From positions 118,349-182,348 of the forward strand of contig CAMAWH010000002.1 in assembly GCA_945861635.1 (NCBI GenBank): DNA of 64,000 nucleotides, given 5' to 3'. The DNA comes from Klebsiella pneumoniae (GTDB taxonomy: Bacteria; Myxococcota_A; UBA796; SXON01). This document shows, one piece after another, positions 1 through 64,000 of this stretch (the first letter of the stretch is position 1; every line of letters starts with the position of its first letter). The notes beneath the pieces were generated by a model, which was not told the DNA's origin, did not search any database, and was given only the letters and a program-made list of their open reading frames with translations. A program made the translations under genes and the position numbers.

Positions 1-807
1 GCCCGCCAACTCCGGCTCCAGCTGCCGTACGATCACGCGCCGTTCCGGCGCTACCCGCTCCGCCAGTGCGTCGAGGGCGCCGTCGTAGCGCAGCTTGCCT
101 GCATCAATGATGAGCAAACGCGGCGTGAGCGCGGCAATGTCGGCCATGTAGTGCGAAGTCAGCAGGACCGTCGCGCCAAAACGTTTGTTGCAGTCCGCGA
201 TGAATGCCCGAACTTGAACCTGCATCTCCACGTCGAGGCCGATCGTCGGTTCATCCAGGAAAAGGATGGAGGGTCGGTGGACGAGCGCGGCCACCAGCTC
301 GCATTTCATCCGTTCGCCAAGGGAAAGATTCCGGACCGGCTTGTCGAGCAGGGACTCAATCCGCAGCATCGTGACCAGCTCATCGAGCGTCGTAGCGAAC
401 GCCTTGCGCGGGATGTCGAACATCGCGCGGTTGAGCTCGAAGCTCTCGACCGGCGGAAGATCCCAGAGCAACTGCTGCTTCTGGCCCATCACCAGCGTGA
501 TGCTGGAAAGAAAGGCAACGTCACGGTCCTGCGGGCGCGCCCCCCCGACCGAGATTCGACCCGCCGTGGGATGTAAAAGGCCCGACAACATCTTCAGCGT
601 CGTCGTCTTTCCGGCACCGTTGGGGCCGAGAAATCCCACGCGTTCCCCGGCAGCGATGCGGAAGGAAAGGTCAGCGACCGCATGAACATCCCGATATTCG
701 CGGCTGAACAAGGAGCGGAGCGAGCCTGAAAGTCCCGGCTTCTTGACCGGTACCCGGTACGTCTTGGATAGGCGCTCCACCTCGATCAGCACGGCATCCG
801 ATGGCAT
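1..807 (-). CDS. ABC transporter ATP-binding protein (COG4586-like), 3' end cut by window
   Basis: Partial gene missing from the ORF track because no stop lies inside the window; I translated it from the reverse strand as 269 codons. The ATG at 807 gives MPSDAVLIEVERLSKTYRVP. Walker A (GPNGAGKTT) is at residues 61-69, the ABC signature LSLGERM at 161-167, Walker B ILFLDEPT at 181-188 with a D-loop, and the H-loop His near 219. The N-terminal insert (VKKPGLSGSLRSLFSREY) before the first beta strands resembles the COG4586 ABC-2 type exporter ATPases rather than DrrA or importers. It would energise a membrane permease, which should lie beyond the left edge. It is divergent from the S51-like gene with a 57-base gap. 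Substrate unknown. Confidence 0.9.
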   Translation of the reverse strand, partial: MPSDAVLIEVERLSKTYRVPVKKPGLSGSLRSLFSREYRDVHAVADLSFRIAAGERVGFLGPNGAGKTTTLKMLSGLLHPTAGRISVGGARPQDRDVAFLSSITLVMGQKQQLLWDLPPVESFELNRAMFDIPRKAFATTLDELVTMLRIESLLDKPVRNLSLGERMKCELVAALVHRPSILFLDEPTIGLDVEMQVQVRAFIADCNKRFGATVLLTSHYMADIAALTPRLLIIDAGKLRYDGALDALAERVAPERRVIVRQLEPELAG

Positions 808-864
808 CGCGGCAACCTACCCCGCGCGCCGAGCAACGGCTGACGCGGTATCCTTCCGCGCCCC

Positions 865-1779
865 ATGCCCTTGACCATCCTCGGCCCCGAGCGCCCCGAA
901 GGCGTCCTGCCCGCCGCCCTCCTCCGCACCGGACTCACCGGTCCCCTTGCGCTGATCTCGGCGGGGTGGCGCTACGACGAAGCGCGCGACGAACTGTTGC
1001 GCGCCGCCATCCCCAACGAGATTCACAATCTGGGGCTGTACGACGCCTTCCGCGATCTCGAGCGCGACGCGCCGGATCTCGCGGCCGCATGGACGCGGAA
1101 ACAGGATTCCCTGAAACGCGCCAAGGAGCTGTATCGCAGGGCCATCGTGCCCGCGTTGGCGGCGTGCCAGGCGCTATGGCAGGACCGTCGCGACCCAACC
1201 TGCCCGTGGTTCCTCGGCAGCGTCGCGCATCTACGGTCCTTCGACGAGCTCTTCCTTGTGACGGCCACCCGACTTCACGCGCAATTCGAGGCGGAAGTGC
1301 GGCCGGAGCGCCACCCGTTGGTGCGAAATATCCAGGCCCGCATCGCCGAGACGCTTTCCGGCTGCGCAGGGTTGTGTGTGGCCGGCGGGCACGTGGGGGT
1401 GCTCCGGAACCGCATGGCGTTCTTCGGCCTGGATCGATGGCTTCGCGAGCGCCATGTCATCGCGTGGTCGGGCGGCGCGATGCTCATGTGCGACCGCGTG
1501 ATGCTCTACCATGACCACACGGCGTATGGCCCCGGCACCGCCGAGGTGCTTGACCACGGCTTCAGCCTACTCAAGGGCGTCGTCTTTCTACCGCACGCGC
1601 GTGAGCGCCTCGACCTCGATAATATCGACAACGTCGCGATCCTGGCGCATCGCCTGGCGCCGCGCCGGTCGATCGGGCTGGAGAACGGCGCATGCTACGA
1701 GGGCGGGCGCTACGTCGGAAAGGTGGGCGCGGCATTCCAGCTTGGATTGGGCGGGGAGCTTCATGAAGAAAGTCCTTGA
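865..1779 (+). CDS. Peptidase S51 / cyanophycinase-like class I glutamine-amidotransferase-fold protein
   Basis: 304 residues. The C-terminal half carries the S51-like nucleophile elbow: residues 199-206 read IAWSGGAM, where the family usually has (T/W)SAGA, so Ser202 is the candidate nucleophile and the Ala-to-Gly change is unusual. AGGHVGVL (around 173-180) fits the oxyanion/substrate strand and the His residues near 216-218 may complete the site. No signal peptide is seen, so it is probably cytoplasmic. The gene overlaps the esterase gene by 17 bases, implying translational coupling. S51 members cleave dipeptides with acidic residues or cyanophycin; the substrate here is not predictable. 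Family assignment is from motif and length and is moderately sure. Confidence 0.7.
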   Translation: MPLTILGPERPEGVLPAALLRTGLTGPLALISAGWRYDEARDELLRAAIPNEIHNLGLYDAFRDLERDAPDLAAAWTRKQDSLKRAKELYRRAIVPALAACQALWQDRRDPTCPWFLGSVAHLRSFDELFLVTATRLHAQFEAEVRPERHPLVRNIQARIAETLSGCAGLCVAGGHVGVLRNRMAFFGLDRWLRERHVIAWSGGAMLMCDRVMLYHDHTAYGPGTAEVLDHGFSLLKGVVFLPHARERLDLDNIDNVAILAHRLAPRRSIGLENGACYEGGRYVGKVGAAFQLGLGGELHEESP

Positions 1780-2914
1780 TCTGATCCGCGCCATCGAGCA
1801 CGACAAACGCCGATCGGATGCACTTCTGACTACGTTTGCGGCGGAGAATTCATTCCCGTTGATGGACGGCGACAACGCGACCTTCTTCTTCTGGGACAGC
1901 CAACCCACCCAATCGGTGTTTCTTCAGCATTGGGTTTTCGGGTTGCCGTCACGCGTGGAGTTTCGCAGGATTGGACATACGAATGCCTTCTACCTGCCCC
2001 TGGACCTGCCGCGAGGCGCGCGGATGGAGTACAAGCTGGAGGTCGTTCGCGAGGGAACCGGATTCTGGGCGCATGACCCGCGGAATCCGCGACGCGCATG
2101 GGATCCGTTTGGATCCAATTCGGTCTGCCCGGCTTCTTCCTACGAAGACCCGGAGTGGACGCGGGCCGATCCGGCATCGCGCCAGGGAACGATGCATCAT
2201 GGCACCCTTCCGAGCAAGGTTTTCGCGGACACGCGTGAGGTGGACGTCTACGTTCCGTATGGCGCCCGGCCCGGCAAGAAATATCCGCTGCTCATCGTCC
2301 ACGACGGATCCGACTTCCTGAACTATGGCGGAATGAAGGATATTCTCGACAATCTCATTCATCGCCATGAAGTCGCGCCGCTGGTCGTCTGCTTCACGTC
2401 CGGCGTGCGCCGAAATTCGGAGTATGCCGCGAATCCCAAGCAAGCGGATTTTCTGCGGAACGAGCTTCTGCCATGGTTGGAAGCGAATCATCCTGTGTTA
2501 GACGAGGCAGAGTTTCGCGGGTTGATGGGGGCGAGCTTCGGCGGCGTTTCCTCACTGTTCACGGCGGTGCGACACCCCGGAGTATTTGGGCGCCTTTTGC
2601 TCCAAAGCGGCAGCTTCGCGTTCACGGACATCGGGGATCACGAGCGCGGCCAACTCTGGGACCCAATCGTGAAATTCGTGAACCAATTCAGAGACGAACC
2701 CCCGCGGATCGACGCGATGGTCTTTCAGTCGTGCGGCACGTTCGAGTCGCTCATTTACTACAACCGCTCCCTGTTTCCCGTGTTTCAGGCCTGCGCGGCC
2801 GGGGCCCGATTTCGGGAAGCACCCGACGGGCACAACTGGATCAACTGGCGTGATCGCCTGCGCGAGGGCCTGACGTGGTTGTTTCCGGGGCCGCTCTGGA
2901 TGTACTACGAGTAG
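1763..2914 (+). CDS. Esterase (Fes/IroD-like, esterase D fold, PF00756 type)
   Basis: The track ORF begins at 1511, but the ATG at 1763 preceded by GGGGAG is the likely start, giving 383 residues and a 17-base overlap with the S51-like gene. The N-terminal part (about 30-120) looks like the immunoglobulin-like domain preceding enterochelin-esterase-type hydrolases. The alpha/beta-hydrolase domain follows from about 145: IVHDGSDF, then the nucleophile elbow GASFGG with Ser258, and a C-terminal DGHNW carrying the likely catalytic His. No signal peptide, so cytoplasmic. Fes enzymes hydrolyse siderophore esters, but there are no siderophore genes nearby and pairing with an S51 peptidase suggests a peptide-ester or amide metabolite; that is inference. 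Confidence 0.8.
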   Translation: MKKVLDLIRAIEHDKRRSDALLTTFAAENSFPLMDGDNATFFFWDSQPTQSVFLQHWVFGLPSRVEFRRIGHTNAFYLPLDLPRGARMEYKLEVVREGTGFWAHDPRNPRRAWDPFGSNSVCPASSYEDPEWTRADPASRQGTMHHGTLPSKVFADTREVDVYVPYGARPGKKYPLLIVHDGSDFLNYGGMKDILDNLIHRHEVAPLVVCFTSGVRRNSEYAANPKQADFLRNELLPWLEANHPVLDEAEFRGLMGASFGGVSSLFTAVRHPGVFGRLLLQSGSFAFTDIGDHERGQLWDPIVKFVNQFRDEPPRIDAMVFQSCGTFESLIYYNRSLFPVFQACAAGARFREAPDGHNWINWRDRLREGLTWLFPGPLWMYYE

Positions 2915-2931
2915 CAGTGCTACGGTGCCGC

Positions 2932-3738
2932 ATGCTCAGTCACCTCCTCTCCCTGATCGCGTGCACAGCGCCCGATTCCGCCCCGAAAGCAGGCGCGGGG
3001 CACGACGACACGGGGGATAGCGCAGCGGACACCGCCGACACGGCCGACTCCCCCGCGTCCTTCCCCCTCAAAATCGGCATTCCCGCCTACTTCTACCCCG
3101 ATGCCCAGTGGGATGCTGTCGTAGCCGCCGGAGCGAAGGCCGCCGTGATGATTGTAAACCCGGACAGTGGGGCGGGAGCAGCCGCCGATCCGGTGTACGC
3201 AGAAGCGATCACCCGGGCGAAGAATGCCGGGATTCTGGTCCTCGGCTATGTCTCCACCGCGTATGGAGATCGAGCGGAGGCGGAGGTCTTTCTCGACATC
3301 GACAACTACGCGAACTGGTATGGTGTAAGCGGATACTTCTTCGATGAAGTGTCCGGCGCCGCCGAGTGTGCCTTCGACAAGAAATATTACGACCGCGCGA
3401 CCAATCGCGCGGGGACATCGCTTCCCGGCTCCTATGTGGCGTTCAACCCTGGTACCGACACGTGTGAATATTTTCTGAATATTGCAGACGTCATCGTGAC
3501 GTTCGAGGACAGCGCGGCCGCGTACGCCGTCTGGGCGGCCCCGGATTGGACGCGGCAGCAGCCCGCCGCTCGGTTCTGGCACCTCGTTCTCGACACAGCC
3601 GAGAGCGAACTGGCATCGACGCTGGAGCGTGCGGTCGCCAACAACGTTGCCACCGTCTACGTCACAGACGACGTCCTCGACAATCCGTGGGACACCCTTC
3701 CGTCGTATTGGGACAAGGAATTGGCAGCGATCGAGTAG
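2932..3738 (+). CDS. Spherulation-specific family 4 (Spherulin4-like) lipoprotein
   Basis: The ATG at 2932 gives MLSHLLSLIACTAP, an ultra-short lipoprotein signal with Cys11; the track start at 2875 adds residues lacking signal character and overlapping the upstream esterase. After a DTGDSAADTADTAD linker (about 22-38), the rest is a TIM-barrel-like domain with IPAYFYPDAQWDAV, VMIVNPDSG, GYVSTAYG and GYFFDEVSG in the order seen in Spherulin4 proteins, which relate to glycoside-hydrolase-like folds. The acidic FFDEV is a plausible catalytic site. 268 residues, probably on the outer membrane. It starts 17 bases after the esterase stop, so it may be co-transcribed. Function in bacteria is unproven; a polysaccharide-cleaving role is a guess. 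Confidence 0.75.
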   Translation: MLSHLLSLIACTAPDSAPKAGAGHDDTGDSAADTADTADSPASFPLKIGIPAYFYPDAQWDAVVAAGAKAAVMIVNPDSGAGAAADPVYAEAITRAKNAGILVLGYVSTAYGDRAEAEVFLDIDNYANWYGVSGYFFDEVSGAAECAFDKKYYDRATNRAGTSLPGSYVAFNPGTDTCEYFLNIADVIVTFEDSAAAYAVWAAPDWTRQQPAARFWHLVLDTAESELASTLERAVANNVATVYVTDDVLDNPWDTLPSYWDKELAAIE

Positions 3739-3747
3739 GCGCTGCCC

Positions 3748-3762
3748 TGCCGCCGAGCGGCA
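3748..3762. terminator. Short GC-rich hairpin between convergent genes
   Basis: TGCCGC-CGA-GCGGCA is a perfect 6-bp stem with a 3-base loop in the 37-base gap between the Spherulin4-like gene and the convergent membrane protein gene. There is no T tract, so intrinsic termination is uncertain. Confidence 0.35.
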
Positions 3763-3775
3763 TGCGAACGCGCGA

Positions 3776-5356
3776 CTACGGCGAGGTTGGCATTCCCAAC
3801 GTCGCCAGGTCATCGGGGCAGTCGGGAAGAAACGGCGGACAAAGCGGGTAGCCGTCCTCGATGTCCTGCAACATCGCCAGACTGCACGCGGGAAGCAGGT
3901 GAGGGGTGCGCCGCGCCGCGAGGTCGCGCAGCGACGTGCGGGGTTCCTGCTCGTCCATCGAGCACTTTCGCCATGCGGTCGAAGGAGAGAGCCAGCTGGG
4001 CACGTACCCGTGGGTGGCCGCCGCAAGCAGCGCCAGACCGGCTACCGCCCGCGCGATCGAGGCCCGTGTCCCCGGGAGCCAGCGGGATGCCGTCGCCACA
4101 GCGCCGTCGTCTCCGGAACGCGGCAGCGCGCCGCGAAGCAGGGCGGCGTACGCGATGCCACCGATAATCGCAAGCGCCACGGCGCCGGCCGAAACCTGCC
4201 GAGGCTGAGGCAGCGTCGTCATCGCCGTGCGCAACGCCATCAGCGCCGGCGCCAAAGTGGCGACACCAAGGACGAGAAGAAACGGTCGCCGCCACAACGA
4301 CAGGGCGGCCAGGACCGCTGCAACGGCGAAAGGCGTCTTCCACATCGCCACCTGCCGCGGAAACTCGGCGTACGAATTCTTTCGCTTCACCGCCTCGGGC
4401 ACCGACGCCTGCGTGTACCGAAGGTACTGGATTGCCGCGGGTAGTTGCGAAATCGGGTCCATGCCGAAGGTGTACACCTCGGTCGGGCCAGGCTCGCGAA
4501 TCTGGATCGCCGGCTCCCCCATCAAACGCGCGCCGTCCTGCACGTAATGGAAACTCTGCATTTGCAGGGAATCCGGCCGGTACCAGGCGAGCGGCGCGAA
4601 ACGATGCGCCACGGCGACCGGAGCGAGCAGAAGGACGACCCGCAGCGCGCGCATCCACGCCGGCCCGGGACGAAAACAGGCGGTCGCGAGGCATATTCCC
4701 ACCGCCGGAGCCGCCCACACCAAGCCGCGCACATCCATGACCAGCGAAGCCGCGCTGGCGACCCCCGCGATGAACCACCACGCCCACCCCCGGAAGCGCA
4801 ACGTACACGCGGCCGTCGCGACCGCGAGCGATGAGCATGCCACGATCTCCGGGTAGAACGTGACCGTGCGCGACACGAGTACCAAAGGCGGTATCGACGC
4901 CGCGATCAACACCGCCGCGATTCCTGCCGTCCGGCTGTGAATCGCCCGGGCCTGAAGGAAAATCGCGCCGCACAGAACGGCCATCGACGCGCACGCGGTG
5001 ATCTCAAGCGCGGTGAGCACTCCAAAATACCGAGACAGAATGCCGGGAAACATGGCTGCGAAAACGGAGCGGGGGGCCGGAAATCCGTTGAACTTCTGAT
5101 TGCGGACGTTGGAAACGGCGGTGCAGTAGTCGGAAAAGTCCGACGCCGTGATCGGGAACTCCCGCATGTAGAACGTGGCGAACCCCAGAGTGATCGAGGC
5201 AGCGCCGAGGAACGTCGCCGCGAAAAAAAGCACCGTGTCGACGCGCGGATCCCACCGGTCACCGCTGATCGGAAACGCCCGCCGTCCGCGCACCAGAAGC
5301 GGAACGACAAGCAGCCAAATCGCAGAATGCCACCAGTCGGGGGGTGCGATGACCAC
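3776..5356 (-). CDS. Multipass membrane protein, possible GT-C fold glycosyltransferase
   Basis: 526 residues, mostly hydrophobic with roughly ten membrane helices (for example WLLVVPLLV, TVLFFAATFLGAA, IAAVLIAASIPPLVLVS, VAGLALLAAATHGY). A periplasmic-looking loop near residues 68-80 contains SDFSDYCTAVSN, and acidic residues in the first loop after helix 1-2 are a feature of GT-C glycosyltransferases, but no diagnostic motif is visible. The C-terminus (from about 455) is Cys- and Pro-rich (SLAMLQDIEDGYPLCPPFLPDC), perhaps periplasmic. It is divergent from the ATP-grasp gene with a 59-base gap. Function not established. Confidence 0.7.
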   Translation of the reverse strand: MVIAPPDWWHSAIWLLVVPLLVRGRRAFPISGDRWDPRVDTVLFFAATFLGAASITLGFATFYMREFPITASDFSDYCTAVSNVRNQKFNGFPAPRSVFAAMFPGILSRYFGVLTALEITACASMAVLCGAIFLQARAIHSRTAGIAAVLIAASIPPLVLVSRTVTFYPEIVACSSLAVATAACTLRFRGWAWWFIAGVASAASLVMDVRGLVWAAPAVGICLATACFRPGPAWMRALRVVLLLAPVAVAHRFAPLAWYRPDSLQMQSFHYVQDGARLMGEPAIQIREPGPTEVYTFGMDPISQLPAAIQYLRYTQASVPEAVKRKNSYAEFPRQVAMWKTPFAVAAVLAALSLWRRPFLLVLGVATLAPALMALRTAMTTLPQPRQVSAGAVALAIIGGIAYAALLRGALPRSGDDGAVATASRWLPGTRASIARAVAGLALLAAATHGYVPSWLSPSTAWRKCSMDEQEPRTSLRDLAARRTPHLLPACSLAMLQDIEDGYPLCPPFLPDCPDDLATLGMPTSP

Positions 5357-5415
5357 CTGCGACCCTATCCCGGAGCAGGGGCACTGCGATATACGCGAGC
5401 GACCGGAGACCCTGC

Positions 5416-6663
5416 ATGCCTCAGACCCGCCGAATCGGCCTCTCGCTTGGCGCCGACCTGTGTTGGCCCGCCTGCTACGAGGAAATCGTACGGAGGCTCG
5501 ATCTCAACCTCCCCCTCGGCTCGGACACCGTCAGCTTCGCCGTCGAGCGCGTCACGGTGGAGCCCTTCGATCTTCGATACCGCCCGAAATACGACGTTGT
5601 CATCGATCGAATCACGCATTGGTTCCACACAACGCGCGAATGGGTCAAGAAAATCGCGGTGATGGACGACGTGTATGTCCTCAACAACCCGTGGATGATC
5701 CAGTCCGCGGAAAAGCACACGACGTATTGCGCGATGATTCGCCTCGGATTTCCCATCCCCGAAACATGGATCGTTCCGCAGAAGGAGTACGCCGACGAAG
5801 GCGACACACTGGTCACGGTGGGGCGCTACAACAAGTTGTTTGATCTCGCTGCAACCGGCAAGGCCGTTGGCTACCCGATGTTCATGAAGCCCTACGACGG
5901 CGGCGCCTGGCGAGGTGTGACGCAGATTAAAGACGAAGCCGCGCTCCACCGCAGTTACGATGCTTCGGGCAAGCAGGTGATGCACCTCCAGGCCGGGGTA
6001 GACCCGTGGGATCTTTTCGTGCGCGCCATCGGTATCGGTCCGCAGGTCAACTGCATCAAATACGACCCCGACGCCCCGCTCCATGGCCGCTACGTCGTCG
6101 AAAACGACTTCATGGATGCCGCCGGCCGAACGACGATGACGCGGTATGCGCGCGTCATCAACGCGTTCTTCTGTTGGGACTACAACTCCTGCGAGGCGCT
6201 GCGCAAAGGCGACACGTTCTTCCCGATCGACTTCGCCAACGCGTGTCCTGACTCACAGATCACCAGCTTGCACTATCATTTTCCGTGGATGGTGCGCTCG
6301 CTCGTGGGGTGGACCTTGTTCTGCGCCTACACGAAGCGCAAACCGCAGGTCAACCCCAATTGGCGGCCGTATTTCGACATTGCGAACCTCGATCTGCCGT
6401 TTGAGGAGAAGTTGGAACGGTACGAGGCGCTCGCCCTGGACTATTTCGACGCCGCCCGCTTCGAGGAATTCAAGGCGACCCATCTGGGACATCTTGACGA
6501 GGTGTGCGCCGAGTTCTTCGCGACGACCCAAGCGAAGGACATCTTCCGCCAAAAAGTCGCCGCGCTCTACCCGAAACACGAAATTGAGCCGTTTACGGAG
6601 CGCTTCTACGGTTTGGTTCAACAGTGGATTGCCGACACCTCGGCGCAGAAAGGAGCGGTCTGA
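5416..6663 (+). CDS. ATP-grasp superfamily ligase
   Basis: 415 residues, no signal peptide, start ATG at 5416 after GGAG. ATP-grasp features: GYPMFMKPYDGGAWRG holds the nucleotide-binding Lys and Gly-rich loop, followed by VMHLQAG and the C-terminal metal-binding segment CEALRKGDTFFPIDFANACPD, with acidic/Asn metal ligands as in RimK/glutathione-synthetase relatives. The N-terminal part (1-115) is a pre-ATP-grasp-like region (VVIDRITHW, VLNNPWM, KHTTYCAMI). Such enzymes form amide or peptide bonds through acyl-phosphates. The stop overlaps the next start as TGATG, so the downstream esterase is translationally coupled. With the nearby S51-like protein and two esterases this suggests synthesis and turnover of a small amide or peptide. 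Substrate unknown. Confidence 0.8.
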   Translation: MPQTRRIGLSLGADLCWPACYEEIVRRLDLNLPLGSDTVSFAVERVTVEPFDLRYRPKYDVVIDRITHWFHTTREWVKKIAVMDDVYVLNNPWMIQSAEKHTTYCAMIRLGFPIPETWIVPQKEYADEGDTLVTVGRYNKLFDLAATGKAVGYPMFMKPYDGGAWRGVTQIKDEAALHRSYDASGKQVMHLQAGVDPWDLFVRAIGIGPQVNCIKYDPDAPLHGRYVVENDFMDAAGRTTMTRYARVINAFFCWDYNSCEALRKGDTFFPIDFANACPDSQITSLHYHFPWMVRSLVGWTLFCAYTKRKPQVNPNWRPYFDIANLDLPFEEKLERYEALALDYFDAARFEEFKATHLGHLDEVCAEFFATTQAKDIFRQKVAALYPKHEIEPFTERFYGLVQQWIADTSAQKGAV

Positions 6664-7394
6664 TGGAACGCGTCGTCACCGCGTGGCACAGTCCGGAGCT
6701 GGGCCGGGAAATGCAGCTTGCTCGCTGGGGAGATCGCGGGAAGCCCGTGCTCCTGTTCCCCACGGCCGGTGGAGATTTTCTGGAGTGCGAGCGGTTCCTG
6801 ATGATCCGCATGCTCACGCCGCTCATCGACGCCGGGCGCATCCGGGTCTACGCCTGTAGCAGCGTGTCCGGCGATGGGTGGCTCGACGACGACGCACGGC
6901 CCGGCCACAAAGCATGGTTGCAAGCGCGCTTCGACAACTATCTCGCGAAGGAACTCGTGCCGTTCATTCGCCATGAGTTCGGAGACGCGTCCCTCCGGCT
7001 CATTGGCGCAGGTGCGTCACTCGGCGGGTACAACGCCGTAAATGCTGGCCTGAAGCACCCCGACCTTTTCTGGCTCTCCATCGGCATGTCGGGTACGTAC
7101 GATTTCGACCGTTGGATGAGCGGCCACCGTGACGATAACTACTACTTCAACCAGCCGTTTCAGTACCTTCCCAACATTGCGGAAGGGTCGCAGATGGAGT
7201 GGTTGCGCAAAAGCTTCTTCCTTGTGGCCAGCGGGCAGGGCAAGTGGGAGGCGCCAGCAGAAAGCGTCCTGATGGGCGATATCATGAAGGCCAAGCAGAT
7301 TCCCCATCACGTCGAGTTGTGGGGCTACGATGTAGACCACGACTGGCCGACTTGGCGCACGATGCTTCCCATGTTCCTCGATCGTTTTGCGTAG
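6663..7394 (+). CDS. Esterase D-fold alpha/beta hydrolase
   Basis: Start ATG at 6663 overlaps the ATP-grasp stop by one base (TGATG); 243 residues, no signal peptide. The fold is visible as VLLFPTAGGDFLE (about 29-41), IRVYACSSVSGDGW (60-73), the nucleophile elbow GAGASLGGYN with Ser119, and a C-terminal ELWGYDVDHDWPTW containing the likely catalytic Asp and His. It is the short, single-domain version of the esterase at 1763-2914. The downstream FGE-like gene starts three bases after its stop, so this is the second gene of a four-gene operon. Probably hydrolyses or transfers an acyl group on the ATP-grasp product; that is inference. Confidence 0.8.
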   Translation: MERVVTAWHSPELGREMQLARWGDRGKPVLLFPTAGGDFLECERFLMIRMLTPLIDAGRIRVYACSSVSGDGWLDDDARPGHKAWLQARFDNYLAKELVPFIRHEFGDASLRLIGAGASLGGYNAVNAGLKHPDLFWLSIGMSGTYDFDRWMSGHRDDNYYFNQPFQYLPNIAEGSQMEWLRKSFFLVASGQGKWEAPAESVLMGDIMKAKQIPHHVELWGYDVDHDWPTWRTMLPMFLDRFA

Positions 7395-7397
7395 ACG

Positions 7398-8141
7398 ATG
7401 ACACCGCTCCACGCCGTCGCGATTGGCGCTGCCACGTTCCCGCAGGGCGGCGGGGAGGAACCGGACACCCTGCCCGAGCGCGCGGTGACGCTGTCCGCCT
7501 ACCGCATCTCGTCGACGGAGACGAGCGTCGCGGAATTCGAGGCGTTTGTCGCGGCGGGGGCGTGGTCGCGCGCGGAATGGTGGAGCAAGGCGGGGTGGGA
7601 TTGGGCGGCGGCGCATCCCGACGGCGCGGGGGCGGAAACACGCCGTTCGGGGCGTGACATCAACCATCCGGTCATCGCGGTGAGTTGGTACGAGGCCGAC
7701 GCCTACTGCCGCTGGGCGGGGGGAACGCTGCCCACCGAAGCGCAGTGGGAGCATGCGTCGTGTGGCGTGGATGACGCGCCGTATCCGTGGGGGAAGGATG
7801 ATTCCCTCGACGCCGCCTGGTTCGCAGAAGGGAAGGGACACCATCTGACCGCCGTCAACACGCGCGCCGTGGACGACGATCTCGTCGTAAGGCGCTCACC
7901 GTTCGGACTGCTTCACGCCGCCGGCAACGTGTGGGAGTGGGTTGCAGACGGGTACGACAGGGATGCGTACGCCGCCGGCGCCGCAACGGACCCCGAGGCC
8001 GGGGTGGACGCGCGTTGGAAGGTCCTGCGGGGCGGCTCCTTCGTCAATCTTCCCAGCTATTGCACCTGCACCCACCGCGAGCCGGCGCGGCCCGACGAGG
8101 GGCGCCTCAGCGCCGGTTTTCGGTGCGCGTGGGCGCCGTGA
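7398..8141 (+). CDS. Formylglycine-generating-enzyme-like (FGE-sulfatase/SUMF1 domain) protein, atypical active site
   Basis: 247 residues with the usual FGE-family order: STETSVAEFEAFV, HPVIAVSWYEADAYCRWAGG (about 94-113), LPTEAQWEHAS, AAGNVWEWVADG, LRGGSF and the C-terminal GFRCAW. No signal peptide. The true sulfatase-activating enzymes use a Cys pair in a motif like GGSYMCHRSYC; here the segment is GGSFVNLPSYC, so the second Cys is kept and the first is replaced. Copper-dependent Cys-to-formylglycine chemistry is therefore doubtful and a different oxidation or binding role is possible. Third gene of the 5416-9159 operon, directly following the esterase. Confidence 0.8.
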   Translation: MTPLHAVAIGAATFPQGGGEEPDTLPERAVTLSAYRISSTETSVAEFEAFVAAGAWSRAEWWSKAGWDWAAAHPDGAGAETRRSGRDINHPVIAVSWYEADAYCRWAGGTLPTEAQWEHASCGVDDAPYPWGKDDSLDAAWFAEGKGHHLTAVNTRAVDDDLVVRRSPFGLLHAAGNVWEWVADGYDRDAYAAGAATDPEAGVDARWKVLRGGSFVNLPSYCTCTHREPARPDEGRLSAGFRCAWAP

Positions 8142-8166
8142 CCGCCGAGTACCGCGTCGGTGCCCG

Positions 8167-9159
8167 ATGATATTCGCCATCGTGCTCGCGTGCACAGGCG
8201 CAGAAACGCCGAAAGGCTCGCCTCCTGAAATGGTGTCGGTTGCGGGCGGCGTTGTTCGGCTCGGGCGCAAACAGACGCCACCGGTAGCGGGGTTTGCGCC
8301 ACCCGTGCCGCCTGGACCCGCAACGGCCGGACCGGCGCCGGGCGCAGGTCCACGCGGCGCGCCCACCGACGTTCCCGGCAGTCACATCTACTCCGGTACC
8401 GAAGCACGCCCAGACCTCGGGTTCAACCCGGATCGGGCGCTGAAAAACGTGGCGCCCTTCCCCTCCCCCGAACCGCTCGAAGCGCGCGACGTGCTGGTTT
8501 CGCCGTTCCGAATCGATCGAACGGAGGTGACGCGCGCCGCGTACGCGAAGTTCCTCACCGACACCGGCTACAAAACCCCCTACGTGGACGAGGCCTGGGC
8601 CCGTGAAGAGTGGGATTGGAAGGGGCAAGTTTTTCCTGCTGGTACGGCCGACCATCCCGTCGTGCTCGTGAGCTGGTACGACGCCCGAGAATACTGTGCA
8701 TGGGCGGAAAAACGCCTTCCTACCGAAGCAGAATGGCAGTTGGCGGCGCTTGGCGCGCGCGATCTGGAACGGCTCTTCCCGTGGGGCAACGACTACGACG
8801 GGAGCAAGCTCAATCACGGAAAGATCGACGGAGATAATTTCGACGACAGCGATGGTTTCTTGACCACCTCCCCCGTTGGCTCCTTCCCATCGGGGAATTC
8901 ACGCGTCGGACTCGAAGACGCCTTTGGAAACGCCTGGGAATGGGTGGCCGACATGCGCGTGAACGAGTGGAACGCCTACGCGGGTCGTCGTGAGGCAGGA
9001 CAACTTGTAGACCCGCAAACCTCGCCCCTCGGCATCTACGCGGGCGTGCGCGGCGGCGCCTACTTCTTCGACTTCCGTCCGAACCCCGCCGGCGAGAGGA
9101 GCGCGTTCATCGCGGAGTTGCGGCGGAAAACGAGCGGGTTTCGGTGCGCCACGGGTTGA
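8167..9159 (+). CDS. FGE-sulfatase-domain lipoprotein
   Basis: The ATG at 8167 gives MIFAIVLACTGAET, a nine-residue lipoprotein signal; the track start at 7942 overlaps the preceding gene. About 330 residues: a Pro/Ala-rich linker (about 40-75), then an FGE-family domain with VSPFRIDRTEVTRAAYAKFL, HPVVLVSWYDAREYCAWAEK, LPTEAEWQLAAL, FPWGND, FGNAWEWVADM and the final GFRCATG. The catalytic Cys pair of canonical FGE is absent (RGGAYFFDFRPN at that place), so it is likely a non-catalytic or differently active member exported to the outer membrane. Two FGE paralogues in tandem, one cytoplasmic and one lipid-anchored, is unusual. Last gene of the ATP-grasp operon. Confidence 0.8.
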   Translation: MIFAIVLACTGAETPKGSPPEMVSVAGGVVRLGRKQTPPVAGFAPPVPPGPATAGPAPGAGPRGAPTDVPGSHIYSGTEARPDLGFNPDRALKNVAPFPSPEPLEARDVLVSPFRIDRTEVTRAAYAKFLTDTGYKTPYVDEAWAREEWDWKGQVFPAGTADHPVVLVSWYDAREYCAWAEKRLPTEAEWQLAALGARDLERLFPWGNDYDGSKLNHGKIDGDNFDDSDGFLTTSPVGSFPSGNSRVGLEDAFGNAWEWVADMRVNEWNAYAGRREAGQLVDPQTSPLGIYAGVRGGAYFFDFRPNPAGERSAFIAELRRKTSGFRCATG

Positions 9160-9179
9160 CAGGCGCGGGCCGGCGGCGG

Positions 9180-10448
9180 CTAATGAACGCCCTTCTTCGG
9201 CCGCAGCGGCTTCCCTTGCTCCACATGCTCGTTCCATGTCGCGGGTGCGAATCCGTTGTTCGCCTCTTCCATCGTGATGCATCCCGGCACCGGGCACACG
9301 ATTTGACAGAGGTTGCACCCGACACATTCCGATTCGATGATGAACGGCACGCCGCCCCCCTCCGTCGGTTTGATGCACTGGTGCGCACCATCCTCGCAAG
9401 CGACCGCACACCGATTGCAGCCGATGCACGTGGACGCATCGATCTTCGCGATGGTTTCGTAGTTCAGATCGAGATTTCCCCACTCCGAAAAGGAGGGGAT
9501 GGCCTTCCCAACCATCTGATCGAGGTTTTCGAACTGGTGGTCCACCATGTACTGGGTCAGCCCCTCGATCATGTCCTCGACGATACGGTAGCCGTGAAGC
9601 ATGACCGCCGTGCAGACCTGCACCGACGACGATCCGAGCAGAATGAATTCGACAGCGTCTCGCCAGTTGGAGATCCCGCCGATGCCGGAGATGGGGAGCC
9701 GGAAGTCCGGCGAGCGCGCGAGTTCGGCGGTCATGTACATGGCGATGGGCTTGACGGCAGGACCGCAATAGCCGCCGTTCGTAGAGAGCGAGCCAACGCG
9801 CGGATTGAGGACCATTCGGTCGATATCGACCGAAATAATGGACTTGATCGTGTTGATCAACGAGACGCCATGCGCGCCGCCCTTCTGCGCGGCCAAGCCG
9901 TGCGGGAGAATGTTCGACACGTTCGGCGTGAGCTTGACCAGCACCGGAATCGTCGAATATTCGACCGCCCAGCCCGTGATCCGCTCATTGACGAGCGGCT
10001 CCTGACCGACGGCGCTCCCCATGCCACGCTCGCACATGCCGTGCGGACACCCGAAATTCAGCTCCAAACCGTCCGCGCCGGCGTCGATGGAGCGCTTGAT
10101 GAGGTCTTTCCACTCTTCCTTCGTTTCCACCATCAGGGACGCGATGATGGCGTGCTTCGGATACCGCTTCTTCACCTCCGCGATCTCGCGGAAGTTGATC
10201 TCGAGCGATCGGTCCGTGATCAACTCGATGTTGTTGAAACCGACGGGCTCCAACCCGGCGTTCTTGTGCGCGCCGAACCGACTGGACACATTTTGGATCG
10301 GCGTGCCCAGTGTTTTCCACACGGCGCCGCCCCATCCGGCGTCAAAAGCGCGCATCACCTGATCGCCCGAGTTGGCGGGCGGAGCGCTGGCAAGCCAGAA
10401 CGGATTTGGCGAGGTGATACCCCCGCAGTTCGTCGTCAAATCAGGCAT
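9180..10448 (-). CDS. preA: NAD-dependent dihydropyrimidine dehydrogenase subunit PreA
   Basis: The ATG at 10448 (MPDLTTNCGGITSPNPF) replaces the track start and overlaps the preT stop by eight bases, so translation is coupled. About 422 residues: an N-terminal FMN-binding TIM barrel as in dihydroorotate dehydrogenases (NPFWLASAPP, LELNFGCPHG, ISGIGGISNW, ILLGSSSVQVCTAVM) and a C-terminal pair of 4Fe-4S motifs, CIGCNRCAVACEDG and CVGCNLCQIVCPVPGC. With PreT it reduces uracil and thymine to the 5,6-dihydro forms with NAD(P)H, step one of reductive pyrimidine catabolism. The mammalian enzyme has a Cys in a LACGQ loop; here it reads SAVGQ, and a Cys occurs nearby in HGMCERG. The acid residue used in bacteria should be checked. 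Confidence 0.93.
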   Translation of the reverse strand: MPDLTTNCGGITSPNPFWLASAPPANSGDQVMRAFDAGWGGAVWKTLGTPIQNVSSRFGAHKNAGLEPVGFNNIELITDRSLEINFREIAEVKKRYPKHAIIASLMVETKEEWKDLIKRSIDAGADGLELNFGCPHGMCERGMGSAVGQEPLVNERITGWAVEYSTIPVLVKLTPNVSNILPHGLAAQKGGAHGVSLINTIKSIISVDIDRMVLNPRVGSLSTNGGYCGPAVKPIAMYMTAELARSPDFRLPISGIGGISNWRDAVEFILLGSSSVQVCTAVMLHGYRIVEDMIEGLTQYMVDHQFENLDQMVGKAIPSFSEWGNLDLNYETIAKIDASTCIGCNRCAVACEDGAHQCIKPTEGGGVPFIIESECVGCNLCQIVCPVPGCITMEEANNGFAPATWNEHVEQGKPLRPKKGVH

Positions 10449-11718
10449 GGGCGCCCCCGGTGAGGTGCTGGTGAATCGAACGTGCGGCGCGCTGACCTTC
10501 GGCGACCGCGTTGACAACTTCCTTTCCGCCATTCGACAGGTCTCCCCCCGCGAACCAGCCCGCGCGCGTTGTCGCCCCGTGCGGGTCCACGACCACCGTT
10601 CCATCGCGCACGGCAACGCCGCTCGCCACGAGACTCTCCCCAAGTTTCCCCTGACCAATCGCGATCAGCACCAGGTCGGCGGTCACGATGCGTTCACCAT
10701 CGGCCGTCGTCACGCGCACCCCCGCGACTTCCTTCTCCCCCACAAATCCCGTCGGCGTCGCGCCCCAAATGGCGCGGGCACCCTGCACCTTCGCCGCTTT
10801 CCACTCATGTTTGTAGCCGCTCATCTTCGCTTCGGCGCCTCGGTAGACCAACGTCACGTTCGGGACGCCGAGGCCGATCAACTCGCGCACGCAATCGACG
10901 GCCGTATTTCCACCCCCGAGAACCGCGGCGCTGCGAACACTCGAAAGGTCGACGGTCCCCAGTTTGAACCGTTCGATGTAGTCGACCGCGCCGAATATTC
11001 CCCCCTTCTCGCTGCCCGGGAGTTTGCGGTCGGGCCCCAACCCCAGCCCGAGGAATACGGCGTCATGCGCTTTCCCCACGTCATCCCACGAGAGGTCCTT
11101 GCCGATCTCCACTCCCGTTTTGACCTCGATCCCGCCGATCCCCATCACCCAATTCAATTCCGCCAGCGCGTCATCCGCGCGGAGCTTGTACGGCGCGACG
11201 CCCGTGACGTTCAACCCCCCGGGAATCTGCGCTTTCTCGTAAATTGTGACCGCATGCCCGAACCTGCGCAGCTCGTGCGCCGCCGCGATCGACGCGGGCC
11301 CGGCGCCCACGAGGCCGACTGATTTTCCGGTATCCGCGCCCGCCGAAAAGAAGCGCCACCCATCCTCCAGCGCGCGGTCCGTCGAATACCTCTGCAACCG
11401 ACCGATCTGGATCGGCGGGATGTCGAGCGCGTTGTACACACAATCCCCGACGCACAGCACCTCTACCGGACATACCCGCGCGCACGACATTCCAAGGATG
11501 TTCGAGGTGAAAATGGTGCGAGCCGACCCTTTCACGTTGTCGGTGGCGATCTTCCGGATGAACTCGGGAATGTTGATGCTGGTCGGACAGGCGCGGACGC
11601 ACGGGGCGTCGAAACAATACAAACAACGCTGCGCTTCGGCGATGGCCTGCGCGGACGTGTACGCCGACTTGTAGTCAACGAACGCCGCCTCGGCACGGGC
11701 TTCGGGGAGCTTCCACAT
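10441..11718 (-). CDS. preT: NAD-dependent dihydropyrimidine dehydrogenase subunit PreT
   Basis: The start ATG at 11718 (MWKLPEARAEAAF) matches the family; the track start adds unrelated residues. 425 residues: N-terminal Fe-S region with CLYCFDAPCVRACPTSI and CARVCPVEVLCVGDC, then a glutamate-synthase-small-subunit-like fold with FAD motif GLVGAGPASIAAAHEL (around 130) and NAD(P) motif AVLGGGNTAVDC (around 265), ending GWFAGGDLSNGGKEVVNAV. It passes electrons from NAD(P)H through FAD and Fe-S centres to PreA. The eight-base overlap with preA indicates a coupled pair. The other catabolic genes are elsewhere in the window (13036, 26285-30262, 31853-34190). Confidence 0.93.
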   Translation of the reverse strand: MWKLPEARAEAAFVDYKSAYTSAQAIAEAQRCLYCFDAPCVRACPTSINIPEFIRKIATDNVKGSARTIFTSNILGMSCARVCPVEVLCVGDCVYNALDIPPIQIGRLQRYSTDRALEDGWRFFSAGADTGKSVGLVGAGPASIAAAHELRRFGHAVTIYEKAQIPGGLNVTGVAPYKLRADDALAELNWVMGIGGIEVKTGVEIGKDLSWDDVGKAHDAVFLGLGLGPDRKLPGSEKGGIFGAVDYIERFKLGTVDLSSVRSAAVLGGGNTAVDCVRELIGLGVPNVTLVYRGAEAKMSGYKHEWKAAKVQGARAIWGATPTGFVGEKEVAGVRVTTADGERIVTADLVLIAIGQGKLGESLVASGVAVRDGTVVVDPHGATTRAGWFAGGDLSNGGKEVVNAVAEGQRAARSIHQHLTGGAHA

Positions 11719-11768
11719 CGGGTCTCCGGGGGGACGGTGGGGTTGTACCACGCCGCCGCGCCGCCGCC

Positions 11769-12986
11769 CTACTCGACCGCGTCCAGCCACGCTTCAAGGT
11801 AGCGATCCCGCGCCTCAAAGAACTCTTCCTGATTCGCGACGGACGCGCGCCACGTTGCGTACGTGAAGTACGACCGGGTGTCCTCCTGCATCGCCTCGTC
11901 GATCTGCGCCGACCAGTTGCGTGTCCGTGCTGCGTAGACCTCGGGATCGAGGATGGCGCGATACTCCGCGACCCTCCGCAGAAAGCGCTCGCGACCTTCC
12001 GCAGTGTTCAGGATCGCTCGTTCCTGGGGCACGTAGTCGTAGGTCGGATATGCCAGCGGATCGACGTACGGCGTGCCGACGTAATTATAGGTTGCGTCAA
12101 GATCCCAAGGGATGAATATCAGGCCCTGCGTCGGGTGGGCGTAGATGTAATAGTTGTGGCCGCAGCACCAGTAGCCATCGACATCACTGATGACCGCTTC
12201 CGCGGCCCATTCATCGACCCACTGCGCCGTGTCGCCCAGCGACGCCAGGATCGCCGGGTCGGTCGTTGCCCAGAACGCAGCCATATCCGACGTGTCGGCG
12301 CCCGCGTTGTTTGCGAGTTCATAGCCGTATTTATATAGATTACCGTCCGCGGCGTCGTCGCCGAAGTTGCGCTCCAGGTACTCGTGGTCCAACTGCTCCA
12401 TCGCGGCGAAGACACCGTAGAACTCGCCGTTGATGAACAGGCGCGCGCTGTTGGCGCACGGTGCGGGCACGCCGAGCTCGTGCAGGGCGGTCGTCGCAAG
12501 CCGATTGTGGAGAAGGGTCGTGTCGTACCACGGCGCATCGAAGGCAATGTGTCTCACACCATGGAAGCGTTGATCCTCGTCTTCCTCGACGAACGACACC
12601 ACCATCTGCATCTTGCCCACGCCCCACGAATACCCTTCGTTCCCCTTGAGCCGCAGTGACGCGCCGGTCAAGGTCTGCACTCCATCCGAAAAACTCAACG
12701 TCGGATGGTAGAGCTTCGACCCGTCGTACGCCGCATATTCCGCTCGAATATCGCTCCACTCGTCGTCGGAAATCTCCACGTTGTAGGAAGGGAACGTGTC
12801 GGCGTCAAAAATCGAGGAGCAACCATACTCGTCAGTGACTTCCTCCGCTTCCACCGCCGTGTCGTTACCGCTATCCCCGCCGCCGGGGACCTCCTCCAAC
12901 GCCTCCTCGCCGGCGGGCGCGACCACCTCCCGATCGCCAACAACCACCGCGGTGCAGGCGAACAGGAGCCACATGTCCCCGATCAT
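11769..12986 (-). CDS. CotH kinase family lipoprotein
   Basis: Two starts are possible, ATG 12986 (MIGDMWLLFAC) or ATG 12974 (MWLLFAC); both give a very short lipoprotein signal. The longer one has GGGAGAGG just upstream. After an acidic linker (about 25-55) comes a CotH-like domain of protein-kinase fold: YNVEISDDEWSDI, LRLKGNEGYSWG, LHNRLATTALHELGVPAPCA, NGEFYGVFAAMEQLDHEYLER and the metal-binding FIPWDLDATY. CotH of Bacillus phosphorylates spore-coat proteins; in other bacteria such proteins are surface-exposed and of unknown target. It lies between preT and the divergent NCS1 transporter but has no obvious metabolic link. Confidence 0.85.
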   Translation of the reverse strand: MIGDMWLLFACTAVVVGDREVVAPAGEEALEEVPGGGDSGNDTAVEAEEVTDEYGCSSIFDADTFPSYNVEISDDEWSDIRAEYAAYDGSKLYHPTLSFSDGVQTLTGASLRLKGNEGYSWGVGKMQMVVSFVEEDEDQRFHGVRHIAFDAPWYDTTLLHNRLATTALHELGVPAPCANSARLFINGEFYGVFAAMEQLDHEYLERNFGDDAADGNLYKYGYELANNAGADTSDMAAFWATTDPAILASLGDTAQWVDEWAAEAVISDVDGYWCCGHNYYIYAHPTQGLIFIPWDLDATYNYVGTPYVDPLAYPTYDYVPQERAILNTAEGRERFLRRVAEYRAILDPEVYAARTRNWSAQIDEAMQEDTRSYFTYATWRASVANQEEFFEARDRYLEAWLDAVE

Positions 12987-13035
12987 ACCCTCTCCCGTGA
13001 AATTCCCGTAGACTCCGCGCGCTCCCCGAGGAACG

Positions 13036-14589
13036 ATGCACGACCCCACGCTCGCAACCGAAGCTCTGGCCGATCTCCCCGCAGACATCGCGGACAGCCC
13101 GCTGTTCAACGCGGACCTGGCACCTGTGCCCGCGCACCGACGCAACTGGACGACGTACAACTTCGCGGCGCTGTGGATCTCGATGGCGCATTGCATCCCC
13201 ACCTACATGCTGGCGGGTGGCCTCATCGCCAGCGGCATGAACTGGTGGCAGGCGCTGCTCACGATTGGCCTAGGAAACATCATCGTCCTTGCGCCGATCC
13301 TCCTCAATGCCCACCCCGGCACGAAGTACGGCATCCCCTTCCCCGTGCTCGCACGGGCATCGTTCGGCACGACCGGTGCAAACATTCCCGCCATTCTGCG
13401 CGCCATCGTGGCGTGCGGCTGGTTTGGCATCCAAACCTACATCGGGGGGGAAGCCGTCCGCACGTTCATCGAAGCGATGTGGCCGGGGTTTGCGGCGATC
13501 GGTGGAGGATGGCGCTTTCTCGGCCTTTCCACGCCCAGTGGCATCACGTTTTTCATTTTCTGGGCGCTCAATATCTTTATTATTTTCCGTGGGATGAACG
13601 CGGTTCGCGTCTTCGAGAATTGGGCAGCGCCGCTGGTGCTGATCATGGCCGCCGCGCTGATGTTCTGGGCAGTCAACCGCGCGGGCGGCGTCGGACCGCT
13701 CCTGACCCGCGAATCCAGCTTCCCGACCTTCGGCGCGTTCTGGAAGGTGTTCATCCCTTCACTGACGGGAATGATCGGCTTCTGGGCTACGCTCTCCCTG
13801 AACATCCCCGATTTCACGCGGTTTGGAAAGGGGCAGCGCGAGCAGATGCTGGGTCAAACCCTGGGCTTGCCCACCACCATGATCGTGTTCTCCGCGATGG
13901 GGATCGTGATCACCTCGGCCAGTTCGGCGATCTTGCACGGCGTTCCGGTAGACAAGCTCTGGGACCCGGTCTTTATCCTTTCCCAGCTCACGTCGAGCAC
14001 CGCACCGGCGGGGCTCACGGAGCCGCTGATTGCCTCGTCCGGCATGCGAATCATCGTCGCAATCGTGGCGCTGCTTGGCGTCGCAATTGCCACCGTGTCG
14101 GTGAACATCGCCGCCAACGTCGTCAGCCCGGCCAACGACTTCGCCAACCTCGCGCCCCGCTACATCTCGTTCAAAACCGGCGGCCTCATCACCGGGATCG
14201 TCGGCATCCTGATGTGCCCGTGGCTGCTTCTCTCCAGCGCCGGCGCCTACATCTTCACATGGTTGATCGGGTATTCTGCGCTCCTCGGCCCCATCGCCGG
14301 CATCATGGTGGCGGACTACTGGATGCACCGGAAACAGGAGTTGGACGTCGCGGAGCTCTACCGACCCAACGGGAAGTACGCGGGCACGAATTGGGTTGCC
14401 GTACGGGCGTTGGTCATCGGTATTCTCCCTAATGTTCCTGGCTTCCTCAAGGCGGCCGGCATCCGCGAAGGTGCGCCCGACTTCTTCGACGAAATCTACG
14501 TGTACGCCTGGTTCGTCGGCTTCTTCCTCGCCGGGCTCGACTACATGGCGGGGACCCAGTGGGAGAGGCGACGCGGCAAATCTTCATAG
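13036..14589 (+). CDS. NCS1 family nucleobase/hydantoin:cation symporter
   Basis: 517 residues with about twelve membrane helices. The N-terminal NWTTYNFAALWISMAHCIPTYMLAGGL (about 37-63) and the internal LSLNIPDFTRFGKGQ are hallmarks of NCS1 transporters such as PucI, CodB and Mhp1; GVPVDKLWDP and NFANLAPRYISFKTG also fit. It would import uracil, thymine, allantoin or hydantoins with Na+ or H+. Position beside preTA and one strand away from the dihydropyrimidinase supports a pyrimidine or dihydropyrimidine substrate. It starts 49 bases from the divergent CotH-like gene, preceded by a weak GAGGAA site. The tail converges on the next lipoprotein gene with a four-base gap. Confidence 0.92.
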   Translation: MHDPTLATEALADLPADIADSPLFNADLAPVPAHRRNWTTYNFAALWISMAHCIPTYMLAGGLIASGMNWWQALLTIGLGNIIVLAPILLNAHPGTKYGIPFPVLARASFGTTGANIPAILRAIVACGWFGIQTYIGGEAVRTFIEAMWPGFAAIGGGWRFLGLSTPSGITFFIFWALNIFIIFRGMNAVRVFENWAAPLVLIMAAALMFWAVNRAGGVGPLLTRESSFPTFGAFWKVFIPSLTGMIGFWATLSLNIPDFTRFGKGQREQMLGQTLGLPTTMIVFSAMGIVITSASSAILHGVPVDKLWDPVFILSQLTSSTAPAGLTEPLIASSGMRIIVAIVALLGVAIATVSVNIAANVVSPANDFANLAPRYISFKTGGLITGIVGILMCPWLLLSSAGAYIFTWLIGYSALLGPIAGIMVADYWMHRKQELDVAELYRPNGKYAGTNWVAVRALVIGILPNVPGFLKAAGIREGAPDFFDEIYVYAWFVGFFLAGLDYMAGTQWERRRGKSS

Positions 14590-14593
14590 CGGG

Positions 14594-15331
14594 CTACCGA
14601 CAGTAGACGCTCAGATTCAGCTGATCGTTCCCCCTGCCGAGAATGGCGCTCGGAATGCGGCAGGTGGGCTTTTCCGGGTGCGAAACGATGACCTCGAACG
14701 GCTCGAGTTCCACATTGGCGAACAGGATGTCGTACACGCCGTTGGTAACGTTGCCGAACACGAACGTACCATCGAGATCCTGGGTGATCGCTGCCTCATA
14801 CGGCGCCGTGATGTCGATCGTGGCACCCGCCAGGTCGTGCCCCGTGAGGTCGTCCAGCGCGTCCACGTCAACCCAACTGAGCCCGGGGACGGGCTCGACT
14901 CCGAGGAACGCCATCGGAAAATTCTCCGTGTCCCATCCGCCCATTCCGATGCGGTACGGGAAATTTTCGCTTCCCTCCGTCACCGGGTCGAACACACACC
15001 GGTTGGGGACAAAGCCGTCGAGCGCCTGATCGATCGCGACCCACTCGCGATCTTCCACGGAAAGACGCCAGTTTCCGGCGACGTCGGAGGTCGCGACCGG
15101 GGCGGAGGCCCCGCACAACGTGACGCCCACACCCTCCAGCGGCGCATCGCCCTCTCCGCCGTACACCAAGCCCAGAATCTCTCGTTGTTCCTCACTGCGA
15201 GCGATCCCGGAGGGACACAGCAGCGCCGGGTCAATGTCAACCCCGCTGTCGTCCGACCCGGTGTCGTACGCGCTCCGCGCACACGCGACGAGCGATCCCC
15301 AAAAAACCGCTATCAATGCGCCTCTCCCCAT
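14594..15331 (-). CDS. Putative lipoprotein with carboxypeptidase-regulatory-like domain
   Basis: 245 residues; MGRGALIAVFWGSLVACAR gives a lipoprotein signal with Cys17, followed by an Asp/Ser linker. The region 52-105 (EILGLVYGGEGDAPLEGVGVTLCG...GNWRLSVEDR) resembles the beta-sandwich CarboxypepD_reg domain. The C-terminal half (DIDTP-like TIDITAPYEAAITQDLDGTFVFGNVTNGVYDI) looks like a second such domain. No catalytic residues recognised. It overlaps the upstream PHM-like gene by 19 bases and is the last gene of the long minus-strand TonB operon, so it is probably an accessory surface component of that system. Confidence 0.75.
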   Translation of the reverse strand: MGRGALIAVFWGSLVACARSAYDTGSDDSGVDIDPALLCPSGIARSEEQREILGLVYGGEGDAPLEGVGVTLCGASAPVATSDVAGNWRLSVEDREWVAIDQALDGFVPNRCVFDPVTEGSENFPYRIGMGGWDTENFPMAFLGVEPVPGLSWVDVDALDDLTGHDLAGATIDITAPYEAAITQDLDGTFVFGNVTNGVYDILFANVELEPFEVIVSHPEKPTCRIPSAILGRGNDQLNLSVYCR

Positions 15332-16293
15332 GCTCCCGCGTAGCAGCCCAACGGCTCTTCCAGCGGCGCGGCCATCACCAGCGCCGTACCCATCTCATCT
15401 GGAAAGCCAAGCGTTTCATCCGTTTCGTTATACCAGTCGCACGTCGTGCGGAAGACCTCTCCCGCCTTCACGAGAAAGGTACCGGGATCCCACACATCCA
15501 TGCGCGGGTAGACGCGGTAATCGTCCGTCCAGTCCGTGACCTCGTGGATGCGCTCGGATGTGTCGTCGTGGAGGTAGTCAACTGCGAACGAGGTGCCCCG
15601 CCCGTGCATGTGACTGCTCACGACGAGAATCTCAAGATCCATCGGCCACGCGCAATCCCATGGCAGCGAGTACCGGCCGGGCGGAATGCCAAACTCACCG
15701 GTGTCCAATTGCACGGCGGACACCCAACGGGTCACCGTGGAGATGTCCGTAAAGCCAAGGTTGATCGCGCTGTTCACGAGAATGTCGCGATCGGTCGTAT
15801 TCACGTAGTGCGTATCGATGACCCAACGCCGGTTCGCGGGCAACTTTACGGCGTAGCCGGGTGGGAGCGCCATGAAATTCCCCTGCTCATTCCCTGCATA
15901 TGGCGCGCCACCCGGCATGTCGAAGGGCGGGACACCATCGACGAACGGCTTGTAGGAGAGCATTTCCTCACCACCCGGGCACTCCGCCACCGTGCCGTCG
16001 GGCGGCGCGTCGTCCGGTGCCATCTTGACCTGATTGTGGTGATTGTACGGCATGACCTGATACCCGACGAGACCGGTTACGGCGACATCTTCCGCACCGA
16101 AACTGCCATAATAGCAGAACAGGCGTTCGGAATGCGCCGGGACCAAAAGGTCCGGGGTCGCCAATTGCACACCCTCCCCCGTCGGCAGCGGGTAGTCCTC
16201 CGTGAGATCGAGGGGACCGGTGTCCGAGACGATGTCTCTCGGCGCATCTCCCGATGCACATCCGACGCCCAACGCGATTGGGTAGAGGATCAT
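15313..16293 (-). CDS. Copper type II (peptidylglycine) monooxygenase-like lipoprotein
   Basis: The ATG at 16293 gives MILYPIALGVGC, Cys12 lipoprotein signal, and overlaps the upstream gene as ATGA. About 326 residues with the metal-ligand motifs of peptidylglycine alpha-hydroxylating monooxygenase in order: YNHHNQVKM (paired His, first copper site), VIDTHYVNTTD (third His), SSHMHGRG (HxH, second copper site) and a late GFPDEMGTALVM whose Met fits the fourth ligand of the second copper. Two-domain size also fits. Such enzymes hydroxylate substrates with copper, oxygen and a reductant. Here it is predicted to sit on the outer membrane inside a TonB-receptor operon, which is unusual. Substrate unknown. 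Confidence 0.8.
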   Translation of the reverse strand: MILYPIALGVGCASGDAPRDIVSDTGPLDLTEDYPLPTGEGVQLATPDLLVPAHSERLFCYYGSFGAEDVAVTGLVGYQVMPYNHHNQVKMAPDDAPPDGTVAECPGGEEMLSYKPFVDGVPPFDMPGGAPYAGNEQGNFMALPPGYAVKLPANRRWVIDTHYVNTTDRDILVNSAINLGFTDISTVTRWVSAVQLDTGEFGIPPGRYSLPWDCAWPMDLEILVVSSHMHGRGTSFAVDYLHDDTSERIHEVTDWTDDYRVYPRMDVWDPGTFLVKAGEVFRTTCDWYNETDETLGFPDEMGTALVMAAPLEEPLGCYAGAWGEAH

Positions 16294-16682
16294 TGCGCGT
16301 CCAGGTCCATGAAGAATCCGGTACCGCCGGAGCCTCCTCCGAACGCGATGTCGAGCGTCGCGCCTTCCGGCGGAACGGCCACATCCTCCGCAATCAACGT
16401 CACATAGCCGTGCCCCGAGTGGTCCTCCGGCACATGCCACACTCCTTCTGTGCCCTCCGACGGAAAGTCAAACCCCTCGGGCGCACGCGGCCACCACAGG
16501 CGCACCGCGCCGCCTTGCGGATCCGTGACCTCAATGGAAATCTCCAGGTCCTCACCCGGCGTGATGGGAATGGCCTCCGGCAACGAGCGGGTGCCAAACG
16601 ACTCGATCGTTTTTTGCCCGTTCACCTTGGCGATAACGGGCGCAGTGTTCGTACACGCGGCGAGCACGAGGGGCAAAATCAT
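16290..16682 (-). CDS. Small lipoprotein of TonB-receptor operon
   Basis: 130 residues. MILPLVLAACTNTAP gives Cys10 with no charged residue before it, and no earlier in-frame start appears in the track. The remainder (ITPGEDLEISIEVTDPQGGAVRLWW, HGYVTLIAEDVAV) looks like a single beta-sandwich domain of cadherin or PKD type. Overlaps: start within the end of the 16679-17524 gene (four bases) and stop overlapping the PHM-like gene start (ATGA). A surface accessory to the copper protein is the simplest reading; no catalytic motif is seen. Confidence 0.75.
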   Translation of the reverse strand: MILPLVLAACTNTAPVIAKVNGQKTIESFGTRSLPEAIPITPGEDLEISIEVTDPQGGAVRLWWPRAPEGFDFPSEGTEGVWHVPEDHSGHGYVTLIAEDVAVPPEGATLDIAFGGGSGGTGFFMDLDAQ

Positions 16683-17524
16683 TTCACCTCCACTGTGCTA
16701 ACCGCCCACGTCATGTTCGTCGGGGAATCGGCAAGGTCGTCGGAGCCTAGTTCGGACGCGCTCACCGCCACGACCACACGGTAGCGGCCCGCATCTTCGG
16801 GCAACTGCCAGCGATTGGTCGTCGTGCTCACGCCGCCTTCCACACCATGCGTAATCGTGCGCCCCGTGTCGAGGAGCACGCCATCATCGACGTACCAGGA
16901 CCAGCTCCCTGCTTCCGCGCTGACGTCGATCGACGCTTCCACGGTCACGATTCCATCCACCACATCCGGCACCGTAAGGGTCAGCGTCCGTTCGCGAAGC
17001 GACGCCCCGGCGTCCTTACGCACCCCCGTGTCCTCGACCGTTCCCGATTGCAGTTCGGCGACGAACGTGCCACGTCCAACGTCGGGGTCCACGCCGGCTT
17101 CAAGCAGCACCGGCACCGAGGACCGCCCCCCCTCACAGCCGGTATCGCACGTCCAGTCGGCAACCGGCACGTGCCACACGGTCGGAATGCCCTCTCCGAT
17201 CAGGCTTACATCCACGTCATCCGTGAAACACTGGAGATCGTAGATATTGACTGGCACACTCGCCGATAGTCCGCAGGTCTTCCACGTCGCCGTCGTCACC
17301 TCACCCGCCGGGGAGAGGACCAGGGCTTCGAGGTCAACGTCGGTGCCGGCCGCAAATGTGAGCGGAGACGAGGCGATGCCAATCACGCGCGTGCGATCCA
17401 ACGTGTAGTCCATCGCCTGAAAGTACGCCTGCGAAGGGCCAAGGTTCAGGCTGCACCCAAGCGTCGCGAGCGCAACGGCGCCACCCACCCCGTGCAGCCG
17501 CACGACCGGAATCCGGCGCGCCAT
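16679..17524 (-). CDS. Lipoprotein with PKD/Ig-like domain downstream of TonB receptor
   Basis: The ATG at 17524 (MARRIPVVRLHG...) overlaps the TonB receptor stop by one base, so the track start at 17686 is rejected. Residues 1-24 form a more normal lipoprotein signal with N-terminal Arg residues and ATLGC. The body of about 280 residues includes SPLTFAAGTDVDLEALVLSP, VTTATWKTCG and a C-terminal VEASIDVSAEAGSWSWYVDDG with TGRYRVVVAV style beta strands, like Ig/PKD modules. Five to six Cys residues suggest disulfides outside the cell. No enzyme motif. Co-transcribed with the receptor, it may be a surface ligand-binding partner, by analogy with SusD/TonB pairs but with no sequence similarity to SusD. 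Confidence 0.75.
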   Translation of the reverse strand: MARRIPVVRLHGVGGAVALATLGCSLNLGPSQAYFQAMDYTLDRTRVIGIASSPLTFAAGTDVDLEALVLSPAGEVTTATWKTCGLSASVPVNIYDLQCFTDDVDVSLIGEGIPTVWHVPVADWTCDTGCEGGRSSVPVLLEAGVDPDVGRGTFVAELQSGTVEDTGVRKDAGASLRERTLTLTVPDVVDGIVTVEASIDVSAEAGSWSWYVDDGVLLDTGRTITHGVEGGVSTTTNRWQLPEDAGRYRVVVAVSASELGSDDLADSPTNMTWAVSTVEVK

Positions 17525-19881
17525 CAGAACTTCACCTCGACCCCCAAAGAGGGCAGGATAGGGAGGCTGATCACGCTGATCATCTTGGAATAGTTGGCAT
17601 TGTACGTGGCGAGAAATGGATTGTTGGCCCAATAGGCATTGTAGAGGTCGAGATACAGTCCCCAATCGCCACGACGCCGCTGCCACGTTTTCTGCACGCG
17701 CACGTCGAGTTGGTGGAAGACCGGAAACCGCGCCGAGTTGGGATCACCGGGAAACGCCTGCCACGAGTCATTTCCAGCGTCGTAGGCGGGAAGTAGCGGT
17801 GTGTACGGCGAGCCGCTCGTGACCCGAAATCGCGCGGATACGTCCCAGCGCTTGGGTGCGTGGTAGGCGCCGAGGAGCGTGAGCGACACCGGCTGATCGT
17901 AGTCGCCCGGAAACACCTCTGTCCCGTAGATTCGTTCGCTCCGGCCGAGGGTGAACGCAACCCAGCCCCAGAACGGCCCTTGTGGGCGGTAGCGGATCAA
18001 CGTTTCCCAACCATAGGATCGACCTTCTACCTTATGAAATACGGGGTATGTCTCCGTCGTCGCATACCCTCCGCGGTTCACGACGCGCACCTCCATGTCG
18101 CGCACGACGAGGTCCTGCATCAGGCTACCGTACAGGGAAGTATCCACCGCGATCGGTCCGAAACTCCATTCCGCGCCCAACGTTGCCTGCCAGCTCGACA
18201 TCAGGGGCAGCTCGGGATTGCCGATGCCCTGCGCATACCGGTCGGCGGGGGGCATTTGCGTAAAGCGCCCAACGAAACCCTTCAATGTAAAATCTTCCCG
18301 GAGCGCGTGCCGCACGGTCAGGCGGGGCTCCGGCTCCACATAGACATCCCCGTTGAAGGCGTAGAATTGACCGCGCAAACCCGGCGTGATGCGCGTGCCG
18401 CCGAGCGTGCGCTCCCACTCGCCGAACAATCCAACCGACGCTTGAACGTCCTCCGTCGTCGGAATGTCCTCGCCATGGGAGGCCGCTGCGTTGGTGAAAT
18501 CTTCTGCTTGGACCGGCGTGATCGTACCCTGCCCCCCCAACACGACGCGTGACACCGGCGAGAGTTGCAACGTGTCCTCCCGTCGGGCAATCGTGCTCCA
18601 CCCACGAACACGCCCGTTGTACGGACCTTCTTGCGTGGTGAACAGGTCACCGAGGAGGTTCTGTTGCGACTGCGGGCCCGTCGCCACCCAGGTATCGGCG
18701 TCGTGATCGCCCCCGTCATCCTGCCAGCGCAGGCGCAGACGCCCGAAACCAGCGTCGATGTAGTGGGTCGGATCGTACGGAAGGTCCCATGCCTCCCATT
18801 CGTAGGGGTCGGGCTCCCCGTCATCGTCCCCGTCGTAACGGCCGGGCGCCAGGACGATCGCGTCATTGCTGCCGAGGAGCGTCGCTGACAGCGTGCGGCC
18901 CGGCGCCGGCCGGTTTTCCACGACCACGAGCGCATCCCAGTAGGCCGGGTAGATCGACGGCGCCTCGCTGAAATCGCCGCCCTGCGTCATCCCATAGATG
19001 CCGCTCCCGGTTGCGATGATGCCGCCGATCCAACTGTAGCGAGCAGCTGCCCGCACGGTCCACCTCTCGCTTGAGAATTCGAGAGCTGCGCCGCCGTCAA
19101 AGAGGTTGACGTCCACCAGGCCGCGCCGCCCCAGCACGTGTTCACGATTCGTACGAACGTTCACGGCCGCTTGCGTCACCTCGCCAAAGCGAGAGGGCAT
19201 TCCACCGGCGTAGAACTCGACATCGTCAATGAATGCGGGATTGATGACGCTTTTTCCGATGATCTGATGGAACAGGTATGGCACCGGCATCTCGTCGATG
19301 TAGAAGCCGGTGTTCAGTCCTTCCGCGCCGCGAACCACGATGTTGCCTTCGAGCGCGGCGGGGCGGGCAACGCCGGGAAGCGAGTGCAACGCGCGCACGG
19401 GATCTCCGAAACTTCCCGGGATCTCCTTCAGCTCTTCGGCCGTGAAGACCTGCCGGGACACCTCGTGCCGCTCTCGCTCGCCTTCGACGATCACCTCCTC
19501 TCCCATGGGGGGCGGGCGGAGCTTGTAGACAACGTCCATGCGCCCGCCGGGACGCACCTCCTCAACCACAATGAGCAGGTCGTACGCGGCGTCGGCGATG
19601 CGGATCGTGTGCTCGCCGGGGGGGAGGGGGAGCGTGAATCGCCCGTTGGCGTCGGTGGTCGTCGTGCCGCCGCCCTCGACGTGGACCAGGGCACCCTCGA
19701 CCGGGAGCGCCGACTCCAGCGCGATCACGCGGCCGACGAGCTGGCCGGTTTGCGCGGGGGCCTCCGCGGGGACGCCGGCTTCGGTGGGCACGCCCGGGTC
19801 CGGCTCCATCGCCCATCCGGCGTTCAACAGGGCGAGGACGAGCACGTGGGGACCATACCCCGCGCCGTGGGGACAGCACAT
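17524..19881 (-). CDS. TonB-dependent receptor with N-terminal regulatory-like domain
   Basis: 785 residues, ATG at 19881 preceded by GCGAGGAA. A signal region (VLVLALLNAGWA), then a CarboxypepD_reg-like domain (about 48-120: GQLVGRVIALESALPVEGALVHV), a plug domain (about 145-260: RQVFTAEELKEIPG, LPGVARPAALEGNIVVRGAEG, VEFYAGGMPSRFG, AAVNVRTN) and a 22-strand barrel ending in VEVKF with the terminal Phe expected for outer-membrane barrels. No obvious TonB box. It imports a ligand across the outer membrane; the downstream coupled lipoproteins and PHM-like copper protein hint at a metal or copper-complex ligand, which is inference. Second receptor at 37787-40561. Confidence 0.9.
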   Translation of the reverse strand: MCCPHGAGYGPHVLVLALLNAGWAMEPDPGVPTEAGVPAEAPAQTGQLVGRVIALESALPVEGALVHVEGGGTTTTDANGRFTLPLPPGEHTIRIADAAYDLLIVVEEVRPGGRMDVVYKLRPPPMGEEVIVEGERERHEVSRQVFTAEELKEIPGSFGDPVRALHSLPGVARPAALEGNIVVRGAEGLNTGFYIDEMPVPYLFHQIIGKSVINPAFIDDVEFYAGGMPSRFGEVTQAAVNVRTNREHVLGRRGLVDVNLFDGGAALEFSSERWTVRAAARYSWIGGIIATGSGIYGMTQGGDFSEAPSIYPAYWDALVVVENRPAPGRTLSATLLGSNDAIVLAPGRYDGDDDGEPDPYEWEAWDLPYDPTHYIDAGFGRLRLRWQDDGGDHDADTWVATGPQSQQNLLGDLFTTQEGPYNGRVRGWSTIARREDTLQLSPVSRVVLGGQGTITPVQAEDFTNAAASHGEDIPTTEDVQASVGLFGEWERTLGGTRITPGLRGQFYAFNGDVYVEPEPRLTVRHALREDFTLKGFVGRFTQMPPADRYAQGIGNPELPLMSSWQATLGAEWSFGPIAVDTSLYGSLMQDLVVRDMEVRVVNRGGYATTETYPVFHKVEGRSYGWETLIRYRPQGPFWGWVAFTLGRSERIYGTEVFPGDYDQPVSLTLLGAYHAPKRWDVSARFRVTSGSPYTPLLPAYDAGNDSWQAFPGDPNSARFPVFHQLDVRVQKTWQRRRGDWGLYLDLYNAYWANNPFLATYNANYSKMISVISLPILPSLGVEVKF

Positions 19882-19920
19882 CGGTTCCTCGCTTCCGCTC
19901 CGTGGCGAACGGCACCGGAC

Positions 19921-21129
19921 CTACCTCACCTTGCGCACGTTCAGAAAGGTGAGATTCGTGCCTTCGATGTCGAACGCGACGATCAGGAGGTTGTTCGACT
20001 CCCAGTAGACGACGTGCGGACGCTGGCCCATCGTGATTGGGTCGCCGATGTCGTCCAACAAGCGCTCCATCGCATCAGGCGTCGTCGTCGTCGGGCGACC
20101 GTAGGTATACAGCCACAAGCGCCCTGATTCACCGCTCGCCCCGGTTTCGACGCCCTTGATGACCATCGCGCGGGCTGAGTCGATCCATACCTCCGTCACC
20201 ATCGAATAGGCATGTCCTGTTCGGCTCACCAATGTCTCCACAGAAGCGGCGGTGGAATCGAGGTCCGCGTCGAGGACGATCAGCTTGATATCGCTGTCCT
20301 GGCTGACCGCCGTGAACTCGGGAGCCAACAAACGGTAGGACGAAAACCGGTAGCTCGGCCCAGGTGCGCCCCCGTATTTCCCGCGCCGCGTGACCGAGGC
20401 ACCCCCATAGTGCGCCAGTTCAGGCGCCGAACTCGTTCCGTTAACCACCACCTTCGTCCCGACCGCGCCATCGCGATCGACGGGGATCCACAGCGTGCCT
20501 TGATCGTAGAAGGGGTCATCGGTCGTCGCTGGCGGCGGGCCCGAGCGAAAAGCCGGCGCACTGTCAACGACAACGTACACGCCGCCATCGGGTCCTTCGA
20601 CCATACACAGATCGTTCGTCGGATTCAACAGATTCGGTGGGCTGCGCGAATCCCACTCTGGATCCTGTACGACCTTGCGCCATTCATCCGTCCACTCACC
20701 AGACTTGTCAAGGCTGAACTTGATCAAGAGCACACCGCACCCGGCTGCATCGTATACCAACGACACCGCAATCCAATGGTAGCCGTGGGCGTAGATGTGC
20801 CAGTGATCAGCCAGGCTGTCGTAGGACTCCTCCGGTGTACCCGCGCTGTTCGTGAAGTCTTGCTTGAGATCAGCCGCCGTCACAAGGTCGATTGGGTCTT
20901 CTACTCTCGTCACGCCCGTGACCGTCGGCGTGCACCTCCCCACGTGGACGTCATTCCCGCTTTCCGACGAATACGCGAGCCCGTACGCATCGGAATCCTC
21001 GCCATCCTCGATCAGGAACAACCAATTCTTGCCGCTTCCGAAGGCGTAGGTCGTGGGCGGACCCAACGAGATCGCGGATGTGGAAAACCCAATCGGGCCC
21101 AGTGCCGACGACTTCATTCCACGCTCCAT
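19921..21129 (-). CDS. Hypothetical protein, probable beta-propeller or beta-rich
   Basis: 402 residues, ATG at 21129 (MERGMKSSALG) with a second in-frame ATG at 21117. No signal peptide or recognisable domain. It is rich in beta-strand-like segments with repeating Tyr/Val/Trp patterns (YAFGSGKNWLFLIEDG, WIAVSLVYDAAGCGVLLIKF, YVVVDSAPAF, HVVYWESNNLLIVAFDIEG) that could be blades of a propeller. The absence of a signal is odd, since the genes on both sides are secreted. Its stop lies 40 bases before the TonB receptor start and its start follows the FG-GAP lipoprotein by three bases, so it is inside the operon. Function unknown. Confidence 0.7.
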   Translation of the reverse strand: MERGMKSSALGPIGFSTSAISLGPPTTYAFGSGKNWLFLIEDGEDSDAYGLAYSSESGNDVHVGRCTPTVTGVTRVEDPIDLVTAADLKQDFTNSAGTPEESYDSLADHWHIYAHGYHWIAVSLVYDAAGCGVLLIKFSLDKSGEWTDEWRKVVQDPEWDSRSPPNLLNPTNDLCMVEGPDGGVYVVVDSAPAFRSGPPPATTDDPFYDQGTLWIPVDRDGAVGTKVVVNGTSSAPELAHYGGASVTRRGKYGGAPGPSYRFSSYRLLAPEFTAVSQDSDIKLIVLDADLDSTAASVETLVSRTGHAYSMVTEVWIDSARAMVIKGVETGASGESGRLWLYTYGRPTTTTPDAMERLLDDIGDPITMGQRPHVVYWESNNLLIVAFDIEGTNLTFLNVRKVR

Positions 21130-21132
21130 GGC

Positions 21133-22638
21133 TCAGCGCCAGAGTAGATCACCGGGAACGACATATACGTCCTCCGCGCCCGCGGACGAGCCGAGCGTTT
21201 CCTCGTGGGTCAAAATTTCGTTCAGGCCGTCGCCGTCGAGGTCGGTGACGGCCAAATCGGCCGCGCGGAGAATCGACATCGAAAGCTTCAGTCCTGCCTC
21301 GGCGACCGGCAGGACACCGGCCACCGGACCCCGGTAGAGCCATACGTTGCGGTCTAGGTACCCGTCAACCTCGTCGAACACATCGATCTCCAGGGCGAAG
21401 TCATCGTAAGCGTCCCCATTGACTTCAACGTCGGCCTCGGAAATGCTCAGAAACCGCATGGGAGGCTCACAGACCATCGTCGCGAAGGCGTCATCGAGTC
21501 CCAACTCACCATCCGCAGCCACCTCCATGGCCGCCACGCCGTTGTCCAAGGGTGAGCCGTGGAGAAGGATGTCGGCCAGTCCGTCTCCGTTCAGGTCACC
21601 GGCCTCGGAAACCCGGTGACCGCCGCTGTCACCGTTCACGACGACGTCAGCAGCATCTAGATCGATGGTACCGCGCAACGGCCCGCGAAAGATGCGCACG
21701 TCGGGCAAGGCGTTCACCGCAAGATCGTCGAGCCCGTCGCCATCGGTGTCGCCCAGAACATGGACGCTGTACGCTAACCATGCATCCTCCGGCCCCCCCG
21801 CGACCCGAGCGTCTTCCTCACCCGCGGCGACGGGTCCGGCGCGAGCGCCGTCGACCACCATCGCAAAGGTACCCGCACACTCACAACCCTCGTACACGAT
21901 GTCCGCCACGCCATCTCCCGTTAAATCCCCGGAGTCCAGAAAATGGGCGTAGGATGGATGCGACTCGATGTGGAGGTACGGATCTGCAGCACCAAACCTG
22001 TAGGTATCCACGTAGCCGCGGCCATCCTCATACGCGAAGGCGAGGTCTCCGTCCGATCCGACCGCCGTCACCGCGCGGGCGTAGCCACGCGGCGTCACCA
22101 CCCACGGCGCTTCGTCCAGAAACCGCGGGCCCACGACGGCCCCGAACCACGCGTAGACGTGGTACGGGCTCGTGAATGCCACGCCTCCCCCCGGGAGCGC
22201 GTCAAGCTGGAAAACCGCGAATCCATCCATCGCCCTCAGCACGCCCGCCATCGCCTCGACATCGATCGCCGGACACGGCGTCAGATCGGCGCCATCGCAG
22301 TCCTGATCCATGCCGTCGCTGCAAATTTCCGCCACCGGCCCATCGACGCCATCACAATCTTGATCCAATCCGTCATTGCAGATCTCGGCGGTCGCTGTGC
22401 GATCCGCGCCATTGCAGTCTTGATCGATGCCGTCGTCGCAAATCTCCGCGGCGGCCATACGGTCTGCGCCATCGCAATCCTGATCCACGCGGTCATCGCA
22501 AATCTCGGCGGTGGCAACGCATCTCGTCGTGTCCACGTCGCTATCCGCGTCCGGTCCGTCCACAGTCGAAGCCACTGTGGCGTCCGGGTCGCAGCCAACT
22601 CCCACAAGCAGGAGCAGAAGCGCGGACGCGAATCTCAC
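21133..22638 (-). CDS. MopE-repeat/FG-GAP lipoprotein
   Basis: I chose GTG at 22638, preceded by AGGGG eight bases upstream, giving VRFASALLLLLVGVGC with Cys16; the track's 22689 start would add 17 residues and overlap the divergent gene. After an Asp/Ser linker come four 19-20-residue MopE-type repeats (AEICDDRVDQDCDGADR and variants), each with DQDC(D/N)G calcium- or copper-binding-like loops. The rest is an FG-GAP/VCBS beta-propeller with loops such as DGDLAFAYEDGRG, SGDLTGDGVADI, GDTDGDGLDDLAV and AGDLNGDGLADI (four or more repeats). Probably an outer-membrane surface protein, first gene of the minus-strand TonB operon. Confidence 0.85.
   Translation of the reverse strand: MRFASALLLLLVGVGCDPDATVASTVDGPDADSDVDTTRCVATAEICDDRVDQDCDGADRMAAAEICDDGIDQDCNGADRTATAEICNDGLDQDCDGVDGPVAEICSDGMDQDCDGADLTPCPAIDVEAMAGVLRAMDGFAVFQLDALPGGGVAFTSPYHVYAWFGAVVGPRFLDEAPWVVTPRGYARAVTAVGSDGDLAFAYEDGRGYVDTYRFGAADPYLHIESHPSYAHFLDSGDLTGDGVADIVYEGCECAGTFAMVVDGARAGPVAAGEEDARVAGGPEDAWLAYSVHVLGDTDGDGLDDLAVNALPDVRIFRGPLRGTIDLDAADVVVNGDSGGHRVSEAGDLNGDGLADILLHGSPLDNGVAAMEVAADGELGLDDAFATMVCEPPMRFLSISEADVEVNGDAYDDFALEIDVFDEVDGYLDRNVWLYRGPVAGVLPVAEAGLKLSMSILRAADLAVTDLDGDGLNEILTHEETLGSSAGAEDVYVVPGDLLWR
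22273..22509 (-). repeat. Four tandem MopE-type 'EICxDGxDQDCDG' repeats
   Basis: Within the minus-strand lipoprotein, the unit AEIC(D/N)D(G/R)(V/I/L/M)DQDC(D/N)G recurs at 19-20-residue spacing (about 60 bases). The DNA copies are similar but not identical, so they are not a recent amplification. Confidence 0.8.
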
Positions 22639-22639
22639 G

Positions 22640-25036
22640 ATGGCACCCCTATGTGCTGATGAACTGCACTTCGCCGCCCACGACCGCAAATGCCAACGGG
22701 GTGCCCGACGTGAGCGAAATCAACCAGCCCGGGCGAATGAACTGCTTGGCGCCAGACGCGATGGCCGTTTCGCCAACCGGATCTCCGGCGACGGCGGCCA
22801 GTACCTCGACAACACCGCTTACTACAACGGCGGCGCGCTCTATTCGTACTACGCCGTCGATACCGTCGATATCACCGATGCCGCGTTCGACAGCAACGTG
22901 GCGACCTACGGGTACGGCGGCGCGGTCTACGCCGGGGCCTACTCAGACCTCGTGATCTCCGACTCCACCTTCGACGCCAACTCTTCCTACTACTACGGTG
23001 GCGGAATCTACAGCTACTACCTTTCAACGTCGGTTATCTCCGGTTCCAGCTTCACGTCGAACAACGCCGTCTACGGATACGGCGGCGCGATCATGTCCTA
23101 CCAATACTACACCGGATACGACGACCTCACGATCTCCGACAGCCGCTTCGAAGACAACACAGCGTACTACGGCGGGGGCGCCGTCGCGTCGTTTCAGGAC
23201 CGCAATTTTCAGCTGTCCGACAGCGTTTTCAACCGAAACTCTGCCACCTACAACAACGGCGGTGCCGTCTACACCTATTACACATCGACGCGCGAGGTTG
23301 CGAACAACTCGTTCTGTGCCAACGCGGCCCCCTATGGCGGGGCGATCTACAGCTACTACAACTACGGCACGAGCGATGTTTGGACCAACAATATCTTCCA
23401 GGAAAACTCTGCCACCTATAGCGGTGGTGCCGTCGAACACGTGTACGACTACTACACGGATGTGACGAACAACACCTACCTTGGAAACACGGCGGGAACC
23501 ACGGGCGGGAGCGTCTACCTCGCGGCGTCCTATCAGGACTTCACCAACAATATCGTCGCGCACACCGGGAACGGCACAGGAATGTACGCGGCCGACACCT
23601 ATCAGGCTTCGTACGGCACCTCGATGTACAACGACTGGTACGCAAACCTGGCCTCCGACGCGGGAGGTTCGCTGACCGCCTCCGATATCGCGGAGCCCGG
23701 CACCATCTACGACGACCCACTGTTCACGACCTGGTCCGCCGATGGCGATTGTGACAACGACGACCTCGTACTTCAGGCCGCGAGCACGCTCATCGACGCC
23801 GGCGATCCTGCGATTACGGACGCCGACGGCTCGCGATCCGACATCGGCGCCTACGGCGGCCCCGGGAGTGACGTGAACGATCTCGACGGAGATGGCAGCT
23901 ACGGCACGCACGACTGTGACGATGGCGACCCAACCGCCTACCCTGGCGCCACAGAAATCGCGTTCGACGGCATCGATCAAGACTGTGATGGCAGCGACCT
24001 CACCGACGTCGATGGCGATGGCTACGACGCGTCCGTTGTGGGAGGGAGCGATTGCGACGACACGGATGCAACCGTTTACCCCGGTGCGACGGACACGCTT
24101 TACGACGGTGTGGACAGCGATTGTGACGGCGCCAGTGACTACGATGCCGATGGGGATGGCTTCGATTCGAGCGCGTACGGCGGGGACGACTGCAATGACG
24201 CCGACGCGACCATCAACCCGGCGGCGGTCGAGACCTACTACGACGGGGTCGATCAGGACTGCGATGGCGCCAGTGACTACGATGCGGACATCGACGGCTT
24301 CGACTCCGGCTCGTACGGCGGCGATGACTGTGATGATTCCAATGCGAGCGTGTACCCCGGCGCTTACGATGACCCGTACGACGGCCTGATCACGGACTGC
24401 AACAACGCGAGCGAGGGGGATGCCGACGGGGATGGCTACACCTCCACGGTCGTCGGTGGGGATGACTGCGATGACGCCAACGCCACCGTCAACCCCGGTG
24501 CAACGGAGGCGTATTACGACGGCATCGACGCCGATTGTGACGGCGGCAGCGACTACGACGCCGACGGAGATGGCTACGATTCCGATGGCTACGGCGGTAC
24601 CGACTGTGATGACGCCAAGTCGGCGGTCAACCCGATTGCAGTAGAGGTCTGGTACGACGGTGTGGACGACGACTGTGATGGCAACGATCAGGATCAGGAC
24701 AAAGACGGCACCGGCGTCGAAGACGACTGCGACGACACCGATCCGACCATCCAGAGCTGCGATACCGGCGACACGGATACCGGCGACACCGACGACAGCG
24801 GCGACACGGACGACACCGACACTGACACGGACACCGACACCGACACCGGGGACGTTGACTCCGGCGACCCCGACGACACCGACACCGACACCGACGACAT
24901 CGTCGGCATCTCGGACACGGGTGGCAAGGTTGCCGGCGGCGGCGGTTGTGGCTGCGCGACCACCCCGCCGAGCGGCGTCGCGCTGAGCGCCGGTTGGTTC
25001 TTGCTGGCGATCGCGGCGGCGCGCCGGCGGCGGTAA
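22640..25036 (+). CDS. Right-handed beta-helix / MopE-repeat surface protein with MYXO-CTERM-like anchor; 5' end missing or misplaced
   Basis: In-frame ATG 22640 is only one base from the GTG of the divergent lipoprotein gene, and the ORF continues far upstream as antisense. From about residue 45 the protein is convincing: repeated beta-helix coils with DNTAYYNGGALYSYY, GGAVYAGAYSDLVISDSTF and NNIFQENSATYSGGAVEHV (about 45-350), then six MopE repeats, an Asp-Thr tail and a terminal GGGGCGC..., a hydrophobic helix and ARRRR, a MYXO-CTERM-like sorting signal. No signal peptide precedes it in any frame, so an exported protein would not be exported. Likely a 5' truncation, a fusion, or an assembly join. 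Confidence 0.75.
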   Translation: MAPLCADELHFAAHDRKCQRGARRERNQPARANELLGARRDGRFANRISGDGGQYLDNTAYYNGGALYSYYAVDTVDITDAAFDSNVATYGYGGAVYAGAYSDLVISDSTFDANSSYYYGGGIYSYYLSTSVISGSSFTSNNAVYGYGGAIMSYQYYTGYDDLTISDSRFEDNTAYYGGGAVASFQDRNFQLSDSVFNRNSATYNNGGAVYTYYTSTREVANNSFCANAAPYGGAIYSYYNYGTSDVWTNNIFQENSATYSGGAVEHVYDYYTDVTNNTYLGNTAGTTGGSVYLAASYQDFTNNIVAHTGNGTGMYAADTYQASYGTSMYNDWYANLASDAGGSLTASDIAEPGTIYDDPLFTTWSADGDCDNDDLVLQAASTLIDAGDPAITDADGSRSDIGAYGGPGSDVNDLDGDGSYGTHDCDDGDPTAYPGATEIAFDGIDQDCDGSDLTDVDGDGYDASVVGGSDCDDTDATVYPGATDTLYDGVDSDCDGASDYDADGDGFDSSAYGGDDCNDADATINPAAVETYYDGVDQDCDGASDYDADIDGFDSGSYGGDDCDDSNASVYPGAYDDPYDGLITDCNNASEGDADGDGYTSTVVGGDDCDDANATVNPGATEAYYDGIDADCDGGSDYDADGDGYDSDGYGGTDCDDAKSAVNPIAVEVWYDGVDDDCDGNDQDQDKDGTGVEDDCDDTDPTIQSCDTGDTDTGDTDDSGDTDDTDTDTDTDTDTGDVDSGDPDDTDTDTDDIVGISDTGGKVAGGGGCGCATTPPSGVALSAGWFLLAIAAARRRR
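23879..24760 (+). repeat. MopE-type tandem repeat array (six units plus partial)
   Basis: Units of about 41-43 residues follow DxDGDGY..GGDDCDD(A/T)xAxVxPGAxExxYDGxDxDCDG. The fourth unit is degenerate (DGLITDCNN in place of DGVDQDCDG). Units share protein pattern more than DNA identity. They likely bind divalent metal ions outside the cell. Confidence 0.85.
24761..24898 (+). repeat. Low-complexity GACACC-rich tract coding Asp-Thr/Gly linker
   Basis: Imperfect hexamer-like repeats GACACC/GACACG encode DTGDTDTGDTDDSGDTDD and similar, ending before the C-terminal anchor. Slippage-prone and the reason for a long spurious antisense ORF here. Confidence 0.85.
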
Positions 25037-25069
25037 CGCCCCTCGGATAGACTCGGCGTCGGAGCTGCC

Positions 25070-26257
25070 ATGGGAAAGTGGAAACCGAAGAATCGCCCAG
25101 GTCAGCGCGGAAAATTCAATCCGGAGGAGCATGATCTCGACGCGCAGGCGTCCATCCTGGGCGGGCCGGACGCAGCGATCCTCCAGAGGGGAGACGCCGT
25201 GCCCGTCCTGCCACTGGCGCCGGGCATTTCCGACCAGTTGGACGCGTGGAGAGCCACCCTGCTCGGCCTGTGGAGCCTCCGCCTGTGGAAGGAAGTCCCG
25301 CCCGATGTCCTGTTCCACTTTGAAGGCGGTGAACTTGAGGGTGCCGTCGTCATCGTCATTGGGGGCGTGCAAGGCGTTCTGGGCGTGATTCTCTATCCCA
25401 ACCTTGAGGAATTCGAAGCGCTCGACGAGGCCGCCGAAACGGGCGACCTCCTTGCCGCACTGATTCCCCAGAGCACGTCGCTGCGTCTGGAGCCCAGCCG
25501 GGAAACGACGCGCGCGGATCGCGACGGATGTACGCGCGCGAACCTCGTGATCGGTGGGAATCGGTACGTGCGCGTCTTCGCTACCGGGAACCGTACGGTT
25601 CGTTCCGCCACCGCTCGTGAGGCCGAACTCCTCCTCGACGCGTGCAATGGAATTCTCGGGCTCTGGGCTGCCTTGGGTCCGCACGTTCTCCAAGGGGATG
25701 GCGGTTCCTTCCCGTTCACAGGCGTGCGAGGTGAAGAATTCGAGGTGTCTGTCGATCCTTCCGGGGAAGGAACCGATGGCGAGGGCGAGTACGAGGACGA
25801 AGGCGAGGAAGGCGACGCAGGCCCGTCCTTCCCTCCCCTCACGGCGCCCCACACGGTGTTCTGGGCACCCCGCCCCCACGATGGACTCGGTGCGGACAGT
25901 TGGTGCATTGTCCGCATCAACCGCACTGATTTTGTCGAGGTGCGCAACGTGCTGGAGGCCGTCGAACGCCTCCATTGGGAGAAACACGAGGCCGAATGCT
26001 TCCGTCTTGCCGTGTGGTTTGCGGCAGCGGACGGCGGAGATCTCGCGCATCCCAGCGGACCGGACGTGGATTCCTTCCGGCGCGTGGTCGCGGCTGGAGA
26101 GGTCGAGGTGGTCGTCGTCGAGGGATCAGCGTGGTCCAACTGGTGGAGCGGGGCGGACGTCCTTTGGCAGCGAACGCTGGCCGTCACCGGGATCGAAGCG
26201 GACGCGCCGGCCTCAACGCGACCCGTGCGCACGCCGTCCGCACGACGGCGCACGTAA
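25070..26257 (+). CDS. Hypothetical cytoplasmic protein
   Basis: 395 residues, ATG at 25070 preceded by GGAGCTGCC. A basic N-terminus (MGKWKPKNRPGQRGKF) is followed by ATLLGLWSLRLWKEVPPDVLFHFEGG and VVIVIGGVQGVLGVILYPNLEEFEAL, a pattern that recalls a family of small uncharacterised domains with an aromatic helix and two beta strands (DUF7309/6930-like), but I am unsure. A second half (from about 255) repeats a similar theme: WCIVRINRTDFVEVRNVLEAVERLHWEKHEAECFRLAV. An acidic linker (EGTDGEGEYEDEGEEGD) separates them. No signal peptide, no catalytic motif. It follows the beta-helix gene by 33 bases and converges on the aminotransferase gene. Confidence 0.7.
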   Translation: MGKWKPKNRPGQRGKFNPEEHDLDAQASILGGPDAAILQRGDAVPVLPLAPGISDQLDAWRATLLGLWSLRLWKEVPPDVLFHFEGGELEGAVVIVIGGVQGVLGVILYPNLEEFEALDEAAETGDLLAALIPQSTSLRLEPSRETTRADRDGCTRANLVIGGNRYVRVFATGNRTVRSATAREAELLLDACNGILGLWAALGPHVLQGDGGSFPFTGVRGEEFEVSVDPSGEGTDGEGEYEDEGEEGDAGPSFPPLTAPHTVFWAPRPHDGLGADSWCIVRINRTDFVEVRNVLEAVERLHWEKHEAECFRLAVWFAAADGGDLAHPSGPDVDSFRRVVAAGEVEVVVVEGSAWSNWWSGADVLWQRTLAVTGIEADAPASTRPVRTPSARRRT

Positions 26258-26263
26258 CGACGG

Positions 26264-26281
26264 CGGACACGGCCCTGTCCG
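26264..26281. terminator. Weak hairpin between convergent genes
   Basis: CGGACA-cggccc-TGTCCG is a perfect 6-bp inverted repeat with a 6-base loop in the 27-base gap between the hypothetical gene and the aminotransferase gene. No T tract, so termination is only possible. Confidence 0.3.
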
Positions 26282-26284
26282 GAA

Positions 26285-27586
26285 CTACGTCGCGCCGACC
26301 GCCGCAAGCGCCTTGTCGAAGGCGGCGAGGCCGTGATCGATCTCGCTCGTTTCGATGAGCATCGGCGGCGCGATGCGGAAGATGTTGCCCCAGCGTCCGC
26401 CCTTGCCGAGGAGCACCCCTTCTTTGCGGCTGGCTTCAAAGATGCGCCCGGTGATCGCCGCATCCGGCGTGCGATCCCCCGCGACCTCGTCCTCGACCAT
26501 TTCCACGGCCTGCATCAGCCCGAGGCCCCGCACCTGACCGATCTTCCGCGGATACTTCCTCTGCAATTCTTCGAGACCCGCGCGCAGGTGCGCCCCCAGA
26601 CGCGCCGAGCGCGCCGGAATGTCCTCGCGTTTCATGATGTCGAGCGTTGCAATCGCGGCGGCCATCGCCACGGGATTTCCACCGAAGGTGGAGATGGTTT
26701 GGCGGGGAATGGACTTCGCGATCTCGGGCGTGGTCATGCAATTCGCTGCAGGCATGCCATTGGCAATCCCCTTTGCCATCGTGACAATGTCCGGCGTGAC
26801 GCCGAAATGCTCGAAGCCCCACCAGTGGGTGCCGGAACGGCCAAATCCCGTCTGCACCTCGTCCGCGATGAAGACGCCACCGTACTTGCGGACGATTCCC
26901 ACCGCGACCTCAAAATACTCCTTCGGTGGCACCACAAATCCGCCCACGCCCTGCACGGGCTCAGCGAGAAAGCCCGCGATCTGCCCCGTCGTCGTGTACT
27001 GGATGAGGCTTTCAATATCCTGCGCGCACGCCAGGTCGCACGACGGATATTTCAGCTTGAACGGGCATCGGTAGCAATCCGGCTGAACGGCATGTTTGAT
27101 CCCCGCAATCTGCTGCGGGATGACGCGCCAATTGGCGTGCCCCATCAGGGACTGTGCCAGCATCGAACGCCCGCTATACCCGTTTCGCAGCGCGATGATC
27201 TCGCTCTTGCCGGTGTGCGTCATGGCGAGCATGACCGCCATCTCATCCGCCTCCGTGCCACTCGCGACGGGGAAGCTCTGCGAAATGCCTCCCGGCATGA
27301 TCCCGGCGAGCGACTCCGCGAGTTGGACGACCGGCGCCGTCGGATACAGCGTGGAAATATGCGAGAGGCGATCGATCTGCACCTTGATCGCCGTGTTTAC
27401 CTCTTCATTTGCATGGGAGAGCGACACCGTGAGGATGCCGCCGAACAAGTCGAGATATCCCTTTCCATCCGCGTCATACACCCACACGCCCTTCGCGTGG
27501 TCCACGGCAAGGGACTCGGCGTAGTAGTTCATTACTGCCGGCATCAGGAACTGTTTGTGCTTCGCACGCATTTCGTCGCTGGTCAT
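26285..27586 (-). CDS. AGXT2-like class III aminotransferase, probable beta-alanine aminotransferase
   Basis: The ATG at 27586 (MTSDEMRAKHKQFLMPAVMNYY) follows GGAGGCCTC; the track start is 31 codons too long. 433 residues, PLP fold type I: EALY-like FPVASGTEADEMAVMLA, FIADEVQTGFGRSG with the cofactor Asp, IVTMAKGIANGMP with the PLP Lys, and TFGGNPVAMAA. The segment CYRCPFKLKYPSCDLACA is typical of the AGXT2 group (alanine-glyoxylate / beta-alanine / aminoisobutyrate). In a pyrimidine-degrading cluster it would convert beta-alanine or beta-aminoisobutyrate to the semialdehyde, then oxidised by the ALDH at 32733. Co-directional with the FAD oxidase, 49 bases upstream. Confidence 0.88.
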   Translation of the reverse strand: MTSDEMRAKHKQFLMPAVMNYYAESLAVDHAKGVWVYDADGKGYLDLFGGILTVSLSHANEEVNTAIKVQIDRLSHISTLYPTAPVVQLAESLAGIMPGGISQSFPVASGTEADEMAVMLAMTHTGKSEIIALRNGYSGRSMLAQSLMGHANWRVIPQQIAGIKHAVQPDCYRCPFKLKYPSCDLACAQDIESLIQYTTTGQIAGFLAEPVQGVGGFVVPPKEYFEVAVGIVRKYGGVFIADEVQTGFGRSGTHWWGFEHFGVTPDIVTMAKGIANGMPAANCMTTPEIAKSIPRQTISTFGGNPVAMAAAIATLDIMKREDIPARSARLGAHLRAGLEELQRKYPRKIGQVRGLGLMQAVEMVEDEVAGDRTPDAAITGRIFEASRKEGVLLGKGGRWGNIFRIAPPMLIETSEIDHGLAAFDKALAAVGAT

Positions 27587-27635
27587 GAGGCCTCCGCGCG
27601 GGGAGTCTATCGCTTCCGGTGCGGCGAGTCCGCCG

Positions 27636-28733
27636 CTACCGACCCGCGCGCGCTTCTTCGGCGCTGGGCGCCGCTGCATCGCCCGGCCGCCAACGGAACC
27701 GCGTGCTCATCGGGTGCTCGACACCCTCCACCGTATCGGCGATGACGTGACCCAAGACCGGCGCGAACTTGAACGCGTGACCACTGCCGCCGGCCGCCAC
27801 CGTTACCCGCCGATCGGCAGGATCTCGCGCGATCCACAGGTGCCCGTCCGGCGTGTCGCCATACACACATGCGCGTGTATATACGAGTTCAGACCCCCTG
27901 AGATCGGGAATCGTCTGGTCGACAAACGCCCACATTCGATCAATCTCCGCGGGCGTCACGGCGCGCGGCGCACACGGGTCCACCGTCCGCCCCATGCCGT
28001 GGTTCGCAAGTTTGACGACACCCGAGGGGTGGAGCGGAAAGCCGTACCACCCCGTGTTGGAGATATCCGCACCAAACACGGGAAATCGGTCCGCGTGAAA
28101 CAACGCAGGCTCACGCGGACGAAGGTGAAACACCGGCTGTGCGGTCGCCCGGAGGACGCCGCTCAGCGACGGAAGGAGCGTCTGCGTCCATGCGCCTGCC
28201 GCAACCACAACATGCTCCCAGCCTTGCGCCAGCGCCGCGTCAACACCGACCGTTTCGCGGCGGACCTCGACCCCCAGCGTCACCGCCTCGTCCACCAGGC
28301 GCGCCATCACTCGTCCGCTCTCCACCCAGCCGCCCTCCGGATTCCAGTAGCCGTCCGCCATGCCGCGCAGCGCAACCGGGATGCGCGGCTCTAGCCGGTG
28401 ACCGCGCATCGTAAGGATACGCATGCTCTCATATTCGAAACTACCAGGTGACATGCCGGCCACAGAGGTAAACGCGACACCCGTTTCATGGAACAGCGCT
28501 TCGCCCCACGCCCGATTCCAGCCGCGCCACCTCGCCAACGCGACCTCCATCCACGCGGTGTAGGCCTCGTCCGCCCCGTAATCCAGCCGAACGATCTTCG
28601 AGATGTCCGTGCTCTCGGCGTCGGCCGCAGGCAGGTTTGACACATCTATGATACAAACGATGTGTCGCCTGCGCCGCAGTTCGATCGCGGCCGCAAGACC
28701 GAAGATTCCACCGCCGAGGATGACCACGCGCAC
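27636..28733 (-). CDS. FAD-dependent amine/amino-acid oxidase (DAO family, sarcosine/N-methyltryptophan oxidase-like)
   Basis: The GTG at 28733 (VRVVILGGGIFGLAAAIEL) has AGGAGAGG five bases upstream and places the dinucleotide-binding motif GGGIFG at residues 6-11, as normal for the family; the 28847 track start is rejected. About 365 residues. FAD-contacting GGSGHAFKFAPVLG near 330-343 fits the MTOX/monomeric sarcosine oxidase pattern where a Cys holds FAD; in MTOX the Cys lies in a GFSGHGFK-like loop, here no Cys is obvious there, so covalent flavin is doubtful. Such enzymes oxidise N-methyl or amino groups with oxygen. Being directly upstream of the beta-alanine aminotransferase and divergent from the dihydropyrimidinase, an oxidative alternative in beta-amino-acid breakdown is an inference. 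Confidence 0.85.
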   Translation of the reverse strand: MRVVILGGGIFGLAAAIELRRRRHIVCIIDVSNLPAADAESTDISKIVRLDYGADEAYTAWMEVALARWRGWNRAWGEALFHETGVAFTSVAGMSPGSFEYESMRILTMRGHRLEPRIPVALRGMADGYWNPEGGWVESGRVMARLVDEAVTLGVEVRRETVGVDAALAQGWEHVVVAAGAWTQTLLPSLSGVLRATAQPVFHLRPREPALFHADRFPVFGADISNTGWYGFPLHPSGVVKLANHGMGRTVDPCAPRAVTPAEIDRMWAFVDQTIPDLRGSELVYTRACVYGDTPDGHLWIARDPADRRVTVAAGGSGHAFKFAPVLGHVIADTVEGVEHPMSTRFRWRPGDAAAPSAEEARAGR

Positions 28734-28771
28734 AGCCTCTCCTATCGCGCGCCGGACCGCCGAGAGCGGCG

Positions 28772-28788
28772 CGTTTGGGCACCAAACG
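28772..28788. promoter_or_regulatory. Palindromic operator-like site in divergent oxidase/dihydropyrimidinase promoter
   Basis: CGTTTGG-GCA-CCAAACG is a perfect 7-bp-arm palindrome with a 3-base centre in the 134-base gap between the oxidase GTG and the dihydropyrimidinase ATG. An overlapping second inverted repeat TTTGGGC-N7-GCCCAAA extends to 28795. Its position and AT content relative to the GC-rich gap suggest a regulator-binding site. No regulator gene lies nearby. Confidence 0.5.
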
Positions 28789-28867
28789 CCCAAAACCAAC
28801 GAAGCCTGGCCCCACAGGTTTACGCACCGCCCCGCAAGCGGTAGCATCCGCCACCACCGGAGTCAGG

Positions 28868-30262
28868 ATGTCGATCCTCATCAAGAATGGCCGCGTCGTA
28901 ACGGCAAGTGACGACTACATTGCCGACGTATACATCGAAGGTGAAAGCGTCCGAATGATCGGGAAGAACCTACCGGTTCACCCGGATCGAACGTTCGACG
29001 CTACGGGGAAATTGGTCATTCCGGGCGGGATCGACCCGCACACCCACATGGACATGCCGTTTGGCGGTACAACCAGCGCGGACGATTTCGATACCGGCAC
29101 GCGCGCCGCCGCGTTTGGCGGCACCACGACGATCATCGATTTTGCGATTCAGTCGAAAGGCGAAAGCACCATCAAGGGTCTGGATGCGTGGCACCAGAAG
29201 GCCAGCGGAAAAGCCCATATCGACTACGCTTTCCACATGATTGTGACGGACATGCCCCACGAACGGCTGCCGGAAATGCAGCGTTTGTGCGACGAAGGCG
29301 TGACGTCCTACAAGTTGTTCATGGCGTATCCGGGCGTGCTCTACGTCGATGACGGCGTGCTGTACCGCACGTTTCGGCAAGCGGGGCTCAACGGAACCCG
29401 CATTTGCATGCACGCCGAAAATGGCATTGTCATCGATGAAATCATCCGCGAGGCCGTGGCGGACGGGAAGATCGAACCGAAGTACCATGCGCTCACCCGC
29501 CCCACGCGCATGGAGGCGGAAGGCGTGCATCGCGCCATTGCGATTGCGGAAGTTGCCAACGTGCCACTCTATATCGTGCACCTTTCGTCTGCCGACGCGC
29601 TGGAGCAGGTCAAGCTCGGTCGCATGCGCGGCGTGGATGTTCAGGCGGAGACGTGTCCGCAATATTTGTTTCTCGATTCTACGTGGTATGACCGTCCGAA
29701 CTTTGAGGGCGCCAAATGGGTCATGACGCCCGCCCTGCGCGAGAAATGGAATCAGGAAGTGCTCTGGCAGGGCCTGAAATTCGGCCACGTCGCCAGCGTC
29801 GCGACCGACCATTGTCCCTTCTGTTTCAGCGGGCAAAAGGAGTTGGGCCGGGAGTCATTCACGAAGATTCCCAACGGCGCACCCGGTGTGGAAAATCGAA
29901 TGTCACTGATGTTCAACGGCGGCGTCGTCGGCGGCCGCATCTCCCTGAACCGCTTTGTCGAGCTCACCTCGACGTCGGCCGCCAAGACGTTTGGCTTGTT
30001 TCCCAAGAAAGGAACGATCGCCGTCGGAAGTGACGCGGATATCGTCATTTTTGACCCCAATCGTAAAGAAACAATTTCGCTTCACAATCCGATTACCCAC
30101 CACATGCGTACGGACTACAGCGCGTACGAAGGGCACGAAGTGCAGGGTTGGTCCGAGGTTGTGATTTCTCGTGGCCGCGTCATCTGCAATAATGGTACGC
30201 AAGAAACGTCGGGAGGCGGCAATTTCGTGAAGCGTGCCCGGGTGGGCGAATTGCTGCGTTGA
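28868..30262 (+). CDS. Dihydropyrimidinase (D-hydantoinase)
   Basis: ATG at 28868 after GGAGTCAGG; 464 residues, normal for the family. Amidohydrolase metal-site residues are visible: IDPHTHMDMPFGG (His58, His60), SYKLFMAYPG with the Lys149 that becomes carbamylated, ICMHAENG (His182), YIVHLSS and TDHCPF (catalytic Asp). Also QAETCPQYL, GAPGVENRM. It opens the ring of dihydrouracil or dihydrothymine to N-carbamoyl-beta-alanine or -aminoisobutyrate, step two after PreTA, followed by beta-ureidopropionase. The aromatic FMAYPG loop is the D-hydantoinase type. A palindrome in the divergent promoter region may control it together with the oxidase operon. Confidence 0.93.
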   Translation: MSILIKNGRVVTASDDYIADVYIEGESVRMIGKNLPVHPDRTFDATGKLVIPGGIDPHTHMDMPFGGTTSADDFDTGTRAAAFGGTTTIIDFAIQSKGESTIKGLDAWHQKASGKAHIDYAFHMIVTDMPHERLPEMQRLCDEGVTSYKLFMAYPGVLYVDDGVLYRTFRQAGLNGTRICMHAENGIVIDEIIREAVADGKIEPKYHALTRPTRMEAEGVHRAIAIAEVANVPLYIVHLSSADALEQVKLGRMRGVDVQAETCPQYLFLDSTWYDRPNFEGAKWVMTPALREKWNQEVLWQGLKFGHVASVATDHCPFCFSGQKELGRESFTKIPNGAPGVENRMSLMFNGGVVGGRISLNRFVELTSTSAAKTFGLFPKKGTIAVGSDADIVIFDPNRKETISLHNPITHHMRTDYSAYEGHEVQGWSEVVISRGRVICNNGTQETSGGGNFVKRARVGELLR

Positions 30263-30272
30263 CGGGGGCGGG

Positions 30273-30291
30273 CGCCGCAATTCGTGCGGCG
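30273..30291. terminator. Hairpin between convergent dihydropyrimidinase and Cys-rich lipoprotein genes
   Basis: CGCCGCA-ATTCG-TGCGGCG is a perfect 7-bp stem with a 5-base loop, placed 11 bases after the dihydropyrimidinase stop and 14 before the stop of the opposite gene. No T tract; a bidirectional terminator is plausible. Confidence 0.45.
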
Positions 30292-30305
30292 GAATGGCGG
30301 AGGCG

Positions 30306-30737
30306 CTACCGTTTCTCGCCGCACGCACGGACGGAGTCTTTCCCCGCCGCGCGGGCCTGCTGCACGTGGGCGGCCTCCAGATAGCTGCACACCGCATTGG
30401 CTTGCACGCCGTCTTCCGCGCCCTGGCCCTGCTCCCACATCAGCGCGCATTCCTCACACACGGGTTCGCCACGGCGCAGGCTTTCACCGCATTTGCAGCC
30501 GCCCATTCGCTCGGCGCAGTGCCCGCAGGCAATTTTGATACAACAATCGTATTTTCCCGCTTTTTCGAGGTCCCCAACAAGGGACCGAATTTGGTCATGG
30601 ATGGAAAGCCGGCGGGATTCCAGCGTAGCCGGTGGGGCCGGCGCCGGGTTCTCGACCCCAGGTGTGCCCGGCGTACATCCGCACGCAAGCACCAACGCCC
30701 ACCCGCATGTCACACCTATCGCCCATCGAAAGCCCAC
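30306..30737 (-). CDS. Cys-rich lipoprotein, possible metal-binding
   Basis: I chose GTG 30737 (VGFRWAIGVTCGWALVLACGC), since the 30809 ATG overlaps the divergent gene's start. The signal ends at a Cys (LACGC) so it is probably a lipoprotein. About 143 residues. After a Pro/Ala linker a dense Cys block reads CCIKIACGHCAERMGGCKCGES and VCEECALMWEQGQG, eight or nine Cys in about 45 residues with CC, CxxC, CxC and CxxC spacing, suggesting zinc, copper or Fe-S binding. I do not recognise the family by name. No enzyme motif. It lies between dihydropyrimidinase and a VWA-like lipoprotein. Confidence 0.6.
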   Translation of the reverse strand: MGFRWAIGVTCGWALVLACGCTPGTPGVENPAPAPPATLESRRLSIHDQIRSLVGDLEKAGKYDCCIKIACGHCAERMGGCKCGESLRRGEPVCEECALMWEQGQGAEDGVQANAVCSYLEAAHVQQARAAGKDSVRACGEKR

Positions 30738-30807
30738 GAGGTCTACTATCCGCTGTGGACGGTGGGCGGCCGGTCGTTTACCCTCTCCCCGTTCGACGGG
30801 GCATTTC

Positions 30808-31845
30808 ATGCGCGCACTACCGCTGTTTCTCCTTGCAGGGTGTTCTGACTACAACGTCAGCGGAGATAACAAGCCGACCAAGGGCAGAAATCAGGACGAT
30901 ACCCACACCGTCGATACCGGCGCATCACAGGATAGCGTACCGACGGACACCACCGACTCTGGCGGCGATACGGTCACCGATAGCGGCGGGGATAGCGGTA
31001 CGGTGGAAGAACCACCGAAGGGAAAGATCGACGTGGTCCTATTAATCGACGTCGCGTATTGGTACGATTGTTACCACGCCGATTTGGCGGTGGAAGGCGC
31101 GGCGCTGATCAACGCGCTGATGGGCAGCGGCGCGAATATCGCCATTTCCGTCGCAACCTTTGACGACTACAACGTCGATGGACAATGGTACACGGCCTAC
31201 GGTGGCCTGCCGTACATCATGAAGCAGCAGCTCACCACGGACACGGGATTGTTGCTTTCAGCAGTGTCGGGTTTGGAGTTGGTCTGGGGCGGAGACGGGC
31301 CGGGAACGGGTTTTGAGGCCATCGCCCAGGCCACCAAAGGTGATGGCTATGATCAGGATTGCAACGGCAATTACGACGCCGCCTATGACATCAAACCGTT
31401 CAACCAACGCGGCTCAGACGCCTTCAACGGGGGCGTGAAGGGTACGGCGAACAGCGGGACGCCAGGCACCGGCACGATTCCCGGCGCGGGCTGGAGAGAC
31501 GGTTCGACACGCGTCGTGGTTGCGTTCGCAGAGAACGCTTTCCGTGATCGCGACGAAGGGCATGCGTTTCCCGTGGGCTCGTGCGCGGCCGTCAACACCG
31601 GCAGCGCGACGATCGCCGCACTCGGCTCGATTGGCGCCGAATTCCTGGGTGTCAACGCTTATGAATTCCAGGACGAGGATCCGGTGCTTCAGCGGCAACT
31701 GGAGGCGATCGCCAACGGAACGCACTCCAAGATCGACGCCGACGCAGACGGGGCCATCGACGACGTCGCGGTGCTGTCCGGAAGCTGGGATTGGCCCGCC
31801 ACGAGCGTGCTCGTAGCGGCCATCTGGGACGTGGCGACGCCCTGA
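30808..31845 (+). CDS. VWA-like lipoprotein with altered MIDAS
   Basis: The ATG at 30808 gives MRALPLFLLAGC with Cys12; the 30397 track start is antisense to the neighbour. A Thr/Asp/Ser linker (about 20-70) precedes a von Willebrand factor A-like domain: KIDVVLLIDVAYWYDCYHADLAVEGAALINAL and ISVATFDDYNV, STRVVVAFAENAFRDRDEG, and GAEFLGVNAYEFQ. In true VWA domains the first strand ends DxSxS; here it is DVAYW, so the metal-dependent adhesion site is degenerate. 345 residues, probably on the outer membrane. Convergent to the ureidopropionase gene with a seven-base gap. Confidence 0.75.
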   Translation: MRALPLFLLAGCSDYNVSGDNKPTKGRNQDDTHTVDTGASQDSVPTDTTDSGGDTVTDSGGDSGTVEEPPKGKIDVVLLIDVAYWYDCYHADLAVEGAALINALMGSGANIAISVATFDDYNVDGQWYTAYGGLPYIMKQQLTTDTGLLLSAVSGLELVWGGDGPGTGFEAIAQATKGDGYDQDCNGNYDAAYDIKPFNQRGSDAFNGGVKGTANSGTPGTGTIPGAGWRDGSTRVVVAFAENAFRDRDEGHAFPVGSCAAVNTGSATIAALGSIGAEFLGVNAYEFQDEDPVLQRQLEAIANGTHSKIDADADGAIDDVAVLSGSWDWPATSVLVAAIWDVATP

Positions 31846-31852
31846 TTCGGCG

Positions 31853-32722
31853 CTACGGAAGGTCCTTGACCATGTCCCCGTAGGTATCGGGCCGCCGATC
31901 GCGGTAGAACTGCCACGTCTGGCGGACGGTCTCGATCATCTCAAGGTCACAGTCCGCGATGACCAGTTCGTCTTCCGTTTCACTCGCCGTCGCAATGAAC
32001 TCGCCACGGGGATTGCAAATGTAGCTGGTGCCGTAGAAGCGACCGATTCCCCACGGCGCTTCCGTGCCCGTGCGATTGGATGCGGCCATGAAATACCCAT
32101 TGGCTACCGCATGGGCGGGCTGCTCCAGCTTCCAGAGATATTGCGAGAGTCCGGCGACCGTCGCGCTGGGGTTGAATACAATTTCCGCGCCATGAAGGCC
32201 GAGAAGTCGTGCGCCTTCCGGAAAGTGCCGATCATAGCAAATATAGACGCCGATACGGGCGTACTTGGTCTGAAACGTCGGGTAGCCAAGGTTGCCCGGC
32301 TTGAAGAAATACTTTTCCCAGAAACCGGACGTCTGAGGAATATGGTTCTTCCGATAAATGCCCAGCGTTGATCCATCCGCGTCGAGGACCACCGCCGTGT
32401 TGTAGTAGACGCCGGCCATGGCCTCTTCGTAGATGGGGACGACCATCGCCATGTCGTACTTGCGGCAGTACGGGCGAAGCCGCTCGACCGTCGGCCCGTC
32501 GATGCGCTCGGCGGCCTTGTACCACCGGCGATCCTGACCGGGGCAGAAATACGGCCCGTTGAAGATCTCCTGCAGGCCAAGAATCTGCACGCCAGATTCC
32601 CCGGCCTTGTCGATGAAGGGGAGGTGATGTTGGAACATCGCTTCCTGGATTTCCGCGACCGGCCGCGTTTCGTCATTGATGGGGTTTGCTGCCTGAATCA
32701 ATCCGACTTTCACGTTGCGCAT
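31853..32722 (-). CDS. Beta-ureidopropionase (N-carbamoyl-beta-alanine amidohydrolase), nitrilase family
   Basis: The ATG at 32722 (MRNVKVGLIQAANP) is chosen; about 289 residues. The nitrilase catalytic triad is visible: Glu52 in GLQEIFNGPYFC, Lys125 in YRKNHIPQ, and Cys162 in VYICYDRHFPE; a second Glu in NTAVVLDADGS region follows the family order. ASNRTGTEAPWGIGRFYGTS is close to bacterial beta-ureidopropionase / N-carbamoylputrescine amidase. In this cluster it would release beta-alanine, CO2 and ammonia from the dihydropyrimidinase product. The aldehyde dehydrogenase gene ends ten bases upstream, so the two form an operon on the minus strand. Confidence 0.9.
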   Translation of the reverse strand: MRNVKVGLIQAANPINDETRPVAEIQEAMFQHHLPFIDKAGESGVQILGLQEIFNGPYFCPGQDRRWYKAAERIDGPTVERLRPYCRKYDMAMVVPIYEEAMAGVYYNTAVVLDADGSTLGIYRKNHIPQTSGFWEKYFFKPGNLGYPTFQTKYARIGVYICYDRHFPEGARLLGLHGAEIVFNPSATVAGLSQYLWKLEQPAHAVANGYFMAASNRTGTEAPWGIGRFYGTSYICNPRGEFIATASETEDELVIADCDLEMIETVRQTWQFYRDRRPDTYGDMVKDLP

Positions 32723-32732
32723 AGCGTTCCTT

Positions 32733-34190
32733 TTAGTAGAAGTTGCTGGTGCGGGAGGCCCCGCCGTGGTTGATGTAGACCGTTTTCGACTCGGCGTAGA
32801 ACTTCCACGCATCCGGGCCCATTTCCCTTGGCCCGACGCCCGTAGCCTTGATGCCGCCGAACGGCAGGTGCCCCTCGCCGCCCATGGTTGGCGCGTTGAC
32901 CTGCGACATTCCGGTGTCGAGTTGCTGGATGGCGGCGAACGCGCGCGTCAAATCGCGCGTGTAGACCGAGGAGGTGAGGCCGAAATCGACGGCGTTGGCC
33001 GCGTCAATCGCCTCCTGCACACTACCCACGCGAATCACCGAGAGCACCGGCCCGAAAATCTCCTCGGTGGCGATCCGCGCGTCGGCGCGCACGTGATCGA
33101 ACAGCGTCGGCGCAGGAAACCAACCGCGCGGAATCGTTTCGACCCGACCGCCGCCACACGCCAGGGTGGCTTCCGCCCGCCCAACCTCGGTGTACGAAAC
33201 GACCTTCTCCATCTGCCGCTGAGAAACGGACGGCCCCATGGTCACGCCATCCGCAAGCGGATGACCGGGGCGAATCGCCGCGCACAGCGCCGATACGCGC
33301 GCGACGAATTCGTCCGCAACGTTGTGCATGACAATGGCGCGGCTGGTGGCCGTGCACCGTTGGCCGGTCGAGCCGAACGCGCCCTGCGCCGTGGCCGCCG
33401 CCGCCTTTTCGACATCCCCGTCGTCGAATACCAGAATCGGATTTTTTCCGCCCAACTCGCACTGCACCGGCTTGTGCAACTCTCCGCATCGACGCTCGAT
33501 GAATCGCCCCACGTCGGTGCTGCCCGTAAATGAAATCGCGCGCACGAGCGGATGATCGATGATGGTTTTTGCGGGCTCGGCGTCACCGTGCACCACGTTG
33601 ACCACACCGGCGGGAAAGCCCGCCTCGACACACAACTCTGCGATGAGCTGCGCAGAGAGCGGGGTTTCGGGCGCGGGCTTCAGGACGACGGTATTTCCAG
33701 CGACCAGCGCCGGCGCCATTTTCCAGAGTGGGATGCACACCGGAAAATTCCACGGAGTGATCAAGCCCACGACGCCGTGCGGGCGCCAGAACGTGAACGC
33801 GAAGGTGCCGGCCAACTCACTGGGCACGGTAATTCCTGCCAAACGCCGCGCGTCACCTGCTGCGAATTCGACGTAGCGCAGCGCCTTGAGCACCTCTCCG
33901 CGTGCTTCACCGAGAATTTTACCTTCCTCCAACGCGAGAATGCGGGCGATTTTCTCGATGTCACGCTCAAGGAGGCGTACCAGGCGGAACAGGAACTCGC
34001 CGCGGCGCGGCGCCGGCGTATCGGCCCAGAACGGTGCAGCGGCGTGGGCGGCGGCAATGGCCGCCTCGGCATCGGCCGCGCTGCCCCGGGGAGCGCTCCC
34101 CACCCGCTCATCGATATCCGCTGGGCAGCGCACATCGGCGCGATCCGCGCTCTCGTGCCACTCACCACCCCAGAGATGCCTTGCGTCCAC
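32733..34190 (-). CDS. Aldehyde dehydrogenase family protein, probable semialdehyde dehydrogenase
   Basis: 485 residues. The ALDH motifs are complete: VGLITPWNFPVCIPLWK with the NAD-binding Asn, VLKPAPETP, ISFTGSTDVGR, the general-base Glu in VQCELGGKNP, the nucleophile in GSTGQRCTATSR, and TEEIFGPVLSV. The C-terminal QVNAPTMGGEGHLPFGGIKATGVGPREMG resembles the alpha-ketoglutarate-semialdehyde / succinate-semialdehyde type rather than CoA-dependent methylmalonate semialdehyde dehydrogenases. It likely oxidises malonate semialdehyde (from beta-alanine) to malonate; that would feed the MatB-like enzyme at 47613. Directly upstream of the ureidopropionase gene. Confidence 0.9.
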   Translation of the reverse strand: MDARHLWGGEWHESADRADVRCPADIDERVGSAPRGSAADAEAAIAAAHAAAPFWADTPAPRRGEFLFRLVRLLERDIEKIARILALEEGKILGEARGEVLKALRYVEFAAGDARRLAGITVPSELAGTFAFTFWRPHGVVGLITPWNFPVCIPLWKMAPALVAGNTVVLKPAPETPLSAQLIAELCVEAGFPAGVVNVVHGDAEPAKTIIDHPLVRAISFTGSTDVGRFIERRCGELHKPVQCELGGKNPILVFDDGDVEKAAAATAQGAFGSTGQRCTATSRAIVMHNVADEFVARVSALCAAIRPGHPLADGVTMGPSVSQRQMEKVVSYTEVGRAEATLACGGGRVETIPRGWFPAPTLFDHVRADARIATEEIFGPVLSVIRVGSVQEAIDAANAVDFGLTSSVYTRDLTRAFAAIQQLDTGMSQVNAPTMGGEGHLPFGGIKATGVGPREMGPDAWKFYAESKTVYINHGGASRTSNFY

Positions 34191-34231
34191 GCGCGCTCCG
34201 AAATCGCGGGGAGTCTAACGCAAAAGTGCCG

Positions 34232-36403
34232 TCACGGTTTCATGTGGAACGTCAGCGTGCCGCCGGCGGTAAGGCGATCGTGCCGGAACGTCGGTGCGGT
34301 CCACGGGATGCCGTTTAATTCCACCGACGCGACCTGCTCGCCCTTGCCGGTGCGCGTAACCGTAAATCGCCCGCCCCCGACGGCGAACGAAGCCTCGGAA
34401 AACCGCGGTACGCCGACGACATAATCGACCGTGCCCGCGATGGGATAAAATCCCAACGCCGAAAATATGTACCAGGCGGAAAGCGTTCCTGCGTCATCAT
34501 TTCCGGCCAGCCCATCGGGATCAACGAAATACCGCTCATCCTCGATCCACCGCACCCAACGCTGGGTCGCCGAGGGATCCCCCCACAGGGCGAAAAGATA
34601 CGCCGCGTGAATATCCGGTTCATTTCCGTGCCAGTACCAATCCGGCGGGGAGATCATCTGGCCCTGCGCGTCGGCGTTCTGAAAGAATGTTTCCAATCGC
34701 GCGCGTGCCGCGACGCGCCCGCCGAGCAACTCGGCCAATCCTTCGGGGTCGTGCGGGGCAAGCCAGAGGTAATGCCAGGCATTGCCCTCGACAAATTCAT
34801 CGGTCCAGAACAGCTCGTTTTCCAACTCGGTGAACGCGCCGTCCGCATTGCGCCCGTGGAAAAATCCGATCTCCGGATCGAAAACGTTCCGATAATACAG
34901 CGAGCGGTGCTTGAAATGCGCCGCATCCGCGCCTTCCCCCAACGCGACAGCCATTTGTGCGAGGGCCGCGTCGGCCCACGCAACTTCCTGTAGCCACGCC
35001 ACGCTGCCGCCGAACATATCCGCGGGATAATATCCGTACGCTTCCTCTGTCGCGACATCCATACGGGCGTTGTAGGGAATACTCCCCTCACCCATGGCCT
35101 GGGCGCGGATATGCGGCCAAGCCCGCACCGCATCCCAGTCACGGACGCCCTTGATGTAGGTGTCTGCAAGTACGATATCGGCGGGCGAGCCGATCATCGA
35201 CCCGCCATCGCCTTGGGCCACGGGCCACTTCGGAAATGCGCCCCCTTGATCCGCCATGGTCACCAAGGATTGCGCGAAATCGTTTGCCTTTTCCGGATAG
35301 AAAAGCGTGTACGCCGGGTGCGCGGTCCGGTAGGTATCCCACATCGACATGTCGGAGTGGTAGGTGAACCCCTCGGCGTGATGGAGTTGTTTGTCAAACC
35401 CGATATACGAGCCGTCCACGTCGGAATACTGCGTGGGCATTTGCAGCAGGTGGTACACGCTGGTCCAAAAAATCGTGCGTTCGGTAGTCTCTCCGCCGGT
35501 GATCGAAAACTCCGCCAACTGGGATTCCCACTCCGCCGCCGCGAGTTGGACCGTCTCGGCGATATCGCGTTCGGGCAACTCCGCGTTCAGATTCGCCAGT
35601 GCATTCTCCTCGCTCACCAGAGAAAGGCCTACCCGAATATCGGTGTCCGGCGTGACGCGGAGCCAAGCGCCGACGTCCACACCGCCCGCCGTTACGCGCC
35701 CCTCCTTCGGGTCGTTGTCTCCCCAGGTACCGAAGCCGGAAAATCCGGTATCGAATACCGCGTAGAAGTAGATACGGAAGGCGTTGGACCCGCCTGAAAA
35801 ACTCCCACTATTCGTCATGTACCCGTGAACGACACCCAACTCCTGATCGACGTTGATGGTGGCATCGACGTTGCGCCCGCCGAGCACGTGTTCGAGGTCG
35901 ATAACGACGACCGGGTCAATATTCTCAGGAAAGGTATAGGCATGCTGCCCCGCGTGCATCGTGGCGCTCAGCGAAACGGAAATGCCATTGTCGAGCGTGA
36001 CGCGGTACGAGCCGGGCGAAGCTTCCTCCTGGTCGTGGGAAAATCCGCTTCGGAAGCCGGTCGGATCCGTCTTCGTGTCATCCCACCCGTCCGTGGGCGC
36101 GAAAAGAATATCGCCTTCATCGGCCACGCCGACGCCGTGCATGTGGACGTGAGAAAATCCAAGAATATAATCGTCGTCGTAATAATATCCTGAGCAATGG
36201 TAGGCATTCAGCGCGCCCGTCACCAACGAGGTATCGGGGCCGAGCTTGACCATCCCGAACGGTACCGTTGCCGCGGGCGTTGCGCTGCCCACTCGGAAGC
36301 CCGGACCGCCCGTCCCGATCATCGGGTCAACCTCGGAGACGCGGGTGTGCGGCAACGGTCGCACGCTGTCAATGACAACACATGAAAGCAAGAGCGGTAG
36401 CAC
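34232..36403 (-). CDS. GH92 alpha-1,2-mannosidase lipoprotein
   Basis: The GTG at 36403 gives VLPLLLSCVVIDS with an eight-residue lipoprotein signal; the 36757 track start overlaps a divergent gene and has no signal. About 723 residues. GH92 landmarks are present: DPMIGTGGPGFRVGSATPAATVPFGM (about 25-50), the N-terminal beta-sandwich, then the helical domain with MSMWDTYRTAHPAYTLF, WYWHGNEPDIHAAYLFALWG and GNDDAGTLSAWYIFSALGFYP, the last two carrying catalytic acids. GH92 enzymes remove mannose from glycans using calcium. Predicted to be on the outer membrane, so it probably degrades external mannan or glycoprotein. Divergent from an FG-GAP gene only 19 bases away. Confidence 0.93.
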   Translation of the reverse strand: MLPLLLSCVVIDSVRPLPHTRVSEVDPMIGTGGPGFRVGSATPAATVPFGMVKLGPDTSLVTGALNAYHCSGYYYDDDYILGFSHVHMHGVGVADEGDILFAPTDGWDDTKTDPTGFRSGFSHDQEEASPGSYRVTLDNGISVSLSATMHAGQHAYTFPENIDPVVVIDLEHVLGGRNVDATINVDQELGVVHGYMTNSGSFSGGSNAFRIYFYAVFDTGFSGFGTWGDNDPKEGRVTAGGVDVGAWLRVTPDTDIRVGLSLVSEENALANLNAELPERDIAETVQLAAAEWESQLAEFSITGGETTERTIFWTSVYHLLQMPTQYSDVDGSYIGFDKQLHHAEGFTYHSDMSMWDTYRTAHPAYTLFYPEKANDFAQSLVTMADQGGAFPKWPVAQGDGGSMIGSPADIVLADTYIKGVRDWDAVRAWPHIRAQAMGEGSIPYNARMDVATEEAYGYYPADMFGGSVAWLQEVAWADAALAQMAVALGEGADAAHFKHRSLYYRNVFDPEIGFFHGRNADGAFTELENELFWTDEFVEGNAWHYLWLAPHDPEGLAELLGGRVAARARLETFFQNADAQGQMISPPDWYWHGNEPDIHAAYLFALWGDPSATQRWVRWIEDERYFVDPDGLAGNDDAGTLSAWYIFSALGFYPIAGTVDYVVGVPRFSEASFAVGGGRFTVTRTGKGEQVASVELNGIPWTAPTFRHDRLTAGGTLTFHMKP

Positions 36404-36422
36404 GTCGGAAGAATAGCCCGAG

Positions 36423-37793
36423 TTGCGCGTTACGGGGGGTGCATTGACTCCGACGGCCGTCGCCATCGCCCTTCCGCCGCACGCGTACGCTGTGCACGCT
36501 GGGGATGTGAGCGGAGATGGACGTGACGAGTTGATCGTCGAGTTGCGGGAACCGGCGGGAAACTCCCCGGACAAAACACGCCTGTTCATCGTCAGCATCG
36601 GCACGGACGGGCGCGTGGGGCCGTCATCCACCGTCGATCTCGGCAACCGCGCGCAGCTCTGGGACGTCAACCACGGGCTCTGGGCCATCGACAGGGAGGG
36701 CGTTGTGAAGCTCGACCCCGCCGGCGGCGCCCCGGTGCGCGTCGTGTCGGTGGGCACGCCGCTCGCCGGACTCGGGCCGACGACGCCAACACGGTGGGAA
36801 TTTGCCCGCGACCTGGATCACGATGGCGTACCGGAACTGCTCGTCCCCTCTCAGGGGCGCCTGCTCGCGTTTGCGCCGGATGGCGGCGGGCGTGGCGGAA
36901 TCCCGTTCGCGTCCGAAGGCATGATGAGTATTGAGAAATCGGCTGGAGGCTCCGTGTTCTCCGCGTCCTCGCGCCTACCCGGAATGGCCGTGTGCGATGT
37001 GGATGGCGATGGTATCGACGACATCCTCCTTCCTTCCCACGCCACGGCGGCGGTGTACTTCACCGCTCCCAACCTCGGCGCCCGCGCGGCAACCGTCAAC
37101 CTACCGATGGATCTTGAGCCCCGGGATCTGCCGCCTCGCCCGGGGGAGGTGAAGCGGACGATCGCCGATATCTGGTTCCAGGATCTAAATGGCGACAAAA
37201 GAGCCGACATCGCGGTGGATCGCTGGGTGACGAACGGGGGATTCTTTGGGGCTACGGCCGAAATTATTTTCGCCCCGGGGAATGGTTCGGGATTTGGTTC
37301 TCCGACTACCCTCATCACTACTTCCGCAGCGTTCGGCGTCGAACCTCAAGACATCGACGGGGACGGCGATATGGATTTCGTGATGCGGGAGGTGGATGTC
37401 GGCATGGGGAATCTAGCGCGGGCCCTCGTCTCGAAAGCGGTGCGCGTCCAACTATCAGCATTTGTAATGAATAATAACGTATATGCTACGAAAACGGTGC
37501 CGCTGCGCGGCATGACGTTTCCTCTCGAACCGCCGGACCGCCTGCAAGGGGAGCTGGCCGACGTCGATGGAGATGGAAAACTCGACCTCGTCACCAACGA
37601 CGCGGAGGATCGGATTCGCGTATACCGCGGAACGACGGGCGGAATGGAGGACACCCCCGCCATCGACGTGCCCCTGAAAATGCCGCCGGGAGATGATATT
37701 CTCTTCACCCACGACGTCACAGGTGATGGCCACGCGGACATCCTCGTGTGGGGCCCCGGTCAGCCGACGGCCACGCTGATCCGCGCTCAATAG
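36423..37793 (+). CDS. FG-GAP/VCBS-repeat protein, N-terminal signal absent
   Basis: The longest start is TTG at 36423, just after an in-frame stop at 36414-36416, 456 residues. FG-GAP/VCBS beta-propeller repeats are clear: GDVSGDGRDELIVEL, FARDLDHDGVPELLV, CDVDGDGIDDILL, FQDLNGDKRADIAV, PQDIDGDGDMDFVM, ADVDGDGKLDLVT and THDVTGDGHADILVW, seven calcium-binding-style loops. These proteins are normally exported but no signal peptide or ribosome site is visible and the divergent GH92 start is 19 bases away. The 5' end may have been lost, or secretion is by another route. The stop overlaps the convergent TonB receptor gene by seven bases. Confidence 0.8.
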   Translation: MRVTGGALTPTAVAIALPPHAYAVHAGDVSGDGRDELIVELREPAGNSPDKTRLFIVSIGTDGRVGPSSTVDLGNRAQLWDVNHGLWAIDREGVVKLDPAGGAPVRVVSVGTPLAGLGPTTPTRWEFARDLDHDGVPELLVPSQGRLLAFAPDGGGRGGIPFASEGMMSIEKSAGGSVFSASSRLPGMAVCDVDGDGIDDILLPSHATAAVYFTAPNLGARAATVNLPMDLEPRDLPPRPGEVKRTIADIWFQDLNGDKRADIAVDRWVTNGGFFGATAEIIFAPGNGSGFGSPTTLITTSAAFGVEPQDIDGDGDMDFVMREVDVGMGNLARALVSKAVRVQLSAFVMNNNVYATKTVPLRGMTFPLEPPDRLQGELADVDGDGKLDLVTNDAEDRIRVYRGTTGGMEDTPAIDVPLKMPPGDDILFTHDVTGDGHADILVWGPGQPTATLIRAQ

Positions 37794-40561
37794 GTGAACT
37801 TCACCTGCGCTTCCACCGACCGGGGCGCCTGGCGGTACAACGTCAGTCCGAAATTCTGGTCGTCATTTTCGTCGTAGGTAATGGCCGTCGAGAAATCAGC
37901 CACGTTGTAGACGTTGATCGCCAACTCAGCCGAATATCGGTCCCCAAAACTCAGCTCCTGCGCCAGGCGCATGTCGATATAGTGCGCGGCGGGCATGAAC
38001 CGGGTCCCGCGGCCTTCGGGAAAGGCACTGTAATCCTGGTAGTTGTCGAGATACCCGCGCTTTTGCCACGCGTGTCCCGAATCGAATTCGTAGACGACGC
38101 CAACCGTCGTGCCCCAAGGCGCCGTGTAGCTGCCATTGATCTTCGCAGAATGGAACGAGTGATAGGGTAGATATCCAGAATATCCAGCGTCGTCGGACTG
38201 GGTGCCCAAGCCGGCCTGTCCATCGAGATATGCGCCCTGGCCGCCCTCAAAATACTCTCGGCGGGTTTTCTGGTCGTTGACGTCATCTCCCCAGACGCCG
38301 ACATCGTTGCCGGCCGAGCCGAAATCACTCCCCGTGGCGACTTCATCCTGTCCAGGATGCGTGCCGGTGGACTCGGAGTAGGTGTAGCTGGCAAGGACCT
38401 GCCAAGCGTCGTCAAACTTCCGTTCGACCGTCAGTTCTACGCCCCAATAATCGCGCCGTTTATTCGGCGGATTGGTGATGACCCAATTCACGTCGTCGTA
38501 GTTGATGTCCTCCGGCAGGTCAACGGTTTGCGAGAGAATGCCGCGGACGCCAACCGCCAGCAGCGGGATGACCTCACGCTCGACGCCAAGCACCAACTTG
38601 TCCATGTGGTACGGGCGCAGCGAGCCATTACACGCCTTTCCCGCGCCCTTGCGCGTTGCCTCGTCCAGCGCGCCGAGGCTATAGTCGTTGCAGAAGATGA
38701 GCGGCTCGGGCGATTGCGTATATTCTTTGACATACCCGCCGGTGTCTGCGTCAAACGTGTAATAAGTGAATCCATTCGCCGATTTACTGTCTCCCCAACT
38801 CGCAAACGTATTTCCGGCGACGTCGAAATACCGACCCGCGTTCACGCTCACAAGCGTCTTGCTGTCTCCCGTGGCGTCCCATGCGGCGCCGAGACGCGGC
38901 GCCGGCATCCACTGGTCCAGCACAACACTTCCGCCGCTTTCGTACAAGGTTTCGTGGTCTAGTCGGACACCGAGATTCAGCGTGAGCGGGTCTACCGGCG
39001 ACCAATCGTCCTGAATGAACTGCGCATACAACAGGCCCTCGTGACCCAACTTTCCGGCCGCCGAATATTCCACCTTATCCACGCAATCGGCGTACAACGG
39101 CGCCGTGCACGGCAGCCCCTGAGAAGCGTCAGACGTGTAACTGGTCCACCCGGAGTAGATCAGTTTCCGCGATTCGTAGAGGCGCCACGCCTCCATTCCG
39201 ACCTTCAGCTTATGCGAGCCAAGGACGTTATCCACAAGGTGGGTCACCTTCAGCGTTCCGCCGAGCCGCTGCCGCTCGTTGAGGTCTTCCGAGTTGTAAT
39301 TGCTGCCGTACTCACTGGTTTCAAGGTTCAGGATCGGCGGCGTGTCGGTTTCTCCCGACATCGGGACGGAATTGGAGTGGCCGTTTGACACGAGGAACTC
39401 GGTATCCACCAGTGTCGTTTCGCCAGGCGCCCAACTCAGGCGCAGCAGATGGCTCTGATCGTCCGAATTCGACCGGGACTGCGCCTCCGGAAGCACCTGC
39501 GGCGACGTTTCGTCGTTTTCACTCCCCGAGAGCTCCCCGTTGAATTGGTACCGCAGCACGACGCCCGGCGCGGCAAACCAGGTGAGCTTTGCAAACCCAC
39601 CGATGCTCTGCCCGAGGTAGGGCGCTGCCGCCGACGTTCCCTCGTAGGCCGTCGTGTCCCGACCGGCATCGACCGCCACAAAATACCAAAGGGTTTCCTT
39701 GATGACCGGCCCACCCGCCGTCAGCGAGAGCGTATTCACCATGATGTCCCTCTTCTTGGTCGCCACCTCCTCGTGCTTGTCGAGGTCGGCGATATCATAT
39801 TTTCCGGGCGAGAAATCGGTCGTCAGCGTGTAGATGGCGCTGCCGTGGTGCTCATCTCCGCCGTCCTTGGTGACGACGTTGACCATCATTCCGGTGGCCT
39901 GACCAAATTCGGCGGGCGCGCCGTCGGTGTACACCTGAATATCCTCGATGGCGTCGAAGTTGACGTTGGCGCCAAATGTCTTGGTGGCTGGATCCCGCGT
40001 GGAAATTCCGTCGACGAGGTAATTGTTTCCGCTCTGTCCCTCGCCGCGCACGGAGGGGTTTCCCGAGCCCGGTCCACCTGTTTCCGTATCCACCCGGCCG
40101 GAAATGCCTGGCAGCATGTTCACGGCGTCCTGAAAACTACGCCCAACCGGAAGATGGGCCAGCGTTTCGTTCGAAAGCTCCGTGGACACCGCGGATCGCG
40201 TGGTGTCGATGACGGGAAGCGTCTCCTCGACCAGCACTTCCTCCATGCCGGCGACCTTCAGCGTGACGGGAACAGTGGCCGTCTCGTCGAGACGCACGGT
40301 CACGACCCGCCGAATGGGCGTCAGTCCGCCCATGGCGGCCCGGAAGTCATGCGTCCCCACGGGTACGCTGAGGAAGCGGAAATCGCCGTTTTCATCGGCC
40401 GTTACGGACAGTTCGCCGGCAATTCCCGGCCCACTCAGTGTAATGACGGCACCTGGAACATCCAGCCCACCGTCGTCCACCACATGTCCGCGAATCGCGC
40501 CCGATTCGGCGGCCTCGGCCATCGGGGCGTAGAGCGCCGCCAGCGCGATGAACCCAATCAC
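37787..40561 (-). CDS. TonB-dependent receptor (large, with N-terminal regulatory-like domain)
   Basis: 924 residues with a Sec signal MIGFIALAALYAPMAEA. A CarboxypepD_reg domain (about 23-105: GAIRGHVVDDGGLDVPGAVITLSG) is followed by the plug (about 110-260: VLVEETLPVIDTTRSAVSTELS, LPVGRSFQDAVNMLPGISG, NNYLVDGIST, FDAIEDIQVYTDGAPAEFG, GMMVNVVTKDGG) and a barrel ending QVKFTY. This architecture resembles the large 'OprA/CirA-like' receptors common in Myxococcota. Start overlaps the upstream lipoprotein stop as ATGA. Ligand unknown; no TonB box recognised. Strand overlap with the FG-GAP gene at its end. Confidence 0.92.
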   Translation of the reverse strand: MIGFIALAALYAPMAEAAESGAIRGHVVDDGGLDVPGAVITLSGPGIAGELSVTADENGDFRFLSVPVGTHDFRAAMGGLTPIRRVVTVRLDETATVPVTLKVAGMEEVLVEETLPVIDTTRSAVSTELSNETLAHLPVGRSFQDAVNMLPGISGRVDTETGGPGSGNPSVRGEGQSGNNYLVDGISTRDPATKTFGANVNFDAIEDIQVYTDGAPAEFGQATGMMVNVVTKDGGDEHHGSAIYTLTTDFSPGKYDIADLDKHEEVATKKRDIMVNTLSLTAGGPVIKETLWYFVAVDAGRDTTAYEGTSAAAPYLGQSIGGFAKLTWFAAPGVVLRYQFNGELSGSENDETSPQVLPEAQSRSNSDDQSHLLRLSWAPGETTLVDTEFLVSNGHSNSVPMSGETDTPPILNLETSEYGSNYNSEDLNERQRLGGTLKVTHLVDNVLGSHKLKVGMEAWRLYESRKLIYSGWTSYTSDASQGLPCTAPLYADCVDKVEYSAAGKLGHEGLLYAQFIQDDWSPVDPLTLNLGVRLDHETLYESGGSVVLDQWMPAPRLGAAWDATGDSKTLVSVNAGRYFDVAGNTFASWGDSKSANGFTYYTFDADTGGYVKEYTQSPEPLIFCNDYSLGALDEATRKGAGKACNGSLRPYHMDKLVLGVEREVIPLLAVGVRGILSQTVDLPEDINYDDVNWVITNPPNKRRDYWGVELTVERKFDDAWQVLASYTYSESTGTHPGQDEVATGSDFGSAGNDVGVWGDDVNDQKTRREYFEGGQGAYLDGQAGLGTQSDDAGYSGYLPYHSFHSAKINGSYTAPWGTTVGVVYEFDSGHAWQKRGYLDNYQDYSAFPEGRGTRFMPAAHYIDMRLAQELSFGDRYSAELAINVYNVADFSTAITYDENDDQNFGLTLYRQAPRSVEAQVKFTY

Positions 40562-41334
40562 TGCGTACCTCCAAAGGAAATCGGGAAGTCAACGCAGACG
40601 GTGCCCGTGTCGGTCGTGGCCGAACTGTCGAGAGGCGAACTCTCGGGCGGCTCACTGTCGGCGGGCGGCTCACTGTCCGAAGGCGAACTGTCGGCTGCTG
40701 CGGAGTCAAGTTCCGCGTCGCAAATCGCCGTTTCGCCATCGCACGGCGCGCCCAGGACCACCACACCCGCGGCATCCACCAACTCCACCCAGTACACACC
40801 GTCCGGCAAGGCGGGCGCGTCAAAGTGGACGATGCCCGTACGACAATCACTGACCAGCGGGAGATTGCCGGAAACCGGCACCCCCGCCCCATCCACGAGG
40901 ACGGCGTGCAGGCCGGCGGCGTCGAGGCCACACCCGTGCAATGTCACGGGCGCACCGGCGGACACGCCACACTGGGGCTCAACGACATCGATGCTTGCCC
41001 CAGGACAAGCCACGTAAAAGTACCCCGCGCTGGTATCCGCGCTCAACATGGACGTCTGACTTCCCGACGACACGACGACGTCCACCGGACCCGCTTTCGC
41101 CGCCTCCGGCACGACGCCGGTGAGGTAAAAACCGGTATTCAATGCGTCGGTTGGGCGCTCGATGGACTCCAGATCGTTGTCCGCCATCCGCACGCTTGCG
41201 TCGTCGGCGAACCCATGTCCGGACACCTTGACGGTTTCGCAGCCGACATCCCAGCCATAGATGGGGCGGATCGAGACGACGGCGAAGCCGGTATTCCCGC
41301 AGCCGGCGAGCATAAAGAGGAGGGCAGCAATCAC
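40558..41334 (-). CDS. IPT/TIG-like lipoprotein partner of TonB receptor
   Basis: 258 residues, first possible in-frame start, MIAALLFMLAGCGN giving Cys12 with no charged residue before it. The body has two beta-sandwich segments resembling IPT/TIG domains: ETVKVSGHGFADDASVRMADNDLES, TGVVPEAAKAGPVDVVVSS, APVTLHGCGLDAAGLHAVLVDGAGVPV. A Ser/Pro/Asp tail (SAAADSSPSDSEPPADSEPP) precedes a Cys-containing C-terminus. The ATGA overlap links it to the TonB receptor. Likely a surface ligand-binding accessory. No catalytic motif. Confidence 0.78.
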   Translation of the reverse strand: MIAALLFMLAGCGNTGFAVVSIRPIYGWDVGCETVKVSGHGFADDASVRMADNDLESIERPTDALNTGFYLTGVVPEAAKAGPVDVVVSSGSQTSMLSADTSAGYFYVACPGASIDVVEPQCGVSAGAPVTLHGCGLDAAGLHAVLVDGAGVPVSGNLPLVSDCRTGIVHFDAPALPDGVYWVELVDAAGVVVLGAPCDGETAICDAELDSAAADSSPSDSEPPADSEPPESSPLDSSATTDTGTVCVDFPISFGGTQ

Positions 41335-41396
41335 GATTCGCCTCGGTGGGTATGCCCTGTAGCCTAACGTGCGCGCGTCGAGGTTAGATCGGCGGC

Positions 41397-42155
41397 ATGA
41401 CCATTACGACGTGGAATGTGAACTCCGTTCGCGCTCGCCTCGAACGCCTGCTCCTCTGGCTCGACGCCCACGATCCTGACGTGCTCTGCCTTCAAGAGCT
41501 GAAGTGCGTGGATGACGAGGTGCCGCACGCCGAGTTGTCCCGCCGGGGCTACCACGTGACGGCGTACGGTCAGAAGACCTACAACGGCGTGCTCATCGCA
41601 TCGAAGTCACCCATGTCAGACATCCACAAGGCGATTCCGTGGGCCGAGGACCCTCAGGCGCGCGGAATTTCTGCGGTCGTGGATGGCATCCGGATCGTAA
41701 ACCTCTACGTGGTGAACGGGCAGGAGGTGGGGAGCGATAAGTACGCCTACAAGCTGGACTGGTTGGCACGCGTGCGTGACTGCCTCGCGGCATATTCGGG
41801 GTTTCCGATGGTGGTCTGCGGGGATTACAACATCGCCCCTGACGATCGCGATGTGCACGATCCCGCCTATTGGAACGGGCGGATCTTGTGCTCGGAGCCG
41901 GAACGCAACGCGTACACCGCGCTTCTGGCCCTCGGCCTGTCCGACGCCTACCGCGCCCGCCACGCCGAAGGGGGCCGGTTTTCGTGGTGGGACTACCGCG
42001 GAAACGGTTTTGAGCGCAACCTCGGGATGCGCATCGACCACCATTTGGTCACCGCCGATATTCTTTCTCGAACCACGGAAGTTTCCATCGATACCGAAGA
42101 GCGTGGTCGCACCAACGCCTCGGATCACGCGCCGGTGACCCTGCACCTCGCGTGA
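41397..42155 (+). CDS. xthA: Exodeoxyribonuclease III (AP endonuclease)
   Basis: 252 residues. Endonuclease/exonuclease/phosphatase-fold motifs are complete: TWNVNSVRARL with the metal-site Asn, LCLQELK (Glu), GDYNIAP (Asp, Asn), RIDHHLV and the terminal SDHAPV (Asp-His). ATG at 41397; only a weak GGCGGC precedes it. It removes 3' blocking groups and cleaves abasic sites in DNA repair. Stands alone, 62 bases from the divergent lipoprotein gene. Confidence 0.95.
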   Translation: MTITTWNVNSVRARLERLLLWLDAHDPDVLCLQELKCVDDEVPHAELSRRGYHVTAYGQKTYNGVLIASKSPMSDIHKAIPWAEDPQARGISAVVDGIRIVNLYVVNGQEVGSDKYAYKLDWLARVRDCLAAYSGFPMVVCGDYNIAPDDRDVHDPAYWNGRILCSEPERNAYTALLALGLSDAYRARHAEGGRFSWWDYRGNGFERNLGMRIDHHLVTADILSRTTEVSIDTEERGRTNASDHAPVTLHLA

Positions 42156-42167
42156 TTCCGCGCCCGG

Positions 42168-42181
42168 GTCGGCCTACCGAC
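42168..42181. terminator. Short hairpin across convergent gene ends
   Basis: GTCGG-CCTA-CCGAC is a 5-bp stem with 4-base loop that includes the stop codon of the minus-strand hypothetical gene, 13 bases after xthA. Weak, no T tract. Confidence 0.25.
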
Positions 42182-42866
42182 GCAACGCCACCGCCAACGC
42201 TCGGGTCGGCGCGTGCAACGCGAATTCAAGCTCCCGCGTGAGCGCGTGTTGCGTCGTCTCGAACGCTTCGATGACCCCCTCCGTCAGCGACTCCGCGGCG
42301 GGAAGGCGGGAGAGGGTGTCACGCAGCAATCGGTCCGCCCGACCGGCCGACGATCCAATGGGAGCGCTGGCGAAGGCCCCGCGCACCACCTCGGCATCTG
42401 CACAAAGCGCGAACATCGGTTCGAGGTACAACACCGTCTTTTCCCACGCCTCGGCAGCCCGCCCGTCCAAACCGACGAAGAGCAGAACCAACGGGCGGGT
42501 GGCCGCCGCCAGCGTTCCTTCGGCGAGTCCCGCGCGCAGCCCATCCGCGAATGCCGTCGAACAGCCCTTGTGCAACCCCTGAAAAGCGTCGAGGGTCGGG
42601 ACCAACGCATCACTGTAGCGCTCGATCAAGGCGCGATCGTCTTCCCGCCCAACCAGCGAGCGAGCCACCTCCGCGGCGCCCACCTCCCACGAACTGACGA
42701 CGGCGCTGCCGATGTTCTTGAGGCTGCCGTCCACTTGCTCCTCCAACTCGCGCCATTCGGGCTCCCACTCGCGTCGAAACCGCAGTCCGATGCCGACGGA
42801 ACCTCCGGCTGACGGCGCTACCGGCCCGCTCCGCAATCGCGAGAACCAATCCGTCACCCTGGCCAT
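42174..42866 (-). CDS. Hypothetical protein, helical
   Basis: The start ATG at 42866 (MARVTDWFSRLRSG) is preferred over the 43346 track start, which overlaps the divergent AAA gene. About 230 residues, largely alpha-helical by pattern: EWREL-type EEQVDGSLKNIGSAVVSSWEVGAAEVARSL, RYSDALVPTLDAFQGLHKGCSTAFADGL, AIEAFETTQHALTRELEFAL. No signal peptide, no known motif. Divergent from the AAA ATPase with an 81-base gap. Function unknown. Confidence 0.65.
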   Translation of the reverse strand: MARVTDWFSRLRSGPVAPSAGGSVGIGLRFRREWEPEWRELEEQVDGSLKNIGSAVVSSWEVGAAEVARSLVGREDDRALIERYSDALVPTLDAFQGLHKGCSTAFADGLRAGLAEGTLAAATRPLVLLFVGLDGRAAEAWEKTVLYLEPMFALCADAEVVRGAFASAPIGSSAGRADRLLRDTLSRLPAAESLTEGVIEAFETTQHALTRELEFALHAPTRALAVALRR

Positions 42867-42947
42867 TGCGTCGCCGCTCCCGCCCCCCCGTATCGCGCCA
42901 ACCGGGGCGCGCACGTGGCCGCGGGTACAAGGCGTTACGCTCCCCGG

Positions 42948-44279
42948 ATGCCCATGGATCCCCCGGGAAGCGGTGATGACGTCACCATCCGCATCGGCGC
43001 CTCCCCGCGCATGGACACGCTTCCGCCCGCCGGTTTCCAGCCTCGGGAACCTCGAACATGGGAAGAAGCGGGCGTGGACGACGGACTCGTGGAGGCCATC
43101 GTCCTGCGTTATCTGGCGCGGGAAACGACAGCACCGGGGCGGCAAATCGCAGCGGAGCTGTGCGTTTCGCAGGCCCTGGTCAAGGACCTGCTTGAGCAGC
43201 TCAAGAACGCAAAGGTCGTCCAGCACCGCGGCGCCACGACGATGGGTGATTTCGTCTACGAGCTGACCGACCTCGGGCGTTCCAAGGCGGTCGAGCATCG
43301 GAAGCTGAACTCGTACGTCGGTCCCGTGCCGGTGCCGTTCAACCAATATCTCGCAGGCGTTCGCGATCAGACGATGGCGAACGCCCGGCCAACGCGGGAA
43401 AATCTCGATCGCGCCTTTGAGGACATCACGCTTACGCGGCTGATGTTGGACCGCATCGGCCCTGCGATCGCGGGTGGGCGCGCCCTGTTCCTTTTCGGCG
43501 ATCCGGGAAACGGCAAGACGTCGATCGCCGAGCGGATCACGCGCTCATTTGGCGATGCGATCTGGATCCCGATCACGCTTTTGATCGACGGGCACATCGT
43601 CAAGTTCTACGACCCGGCCACCCACGAGCACGTACCACCGGCGGCAAAATCCCTATCATCCGCGGAACGCACGGACCGGCGCTGGGTGCGAATCCGCCGC
43701 CCGACCGTCATTGCGGGCGGTGAGCTTACTCTGGACATGCTGGAGATACAACGAAGCGAAAACACCGGCATCTGTGAGGCGCCGTTGCAGCTGAAGGCAA
43801 ACGGCGGAACGTTGGTCATCGACGATTTCGGCCGCCAGCGCATCGAGCCGCAGACGCTGCTCAACCGCTGGATCTTCCCTCTGGAACGCAGGATTGACTA
43901 TTTGCGGCTTCCCGACGGGCGTAAGATTGCGGCGCCGTTCGATCCGCTTTTGGTGTTCAGCACGAACCTGGAGCCCTCGGGTTTGGTGGACGAGGCCTTT
44001 CTCCGTCGCATTCCGTACAAGATTCGCGTAGAGGATCCGACGCAGGATCAATTTAGCGCCATCCTCCGCAATCTTGCGTCAGACCTTGGGATATTGCTCG
44101 TGCCCGGCTCAGTGACCTACCTGCTGGACACGCACTACCGAACGCGCCCGATGCGGTTCTGCCACCCGCGGGACCTCCTCCAGCAAGTCGTGGACCATTG
44201 CCGATTCGAACGCCGCGCGCTCATCGCGACGCCAAACGATTGGGACATCGCCGTCGCCAACTACTTCAGCGGTTCGTGA
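42948..44279 (+). CDS. AAA ATPase with N-terminal winged-helix-like domain
   Basis: Start ATG 42948 (MPMDPPGS), 443 residues; a second ATG six bases later is equally possible. Residues about 45-120 form a helix-turn-helix or winged helix: IAAELCVSQALVKDLLEQLKNAKVVQH then DFVYELTDLGRSKAVEHR. The ATPase domain has Walker A FGDPGNGKTS (183-192), a Walker B-like GTLVIDDFGRQ, sensor FSTN and a C-terminal lid with THYRTRPMRFCHPRDLLQQ. It might remodel protein or DNA complexes; AAA proteins of this two-part type are uncharacterised. Its TGA overlaps the next gene's GTG (GTGA), so it is co-translated with a COG0523 GTPase, an unusual pair. Confidence 0.82.
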   Translation: MPMDPPGSGDDVTIRIGASPRMDTLPPAGFQPREPRTWEEAGVDDGLVEAIVLRYLARETTAPGRQIAAELCVSQALVKDLLEQLKNAKVVQHRGATTMGDFVYELTDLGRSKAVEHRKLNSYVGPVPVPFNQYLAGVRDQTMANARPTRENLDRAFEDITLTRLMLDRIGPAIAGGRALFLFGDPGNGKTSIAERITRSFGDAIWIPITLLIDGHIVKFYDPATHEHVPPAAKSLSSAERTDRRWVRIRRPTVIAGGELTLDMLEIQRSENTGICEAPLQLKANGGTLVIDDFGRQRIEPQTLLNRWIFPLERRIDYLRLPDGRKIAAPFDPLLVFSTNLEPSGLVDEAFLRRIPYKIRVEDPTQDQFSAILRNLASDLGILLVPGSVTYLLDTHYRTRPMRFCHPRDLLQQVVDHCRFERRALIATPNDWDIAVANYFSGS

Positions 44280-45142
44280 ACGCGCGCGTTTCGGTGCTCA
44301 TCGTGTCGGGCTTTCTCGGCAGTGGAAAAACTACGCTTGTTCGTCGCCTCCTAGCGGATGCGCAGGCACAAGGACTCCGAATGGGTGTCATTTCCAATGA
44401 GTTTGGCGCGCTTGGCATCGACGCCGTGCTGTTCGGTCAGGGAGAAGAGCGCTTCGTCGAGTTGGCCGGCGGATGTGTCTGCTGCAAGCTCAGTGACGAG
44501 CTGATCGACACGTTGGAAGCGATGCGCGCGCGAAACGACCCCGACCGCATCGTCATCGAAACCAGCGGCGTCGCTCTCCCCTTCGAGACGCAACTGAACT
44601 TGTATCGGCCTCCCGTGAATGCGTGGGTGGGAGACGAAGCCACGGTCGTCGTCGTAGACGCCGAGCAGATGGATCATGGCGGTGAAACCCTGGAAGATCA
44701 GGTATCCGGTGCGGATCTTCTGATCCTGAACAAGTGCGATCTTGTCATACCGGACACCATCGCAGCGTGCCTGTCTCGGCTGGCAGACATGAGTCCTGAC
44801 ACGCCCATACTGACGTCGACACAAGCGGATGTATCACTCGATGTGTTGTTTCCCGCCGGGCCCAGGCCGAGGCTCGCCGCGGCCAGCACCGACGCGCATC
44901 CCGCGCACCACCATGAGGCATTCGTGAGCGAGGAATTACGTGTTCCCGATGGGCTCAGCGCGCTGGACGCCGAGATCTGGATTGGCGAGCGTCGTGGACT
45001 TCGTACGAAAGGCTTCGTTCGGACCACCGACGGCCCGCGGGTTGTGCAAGGCGTCGGGCGGCGGCTGGAACTTACGAAGCCGACCAATTTGACCATCCCC
45101 GATGACGTGTGGGGACGGGTCGTCGTCATTCGGCGCGCGTAG
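44276..45142 (+). CDS. COG0523 (CobW/Zng1-like) metallochaperone GTPase
   Basis: GTG at 44276 overlaps the AAA gene stop by four bases; the track TTG start is rejected. About 288 residues, G3E GTPase: P-loop VSGFLGSGKTT (10-20), the metal-binding GGCVCCKLSDEL (CxCC at 67-70), VVVVDAEQM, and NKCD (base specificity). A His-rich HPAHHHEAF near 205-213 is a second metal site. Family members move zinc, cobalt or iron into target enzymes. The adjacent AAA ATPase could be its partner or client. C-terminal region ends GRRLELTKPTNLTIPDDVWGRVVVI. Confidence 0.88.
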   Translation: MNARVSVLIVSGFLGSGKTTLVRRLLADAQAQGLRMGVISNEFGALGIDAVLFGQGEERFVELAGGCVCCKLSDELIDTLEAMRARNDPDRIVIETSGVALPFETQLNLYRPPVNAWVGDEATVVVVDAEQMDHGGETLEDQVSGADLLILNKCDLVIPDTIAACLSRLADMSPDTPILTSTQADVSLDVLFPAGPRPRLAAASTDAHPAHHHEAFVSEELRVPDGLSALDAEIWIGERRGLRTKGFVRTTDGPRVVQGVGRRLELTKPTNLTIPDDVWGRVVVIRRA

Positions 45143-45145
45143 AAT

Positions 45146-46252
45146 CTACCGGCGGCGAACCCCGTCAATCCAGACCTGCTCTGCGCTGGCCAATGTCGCA
45201 GGATCGGACATCGGATCCTGGGCGAGCACGAGGAGGCTCGCGGCCTTCCCAACCGTGATCTCGCCAAGATCCGCGAACCCCCAGTAGGCGGCTGGCGCGC
45301 TGGTGCCCGCGGCGAGGATGGCCGCGCCGTCCAACCCAGCCTGCATCATGAGCGCAATCTCACCTGGATCAATGCCGGCAGTACGCGTATTACCGAAGTC
45401 TGTTCCGTACAGCACCCTGGCGCCTGCACCGCGCAGGGCGGAGAGGTTCGCTACCGTGTCCGCACCGCCTCCAAACGCCAATAATGACGATACAACGGCG
45501 CCACTCGACCATGAGCGCAGCGTGGTCGCCGATAGCGGTTCCGTCGGCGTGTGCGCCAAAACGTCCACGCCCGCAAGCGCAGCAGCCGCCGCGTCCACGT
45601 CCGAAAGCGCGTGCGATGCGACCTTTACGCCCCGAGCATGCGCGCGTGCGACGACGCCGGTCTGCGCGGCGGCGTCCAACTGCGGCCCGGTCGTAATTGG
45701 CAGTTTGATGACCCCGGCCCCCGCGTCAATCAACACGTCCACCGCCGCCACCGCATCGTCACCGCTCGAACACTCCATTCCGTACCCGTTCCGTCCCCAT
45801 CCCCGCGTCGGATAGCCAGCCGGCGCGGTGATCATGGGGCCCGACGCGATTAGTTGGATGGGACCGTGCGACGCAGCGAGGAACGCAACCGGCGCGGCGA
45901 GATCCACCGCTCCCGCCACCCCGCCCGTCGCGAGTTCTTCTCCGCGCGGATCGTACGCAAGGTGGACGTGGCTGTCGATGAATGCAGGGACAAGCCAGCG
46001 GCCTGTCAGATCGATCACCTCACCGGCCACGGCGGCGGCGCCCACTGCGACAATGCGCGCCCCCTCGATCTCCACGTCGGCCAGGCCCAGGCCCACCACC
46101 GTTGCCCCGTGCAGGCGAAAGTGGCCTGCCGCAGCGCCGATTGCGCTATCGGAAGGCGCAGAATCACTGCCCGTTTCCGTGGCAGAGTCCGGGGATCCCG
46201 AATTCGCCGCCCCACAGGGTTCGGAACAGGCAAAAAGCGCGGAAAGCAGCAT
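45146..46252 (-). CDS. Amidohydrolase-family lipoprotein
   Basis: The ATG at 46252 gives MLLSALFACSEPC, Cys9 signal; the 46681 track start is a read-through antisense to the next gene. About 368 residues: a Ser/Asp/Thr linker (about 15-45), then an imidazolonepropionase-like amidohydrolase with GRWLVPAFIDSHVHLAYDP (HxH), GAGVIKLPITTGPQL, KVASHAL, DVLAHTP and RVLYGTDFGNTRT (metal Asp), ending GEITVGKAASLLVLAQDP. The first metal site and Asp are present, so it may be active outside the cytoplasm. Substrate unknown. Confidence 0.85.
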   Translation of the reverse strand: MLLSALFACSEPCGAANSGSPDSATETGSDSAPSDSAIGAAAGHFRLHGATVVGLGLADVEIEGARIVAVGAAAVAGEVIDLTGRWLVPAFIDSHVHLAYDPRGEELATGGVAGAVDLAAPVAFLAASHGPIQLIASGPMITAPAGYPTRGWGRNGYGMECSSGDDAVAAVDVLIDAGAGVIKLPITTGPQLDAAAQTGVVARAHARGVKVASHALSDVDAAAAALAGVDVLAHTPTEPLSATTLRSWSSGAVVSSLLAFGGGADTVANLSALRGAGARVLYGTDFGNTRTAGIDPGEIALMMQAGLDGAAILAAGTSAPAAYWGFADLGEITVGKAASLLVLAQDPMSDPATLASAEQVWIDGVRRR

Positions 46253-46293
46253 CGGAGCGACCTCCCCGGCAGTACGAGCGAGCCAGGCGATAT

Positions 46294-46306
46294 GATCGGT
46301 CCGATC
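46294..46306. promoter_or_regulatory. Palindrome in divergent promoter
   Basis: GATCGG-T-CCGATC is a perfect 6-bp-arm palindrome within the 65-base gap between the amidohydrolase ATG and the zinc-ribbon protein GTG. Candidate operator; short enough to arise by chance. Confidence 0.3.
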
Positions 46307-46317
46307 CCCCGGCGACC

Positions 46318-47622
46318 GTGCCCCCGACCCCCCTGCCCTGCCCCGCTTGTTTCCGCCCCAACGCCTCGCACAGGTTGACTTGCCTGTACTGCGGCGTCGT
46401 GATGCCAAATCCGACCGCTCCGCCAACGCGCGTGGAGTCCAGCGTACCCGACAACCTCGATCAGCTCGTTCGGGACGCTCTCTCGGGGAAGGCGAGTGCC
46501 CGCAGCGTTCGGGCGTTGTTGGGCGCGGAGCGTAAACAGATGGCGCCGGTGGAAGTCGGTCGTGCGGAGAGCGCGGCGGGCGCTGCGCCCCCGCCGCCGG
46601 AGGGGGCCGAGATTTCGCGCCCGACGGCCCCGGCCGCCATGTCAGCGGGCCTGCCCCCGACGCTGTCAACCGTGCCAGCAACGTTTGGCGATGTCCTCCG
46701 ACTGGCCGCCGCCGCAGAGCGTGCGCACACCGCCGGGAACGCCGACGCGGCTTCGGCCGCCCTCACCGAACTCCTCAGCGTCGTAAGTGAGGTGCGCGCG
46801 CGCCTGTTGGTGAATCCGCTGCCCGAAACCCACGCGACACCGCCGGCGCCGCCTGCCGCCATTCCGCTGCCGCCGTTCCGGCATCCGTTCGCGTTGGTCA
46901 TCGGGCCTGGGCAGGCCAACCGCGAGTCGGCGCTCGCCGAGGCGCTGGAAACGGACCTGGCGACAGCGCGCGCGCTGTGCGGCTCGCGCCACGGCCGGAT
47001 CGCGTTGCGCGGCCCGGATCGGTCCGACCTGGAGCGGCGCGCCGCCGCCGCGCGCGAGCGCGGCATCGCGGCACGCACCCTTGCGCGCGCCGACCTCCTG
47101 ACCCAGCCGCACGCCGAGACCGTGGTCGGCTACACGGCCGACGGCTGGCTGATCTGGCCCGACGCGCTCTGGCTCCTTCCCAGCGAACCCGACCGGCGCT
47201 GGCCCGTCGATCCCGTTCCGATCGGGGGAGTTTTCCTGCTCGTGCCCGGCGAAGTGGAGGTGCGCTCCGCACGAGACACGGCCGAGCCGAGCCGGTGGCT
47301 ACGGAAGCAATACACCGGAGACAAGGTTGGGAACGAGCGGAGGATTTCCGTCATCGACCTTCACATGCCCCAGCGGATCCTGCGGCTCGTCGAAGGCGTC
47401 ACCGACACCCGCGAGCTCCCGGGCAGTGACCGCACGTCGAGCTTGCGCACGCTCCGCGCCTTTCCGGACCATGCCGGCGAATGGTGGCCGGACGTCATTG
47501 TCGAAGGGCGCCGGATCTGCCCTGCGGCCCCCGCGAGCCCGAGTGACCCCCCGGAGGTCAATGGCACCGGCTGGGCAGCATGGGAGGAGCACTCACGCGC
47601 CGCTCGTATTCTTTACGGCTGA
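46318..47622 (+). CDS. Zinc-ribbon protein, possible L7/L12-CTD-like domain
   Basis: GTG at 46318 (VPPTPLPCPACFRPN) is the best start; the 45982 track start is antisense to the amidohydrolase. About 434 residues. N-terminal zinc ribbon CPACFRPNASHRLTCLYCG (CxxC...CxxC). A Pro/Ala-rich middle with a helix (DVLRLAAAAERAHTAGNAD) follows. Then PFALVIGPGQANRESALAEALETDLATARALCG...AAARERGIAARTL, a helix/strand arrangement that could be a ribosomal-L7/L12 C-terminal-like fold, and a beta-rich end (PIGGVFLLVPGEVEVRS, RISVIDLHMPQRILRLVEG). Function unknown. Stop overlaps the convergent acyl-CoA synthetase gene by ten bases. Confidence 0.7.
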   Translation: MPPTPLPCPACFRPNASHRLTCLYCGVVMPNPTAPPTRVESSVPDNLDQLVRDALSGKASARSVRALLGAERKQMAPVEVGRAESAAGAAPPPPEGAEISRPTAPAAMSAGLPPTLSTVPATFGDVLRLAAAAERAHTAGNADAASAALTELLSVVSEVRARLLVNPLPETHATPPAPPAAIPLPPFRHPFALVIGPGQANRESALAEALETDLATARALCGSRHGRIALRGPDRSDLERRAAAARERGIAARTLARADLLTQPHAETVVGYTADGWLIWPDALWLLPSEPDRRWPVDPVPIGGVFLLVPGEVEVRSARDTAEPSRWLRKQYTGDKVGNERRISVIDLHMPQRILRLVEGVTDTRELPGSDRTSSLRTLRAFPDHAGEWWPDVIVEGRRICPAAPASPSDPPEVNGTGWAAWEEHSRAARILYG

Positions 47623-48995
47623 AAAAGCTCTTTCGCGATGCGGCCGCGCTGAAGTTTTCCCATCGCGTTGCGCGGCAGTGCATCGACTATCACCCACCGC
47701 TTCGGGCGCTTCAGTCCCGACATCTCCTTCGCAGCCGTTTCAAGTGATACAAGTAATGTATCATTTGAAACCGTGCCATCGGCGACCACGGCGGCCACAA
47801 CAACCTCGTTCAAATCGCGATCCGGTACTCCGCAGCAGCCGATTTCAGCGACACCCGGCACGTGGCGTAAGTGCTCCTCTACTTCAGCGGGCGATACATT
47901 CACGCCGCCCACGATGATCAACTCCTTCATTCGGCCTACGATTTTCAGGTAGCCCGCGTCGTCCCATTGACCGGCATCCCCCGTGCGGAACCAGCCGTCC
48001 TCCGTGAATGCGTCCGGATCGGAACGCGGAACGTATCCGGCAAAGACCGAGGGTCCGCGCACCTGGACTTCTCCCTCGTGGATGCGCACCTCCATGCCCC
48101 TGACGGGCGTGCCGACCGTGCCGGCCCGCCTCTCCCCCGACCGCGGATTGCTGGCAATCATGACGGTTTCCGTCATGCCGTACCGCTCCAAAACACGGTG
48201 ACCGGTCAGTGCGAAAACCTCATCGCTGAGCGCGGCCGGCAGGCCATCGCTGCCGCTTACCAGCAGCGTGAGCGCCGTGAACTCTTGGGGGTGTGTCGCC
48301 ATTCGTTCGGTCCAACGCCGATAGAATGTCGGCACGCCGTAAAAATGGGTCACACCCTCGGGTGGCGCCACGGGGTCGAAACGGGCGCTGAGGACGGCCG
48401 ACGCGCCGCGCAGAAGGGTGCCATGCAAGCCGAGAACGAGTCCATGCGTGTGAAAGAGCGGCAGCGTCAGCCACAGGCAGTCGTCTTTCGTGAGCTCCCA
48501 CCGCTCGGCGATGGCATCGAGGTTTGACTCCCACATCTCCCATGTTTGCGGCACACCTTTCGCCCGGCCGGTGGTGCCGGAAGTGAACAGCAGCGCCGTC
48601 GTGCCGTCATCTTCCCACTCTCCCATGCGTTCGCCGCTCCCGACCTCAGTCACGACGCGCACTCCGGAAAAGGCAGCGGCATCCCTCGTGATCGCGAGTG
48701 TGGGCGCCGCGTCCTCGATGATGGGTCGGATTTCGGCGCTGCGGTAATGCGCGTTCATCGGCAGCCGCACCGCTCCCAGCGCCATGCAACCGAGGTGAAC
48801 GGCGACGACATCCCGGCCGTTCTCCAATTGAATCGCGACGACATCTCCCCGACGAACCCCGTTGCCAGCAAGCCAACCGGCAGTCCTCTCCCCCAACTCC
48901 CGCAGTTCGCCGTAGGAATACCAGCGGTCAAACCGGAGCGCAGGTTGGTCGGCGGCGTGGGCGAGGAAGCGGGCAAGGAAGGAGGAGCGCGGCAT
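47613..48995 (-). CDS. MatB-like malonyl-CoA/acyl-CoA synthetase
   Basis: 460 residues, adenylate-forming superfamily. ATP motif TALLFTSGTTGRAKGVPQTW (about 132), LPLFHTHGLVLGLHGTLLRG, HFYGVPTFY, RYGMTETVMIASNPRSGERR and GRMKELIIVGG..VSPAEVEEHL, with the terminal catalytic Lys in RNAMGKLQRG. The active-site stretch LPLFHTHGL and MTETVMIASNP closely matches malonyl-CoA synthetases, which lack the larger acyl pockets. It would make malonyl-CoA from malonate, possibly from the semialdehyde dehydrogenase at 32733. Fatty-acyl or other carboxylate substrate remains possible. Confidence 0.82.
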   Translation of the reverse strand: MPRSSFLARFLAHAADQPALRFDRWYSYGELRELGERTAGWLAGNGVRRGDVVAIQLENGRDVVAVHLGCMALGAVRLPMNAHYRSAEIRPIIEDAAPTLAITRDAAAFSGVRVVTEVGSGERMGEWEDDGTTALLFTSGTTGRAKGVPQTWEMWESNLDAIAERWELTKDDCLWLTLPLFHTHGLVLGLHGTLLRGASAVLSARFDPVAPPEGVTHFYGVPTFYRRWTERMATHPQEFTALTLLVSGSDGLPAALSDEVFALTGHRVLERYGMTETVMIASNPRSGERRAGTVGTPVRGMEVRIHEGEVQVRGPSVFAGYVPRSDPDAFTEDGWFRTGDAGQWDDAGYLKIVGRMKELIIVGGVNVSPAEVEEHLRHVPGVAEIGCCGVPDRDLNEVVVAAVVADGTVSNDTLLVSLETAAKEMSGLKRPKRWVIVDALPRNAMGKLQRGRIAKELFQP

Positions 48996-49012
48996 GTTAG
49001 GCGGCGTACCCG

Positions 49013-51349
49013 ATGGCCGTCCGTCCGCGCAAGCCCCGCCGCATACTCCGTTGGTTGGGCGTGCTCCTCGTACTGGCGATGCTGCTGGGAATAGCGGCGG
49101 CGATCCCAGCAGGAATCATTGCTCGGGAATGGGCGGACGAAGGCATTTTGTTGGCCGATGCGCATGCTCGCCATAACGTGGCGCATCCGGGGTGGAGTTT
49201 TCCCGCGCGGGTCTACGCTCCCGCAGTTGGGCTGACGGAGCCCCCGAAGCGGCTCGTTGCGGAGGCGAAGGCGCGCGGGTACGATGAGAGCTGTAAAACC
49301 ACGGAAGCGGGCCAATTCTGCGGGAAAACCGGGGTCGTGATTCCGCGCACCGGAGACGCCCTCGAGCCCGTCCTCCTGGGCTGGTTGCTCGGCCCGGATG
49401 GCGAGCTTCGTGAGCACCTTCCCCTGAGCGAGGCTCCAAAACTCCTCACGGATGCGATCGTCGCTGCGGAGGATCACGACTACGCAACGCACCACGGCGT
49501 GAACGTGAAGGGGTTGATCCGCGCGGTCTGGGCAAACGCACAGGAGGGTGGCTACGCGCAGGGGGGTTCGACCTTGACGATGCAGGTCGTGCGGAACCTG
49601 AACCAGCGTCGTGAGAAGACCGTTGCTCGGAAGCTCCGCGAGATCGTAATTGCCGTGGCAATCGACGATCACCTCGGCAAAGACGGCGTGATGCAGATGT
49701 ACCTTGACGCGCCCTACCTGGGGCAACGGGGAAGCATCTCGGTGTGCGGCTTTCAATCTGCCGCCAAGCACTATTTTGGGAAGGACGCGCGGCGACTTTC
49801 CCTGGAAGAAGCCGCAACCCTCGCGGGGATTCTGCCGGCGCCGGGGAAATTTGCGCCGGATCGCTTTCCCGAGAAGGCGAAAGAGCGGCGGGATCGCGTG
49901 CTGGAACAGATGCGGACACAGTTCGGATACGACGTCACGGCAGCGCTGGGTGCGCCGATTGCAACCGTTGAGCCGGAGCCCTTTCCCGAACGCTACCCCG
50001 CCTATTTGAGCGCCACGCGGGCCTGGCTGGATGCGAATCTCTCGCCGACGGTGCTGTACGGCGCGGGGCTGGTCGTCACGACCGGGCTCGACATCTATTC
50101 GCAAGAGGAGGCGGAGCGGCTGTTCCCGGCGAAGATGCGATTTTTTGAGTCGATCCTGGGCCGCAAACGCTCGGAGACGTTGCAGTCGGCCGGGGTCCTG
50201 CTCGACGTGGACACGGGGTTGATTCGCGCCGTCTACGGGGGCGATGACGTGACGTCGATCAGCTTCAACCGGGCGACGCAAGCGCAAAGGCAGCCGGGAT
50301 CGTCGTTCAAGCCTCTGGTCTACGCACTGGCGTTTGACGCGCGGAATGCTGACGGCTCGATGACGTACACCCCGGCGTCCACCATGCCGAACGAGCCACG
50401 GGACTTCAAGACGTCGCAGGGGATCTGGCGCCCCCGGAATGTGGGCGGCGAGTATTCGACGACGGCCTCGCTCGCGTACGGACTGGCGTGGTCACAGAAC
50501 ATCGCTACTGCCTCGCTCCTGGAGGCCAACGGTGGACCGAAAGCGTTGATTGCATTCGCGACGAAGGTCGGGTTCGAGACGGGCAAGTTTCCCGAGGAAA
50601 TGGGGCTCGCTTTGGGCCAGGCGGAAGTAACGCCTCTGGAAATGGCCCAATTCGCCGCCACGGTGTCCAGCGGCGGTCACAAGATTACCGGCTCGCCCGT
50701 GCTCTCTGCGGTGGACGCCAGCGGCCAACAGCGGGTGGCCGCACCGGTGGCGGGCGAGTTCGTCATGTCGCCCGAGGCCGCGGCCCTGACGCGAGAATTG
50801 ATGCGCTTGGTGATCGAAGTCGGAACGGGAGGCGCCTCACGCGGGGCGGCGGGAGAAGGAGGTTATCCAGGCCCCGCAATCGGAAAAACCGGCACGACGG
50901 ACGGCGAAAAGGACCTCTGGTTCGTGGGCGCAACGCCCAAGCGCGCCATGGCGGTTTGGATCGGCTACGATGTCCCCACCCCGCTGGGCGCCGCTGCGAG
51001 CGATCTGGCCGCGCCGCTCTGGGGCTGGTGGATGAATCGGGTATCGAAGCATGACGAACAGCCGCTACCGGACTGGGTGAGCGAGCCGAAAGTCATCCGC
51101 AAGGGCCTGTGCACCGTGTCCGGCAAGGGCATGAACGCGAGTTGCCGCGGGATTCCGACCCCGTTCATCGAGGGCAAGGTGCCAAAAATCGCGGGCTGCC
51201 CCATCGAGCACCCCCCGCCCGAGCCGGTCGTCGAAGGGGAAGCCGTGAAGCCCGGTCACGAATCCCTGTGGAAGAAGCTGGAGAGGGAGAGGTTGGAGGC
51301 AGCCGGAGAGGTCCCGGCGAGCGGCGCTGTACCGGTCGCGCCGCCATGA
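49013..51349 (+). CDS. Class A penicillin-binding protein 1A family
   Basis: 778 residues. N-terminal membrane anchor (WLGVLLVLAMLLGIAAAIPAGI, 14-35). Glycosyltransferase domain: catalytic Glu region EDHDYATHHGVN (the family more often has EDxxFxxHxG), QGGSTLTMQVVRN and the GISLEEAATLAG-like LEEAATLAGI. Transpeptidase domain: SxxK as GSSFKP (nucleophile Ser), SxN as SQN, KTGTTDG, and YPGPAIGKTGTT. A Pro/Glu tail follows. It polymerises and cross-links peptidoglycan in the periplasm. Divergent from the acyl-CoA synthetase by 17 bases; the next gene starts ATGA at its stop. Confidence 0.93.
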   Translation: MAVRPRKPRRILRWLGVLLVLAMLLGIAAAIPAGIIAREWADEGILLADAHARHNVAHPGWSFPARVYAPAVGLTEPPKRLVAEAKARGYDESCKTTEAGQFCGKTGVVIPRTGDALEPVLLGWLLGPDGELREHLPLSEAPKLLTDAIVAAEDHDYATHHGVNVKGLIRAVWANAQEGGYAQGGSTLTMQVVRNLNQRREKTVARKLREIVIAVAIDDHLGKDGVMQMYLDAPYLGQRGSISVCGFQSAAKHYFGKDARRLSLEEAATLAGILPAPGKFAPDRFPEKAKERRDRVLEQMRTQFGYDVTAALGAPIATVEPEPFPERYPAYLSATRAWLDANLSPTVLYGAGLVVTTGLDIYSQEEAERLFPAKMRFFESILGRKRSETLQSAGVLLDVDTGLIRAVYGGDDVTSISFNRATQAQRQPGSSFKPLVYALAFDARNADGSMTYTPASTMPNEPRDFKTSQGIWRPRNVGGEYSTTASLAYGLAWSQNIATASLLEANGGPKALIAFATKVGFETGKFPEEMGLALGQAEVTPLEMAQFAATVSSGGHKITGSPVLSAVDASGQQRVAAPVAGEFVMSPEAAALTRELMRLVIEVGTGGASRGAAGEGGYPGPAIGKTGTTDGEKDLWFVGATPKRAMAVWIGYDVPTPLGAAASDLAAPLWGWWMNRVSKHDEQPLPDWVSEPKVIRKGLCTVSGKGMNASCRGIPTPFIEGKVPKIAGCPIEHPPPEPVVEGEAVKPGHESLWKKLERERLEAAGEVPASGAVPVAPP

Positions 51350-53031
51350 CGACGCGGTGGCGCAGCGTGTTTCCACTCGTCACGGCGTGGAGCGTCGTCA
51401 CCGTGGTTACCTGTTTGCTCGCCTGGCCGCTCCCGCTTTCCCTGACGACATCACGACCGCAAACTGCGTTTCTTGACAGCTACGTGTGGTGCCTCGACAC
51501 GATGGCGCGCATGGTGACCGGCGAGCTGCCCTGGTCCACTTCAACATCGCTCCTGGGCTTCCCCGCCACGCTGGACGTCCGATTCGTCGCATGGGCAGAT
51601 ATGCTTGTCGTGCTACCGTTGCGAGGTAGCTTGGGGCCAGTTGGCGCGACGAATGTGGCGTGGTTGCTATCGCCGGGCTGGGCGGCGCTGGCCGCGTTCG
51701 GGTTTTACCGACGCCTCACGCGATCGGGCGGTTGGGAGGCCGCGGCCGGGGCGGTTGCCTACGCACTCAGTCCGGTTGCGCTGGGCTGCCTCGCCTCCGG
51801 ACAGTTGTCGAAGCTCCAACATTGGACACTTCCCGCGTGGGGTTGGGCGCTGATGGCGGTGCTGGAGGCGCGCCGACTCGGGGGCGAGCTTGCCACACTT
51901 GCGGCCGTAACGGCCATCGTCGGATTCACGAGCCCCGTTCACGCCATGTTTCTCCCCGTGATTGGCGGAATCATCGGGATTGTGCACGTCCGCGGAGGGG
52001 GATCAGGAAGAACTCCGGGCCGGCTGGTCCTTGGCGTCGGTGTCGCCGCGCTCATCGCCGGGGCCGCGCTGACACCCGCGCGCGCCTACTTTGGTGATAT
52101 TCGAGAAGCTTCCTCCCAAAAAGCATTCTCCCCTGCGAACGTTCAGGCCAATCAAGTGTTCGGCCCGCCCTCGAACGTGGCGCAACCGACCGCCTATTTC
52201 GCGGGCGAACCCAGCCACGCACCGACGGTGCCCTCTCCGAAACACGTGCCGTACATGGGGGTGTTTGGCGTGTGCGCCGTCGCTGCACTTGGCGTGCGCC
52301 GACGTCCGGGCCGCGCCGTAGCGCTCGGGCTGGTCGTCGCCGGGAGCCTGCTGTCATTTGGACCGAGATTGGCGGAGGCGGACAACTACCTCCTCCTCGG
52401 CGATGCCCCCGTCTGGCTGCCCGCACAGCTCCTCGTTCTCGCGCACTACCCGCTTTCGGACAGTGGAATGTACTACCGATGCATGTTCGTGGCCGCGCTC
52501 GGCTTCGGCGCCATGGTGGCCGGCAGCGCGCGCCTGGCCCCCGGCCGCGGTGGCGTCGTGTTATCATGGATGCTTGGTATGCTCTGGGCGGCCGATGGAA
52601 TCAGGGTTACGCGCGATTTGTGGCCGCGCACGCTGGTACCGATTCAGGGCCGCACCGTCCTCGATGCCATGTCGTCGGACCCAACACCCGGCGCCGTTCT
52701 CGACCTGCCCATCGCACACACGCCCTACCAGGCGGGGCTTGCCATGCTCAACGCCGCATTTCACCGGCGTGCCATCCTCGCCACCCCGCGCCACGGCGAC
52801 CCCGAGAGTCTCCCCCAACTCTCTCGCGCGGAGTCCGTGTTGACTGGCGTGCTCGCCGCCGAGGATCGTGCTTCGGCGCACCAGATCGCATCGGAGGCGG
52901 GGTTCAGGTACGTGACGGCGTGGCGCGGGGGCCTGAGCCCACCCGGCGTGCCCATCGAACAGCTGGAGCGGGCGCTTGGGCGGCCGGAGCGCGAGGGAGA
53001 TTTGCTGGTCTGGACGGTCGATCGGCCCTAA
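51346..53031 (+). CDS. Multipass membrane protein
   Basis: ATG at 51346 overlaps the PBP stop by four bases; the 51109 track start is rejected. 561 residues with around ten membrane helices (PLVTAWSVVTVVTCLLAWPLPL, ATNVAWLLSPGWAALAAFGF, LATLAAVTAIVGFTSPVHAMFLPVIGGIIGIVHV, AVALGLVVAGSLLSFGP). The C-terminal 150 residues are soluble (RTVLDAMSSDPTPGAVLDLPIAH). Resembles GT-C type or YfhO-like membrane proteins by layout only. No motif for substrate. The four-base overlap with the convergent barrel gene and PBP coupling suggest an envelope role. Confidence 0.7.
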   Translation: MTTRWRSVFPLVTAWSVVTVVTCLLAWPLPLSLTTSRPQTAFLDSYVWCLDTMARMVTGELPWSTSTSLLGFPATLDVRFVAWADMLVVLPLRGSLGPVGATNVAWLLSPGWAALAAFGFYRRLTRSGGWEAAAGAVAYALSPVALGCLASGQLSKLQHWTLPAWGWALMAVLEARRLGGELATLAAVTAIVGFTSPVHAMFLPVIGGIIGIVHVRGGGSGRTPGRLVLGVGVAALIAGAALTPARAYFGDIREASSQKAFSPANVQANQVFGPPSNVAQPTAYFAGEPSHAPTVPSPKHVPYMGVFGVCAVAALGVRRRPGRAVALGLVVAGSLLSFGPRLAEADNYLLLGDAPVWLPAQLLVLAHYPLSDSGMYYRCMFVAALGFGAMVAGSARLAPGRGGVVLSWMLGMLWAADGIRVTRDLWPRTLVPIQGRTVLDAMSSDPTPGAVLDLPIAHTPYQAGLAMLNAAFHRRAILATPRHGDPESLPQLSRAESVLTGVLAAEDRASAHQIASEAGFRYVTAWRGGLSPPGVPIEQLERALGRPEREGDLLVWTVDRP

Positions 53032-54374
53032 AATCGCACGACCGTCGCCAACCCCACATTCGATACTGCCCGAAAACCTCGGAGGGCACTGCCCTCTGGC
53101 CCATCGATCCAAACACCGCCCAGCGAGATCTCTGCAGCATCCCCGTGCAGATAGACGATTTCGCCGGCACCGAGGTAGCCCGCGCCGTCACTCACGCCCC
53201 GCAGCGCCAGCACCCACCGGTCGGCAAGCGTGATTCGTACCGCCAACATGCCGTAATCGTGCACATCCGCACCCTGACGCTCGGTCGGAAAGCCATGTAG
53301 CCACTGGACGTTGACATACAATCGCCCAGTGCTTCGATCAAGCCCGACTATCCAGCGCAGATAGGGTTTCCCGTCCTGCGTAATGGTCGTGGGGATGGGA
53401 TCGGGGACTTCGTCGAGCGCCCCGAGGTCCGTGAGATCCTGGAGCTGGCCCTCGGAGAGCGACGCCTGCGTGCGCGCTGGCAACACGATGGCCGCCTCGA
53501 CCCAACCGCCAACGTCCCAGGGTAATTCCCCGCGTGCCTCCAATCCGCCCACATCGATGCGCGGCCACGTCACCGGAACGCCAACGTCAACGCGATCGGA
53601 ATTCGTCGCAAACCCGGTGAGGAGCACGGTGCCATCGACCTGAGGGAGCGAGTCCCGGCCGTGAAACCACGACAACGCCAAATCGGCGCGCGGCACCTGC
53701 ACCCGGACGCGCCCGGCCAGGGAGCTGTTGGCGAGTGATGTTGGTGGGACCGTCGTAATGCTGTCCAATGAGCGGACATCCGTGGCGTTGGCTCCCCCGA
53801 CATCAAAAACGTCGCGAGCGCCGGCGAGTACATCAACCTGATCGGTAGGTAGCACGGCAGGGATGAAAAAGGGCGCCCATCCGACCTCCGCGATGACCGG
53901 CCCCGGATGGGCGTTCACCACGAGCATCGGCACCGCGAGGCGCCCGTCAAACCGCGTCGGGTCCTCCAGATCGTACGGATTCAGGTTGTTGACGAGCGTC
54001 ACACCATCGGCCACGCCCCAGTGCAGCGTCTGCACGCCGGTACCAAGGTCCAGCCACGGCGCTCCCACGCCAAACGCACCGATGCTCGCCTCCTTCAGCT
54101 TCAAGGACAAGGGCGAGATCAGCGTGACGCTGCCGCTGTCCTCGATGGTCTCGAGATCGGTCGTGGCGTGGGCCCGCAGGTCCGCGGCAAGCACAGCGCG
54201 CACACGACGATCAAAGTCCGCACGCACCGCGCCTCCCAACACGGCCGCGTCATGAAAATCGACGTACCCGCACGTCGGACTACACCCGTTGACGGCGACG
54301 CGCGCGTGCGCCTCGACGCGCCCTGAGCCGTCTACGTCCACCGCAAGGGCCGCGCCCGCAACCGCGAGCAGCAT
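53028..54374 (-). CDS. Outer membrane beta-barrel protein
   Basis: 448 residues with a short signal (MLLAVAGAALAVD) and a terminal Phe (GLATVVRF). Alternating polar/hydrophobic beta strands run through the sequence (RRVRAVLAADLRAHATTDLE, WLDLGTGVQTLHWGVADGVTLVNNL, RVRVQVPRADLALSWFHGRD, RWIVGLDRSTGRLYVNVQWLHG). The barrel resembles DUF1302-type or porin-like proteins often paired with LolA-like proteins. Downstream of a small lipoprotein gene and a LolA-like gene. Transport of a lipid or hydrophobic molecule is plausible, not shown. Confidence 0.72.
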   Translation of the reverse strand: MLLAVAGAALAVDVDGSGRVEAHARVAVNGCSPTCGYVDFHDAAVLGGAVRADFDRRVRAVLAADLRAHATTDLETIEDSGSVTLISPLSLKLKEASIGAFGVGAPWLDLGTGVQTLHWGVADGVTLVNNLNPYDLEDPTRFDGRLAVPMLVVNAHPGPVIAEVGWAPFFIPAVLPTDQVDVLAGARDVFDVGGANATDVRSLDSITTVPPTSLANSSLAGRVRVQVPRADLALSWFHGRDSLPQVDGTVLLTGFATNSDRVDVGVPVTWPRIDVGGLEARGELPWDVGGWVEAAIVLPARTQASLSEGQLQDLTDLGALDEVPDPIPTTITQDGKPYLRWIVGLDRSTGRLYVNVQWLHGFPTERQGADVHDYGMLAVRITLADRWVLALRGVSDGAGYLGAGEIVYLHGDAAEISLGGVWIDGPEGSALRGFRAVSNVGLATVVRF

Positions 54375-54377
54375 CCG

Positions 54378-54881
54378 CTAGATTCGTTCGGCGGTAACGT
54401 CGAGGCGGACGTCACACGGATCAGCCGCTACAACCGGACAGTTATCCTCGTCGAAGCTGCCCGTGTGAAGCAGCGCGAACCCCTGCACCTTGTTCGGATT
54501 CACGATGGCAAGGTCAATGTCGATGCTGGCATCCACCATGCAGCCGGGGCTGTTCTGCGCATCCCACTCGACATTGGTCTGCTCGGCGCCTGCAACCAGC
54601 ATGTGACCGCTGCGATCTCCCTCCTCGACCGTGACCTCCATTTCCGTGAACGGGTCCTGGAGGTCGATGCTGTAGGTGGCGGGCAGATCCTCGGTGGCCG
54701 GAAGTTCGATTTCAGACTCGAAATCCGTCGGATCGCCCGTCGGCATGAAGATCGTCTCGAACGCGCCATCGTTGCAGTCGTCGGTGACAGCGGTGGTGGT
54801 GAACTGGAAGTTCCCTCCTTCGAACGCCTTGGAGCTGTCCGTTTCGGTGGGAGTGCAGGCGAGCAGGGCGATGAGAAACAT
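54378..54881 (-). CDS. Small lipoprotein in LolA-like/barrel cassette
   Basis: 167 residues. MFLIALLACTPTET gives Cys9. The start is secure: AGGAG lies six bases upstream and an in-frame TAG stop sits just 18 bases upstream. The sequence is acidic with Cys pairs (CNDGAFETIFMP, GCMVDASIDIDLAIV, DNCPVVAADPCDVR), like an extracellular beta-rich domain. No motif. Sits between the LolA-like gene (16 bases) and the barrel gene (4 bases), so in one operon. Confidence 0.82.
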   Translation of the reverse strand: MFLIALLACTPTETDSSKAFEGGNFQFTTTAVTDDCNDGAFETIFMPTGDPTDFESEIELPATEDLPATYSIDLQDPFTEMEVTVEEGDRSGHMLVAGAEQTNVEWDAQNSPGCMVDASIDIDLAIVNPNKVQGFALLHTGSFDEDNCPVVAADPCDVRLDVTAERI

Positions 54882-54896
54882 GGGGACTCCTGAGGA

Positions 54897-55616
54897 CTAT
54901 GGTCGGGTAAGTTCGGTGAGGGAAAATCGATCGTCGAGGATGCCACGATCCATTTCTGCCAGCGTGACAGTAGCGGCCGTGTGCTTGGCATTCACAAGAT
55001 CGTCCACGACGAGCGAATGCGCGATCGGCCGATTGCCCTCGACGCGGAAATCTGCAAGCTTCAAGCGGCGCGTCACGGCACCCGACGCGTCCAAGTGCTC
55101 GACCTGCGAAACGAGGTCATCCACGCGACGCACCCAGATGCGCACGGACGCATCACGATGCGCAGCTTTGTCTTTCGGCGTGAGTTCGAGCACCGCGACG
55201 TCCCCAATCACGTCTCCGAGGGTGGCCGTATACTCGTCGGACCAATTCATTCGGGACAGATCTTCCATCGAAAAGTCCGTTCCCATGAACGAATCCCCCC
55301 GTTGTTCCCCGATGACCCGGCGGGGCTTCCCGTAGGCAGGTAGGTACAGATACAGGGTGTCGGCATCCGGCACCAGCAAACCCGTTCCGGCGAGGCGCGC
55401 AGGCGCCGTGAAGCGAACGAGGCGCTTCTGCGTGCCTTTCTGCCAAATTTCGAGCGTCCGATCGGACGAAGTGCCCGTGCGGTCGGTAACGGCGACATGC
55501 AGCACGAGGTGTGCATCCGACCCGCGAGCGTTCGCAGCGTCCACCCGAGCCAGCAGCGCCTCGGCAACGTTCGCGGCGTCGTCGGCAGCAAAGGCAAGGG
55601 AAAGGAGCGCAAGCAT
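54897..55616 (-). CDS. LolA-like outer-membrane lipoprotein-sorting family protein
   Basis: ATG at 55616 (MLALLSLAFAADDAAN) with a ten-residue signal; the 55652 start adds 12 residues without changing the domain. About 239 residues. The PF17131-type beta sheet of LolA-like proteins is visible: DAHLVLHVAVTDRTGTSSDRTLEIWQKGTQKRLVRF, LVPDADTLYLYLPAYGKPRRV, GTDFSMEDLSRMNWSDEY, IWVRRVDDLVSQVEHLDASG. These proteins usually carry lipids or sterols to the outer membrane, often with an RND exporter not present here. Paired with the barrel gene at 53028. Confidence 0.85.
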   Translation of the reverse strand: MLALLSLAFAADDAANVAEALLARVDAANARGSDAHLVLHVAVTDRTGTSSDRTLEIWQKGTQKRLVRFTAPARLAGTGLLVPDADTLYLYLPAYGKPRRVIGEQRGDSFMGTDFSMEDLSRMNWSDEYTATLGDVIGDVAVLELTPKDKAAHRDASVRIWVRRVDDLVSQVEHLDASGAVTRRLKLADFRVEGNRPIAHSLVVDDLVNAKHTAATVTLAEMDRGILDDRFSLTELTRP

Positions 55617-55685
55617 CGCAGGCCCTTTCGCACATCGCGCACTCGCCGTCAACTGATCGCGTCAACCGGGGTAGAATGCACGCGC

Positions 55686-56057
55686 ATGTTGCTCGTCCAC
55701 ATTTTCGCGTGCGCTCCCCTTACGGGGGATTGGTCGGGAACCATCGATTGCCTCTCCCACGAAATGTCCATTTCCCTCACGTTGGCCCCCGATGGGGATA
55801 GGTACAGGGGATCTGGTGAGGTTGATTGCGTCGAATACTACGGCAGCGCCTGTACGGAGACGTTCGACCTGTTCGTCGTCCCGAGTGACTGGTCCGGGTC
55901 GCAACATCTGGCTGCACACCTTGAGAATTGCGTGGTGACAACCGATGACTCCACCGGTGCCGCAGATTGCATTGACCCGGACGGCTTGCGTTGGGACGGC
56001 TCGGATGCCATCGCTGGGGATTGGGGCGATTGTGACACAGAATTGGAGCGAGAATGA
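55686..56057 (+). CDS. Small lipoprotein, first gene of pyrF operon
   Basis: The ATG at 55686 gives MLLVHIFACAPL, Cys9; the 55497 track start overlaps the divergent LolA-like gene and reads Arg-rich. 123 residues, with GDWSGTIDCLSHEMSISLTLAPDG and six Cys pairs, resembling a small lipocalin- or META-like beta barrel (TGDWSGTIDC...). Stop overlaps the HhH lipoprotein start as ATGA. Function unknown. Confidence 0.7.
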   Translation: MLLVHIFACAPLTGDWSGTIDCLSHEMSISLTLAPDGDRYRGSGEVDCVEYYGSACTETFDLFVVPSDWSGSQHLAAHLENCVVTTDDSTGAADCIDPDGLRWDGSDAIAGDWGDCDTELERE

Positions 56058-56635
56058 TGCTTTTTCTCCTCTTCGCCTGCGGGACGGACGTGCAGGTTGC
56101 CGCGCGCCCCGACGAAGAAACGGCCCAGGAGCGGCTGGGGCTCACGGACTCGCAGGTGCGCCAAATCCTTGCGTTCCTGCACGACTGTGACACGACGTTT
56201 GACCTCCTGGACGCGGCCGTGGGCCTCGACCGGGATGCAACGACGAACCTCATCGAGTTTCGAGATGGCGCCGATAAAACCTGTGGAACCCGTGACGATG
56301 GGAAGTACGAGACCCTCGATGACGTAGACGCCATCACGCAGGTCGGGGATCAAACGATGCTCGACATCCTTGCGTACATCGAAGGCGGGGGGGATGGCGC
56401 CGGAGAGTGGGAGGGGGTGGAGTTCAGCGCCGCGGAGCAAACGGCGGCGCTGGATATCGCGAACAACGCGACTGAAGCGCAACTCCGTGACGACGCTGGA
56501 TTGGCGGCCGATGAAGCTGCGAATATCGTAAGCGCACGACCGATCACATCGATGGATGAGCTTGCGAATGTCTCGCAGATCGGGGCCACCGCCATGCAGA
56601 AGATCCGGGACTACATTTCGTCATGGAACGCGTAG
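56054..56635 (+). CDS. Lipoprotein with helix-hairpin-helix motifs
   Basis: 193 residues starting MMLFLLFACGTDV with Cys9, no earlier in-frame start; GGAG is present upstream. The N-terminal part has a duplicated helical pattern (LTDSQVRQILAFLHDCDTTFDLLDAAVG, YETLDDVDAITQVGDQTMLDILAYI) and the C-terminus repeats it (ADEAANIVSARPITSMDELANVSQIGATAMQKIRDYI), matching tandem helix-hairpin-helix motifs (ComEA-like). Such motifs bind DNA backbone; a surface lipoprotein with HhH may bind extracellular DNA, as in competence, or be a structural duplication. Overlaps the upstream and downstream genes. Confidence 0.8.
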   Translation: MMLFLLFACGTDVQVAARPDEETAQERLGLTDSQVRQILAFLHDCDTTFDLLDAAVGLDRDATTNLIEFRDGADKTCGTRDDGKYETLDDVDAITQVGDQTMLDILAYIEGGGDGAGEWEGVEFSAAEQTAALDIANNATEAQLRDDAGLAADEAANIVSARPITSMDELANVSQIGATAMQKIRDYISSWNA

Positions 56636-56829
56636 GCATCGTTTCGCGGATCGTGGTCGGCGGTATGCGCGGCGTCGTGAACAAAATTCCACAGCGCTGG
56701 AGAAAAATGCTGGAAGACCGTATATTCTATGCCATCTTTCAGTCTACGCGTGTAACGAATGACGCGTATGGCGCGCCGGCCCCCCCGGCGGGTGGCGCTC
56801 GACAGGACGACGCCGAGTTGCCCCCATGA
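56623..56829 (+). CDS. Small hypothetical protein between HhH lipoprotein and pyrF
   Basis: 68 codons starting at ATG 56623, inside the end of the HhH gene, and ending with ATGA overlap of pyrF. Basic N-terminus MERVGIVSRIVVGGMRGVVNKIPQRWRKML, then RIFYAIFQSTRVTNDAYG. It would be coupled to both neighbours. Conservation could not be tested; the compact packing (13-base and 4-base overlaps) supports a real gene, but it may also be a spacer. No motif recognised. Confidence 0.5.
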   Translation: MERVGIVSRIVVGGMRGVVNKIPQRWRKMLEDRIFYAIFQSTRVTNDAYGAPAPPAGGARQDDAELPP

Positions 56830-57680
56830 CGTTCTCCGAGCGGCTGTCGGAGGGCGTGAAACAAACCAACACATGCCTGTGTGTCGGTATCGACCCGTGG
56901 CCGGACCGACTCCCTGGCCGGCAGGCCTTGGGCGCCGATCCCAAAAAAGAGGAACTCGCTGGGTTGGCGGGTCGCTTCAGCCATGCCGTCGTCGACGCCT
57001 GTGCCGGGCTGGTACCGGCGGTCAAGCCCCAGTTCGCGTTCTTCGAAGCCCTCGGTCCCGCAGGAATGACCGTTCTGGCCGATGTCTGTGGCTACGCGCG
57101 CGCGGCTGGCCTGGTCGTGATCGGCGACGCGAAACGCGGTGACATCGGCTCAACGGCTGAGGCCTACGCAACCGCAACATTGGGCGCGAACGCTCCCTTT
57201 CCGTGTGACGCGCTCACCGTTTCGCCATTTCTCGGACCCGAGACCGTGCGGACGTTTCTGGACGCTGCCACCGCTGCCGCGTGCGGAGTCTTTGTCCTGG
57301 TCCGCACCTCCAACCCGGGATCGAGGCGCTGGCAGGCGCCCGTCGTCGAGGATCTGACGCGGTGGATTGCGGAGAATTCTGTAGCGGACGGCGTCGGTTT
57401 TTCGCCACTCGGGGTCGTGGTGGGCGCGACGAACGGCGCCGAGATCGCCGAGATACGCGACCGGTGCCCGCGCTCCTGGCTCTTGGTGCCGGGGTTCGGC
57501 GCGCAAGGCGGGAGCGCACGAGATGCGCGTCGCGCGCTGCGTGACGACGGGCTCGGCGCGCTGATCGTGAGCGCGCGCGGTGCAACCTTTCCGGCGGGCG
57601 TCGACCCCCGCTACGATCGCGACCCCACCGCATGGATTCGAACGCGCGTTGCGGCCACGGTTGCGGAGCTCCGGCCGTGA
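56826..57680 (+). CDS. pyrF: Orotidine 5'-phosphate decarboxylase (type 2)
   Basis: 284 residues. OMP decarboxylase signature DAKRGDIGSTA holds Asp101, Lys103 and Asp106, with CVGIDPWPDRLP near the N-terminus, VKPQFAFFE, and LLVPGFGAQGG and SARGATFP at the phosphate site. This longer form is the type-2 family found in Myxococcota and mycobacteria. It makes UMP, the last step of de novo pyrimidine synthesis, the opposite direction to the catabolic genes elsewhere in the window. Encoded in an operon with small lipoproteins, overlapping both neighbours by four bases. Confidence 0.94.
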   Translation: MTFSERLSEGVKQTNTCLCVGIDPWPDRLPGRQALGADPKKEELAGLAGRFSHAVVDACAGLVPAVKPQFAFFEALGPAGMTVLADVCGYARAAGLVVIGDAKRGDIGSTAEAYATATLGANAPFPCDALTVSPFLGPETVRTFLDAATAAACGVFVLVRTSNPGSRRWQAPVVEDLTRWIAENSVADGVGFSPLGVVVGATNGAEIAEIRDRCPRSWLLVPGFGAQGGSARDARRALRDDGLGALIVSARGATFPAGVDPRYDRDPTAWIRTRVAATVAELRP

Positions 57681-58411
57681 TCCTGCTGGCGATCGCGTGC
57701 TCGGCGCCCGGCGACGCGACGGGATCGCTCGTGGACGCGCGCACCGGGGCCGCCGTATCGGGCGCAGAAATCGAGTTCGTCAGTGAGGCTTCAGCGCCTT
57801 GCGTGCGGTTTATCGCGACGACGGATGCGGCCGGCCTGTTTCGCGTCGATCACCTGTGCGCGGGGGAGTCCTACGCCGTCCGTCCCGCCGATCCGACCTG
57901 GGTCATGCCAAACGGTACGACGATTTCCGGAGGATCGAAAGGACAGACCGTTGCACTCCAGGCGTGGCGCGTGCCGACGTCGGAAGGGCTCTGGATCCTG
58001 GAGGGGCAGACCCTGACCCGCTTGCCGACGAACACGGCGCTGGACCGCGCGCGCGGAGCCGATGGCGCCGAGGTCCGGTTCCCCACGGAAATCCCCGGCG
58101 CGCCACCCTCGATCACGGCCGACAGGATTCTTGTACTCGCCGGTGCGGCCGTCGCGGATTGGAACATCCTCCCCCTCCTGCCCAGCGAGCGCCGAACCTT
58201 CGTAGACCGCCCGCTCCCCGTTGATCCGTGGGTCTACGTCGGGGTGAGGTTTGTCTCGGACACAGAAGCCGAGGCCGTGCGAGTGACGCCTACCGGTGTG
58301 AAGGAATTTACGGCTCGGCAAACCCGGTATTTTACCGCGGGTGCCGTGCCGCCCGGATCGTACGTGGTCGCGGCGCCGGAGAGCTACCGCGCGCTGATTG
58401 TCAGCTTCTGA
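57677..58411 (+). CDS. Lipoprotein with carboxypeptidase-regulatory-like domain
   Basis: The GTG at 57677 (VILLAIACSAPG, Cys8) overlaps the pyrF stop by four bases (GTGA). About 244 residues. Residues about 12-75 (GSLVDARTGAAVSGAEIEFVS...ATTDAAGLFRVDHL) form a CarboxypepD_reg-type beta sandwich. The rest, with PFVPLPVDPWVYVGVRFVSD and RYFTAGAVPPGSYVVAAPES, looks like a second such domain. No enzyme motif. Last gene of the pyrF operon; convergent to plsC. Confidence 0.75.
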   Translation: MILLAIACSAPGDATGSLVDARTGAAVSGAEIEFVSEASAPCVRFIATTDAAGLFRVDHLCAGESYAVRPADPTWVMPNGTTISGGSKGQTVALQAWRVPTSEGLWILEGQTLTRLPTNTALDRARGADGAEVRFPTEIPGAPPSITADRILVLAGAAVADWNILPLLPSERRTFVDRPLPVDPWVYVGVRFVSDTEAEAVRVTPTGVKEFTARQTRYFTAGAVPPGSYVVAAPESYRALIVSF

Positions 58412-58420
58412 GCGCGAAGC

Positions 58421-59170
58421 TCACCCACGGAACGGCTCGTCCGACCCCCGCGCTTTGGCCATCTCGCACACGCGCGCCCACGCCGCCTTGGCGAAGGCGT
58501 CATCGTCCGCGTACCCCTCCCTCGGAAAGGGCGGATCGACCTCTAATCCCACGTGCTGAAACGGCGCCGCGCGGTAGCCGCCAACGCCCACGGCCTTCTC
58601 CGTCCCCCAGACACACGCGGGTACAACCTCGATCCCCGCCTTGTAGGCCTCCTGCACGAGACGAAGGAATACCTTCGGATTCAGGCGACCGTCTCGGGTG
58701 CGGGTACCCTCCGGAAAGACGTGGAGGCTGACCCCGTGCTGCATGATCCAAATGGCGTCACTCACCACCTTTGCCCGCGCGATTCGGCTCCGTCGGTCGA
58801 AGTAGATCACCCCGCTCAGTGTTCCGCTCAGGCCAAAAAACGGCACCCACGCGACCTCACGCTTGGAGATTCCCTGACTCCGGGTGTGGCACTGAAGAAT
58901 GCCGACGTCGGCCCACGACCGGTGGTTGGAGATGATCAAAAACCCCCGCTTCTTGGGGAGGTTCTCCATTCCCACGAGCGTGACCCGAGCCCACAGCAGG
59001 GCGTAGGTGCACAGCCAGCCGAAGGCGACGCCGCCATAGATCGCGTACCGCTCTCGACGGCCACGGGGCAGCAGGATGAACGGCCAAATGTAGAGGCTCA
59101 CCAGAATGGCGAACACGATGACGGCTACCAAACCGAGGGTCGCAAACGCGGCTTGCCAGAGGCGACGCAC
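58421..59170 (-). CDS. plsC: 1-acyl-sn-glycerol-3-phosphate acyltransferase (PlsC family)
   Basis: 249 residues. An N-terminal membrane segment (LGLVAVIVFAILVSLYIWPFIL) precedes the acyltransferase blocks: NHRSWADVG (HX4D), GVIYFDRRS, FPEGTRTRDGRL and ACVWGTEKAV. It acylates lysophosphatidic acid in phospholipid synthesis. ATG at 59170. Single gene on the minus strand; divergent from bolA with a 61-base gap. Confidence 0.9.
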   Translation of the reverse strand: MRRLWQAAFATLGLVAVIVFAILVSLYIWPFILLPRGRRERYAIYGGVAFGWLCTYALLWARVTLVGMENLPKKRGFLIISNHRSWADVGILQCHTRSQGISKREVAWVPFFGLSGTLSGVIYFDRRSRIARAKVVSDAIWIMQHGVSLHVFPEGTRTRDGRLNPKVFLRLVQEAYKAGIEVVPACVWGTEKAVGVGGYRAAPFQHVGLEVDPPFPREGYADDDAFAKAAWARVCEMAKARGSDEPFRG

Positions 59171-59231
59171 TCGCGGAAGCTACCACGACCACGCGATTCC
59201 GGTTAGAGGCAGCGCAACCAGACGAGGACGG

Positions 59232-59489
59232 ATGTTTGCCGCCGCCGAGATCAAAAGGCTGATTGAGGACGCATTGCCCGGCGCCGTTGCCAACATCATG
59301 GACGACGCGGGAGATGGTGAGCATTTTTCTGGGGAAGTCGCGAGCCCGAGCTTCGTCGGTCGATCCCTGGTCGCCCAGCATCAGGAAGTCTACCGGGCGC
59401 TCGGCCCGCGCATGGGCCGCGAGATTCATGCCTTGGCACTCAAGACATTCACGCCCGAACAATGGGCACAATCTGGAAGGAAGAACTGA
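59232..59489 (+). CDS. bolA: BolA family protein
   Basis: ATG at 59232 after GAGGACG, 85 residues. Class II KH-like fold: MFAAAEIKRLIEDALPGAVANIMDDAGDGEHFSGEVASPSFVG, with the conserved His and FxG-type RSLVAQHQEVYRAL. Forms a complex with monothiol glutaredoxins to bind or transfer 2Fe-2S clusters. Its TGA overlaps the next gene (TGATG), confirming the pair. Confidence 0.9.
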   Translation: MFAAAEIKRLIEDALPGAVANIMDDAGDGEHFSGEVASPSFVGRSLVAQHQEVYRALGPRMGREIHALALKTFTPEQWAQSGRKN

Positions 59490-59794
59490 TGGGAACCGAA
59501 CGCATCGACACCCTCGTCAAGGCTCACGACGTCGTCCTGTTCATGAAGGGCACCAAAATGTTCCCGCAGTGCGGGTTCTCGTCCAAGGCCGTCGGTATTC
59601 TGAATCACCTCGGCAGCAAGTATGAAACCGTAGATGTTCTGGCCGATGCCGACATTCGGGAGAGCGTGAAGGCCTACTCCAATTGGCCGACCATTCCGCA
59701 GCTCTACATCCGCGGGGAATTCGTTGGCGGCTCGGACATCATGATGGCGATGTTCGAGAGCGGCGATCTACAGAAGAAGCTCGCCGGCGCCTGA
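59489..59794 (+). CDS. grxD: Monothiol glutaredoxin (Grx4/GrxD)
   Basis: The ATG at 59489 (MGTERIDTLV) overlaps the bolA stop by one base. 101 residues. CGFS at 28-31 is the active site, TIPQLYIRGEFVGGSDIMM at 76-95 gives glutathione and cluster contacts. It carries 2Fe-2S clusters with BolA. The convergent DNRLRE gene overlaps its end by 56 bases. Confidence 0.94.
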   Translation: MGTERIDTLVKAHDVVLFMKGTKMFPQCGFSSKAVGILNHLGSKYETVDVLADADIRESVKAYSNWPTIPQLYIRGEFVGGSDIMMAMFESGDLQKKLAGA

Positions 59795-60761
59795 TTCCGA
59801 GGCCGGCAAGCGGGATGAAAAGCAGGGCAGCGCCGGAACCTTCTCCGCATGAGCAGCCGGCCCCGAGCGCGGAGCCGCCCGCGCAGTCTTCGTCCACAAC
59901 GCCGTCACAGTCGTTGTCCAGGTCGTCACAGGTTTCGGCGTGTCCGGGGTAGACGAAGGCATCCGCGTCGTCACAATCCCCTTCCGACGCCGAGTATCGG
60001 TCACGGTCATCGTCGGCATCCGGCGAAGCGGAATCTCCCGTGTCCCCTTCACAATCGATCGTGGACGATGAACAGTCGTTGTCGATTCCGTCGCACGGGA
60101 TTTCAGTGGCGCCCGGGGTCGCGGCGGCCTCCGCGTCATCACAGTCTTGCCAGATGTCCGCTCCGTCCGCATCACGATCTGGCGCGTTGAAGCCAATCGT
60201 GAGCGTCGGCGGTTTCACGCTCTCACTGCTGTAAAGCGTTGTGAGTGCAGTTTCATTTGTGTCAGCAAGGATCACCCACCCATCGTTACTCTCTCCCGTC
60301 AACCATCCCGCGATACAATCTGATACATCGACGCTGAGTGCGGTTTTCGACCCGATGGGAGCGGCACACTGCACACCCCATGTGCTGGAGCCTGCACCCA
60401 CCGTGGACCACGGCTCATCCGTGGATGCGTGCGTCCACGAGGCGGTCGATTCGTCCCACGCTTGCGTCAACTGCCAAATCTCCAGATGCGTCGGTGCGAC
60501 CTCGGCCGGCGTGTAAATCGTCAGCGCGGCCGTCAGGATCTCGGCGCCCGGTGGAATGTGTGGGTAGGCCGTCCCGATGAGATCGGGGAACGCGAGAAGC
60601 GCGCGCTGGGTCACCGGCCCCGCACCGAGCACCATCAGCGTTCCGGCGGAACCGCCGTCCGTGCCGTTTGCAGAGGAAATGGTGGTATCGACAGCGGTCG
60701 TCGACCCATCCCAGGTGGTGTAGTAGGTGTCGGCGAGTGCGACGCTCGCAAGCCAGAGCAT
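59739..60761 (-). CDS. DNRLRE-domain / MopE-repeat protein with MYXO-CTERM-like end
   Basis: The ATG at 60761 gives MLWLASVALADTYY, a ten-residue Sec signal. About 340 residues: a DNRLRE-type domain (about 11-180: YYTTWDGSTTAVDTTISSANG, RALLAFPDLIGTAYPHIPPGAEI, ALTIYTPAEVAPTHLEIWQLTQAWDES), then a MopE-type segment (DADGADIWQDCDDAEAAATPGATE, DNDCSSSTIDCEGDTGD, SEGDCDDADAFVYPGHAETCDDLDNDCDG) and a C-terminal GAGCSCGEG, hydrophobic stretch and RRRR. Beyond the RRRR it continues for 13 residues (ASSVDRRSRTSPS) into DNA shared with grxD; a normal MYXO-CTERM ends at the Arg cluster. Likely a secreted surface protein. Confidence 0.82.
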   Translation of the reverse strand: MLWLASVALADTYYTTWDGSTTAVDTTISSANGTDGGSAGTLMVLGAGPVTQRALLAFPDLIGTAYPHIPPGAEILTAALTIYTPAEVAPTHLEIWQLTQAWDESTASWTHASTDEPWSTVGAGSSTWGVQCAAPIGSKTALSVDVSDCIAGWLTGESNDGWVILADTNETALTTLYSSESVKPPTLTIGFNAPDRDADGADIWQDCDDAEAAATPGATEIPCDGIDNDCSSSTIDCEGDTGDSASPDADDDRDRYSASEGDCDDADAFVYPGHAETCDDLDNDCDGVVDEDCAGGSALGAGCSCGEGSGAALLFIPLAGLGIRRRRASSVDRRSRTSPS

Positions 60762-60796
60762 GCGCGAACCGTAGCATGCGGCGATAGGATGAGCGC

Positions 60797-61474
60797 ATGG
60801 TGATCCTTCCCGCACGCAACGAAGGCCCGCGGGTCGCGTCGGTCGTGCGTGGCATTCGCACGGTGTTGCCGAACGTTGAGGTCGTCGTCGTGGTCAACGA
60901 CAGCGGAGACGACACTGCGGCGCGCGCGCGTGAAGCCGGCGCTACCGTGCTCTACTCCGGCAGCGGATACGCGCGGGCGCTCCGCATCGGTTTCCTGCAT
61001 GCCATCGAGCGTGGGGCGGAGTGGGTGGTCACGATGGATGCGGACGGGCAGCATCCGCCGCGGGCGATTCCGATGCTCGTCGCAGCGCTGAAGGACGCTG
61101 ACCTGGTCGTGGGGTCGCGCTTTGTCGGGGCGGCAGGGTACGCCGTTCCCGCCGCGCGCCGCCTTGCCATCGGGGCCCTGGGCGCCTGGGCGTCGGTATG
61201 CGCGGGCCAGCGTCTGCGCGATGTGACAAGCGGCCTCCGCGCGATGCGTCCGGACGTCATCCGCGCGTTTGCCGCTGATTATCCGGTGGACGTTGCCGAT
61301 GCCAACGTGCTGGTTCGCGTCGTACGCGCAGGCTGGCGCGTGCGAGAGGTCAGCGTGCCGATGCGAGAGCGCCCGGGGGGCCGGTCGATGCATGACACGC
61401 CTCGAAGCGCACTTTTCGCGCTGCGCATGGCGGTGTACACCGCGGCGGAGGCGACTACCGGCGGTAGAGCATGA
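60797..61474 (+). CDS. Glycosyltransferase family 2
   Basis: 225 residues. GT-A fold: VILPARNEGPRVASVVRGI (3-21), VVVVVNDSGDDT, SGSGYARALRIGFLHAI, and the metal-binding VVTMDADGQHPPRAIP (DxD). Resembles the dolichyl-phosphate mannose synthase / DPM1-like subgroup; lacks added membrane helices. It transfers a sugar from a nucleotide donor, perhaps to a lipid carrier. Stop overlaps the convergent hypothetical gene by 20 bases. Start 35 bases from the divergent DNRLRE gene. Confidence 0.88.
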   Translation: MVILPARNEGPRVASVVRGIRTVLPNVEVVVVVNDSGDDTAARAREAGATVLYSGSGYARALRIGFLHAIERGAEWVVTMDADGQHPPRAIPMLVAALKDADLVVGSRFVGAAGYAVPAARRLAIGALGAWASVCAGQRLRDVTSGLRAMRPDVIRAFAADYPVDVADANVLVRVVRAGWRVREVSVPMRERPGGRSMHDTPRSALFALRMAVYTAAEATTGGRA

Positions 61475-61985
61475 AAAAGGCGCCTTCGTCCTTTCCGCGG
61501 CGAAACGCCTTGCCGACGCAGATCCGTGTCGACACCTTGCGCACGACGTCGATCATCCCGCCATAGACAAGGTTGGACAGCCCTTTGTCGTTGGGGACCA
61601 GGGCAGGCCACCCGGTGGGAATGTCGGCGGGCGTCACCGTGTAGTCGAACAGCACGTCATCTCCCTCTTCTCGGGCGATGAAATGACCCGGCCCGGTGAC
61701 GAACGAAAAAAACTGGACGTTGATGCCCTGAACGACACCGCCACGCTCGGTGAAGTGCTTCTCAAAGCGGTCGAATCCCGGCAGGAGCGAGTTCTGGCCT
61801 TCGTGTTGCGCGATCACGTCCGGGCCAATGACGAAGTGGTCAATCGTCAGCTTCCCGCCCTTCTCCCACAGGGCGTCCATCTCCTTTTTCCCCAGCGAAT
61901 GCATCCATGCAAGCTGCGCTTCGGGCGCGGCCGCGTCGACGAGAGTAGATTCGAAATTGGGCGTGAGCGAAGGAAGGGGAATCAT
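61455..61985 (-). CDS. Hypothetical protein
   Basis: 176 residues, ATG at 61985, overlapping the sulfatase-like stop as ATGA, so it is co-expressed with it. No signal peptide. Segments such as LTIDHFVIGPDVIAQHEGQNSLLPGFDRFEKHF and YGGMIDVVRKVSTRICVGKAF, a beta/alpha mix; no family recognised. Might support the sulfatase-like protein. Function unknown. Confidence 0.7.
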   Translation of the reverse strand: MIPLPSLTPNFESTLVDAAAPEAQLAWMHSLGKKEMDALWEKGGKLTIDHFVIGPDVIAQHEGQNSLLPGFDRFEKHFTERGGVVQGINVQFFSFVTGPGHFIAREEGDDVLFDYTVTPADIPTGWPALVPNDKGLSNLVYGGMIDVVRKVSTRICVGKAFRRGKDEGAFFMLYRR

Positions 61986-63436
61986 TGCGGGTCGATATAC
62001 CCGAGTGCCCGCAGCGGCGCGACGTTCGCACGTTCCTTCATGTCGGCCTCAGGCGCAATCGGCTGCGCTGCAAGCCAGGCCTCTCCTTGCTCGCGGAGAG
62101 CTGCGATCCACGGAGCATCGCGAAGGTTGTTCTCCTCCCTCGGGTCGATCGAGATGTCGTAGGCCTCGATGGTGTGATCCGTACCGACGATCAGCTTGTG
62201 ATCACCGATGCGGTACGCACGGCGGATGCGATTGAAGCGTTTGCCCCAGCTTGTTTCGAGGTCCCTCTTCCGCGCCCAGTATTCCTCGGTGACCTGCAGA
62301 TCCGTGGTCGTCGTCATGCCGGGGAGCGGAGGCGCGCCGGCCGCATCGAGGATCCAGCGCGCAACGTCGTGCGTTTGCACCGGCGACGCATCCCTGCCCG
62401 GCGTCACGTCGTGACCTGGAATGGTTCCACGGACGAGAAGCGGCACATGCGACACGGTTTCGTAGACGTCTTTTGAATGCTCGACGAGGAAGTGCTCTCC
62501 CAGATACTCGCCGTGATCACTGAGGACGATGACCGTACCAAAACCAGAGAGAGCATCGAGCAATTCCCCAAGATGATGGTCCATGTATCGCAACTCGGCA
62601 TCGTACGCTTCGGACCACGCCTTGGCCGTTGCGGTCGGCAGCTCCTGGTCCGCCATCACCCGGATGCGGGCATCCTCCCATCCCCCTCCGTACGGGAGTA
62701 TATGCCGGTCTATCGCCGATGGATCGGCAACGAAGCCCTCTCTCGGCGTCCAGGGCGCGTGTGCATCCATGTAGTTGACGAACAGGAACAGCGGTTCGTC
62801 GGGATTCCGTAGGGTGAGCGCCGATTTCGCCAGGGCGGTGACACGCTCGGCGGACAGGTACGGCAAGCTCGGCGTTCCCGGCCCGAGCTGATCGCACATC
62901 CAGATGTCGAACCCTTCGGAAAGCCCCCACGCACGCTGGAGAAATGCGCGATTGGATGCGATGCCGATCGTGCGATAGCCGACCTTCTGGAGCGCCCGAG
63001 CCACCGTTGGGGTGTTGGGCGGCAGCGGACTGGCGAGGGCGCGAGATCCCAACGGAACCCCGTGGGCGCCGTGTGCAATCGGCGGCCGACCGGTGAACAG
63101 CGAAGCATGCGCCGGCACGGTCCACGTCGCATCCGACTCCATGTTCGTATACACCCGGGCGCCTGAGGACCACGCATCGAGGTGGGGCGTCGTGCCCTTG
63201 TCATAGCCGTACACCCCCAGTCGATCCGCGCGCGTCGTATCGAGCACAATGACGGCGACATCCGGACCCGACCCCGTCCGCTCGGTCAGCGCGAGGAATT
63301 CGTCACGCAGAGCCTCGTGATCGAGGCGGAGGGCATCCGTGTCCGAGACATCGCGAACCAGGCCCGTGCCGAGGTCACGGCGAGAATACGCGAAGGCGGC
63401 AGCCCAGGCGAGGGCAAGGAGGAGGAGGCGAGGCAT
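61982..63436 (-). CDS. Sulfatase-superfamily protein (alkaline phosphatase fold), no formylglycine Cys
   Basis: 484 residues with a signal or anchor (MPRLLLLALAWAAAFAYS). Metal and active-site blocks: VIVLDTTRADRLGVYGYDKGTTPHLD (Asp metal ligands), then ATWTVPAHASLFTG, where sulfatases have C/S-x-P-x-R; here Thr replaces Cys (TVPAH). NYMDAHAPWTP, LSDHGEYLGEH. The Thr is also the nucleophile of phosphoethanolamine- and phosphoglycerol-transferases, so phosphatase or transferase activity is more likely than sulfatase. It is located in the envelope. Confidence 0.85.
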   Translation of the reverse strand: MPRLLLLALAWAAAFAYSRRDLGTGLVRDVSDTDALRLDHEALRDEFLALTERTGSGPDVAVIVLDTTRADRLGVYGYDKGTTPHLDAWSSGARVYTNMESDATWTVPAHASLFTGRPPIAHGAHGVPLGSRALASPLPPNTPTVARALQKVGYRTIGIASNRAFLQRAWGLSEGFDIWMCDQLGPGTPSLPYLSAERVTALAKSALTLRNPDEPLFLFVNYMDAHAPWTPREGFVADPSAIDRHILPYGGGWEDARIRVMADQELPTATAKAWSEAYDAELRYMDHHLGELLDALSGFGTVIVLSDHGEYLGEHFLVEHSKDVYETVSHVPLLVRGTIPGHDVTPGRDASPVQTHDVARWILDAAGAPPLPGMTTTTDLQVTEEYWARKRDLETSWGKRFNRIRRAYRIGDHKLIVGTDHTIEAYDISIDPREENNLRDAPWIAALREQGEAWLAAQPIAPEADMKERANVAPLRALGYIDPQ

Positions 63437-63715
63437 GGGGGATCAGGGGGAGTGTAGTCCGGGTGCGGGGATGTGGCGTTATCGATGGCGCGGACACCGC
63501 GTGCGCTTCCCGGTCGTGGCCCGCCGGATCTCGATTCAGCTGGGCCAAAACCAGGGAGTGTGACGCGCGCAGGGCTGGAGGGCGCGTCCATGCGGGAATG
63601 GGCGAATCGGCGGCCGGAGGCGGTTTGGCAGCCAGCCGGACGAGGGGGTGGCCTCGGAAAGTGCGCTCACCCGACAGGGCATTCTTCGGGCCCTCCATCA
63701 TGCTATCTTGACGAA
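63437..63715. other. Longest gap without a supported gene (about 280 bases)
   Basis: Only short overlapping ORFs with no domain or signal are seen here (for example 63463-63711, 82 codons, Arg/Gly-rich). No tRNA, repeat or clear hairpin was recognised. Probably upstream regulatory sequence for the nucleotidyltransferase gene and the sulfatase-like gene. Confidence 0.5.
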
Positions 63716-64000
63716 GTGCAACCAAGGGCTTGGATCGCGGCGGGAGAGTCGCGACGAGACAGGGAACTTCTCGCCGCGAATGCCTGCGTGCGTGCGTCGT
63801 TGTCCGCGGCCGCTCGCGTACTCGTCGCCGAGTTCGGAGCAACGGAGGTCGTTGTGTTTGGCTCTTTTGCGCCGGGCGGTACCCCCGGCCTGCACAGCGA
63901 CGTCGACTTGTTGGTTGCAAACCTCGATGGAATGGCAATTTTACGAGCCACGACCGCGCTTTCGAAGCTCACGGGGCGGGATGTCGATCTCGTTCCTGTG
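63716..64000 (+). CDS. Nucleotidyltransferase (MNT-domain, NTP_transf_2 type), cut by window end
   Basis: Absent from the ORF track because it runs off the end; 95 codons in frame from GTG 63716. The nucleotidyltransferase motif is clear: VVVFGSFAPGGTPGLHSDVDLLV, the GSx(n)DxD signature (residues 48-65) plus a following TALSKLTGRDVDLVPV with a third Asp. Such stand-alone MNT proteins are typically partners of HEPN toxins (MntA/HepT), with the MNT adenylylating the toxin. The expected HEPN gene would be just beyond the window. The start codon is uncertain (weak ribosome site). Confidence 0.65.
   Translation, partial: MQPRAWIAAGESRRDRELLAANACVRASLSAAARVLVAEFGATEVVVFGSFAPGGTPGLHSDVDLLVANLDGMAILRATTALSKLTGRDVDLVPV

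Follow-up and report, generated by a model that had tools for sequence, protein, structure and literature searches.

Ultra-short, mostly uncharged candidate lipoprotein signal peptides within an apparently Myxococcota-related order of uncultured bacteria

The DNA analyzed here, referred to as the window, is a stretch of 64,000 nucleotides (positions 118349-182348 of contig C2 of the source genome, G000, which comprises 5.58 Mb in 128 contigs). The gene at 54378-54881 (reverse strand) encodes a candidate lipoprotein with the N-terminus MFLIALLA/C, where the slash marks the predicted cleavage site and the putative lipobox cysteine is residue 9; the product has no Pfam family. The start of this gene is forced, meaning that no in-frame ATG, GTG, or TTG is found farther upstream. 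An in-frame TAG lies 18 bases upstream, and the start is preceded by the Shine-Dalgarno sequence AGGAG (within CAGGAG), as had been proposed in an earlier reading made from the sequence alone. On the forward strand, the gene at 55686-56057 encodes the candidate MLLVHIFA/C (Cys 9), with TAGAAT 14 bases upstream of a start that is not forced. It overlaps through ATGA with the gene at 56054-56635 (forward), which encodes M(M)LFLLFA/C with the cysteine at residue 8 or 9. The start of the latter gene is forced, with an in-frame stop 8 codons upstream and a GGAG sequence, and its product carries a helix-hairpin-helix domain (PF12836). Adjoining the gene at 54378-54881 in the same orientation is that for a LolA_like protein (PF17131) at 54897-55616 (reverse), so assigned from its Pfam match, whose N-terminus is a probable SPase I signal, MLALLSLAFA/ADD. 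A secreted protein with the probable SPase I signal MLLAVAGAALA/VDVDG is encoded from a forced start at 53028-54374 (reverse).

All 12 of the short N-termini listed in the sequence-only reading were found in the window. That several starts besides 54881 are fixed was borne out at 56054 and at two further genes: 16290-16682 (reverse; MILPLVLAA/C, Cys 10, preceded by GGAGG) and 40558-41334 (reverse; VIAALLFMLAG/C, Cys 12, GTG start, VIAALLFMLAGC). The other eight listed genes have possible upstream starts. Among these are the candidates MLLSALFA/C (Cys 9; 45146-46252, reverse, Shine-Dalgarno sequence GGGGAGG), MIFAIVLA/C (Cys 9; 8167-9159, forward), and MLSHLLSLIA/C (Cys 11; 2932-3738, forward), the last with a -10-like box, TACGGT, at the spacing of a leaderless transcript. 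The GTG start of VILLAIA/C (Cys 8; 57677-58411, forward) overlaps the pyrF stop codon and has GGAG upstream; its product gives a weak CarboxypepD_reg match that falls under the cut-off of that family. The gene for MILYPIALGVG/C (Cys 12; 15313-16293, reverse) overlaps the upstream gene, and its start is not forced. Two starts are ambiguous: the gene at 11769-12974 (reverse) encodes either MWLLFA/C (Cys 7) or MIGDMWLLFA/C (Cys 11), and that at 34232-36403 (reverse) encodes either VLPLLLS/C (Cys 8) or, from the start preferred by the gene caller, a protein with Cys 29. A short predicted lipoprotein signal with a single arginine, MRALPLFLLAG/C (Cys 12), was called at 30808-31845 (forward). The secreted protein at 59739-60761 (reverse) begins MLWLASVALA/DTYY and has a TACGGT box at leaderless spacing. 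Signals of the ordinary kind are also found in the window, at 21133-22638 (VRFASALLLLLVGVGC) and at 16679-17524 (MARRIPVVRL...).

Genes were called with a hexamer-score script in the window and an additional 400 kb of the source genome, for a total sample of 464 kb, and 260 kb of a relative, G025, was used for comparison. The gene caller weighs coding score when it picks starts, and starts that are not forced are therefore not independent evidence. The lipobox cysteine was located at or before residue 12 in 36 of the 61 lipobox proteins of the source genome sample, and 34 of these 36 have no Lys or Arg before the cysteine. Among the lipobox genes that lack any upstream start, the corresponding count was 13 of 24. 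In G025 the cysteine was at or before residue 12 in 30 of 45 lipobox proteins (18 of 27 lipobox genes with fixed starts), none of the 30 has a Lys or Arg, and the distribution peaks with 16 genes whose cysteine is at exactly residue 8. The mode of the cysteine position is 8-9, forced starts included. The proportion was 5 of 31 in G028, a member of the same order, and 2 of 18 in four further relatives; the median lipobox cysteine positions were 12 (source genome), 10 (G025), 16 (G028), and 17 (the four further relatives).

The excess of cysteine near the N-terminus was also apparent without any lipobox definition. Cysteine at residues 7-12 was found 69 times in the source genome against 29.4 expected (P = 2.6e-10), 59 times in G025 against 15.6 expected (P = 1.9e-17), and 27 times in G028 against 18.3 expected; there was no enrichment at these residues in the four other relatives. 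Where residues 2-7 form an uncharged hydrophobic stretch, a cysteine was found at residues 7-12 in 33 of 56 genes versus 4.1 expected. The ultra-short and mostly uncharged predicted signals noticed in the window are thus real and genome-wide. A search of the short signals for a twin-arginine motif before the hydrophobic run returned none, and arginine is almost absent from them. Compensation of the missing charge by an acidic mature N-terminus was considered and rejected, as Lys or Arg occurs at positions +2 to +6 in 12 of 72 short versus 6 of 35 longer signals of the short-signal genomes (p = 0.58).

The distribution of the short signals was determined with the pattern ATG(NTN)5GCNTGY, which encodes M-[FLIMV]5-A-C, and the same pattern read backward served as the control. 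The source genome contains 31 matches versus 0 for the control, and the control gave 0 or 1 in each of the 63 genomes of the order. Family f1 has 7-97 matches in 21 of its 22 genomes, with a single match in G014. Outside of f1, high counts were obtained for G025 (89) and G029 (37), both from f5, and for G061 (45) from f6. The remaining genomes of the order, including sister genera in f5 and f6, have 0-6 matches, and the samples from the rest of the class and phylum have 0-4. When 84,980 species genomes were scanned with a Shine-Dalgarno-led, CTN-rich form of the pattern, only 26 stretches were returned. They come from about a dozen metagenome-assembled genomes of uncultured bacteria, which had been deposited under the names Deltaproteobacteria, Myxococcota, Pseudomonadota, or "proteobacterium"; for other phyla this is a lower bound because leaderless and GTG-started cases are missed. 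The matches include CAITDR01 (G003), CAJXRZ01 (G025), and CALGIB01 (G029), and UBA2385 shares sequence with G024. The lineage that uses the short signals would accordingly be an uncultured order related to Myxococcota. At the level of sequence, the existence of the short signals, their starts, the enrichment of cysteine over chance, the clade limits, the presence of normal signals beside the short ones, and the conserved enzymes are direct observations.

Three changes of the trait are required on a tree of SecY, where f1, the G025/G029 pair, and G061 occupy separate places. Three groups within this single order each gained or retained the short uncharged signals independently of one another. 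The relatives that lack them have lipoprotein signals of 13-17 residues with one arginine. Secreted proteins that are not lipoproteins had been described as similar to the lipoproteins, and this held, since short uncharged A-X-A signals such as MLALLSLAFA/ADD occur in the same genomes. Short uncharged SPase I signals are also present in non-short relatives such as G028 (MVTLLAALSFA/QP and MIALLALALA/SPP), so this trait belongs to the order as a whole and is not specific to the groups with short lipoprotein signals. We infer that short signals are tolerated throughout the order and that three lineages have driven this tolerance to its limit.

The predicted signals resemble those of known bacterial prelipoproteins of the Sec/SPase II (Lgt-LspA) pathway in having a hydrophobic core and a lipobox with an invariant cysteine, followed by a low-complexity linker. 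As in known SPase II systems, genes for Lgt and LspA are present and often adjacent: one Lgt copy adjoins LspA in the source genome (contig C31, 7255-8482) and in G025 (contig C93, 3054-4966). The signals differ from the usual SPase II signals in the position of the cysteine, which is 7-12 here versus about 15-25, and in the absence of a Lys/Arg n-region. In a Gram-positive lipoproteome the mean cysteine position was 21.4 ± 2.7, and the G+LPPv3 lipoprotein pattern calls for a Lys or Arg and then 6-20 residues (PMC13068155). A review counts a charged n-region among the features that define a lipoprotein signal (PMC9360617). Because two defining features, length and n-region charge, both fail, the predicted signals are set apart from ordinary ones; as a variant of the SPase II signal peptide, they are real, extreme, and confined to certain clades. 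A search of the open-access literature turned up no account of signals of this kind. Predictors and textbook rules demand a charged n-region and a cysteine far downstream; applied to these bacteria, they would overlook much of the lipoproteome or assign it wrong starts.

The reading that we favor, with a probability of roughly 60%, is that these are genuine minimal Sec/SPase II prelipoprotein signals handled by conventional and permissive machinery. Each signal would open with the start Met (or with a GTG start), continue with 5-9 residues of aliphatic or aromatic character, and close with a lipobox ending in Cys. The free N-terminal amine would provide the only positive charge, and the short hydrophobic run would suffice to engage SecA/SecYEG. 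The cysteine would then be lipidated by Lgt, and LspA would free a peptide of 6-11 residues. Shortening appears to be a tendency of the whole order, with its extreme in family f1 and in some members of f5 and f6. The enterococcal sex pheromones are cut from lipoprotein signal peptides and trimmed from a longer signal; their size matches that of the peptide LspA would release here, and there is no sign of signaling in the present case. If this reading is correct, the known minimum for a lipoprotein export signal may need to be revised, as a large share of the lipoproteins would have signals of 7 to 11 residues that carry no positive charge, about half the textbook length, with enzymes of ordinary appearance. 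The short signals would also be a natural data set for the old question of the lower limits of length and charge in a Sec signal. With their non-short sisters, the three separate groups provide a ready comparative design for finding a responsible factor.

The machinery is taken to be conventional and permissive because ordinary charged signals of 15-24 residues are handled in the same cell. In the short-signal genomes, the envelope lipoprotein Pal has a signal of 15-19 residues with an Arg or His; the N-termini are MSRLISFALVALLVVG/CKKK in the source genome and MSRLLSLALLAILAGAT/CRKN in G025. The short signals therefore do not amount to a replacement targeting rule. BamD, a lipoprotein in E. 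coli, was rejected as an orthologue control: no clear lipobox is seen in it for most members of the order, and several of the rows compared were antisense frames. The BamD-like protein (best TIGR03302 matches, L217-L266) has an ordinary A-X-A signal in most genomes.

In E. coli, signals that lack n-region charge normally make up for it with a longer hydrophobic core. Because core length and charge are both reduced here, good performance would not be expected of an ordinary conventional pathway, and the restriction of the trait to certain clades suggests some trans-acting change. The export or lipidation machinery might have changed in trans, through prl-like alterations of SecY or SecA or through a specialized paralogue of Lgt or LspA. 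A bare M-(hydrophobic)6-7-Cys would then be a complete and sufficient signal, read by its distance from the N-terminus rather than by n-region charge; this lineage-specific change would be a new rule of lipoprotein targeting and would have arisen three times in one order. The sharp peak at Cys 8 is consistent with this proposal, as is the number of paralogues: Lgt, for which one copy is usual (in E. coli, for example), is found in all 63 genomes of the order with 2-9 copies each, and two LspA are frequent in the order and are in tandem in G025. The copy numbers of Lgt and LspA bear no relation to the trait, however, and were rejected as its cause.

Nor did the sequences of the translocon separate the two kinds of genome. 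In an alignment of 51 SecY sequences with SecY from E. coli, the plug and pore ring positions are canonical. The prlA4 site F286 is Ala in most f1 SecYs, with the exception of genera g2 and g5, which would favor a prl-type change. G025, G029, and G061 lack this substitution and the non-short G028 has it, and a prl-type SecY change was rejected as the cause; no substitution at a known prl site of the plug, the pore ring, or TM7/TM10 is common to f1 and the short genomes of f5 and f6, where short and non-short sister genera were compared. SecA is full length with canonical motifs. No column of SecA (compared without G030) or SecY separates short from non-short genomes, and a few track the trait in part (for example, SecY, E. 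coli position 232; SecA, K/R versus L at position 281 in the open frame from G025). The SecA_PP_bind match spans 336-348 bases, versus 321-327, in f1 genera g2 and g3 and in f3 genus g12, which suggests an insertion of 5-8 residues in the preprotein-binding domain that is not linked to the short-signal trait. The catalytic Asp motifs of LspA, GNxxDR and NxAD, are conserved in 30 genomes. The loop between them exceeds that of the solved LspA structures by about 12-15 residues, and this insertion was rejected as the cause because the same or longer spans occur in other families of the phylum.

The sequence-only reading had suggested a modified Sec/Lsp system. The part of this suggestion that stands is that the lineage uses abnormally short, uncharged signals; the modification itself was sought in SecY, SecA, LspA, and the copy numbers of Lgt and LspA and was not found. 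A modified system is unproven because no change in the SecY pore, the LspA dyad, or the Lgt/LspA copy number tracks the trait, and normal charged signals coexist with the short ones. We consider a lineage-specific change of the translocon or of an Lgt/LspA paralogue to be doubtful.

It is rather improbable that the candidate lipoproteins are exported but handled differently, such that the N-terminus crosses the membrane completely and the short segment stays on the protein as a lipid-anchored tail that is left uncleaved or is processed in another way. In favor of this proposal, a helix of seven residues, about 10 Å in length, could not span the bilayer, and no n-region charge would hold the N-terminus inside. 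Against it, the signals retain the lipobox consensus L/I/F/V-A/S/G-A/G-C, and this implies recognition by LspA.

The favored reading of minimal SPase II signals also depends on the assigned starts. From many genomes, 62 M-x5-A-C sites were collected (30 loci picked for the pattern and 26 for the pattern plus a Shine-Dalgarno sequence); for 27 of them there is no upstream start, and 9 are preceded by an in-frame stop no more than 4 codons away. Genome-wide, starts carry one of two marks: a Shine-Dalgarno sequence at about -9, or TANNNT at exactly -12, the distance at which the -10 box of a leaderless transcript lies. A Shine-Dalgarno sequence or a -10-like box was found for 21 of the 36 short lipoprotein genes; the -10-like box accounts for 7 of the 36, versus 10 of 375 in a shifted control. 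In the source genome sample, a start codon stands at 6 of 10 places preceding an (NTN)5-GCN-TGY run. Hexamer scores upstream of the short starts are those of non-coding DNA, a result that is partly circular.

Orthologous sulfatases that are 46-58% identical over most of the protein provide a further comparison. The source genome enzyme begins VLLFTLAA/CSRVPTHP from a forced GTG start preceded by a TAGCTT box, and the catalytic NILLITLDTTR motif follows directly. In other families, the orthologues range from MWWLALWA/C (G047) to MRTSLLPLLVLA/C (G028) or longer. The check for homologues with longer, charged N-termini thus gave a mixed outcome, from an uncharged signal with Cys 9 to Cys 13 or later with Arg. 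Signal length thus varies freely in front of a mature domain that stays fixed. That translation instead begins upstream, perhaps at non-standard codons, and yields normal charged signals is very improbable: most short candidates outside of the forced set do have some in-frame upstream start, but the forced cases have in-frame stops 2-8 codons upstream, and the start marks, the upstream hexamer scores, the start codons before the hydrophobic runs, and the sulfatase orthologues all speak for the proposed starts. In the window and loci L021-L040, TANNNT stands at exactly -12 in about 7% of genes, versus a regional mean of about 0.5%.
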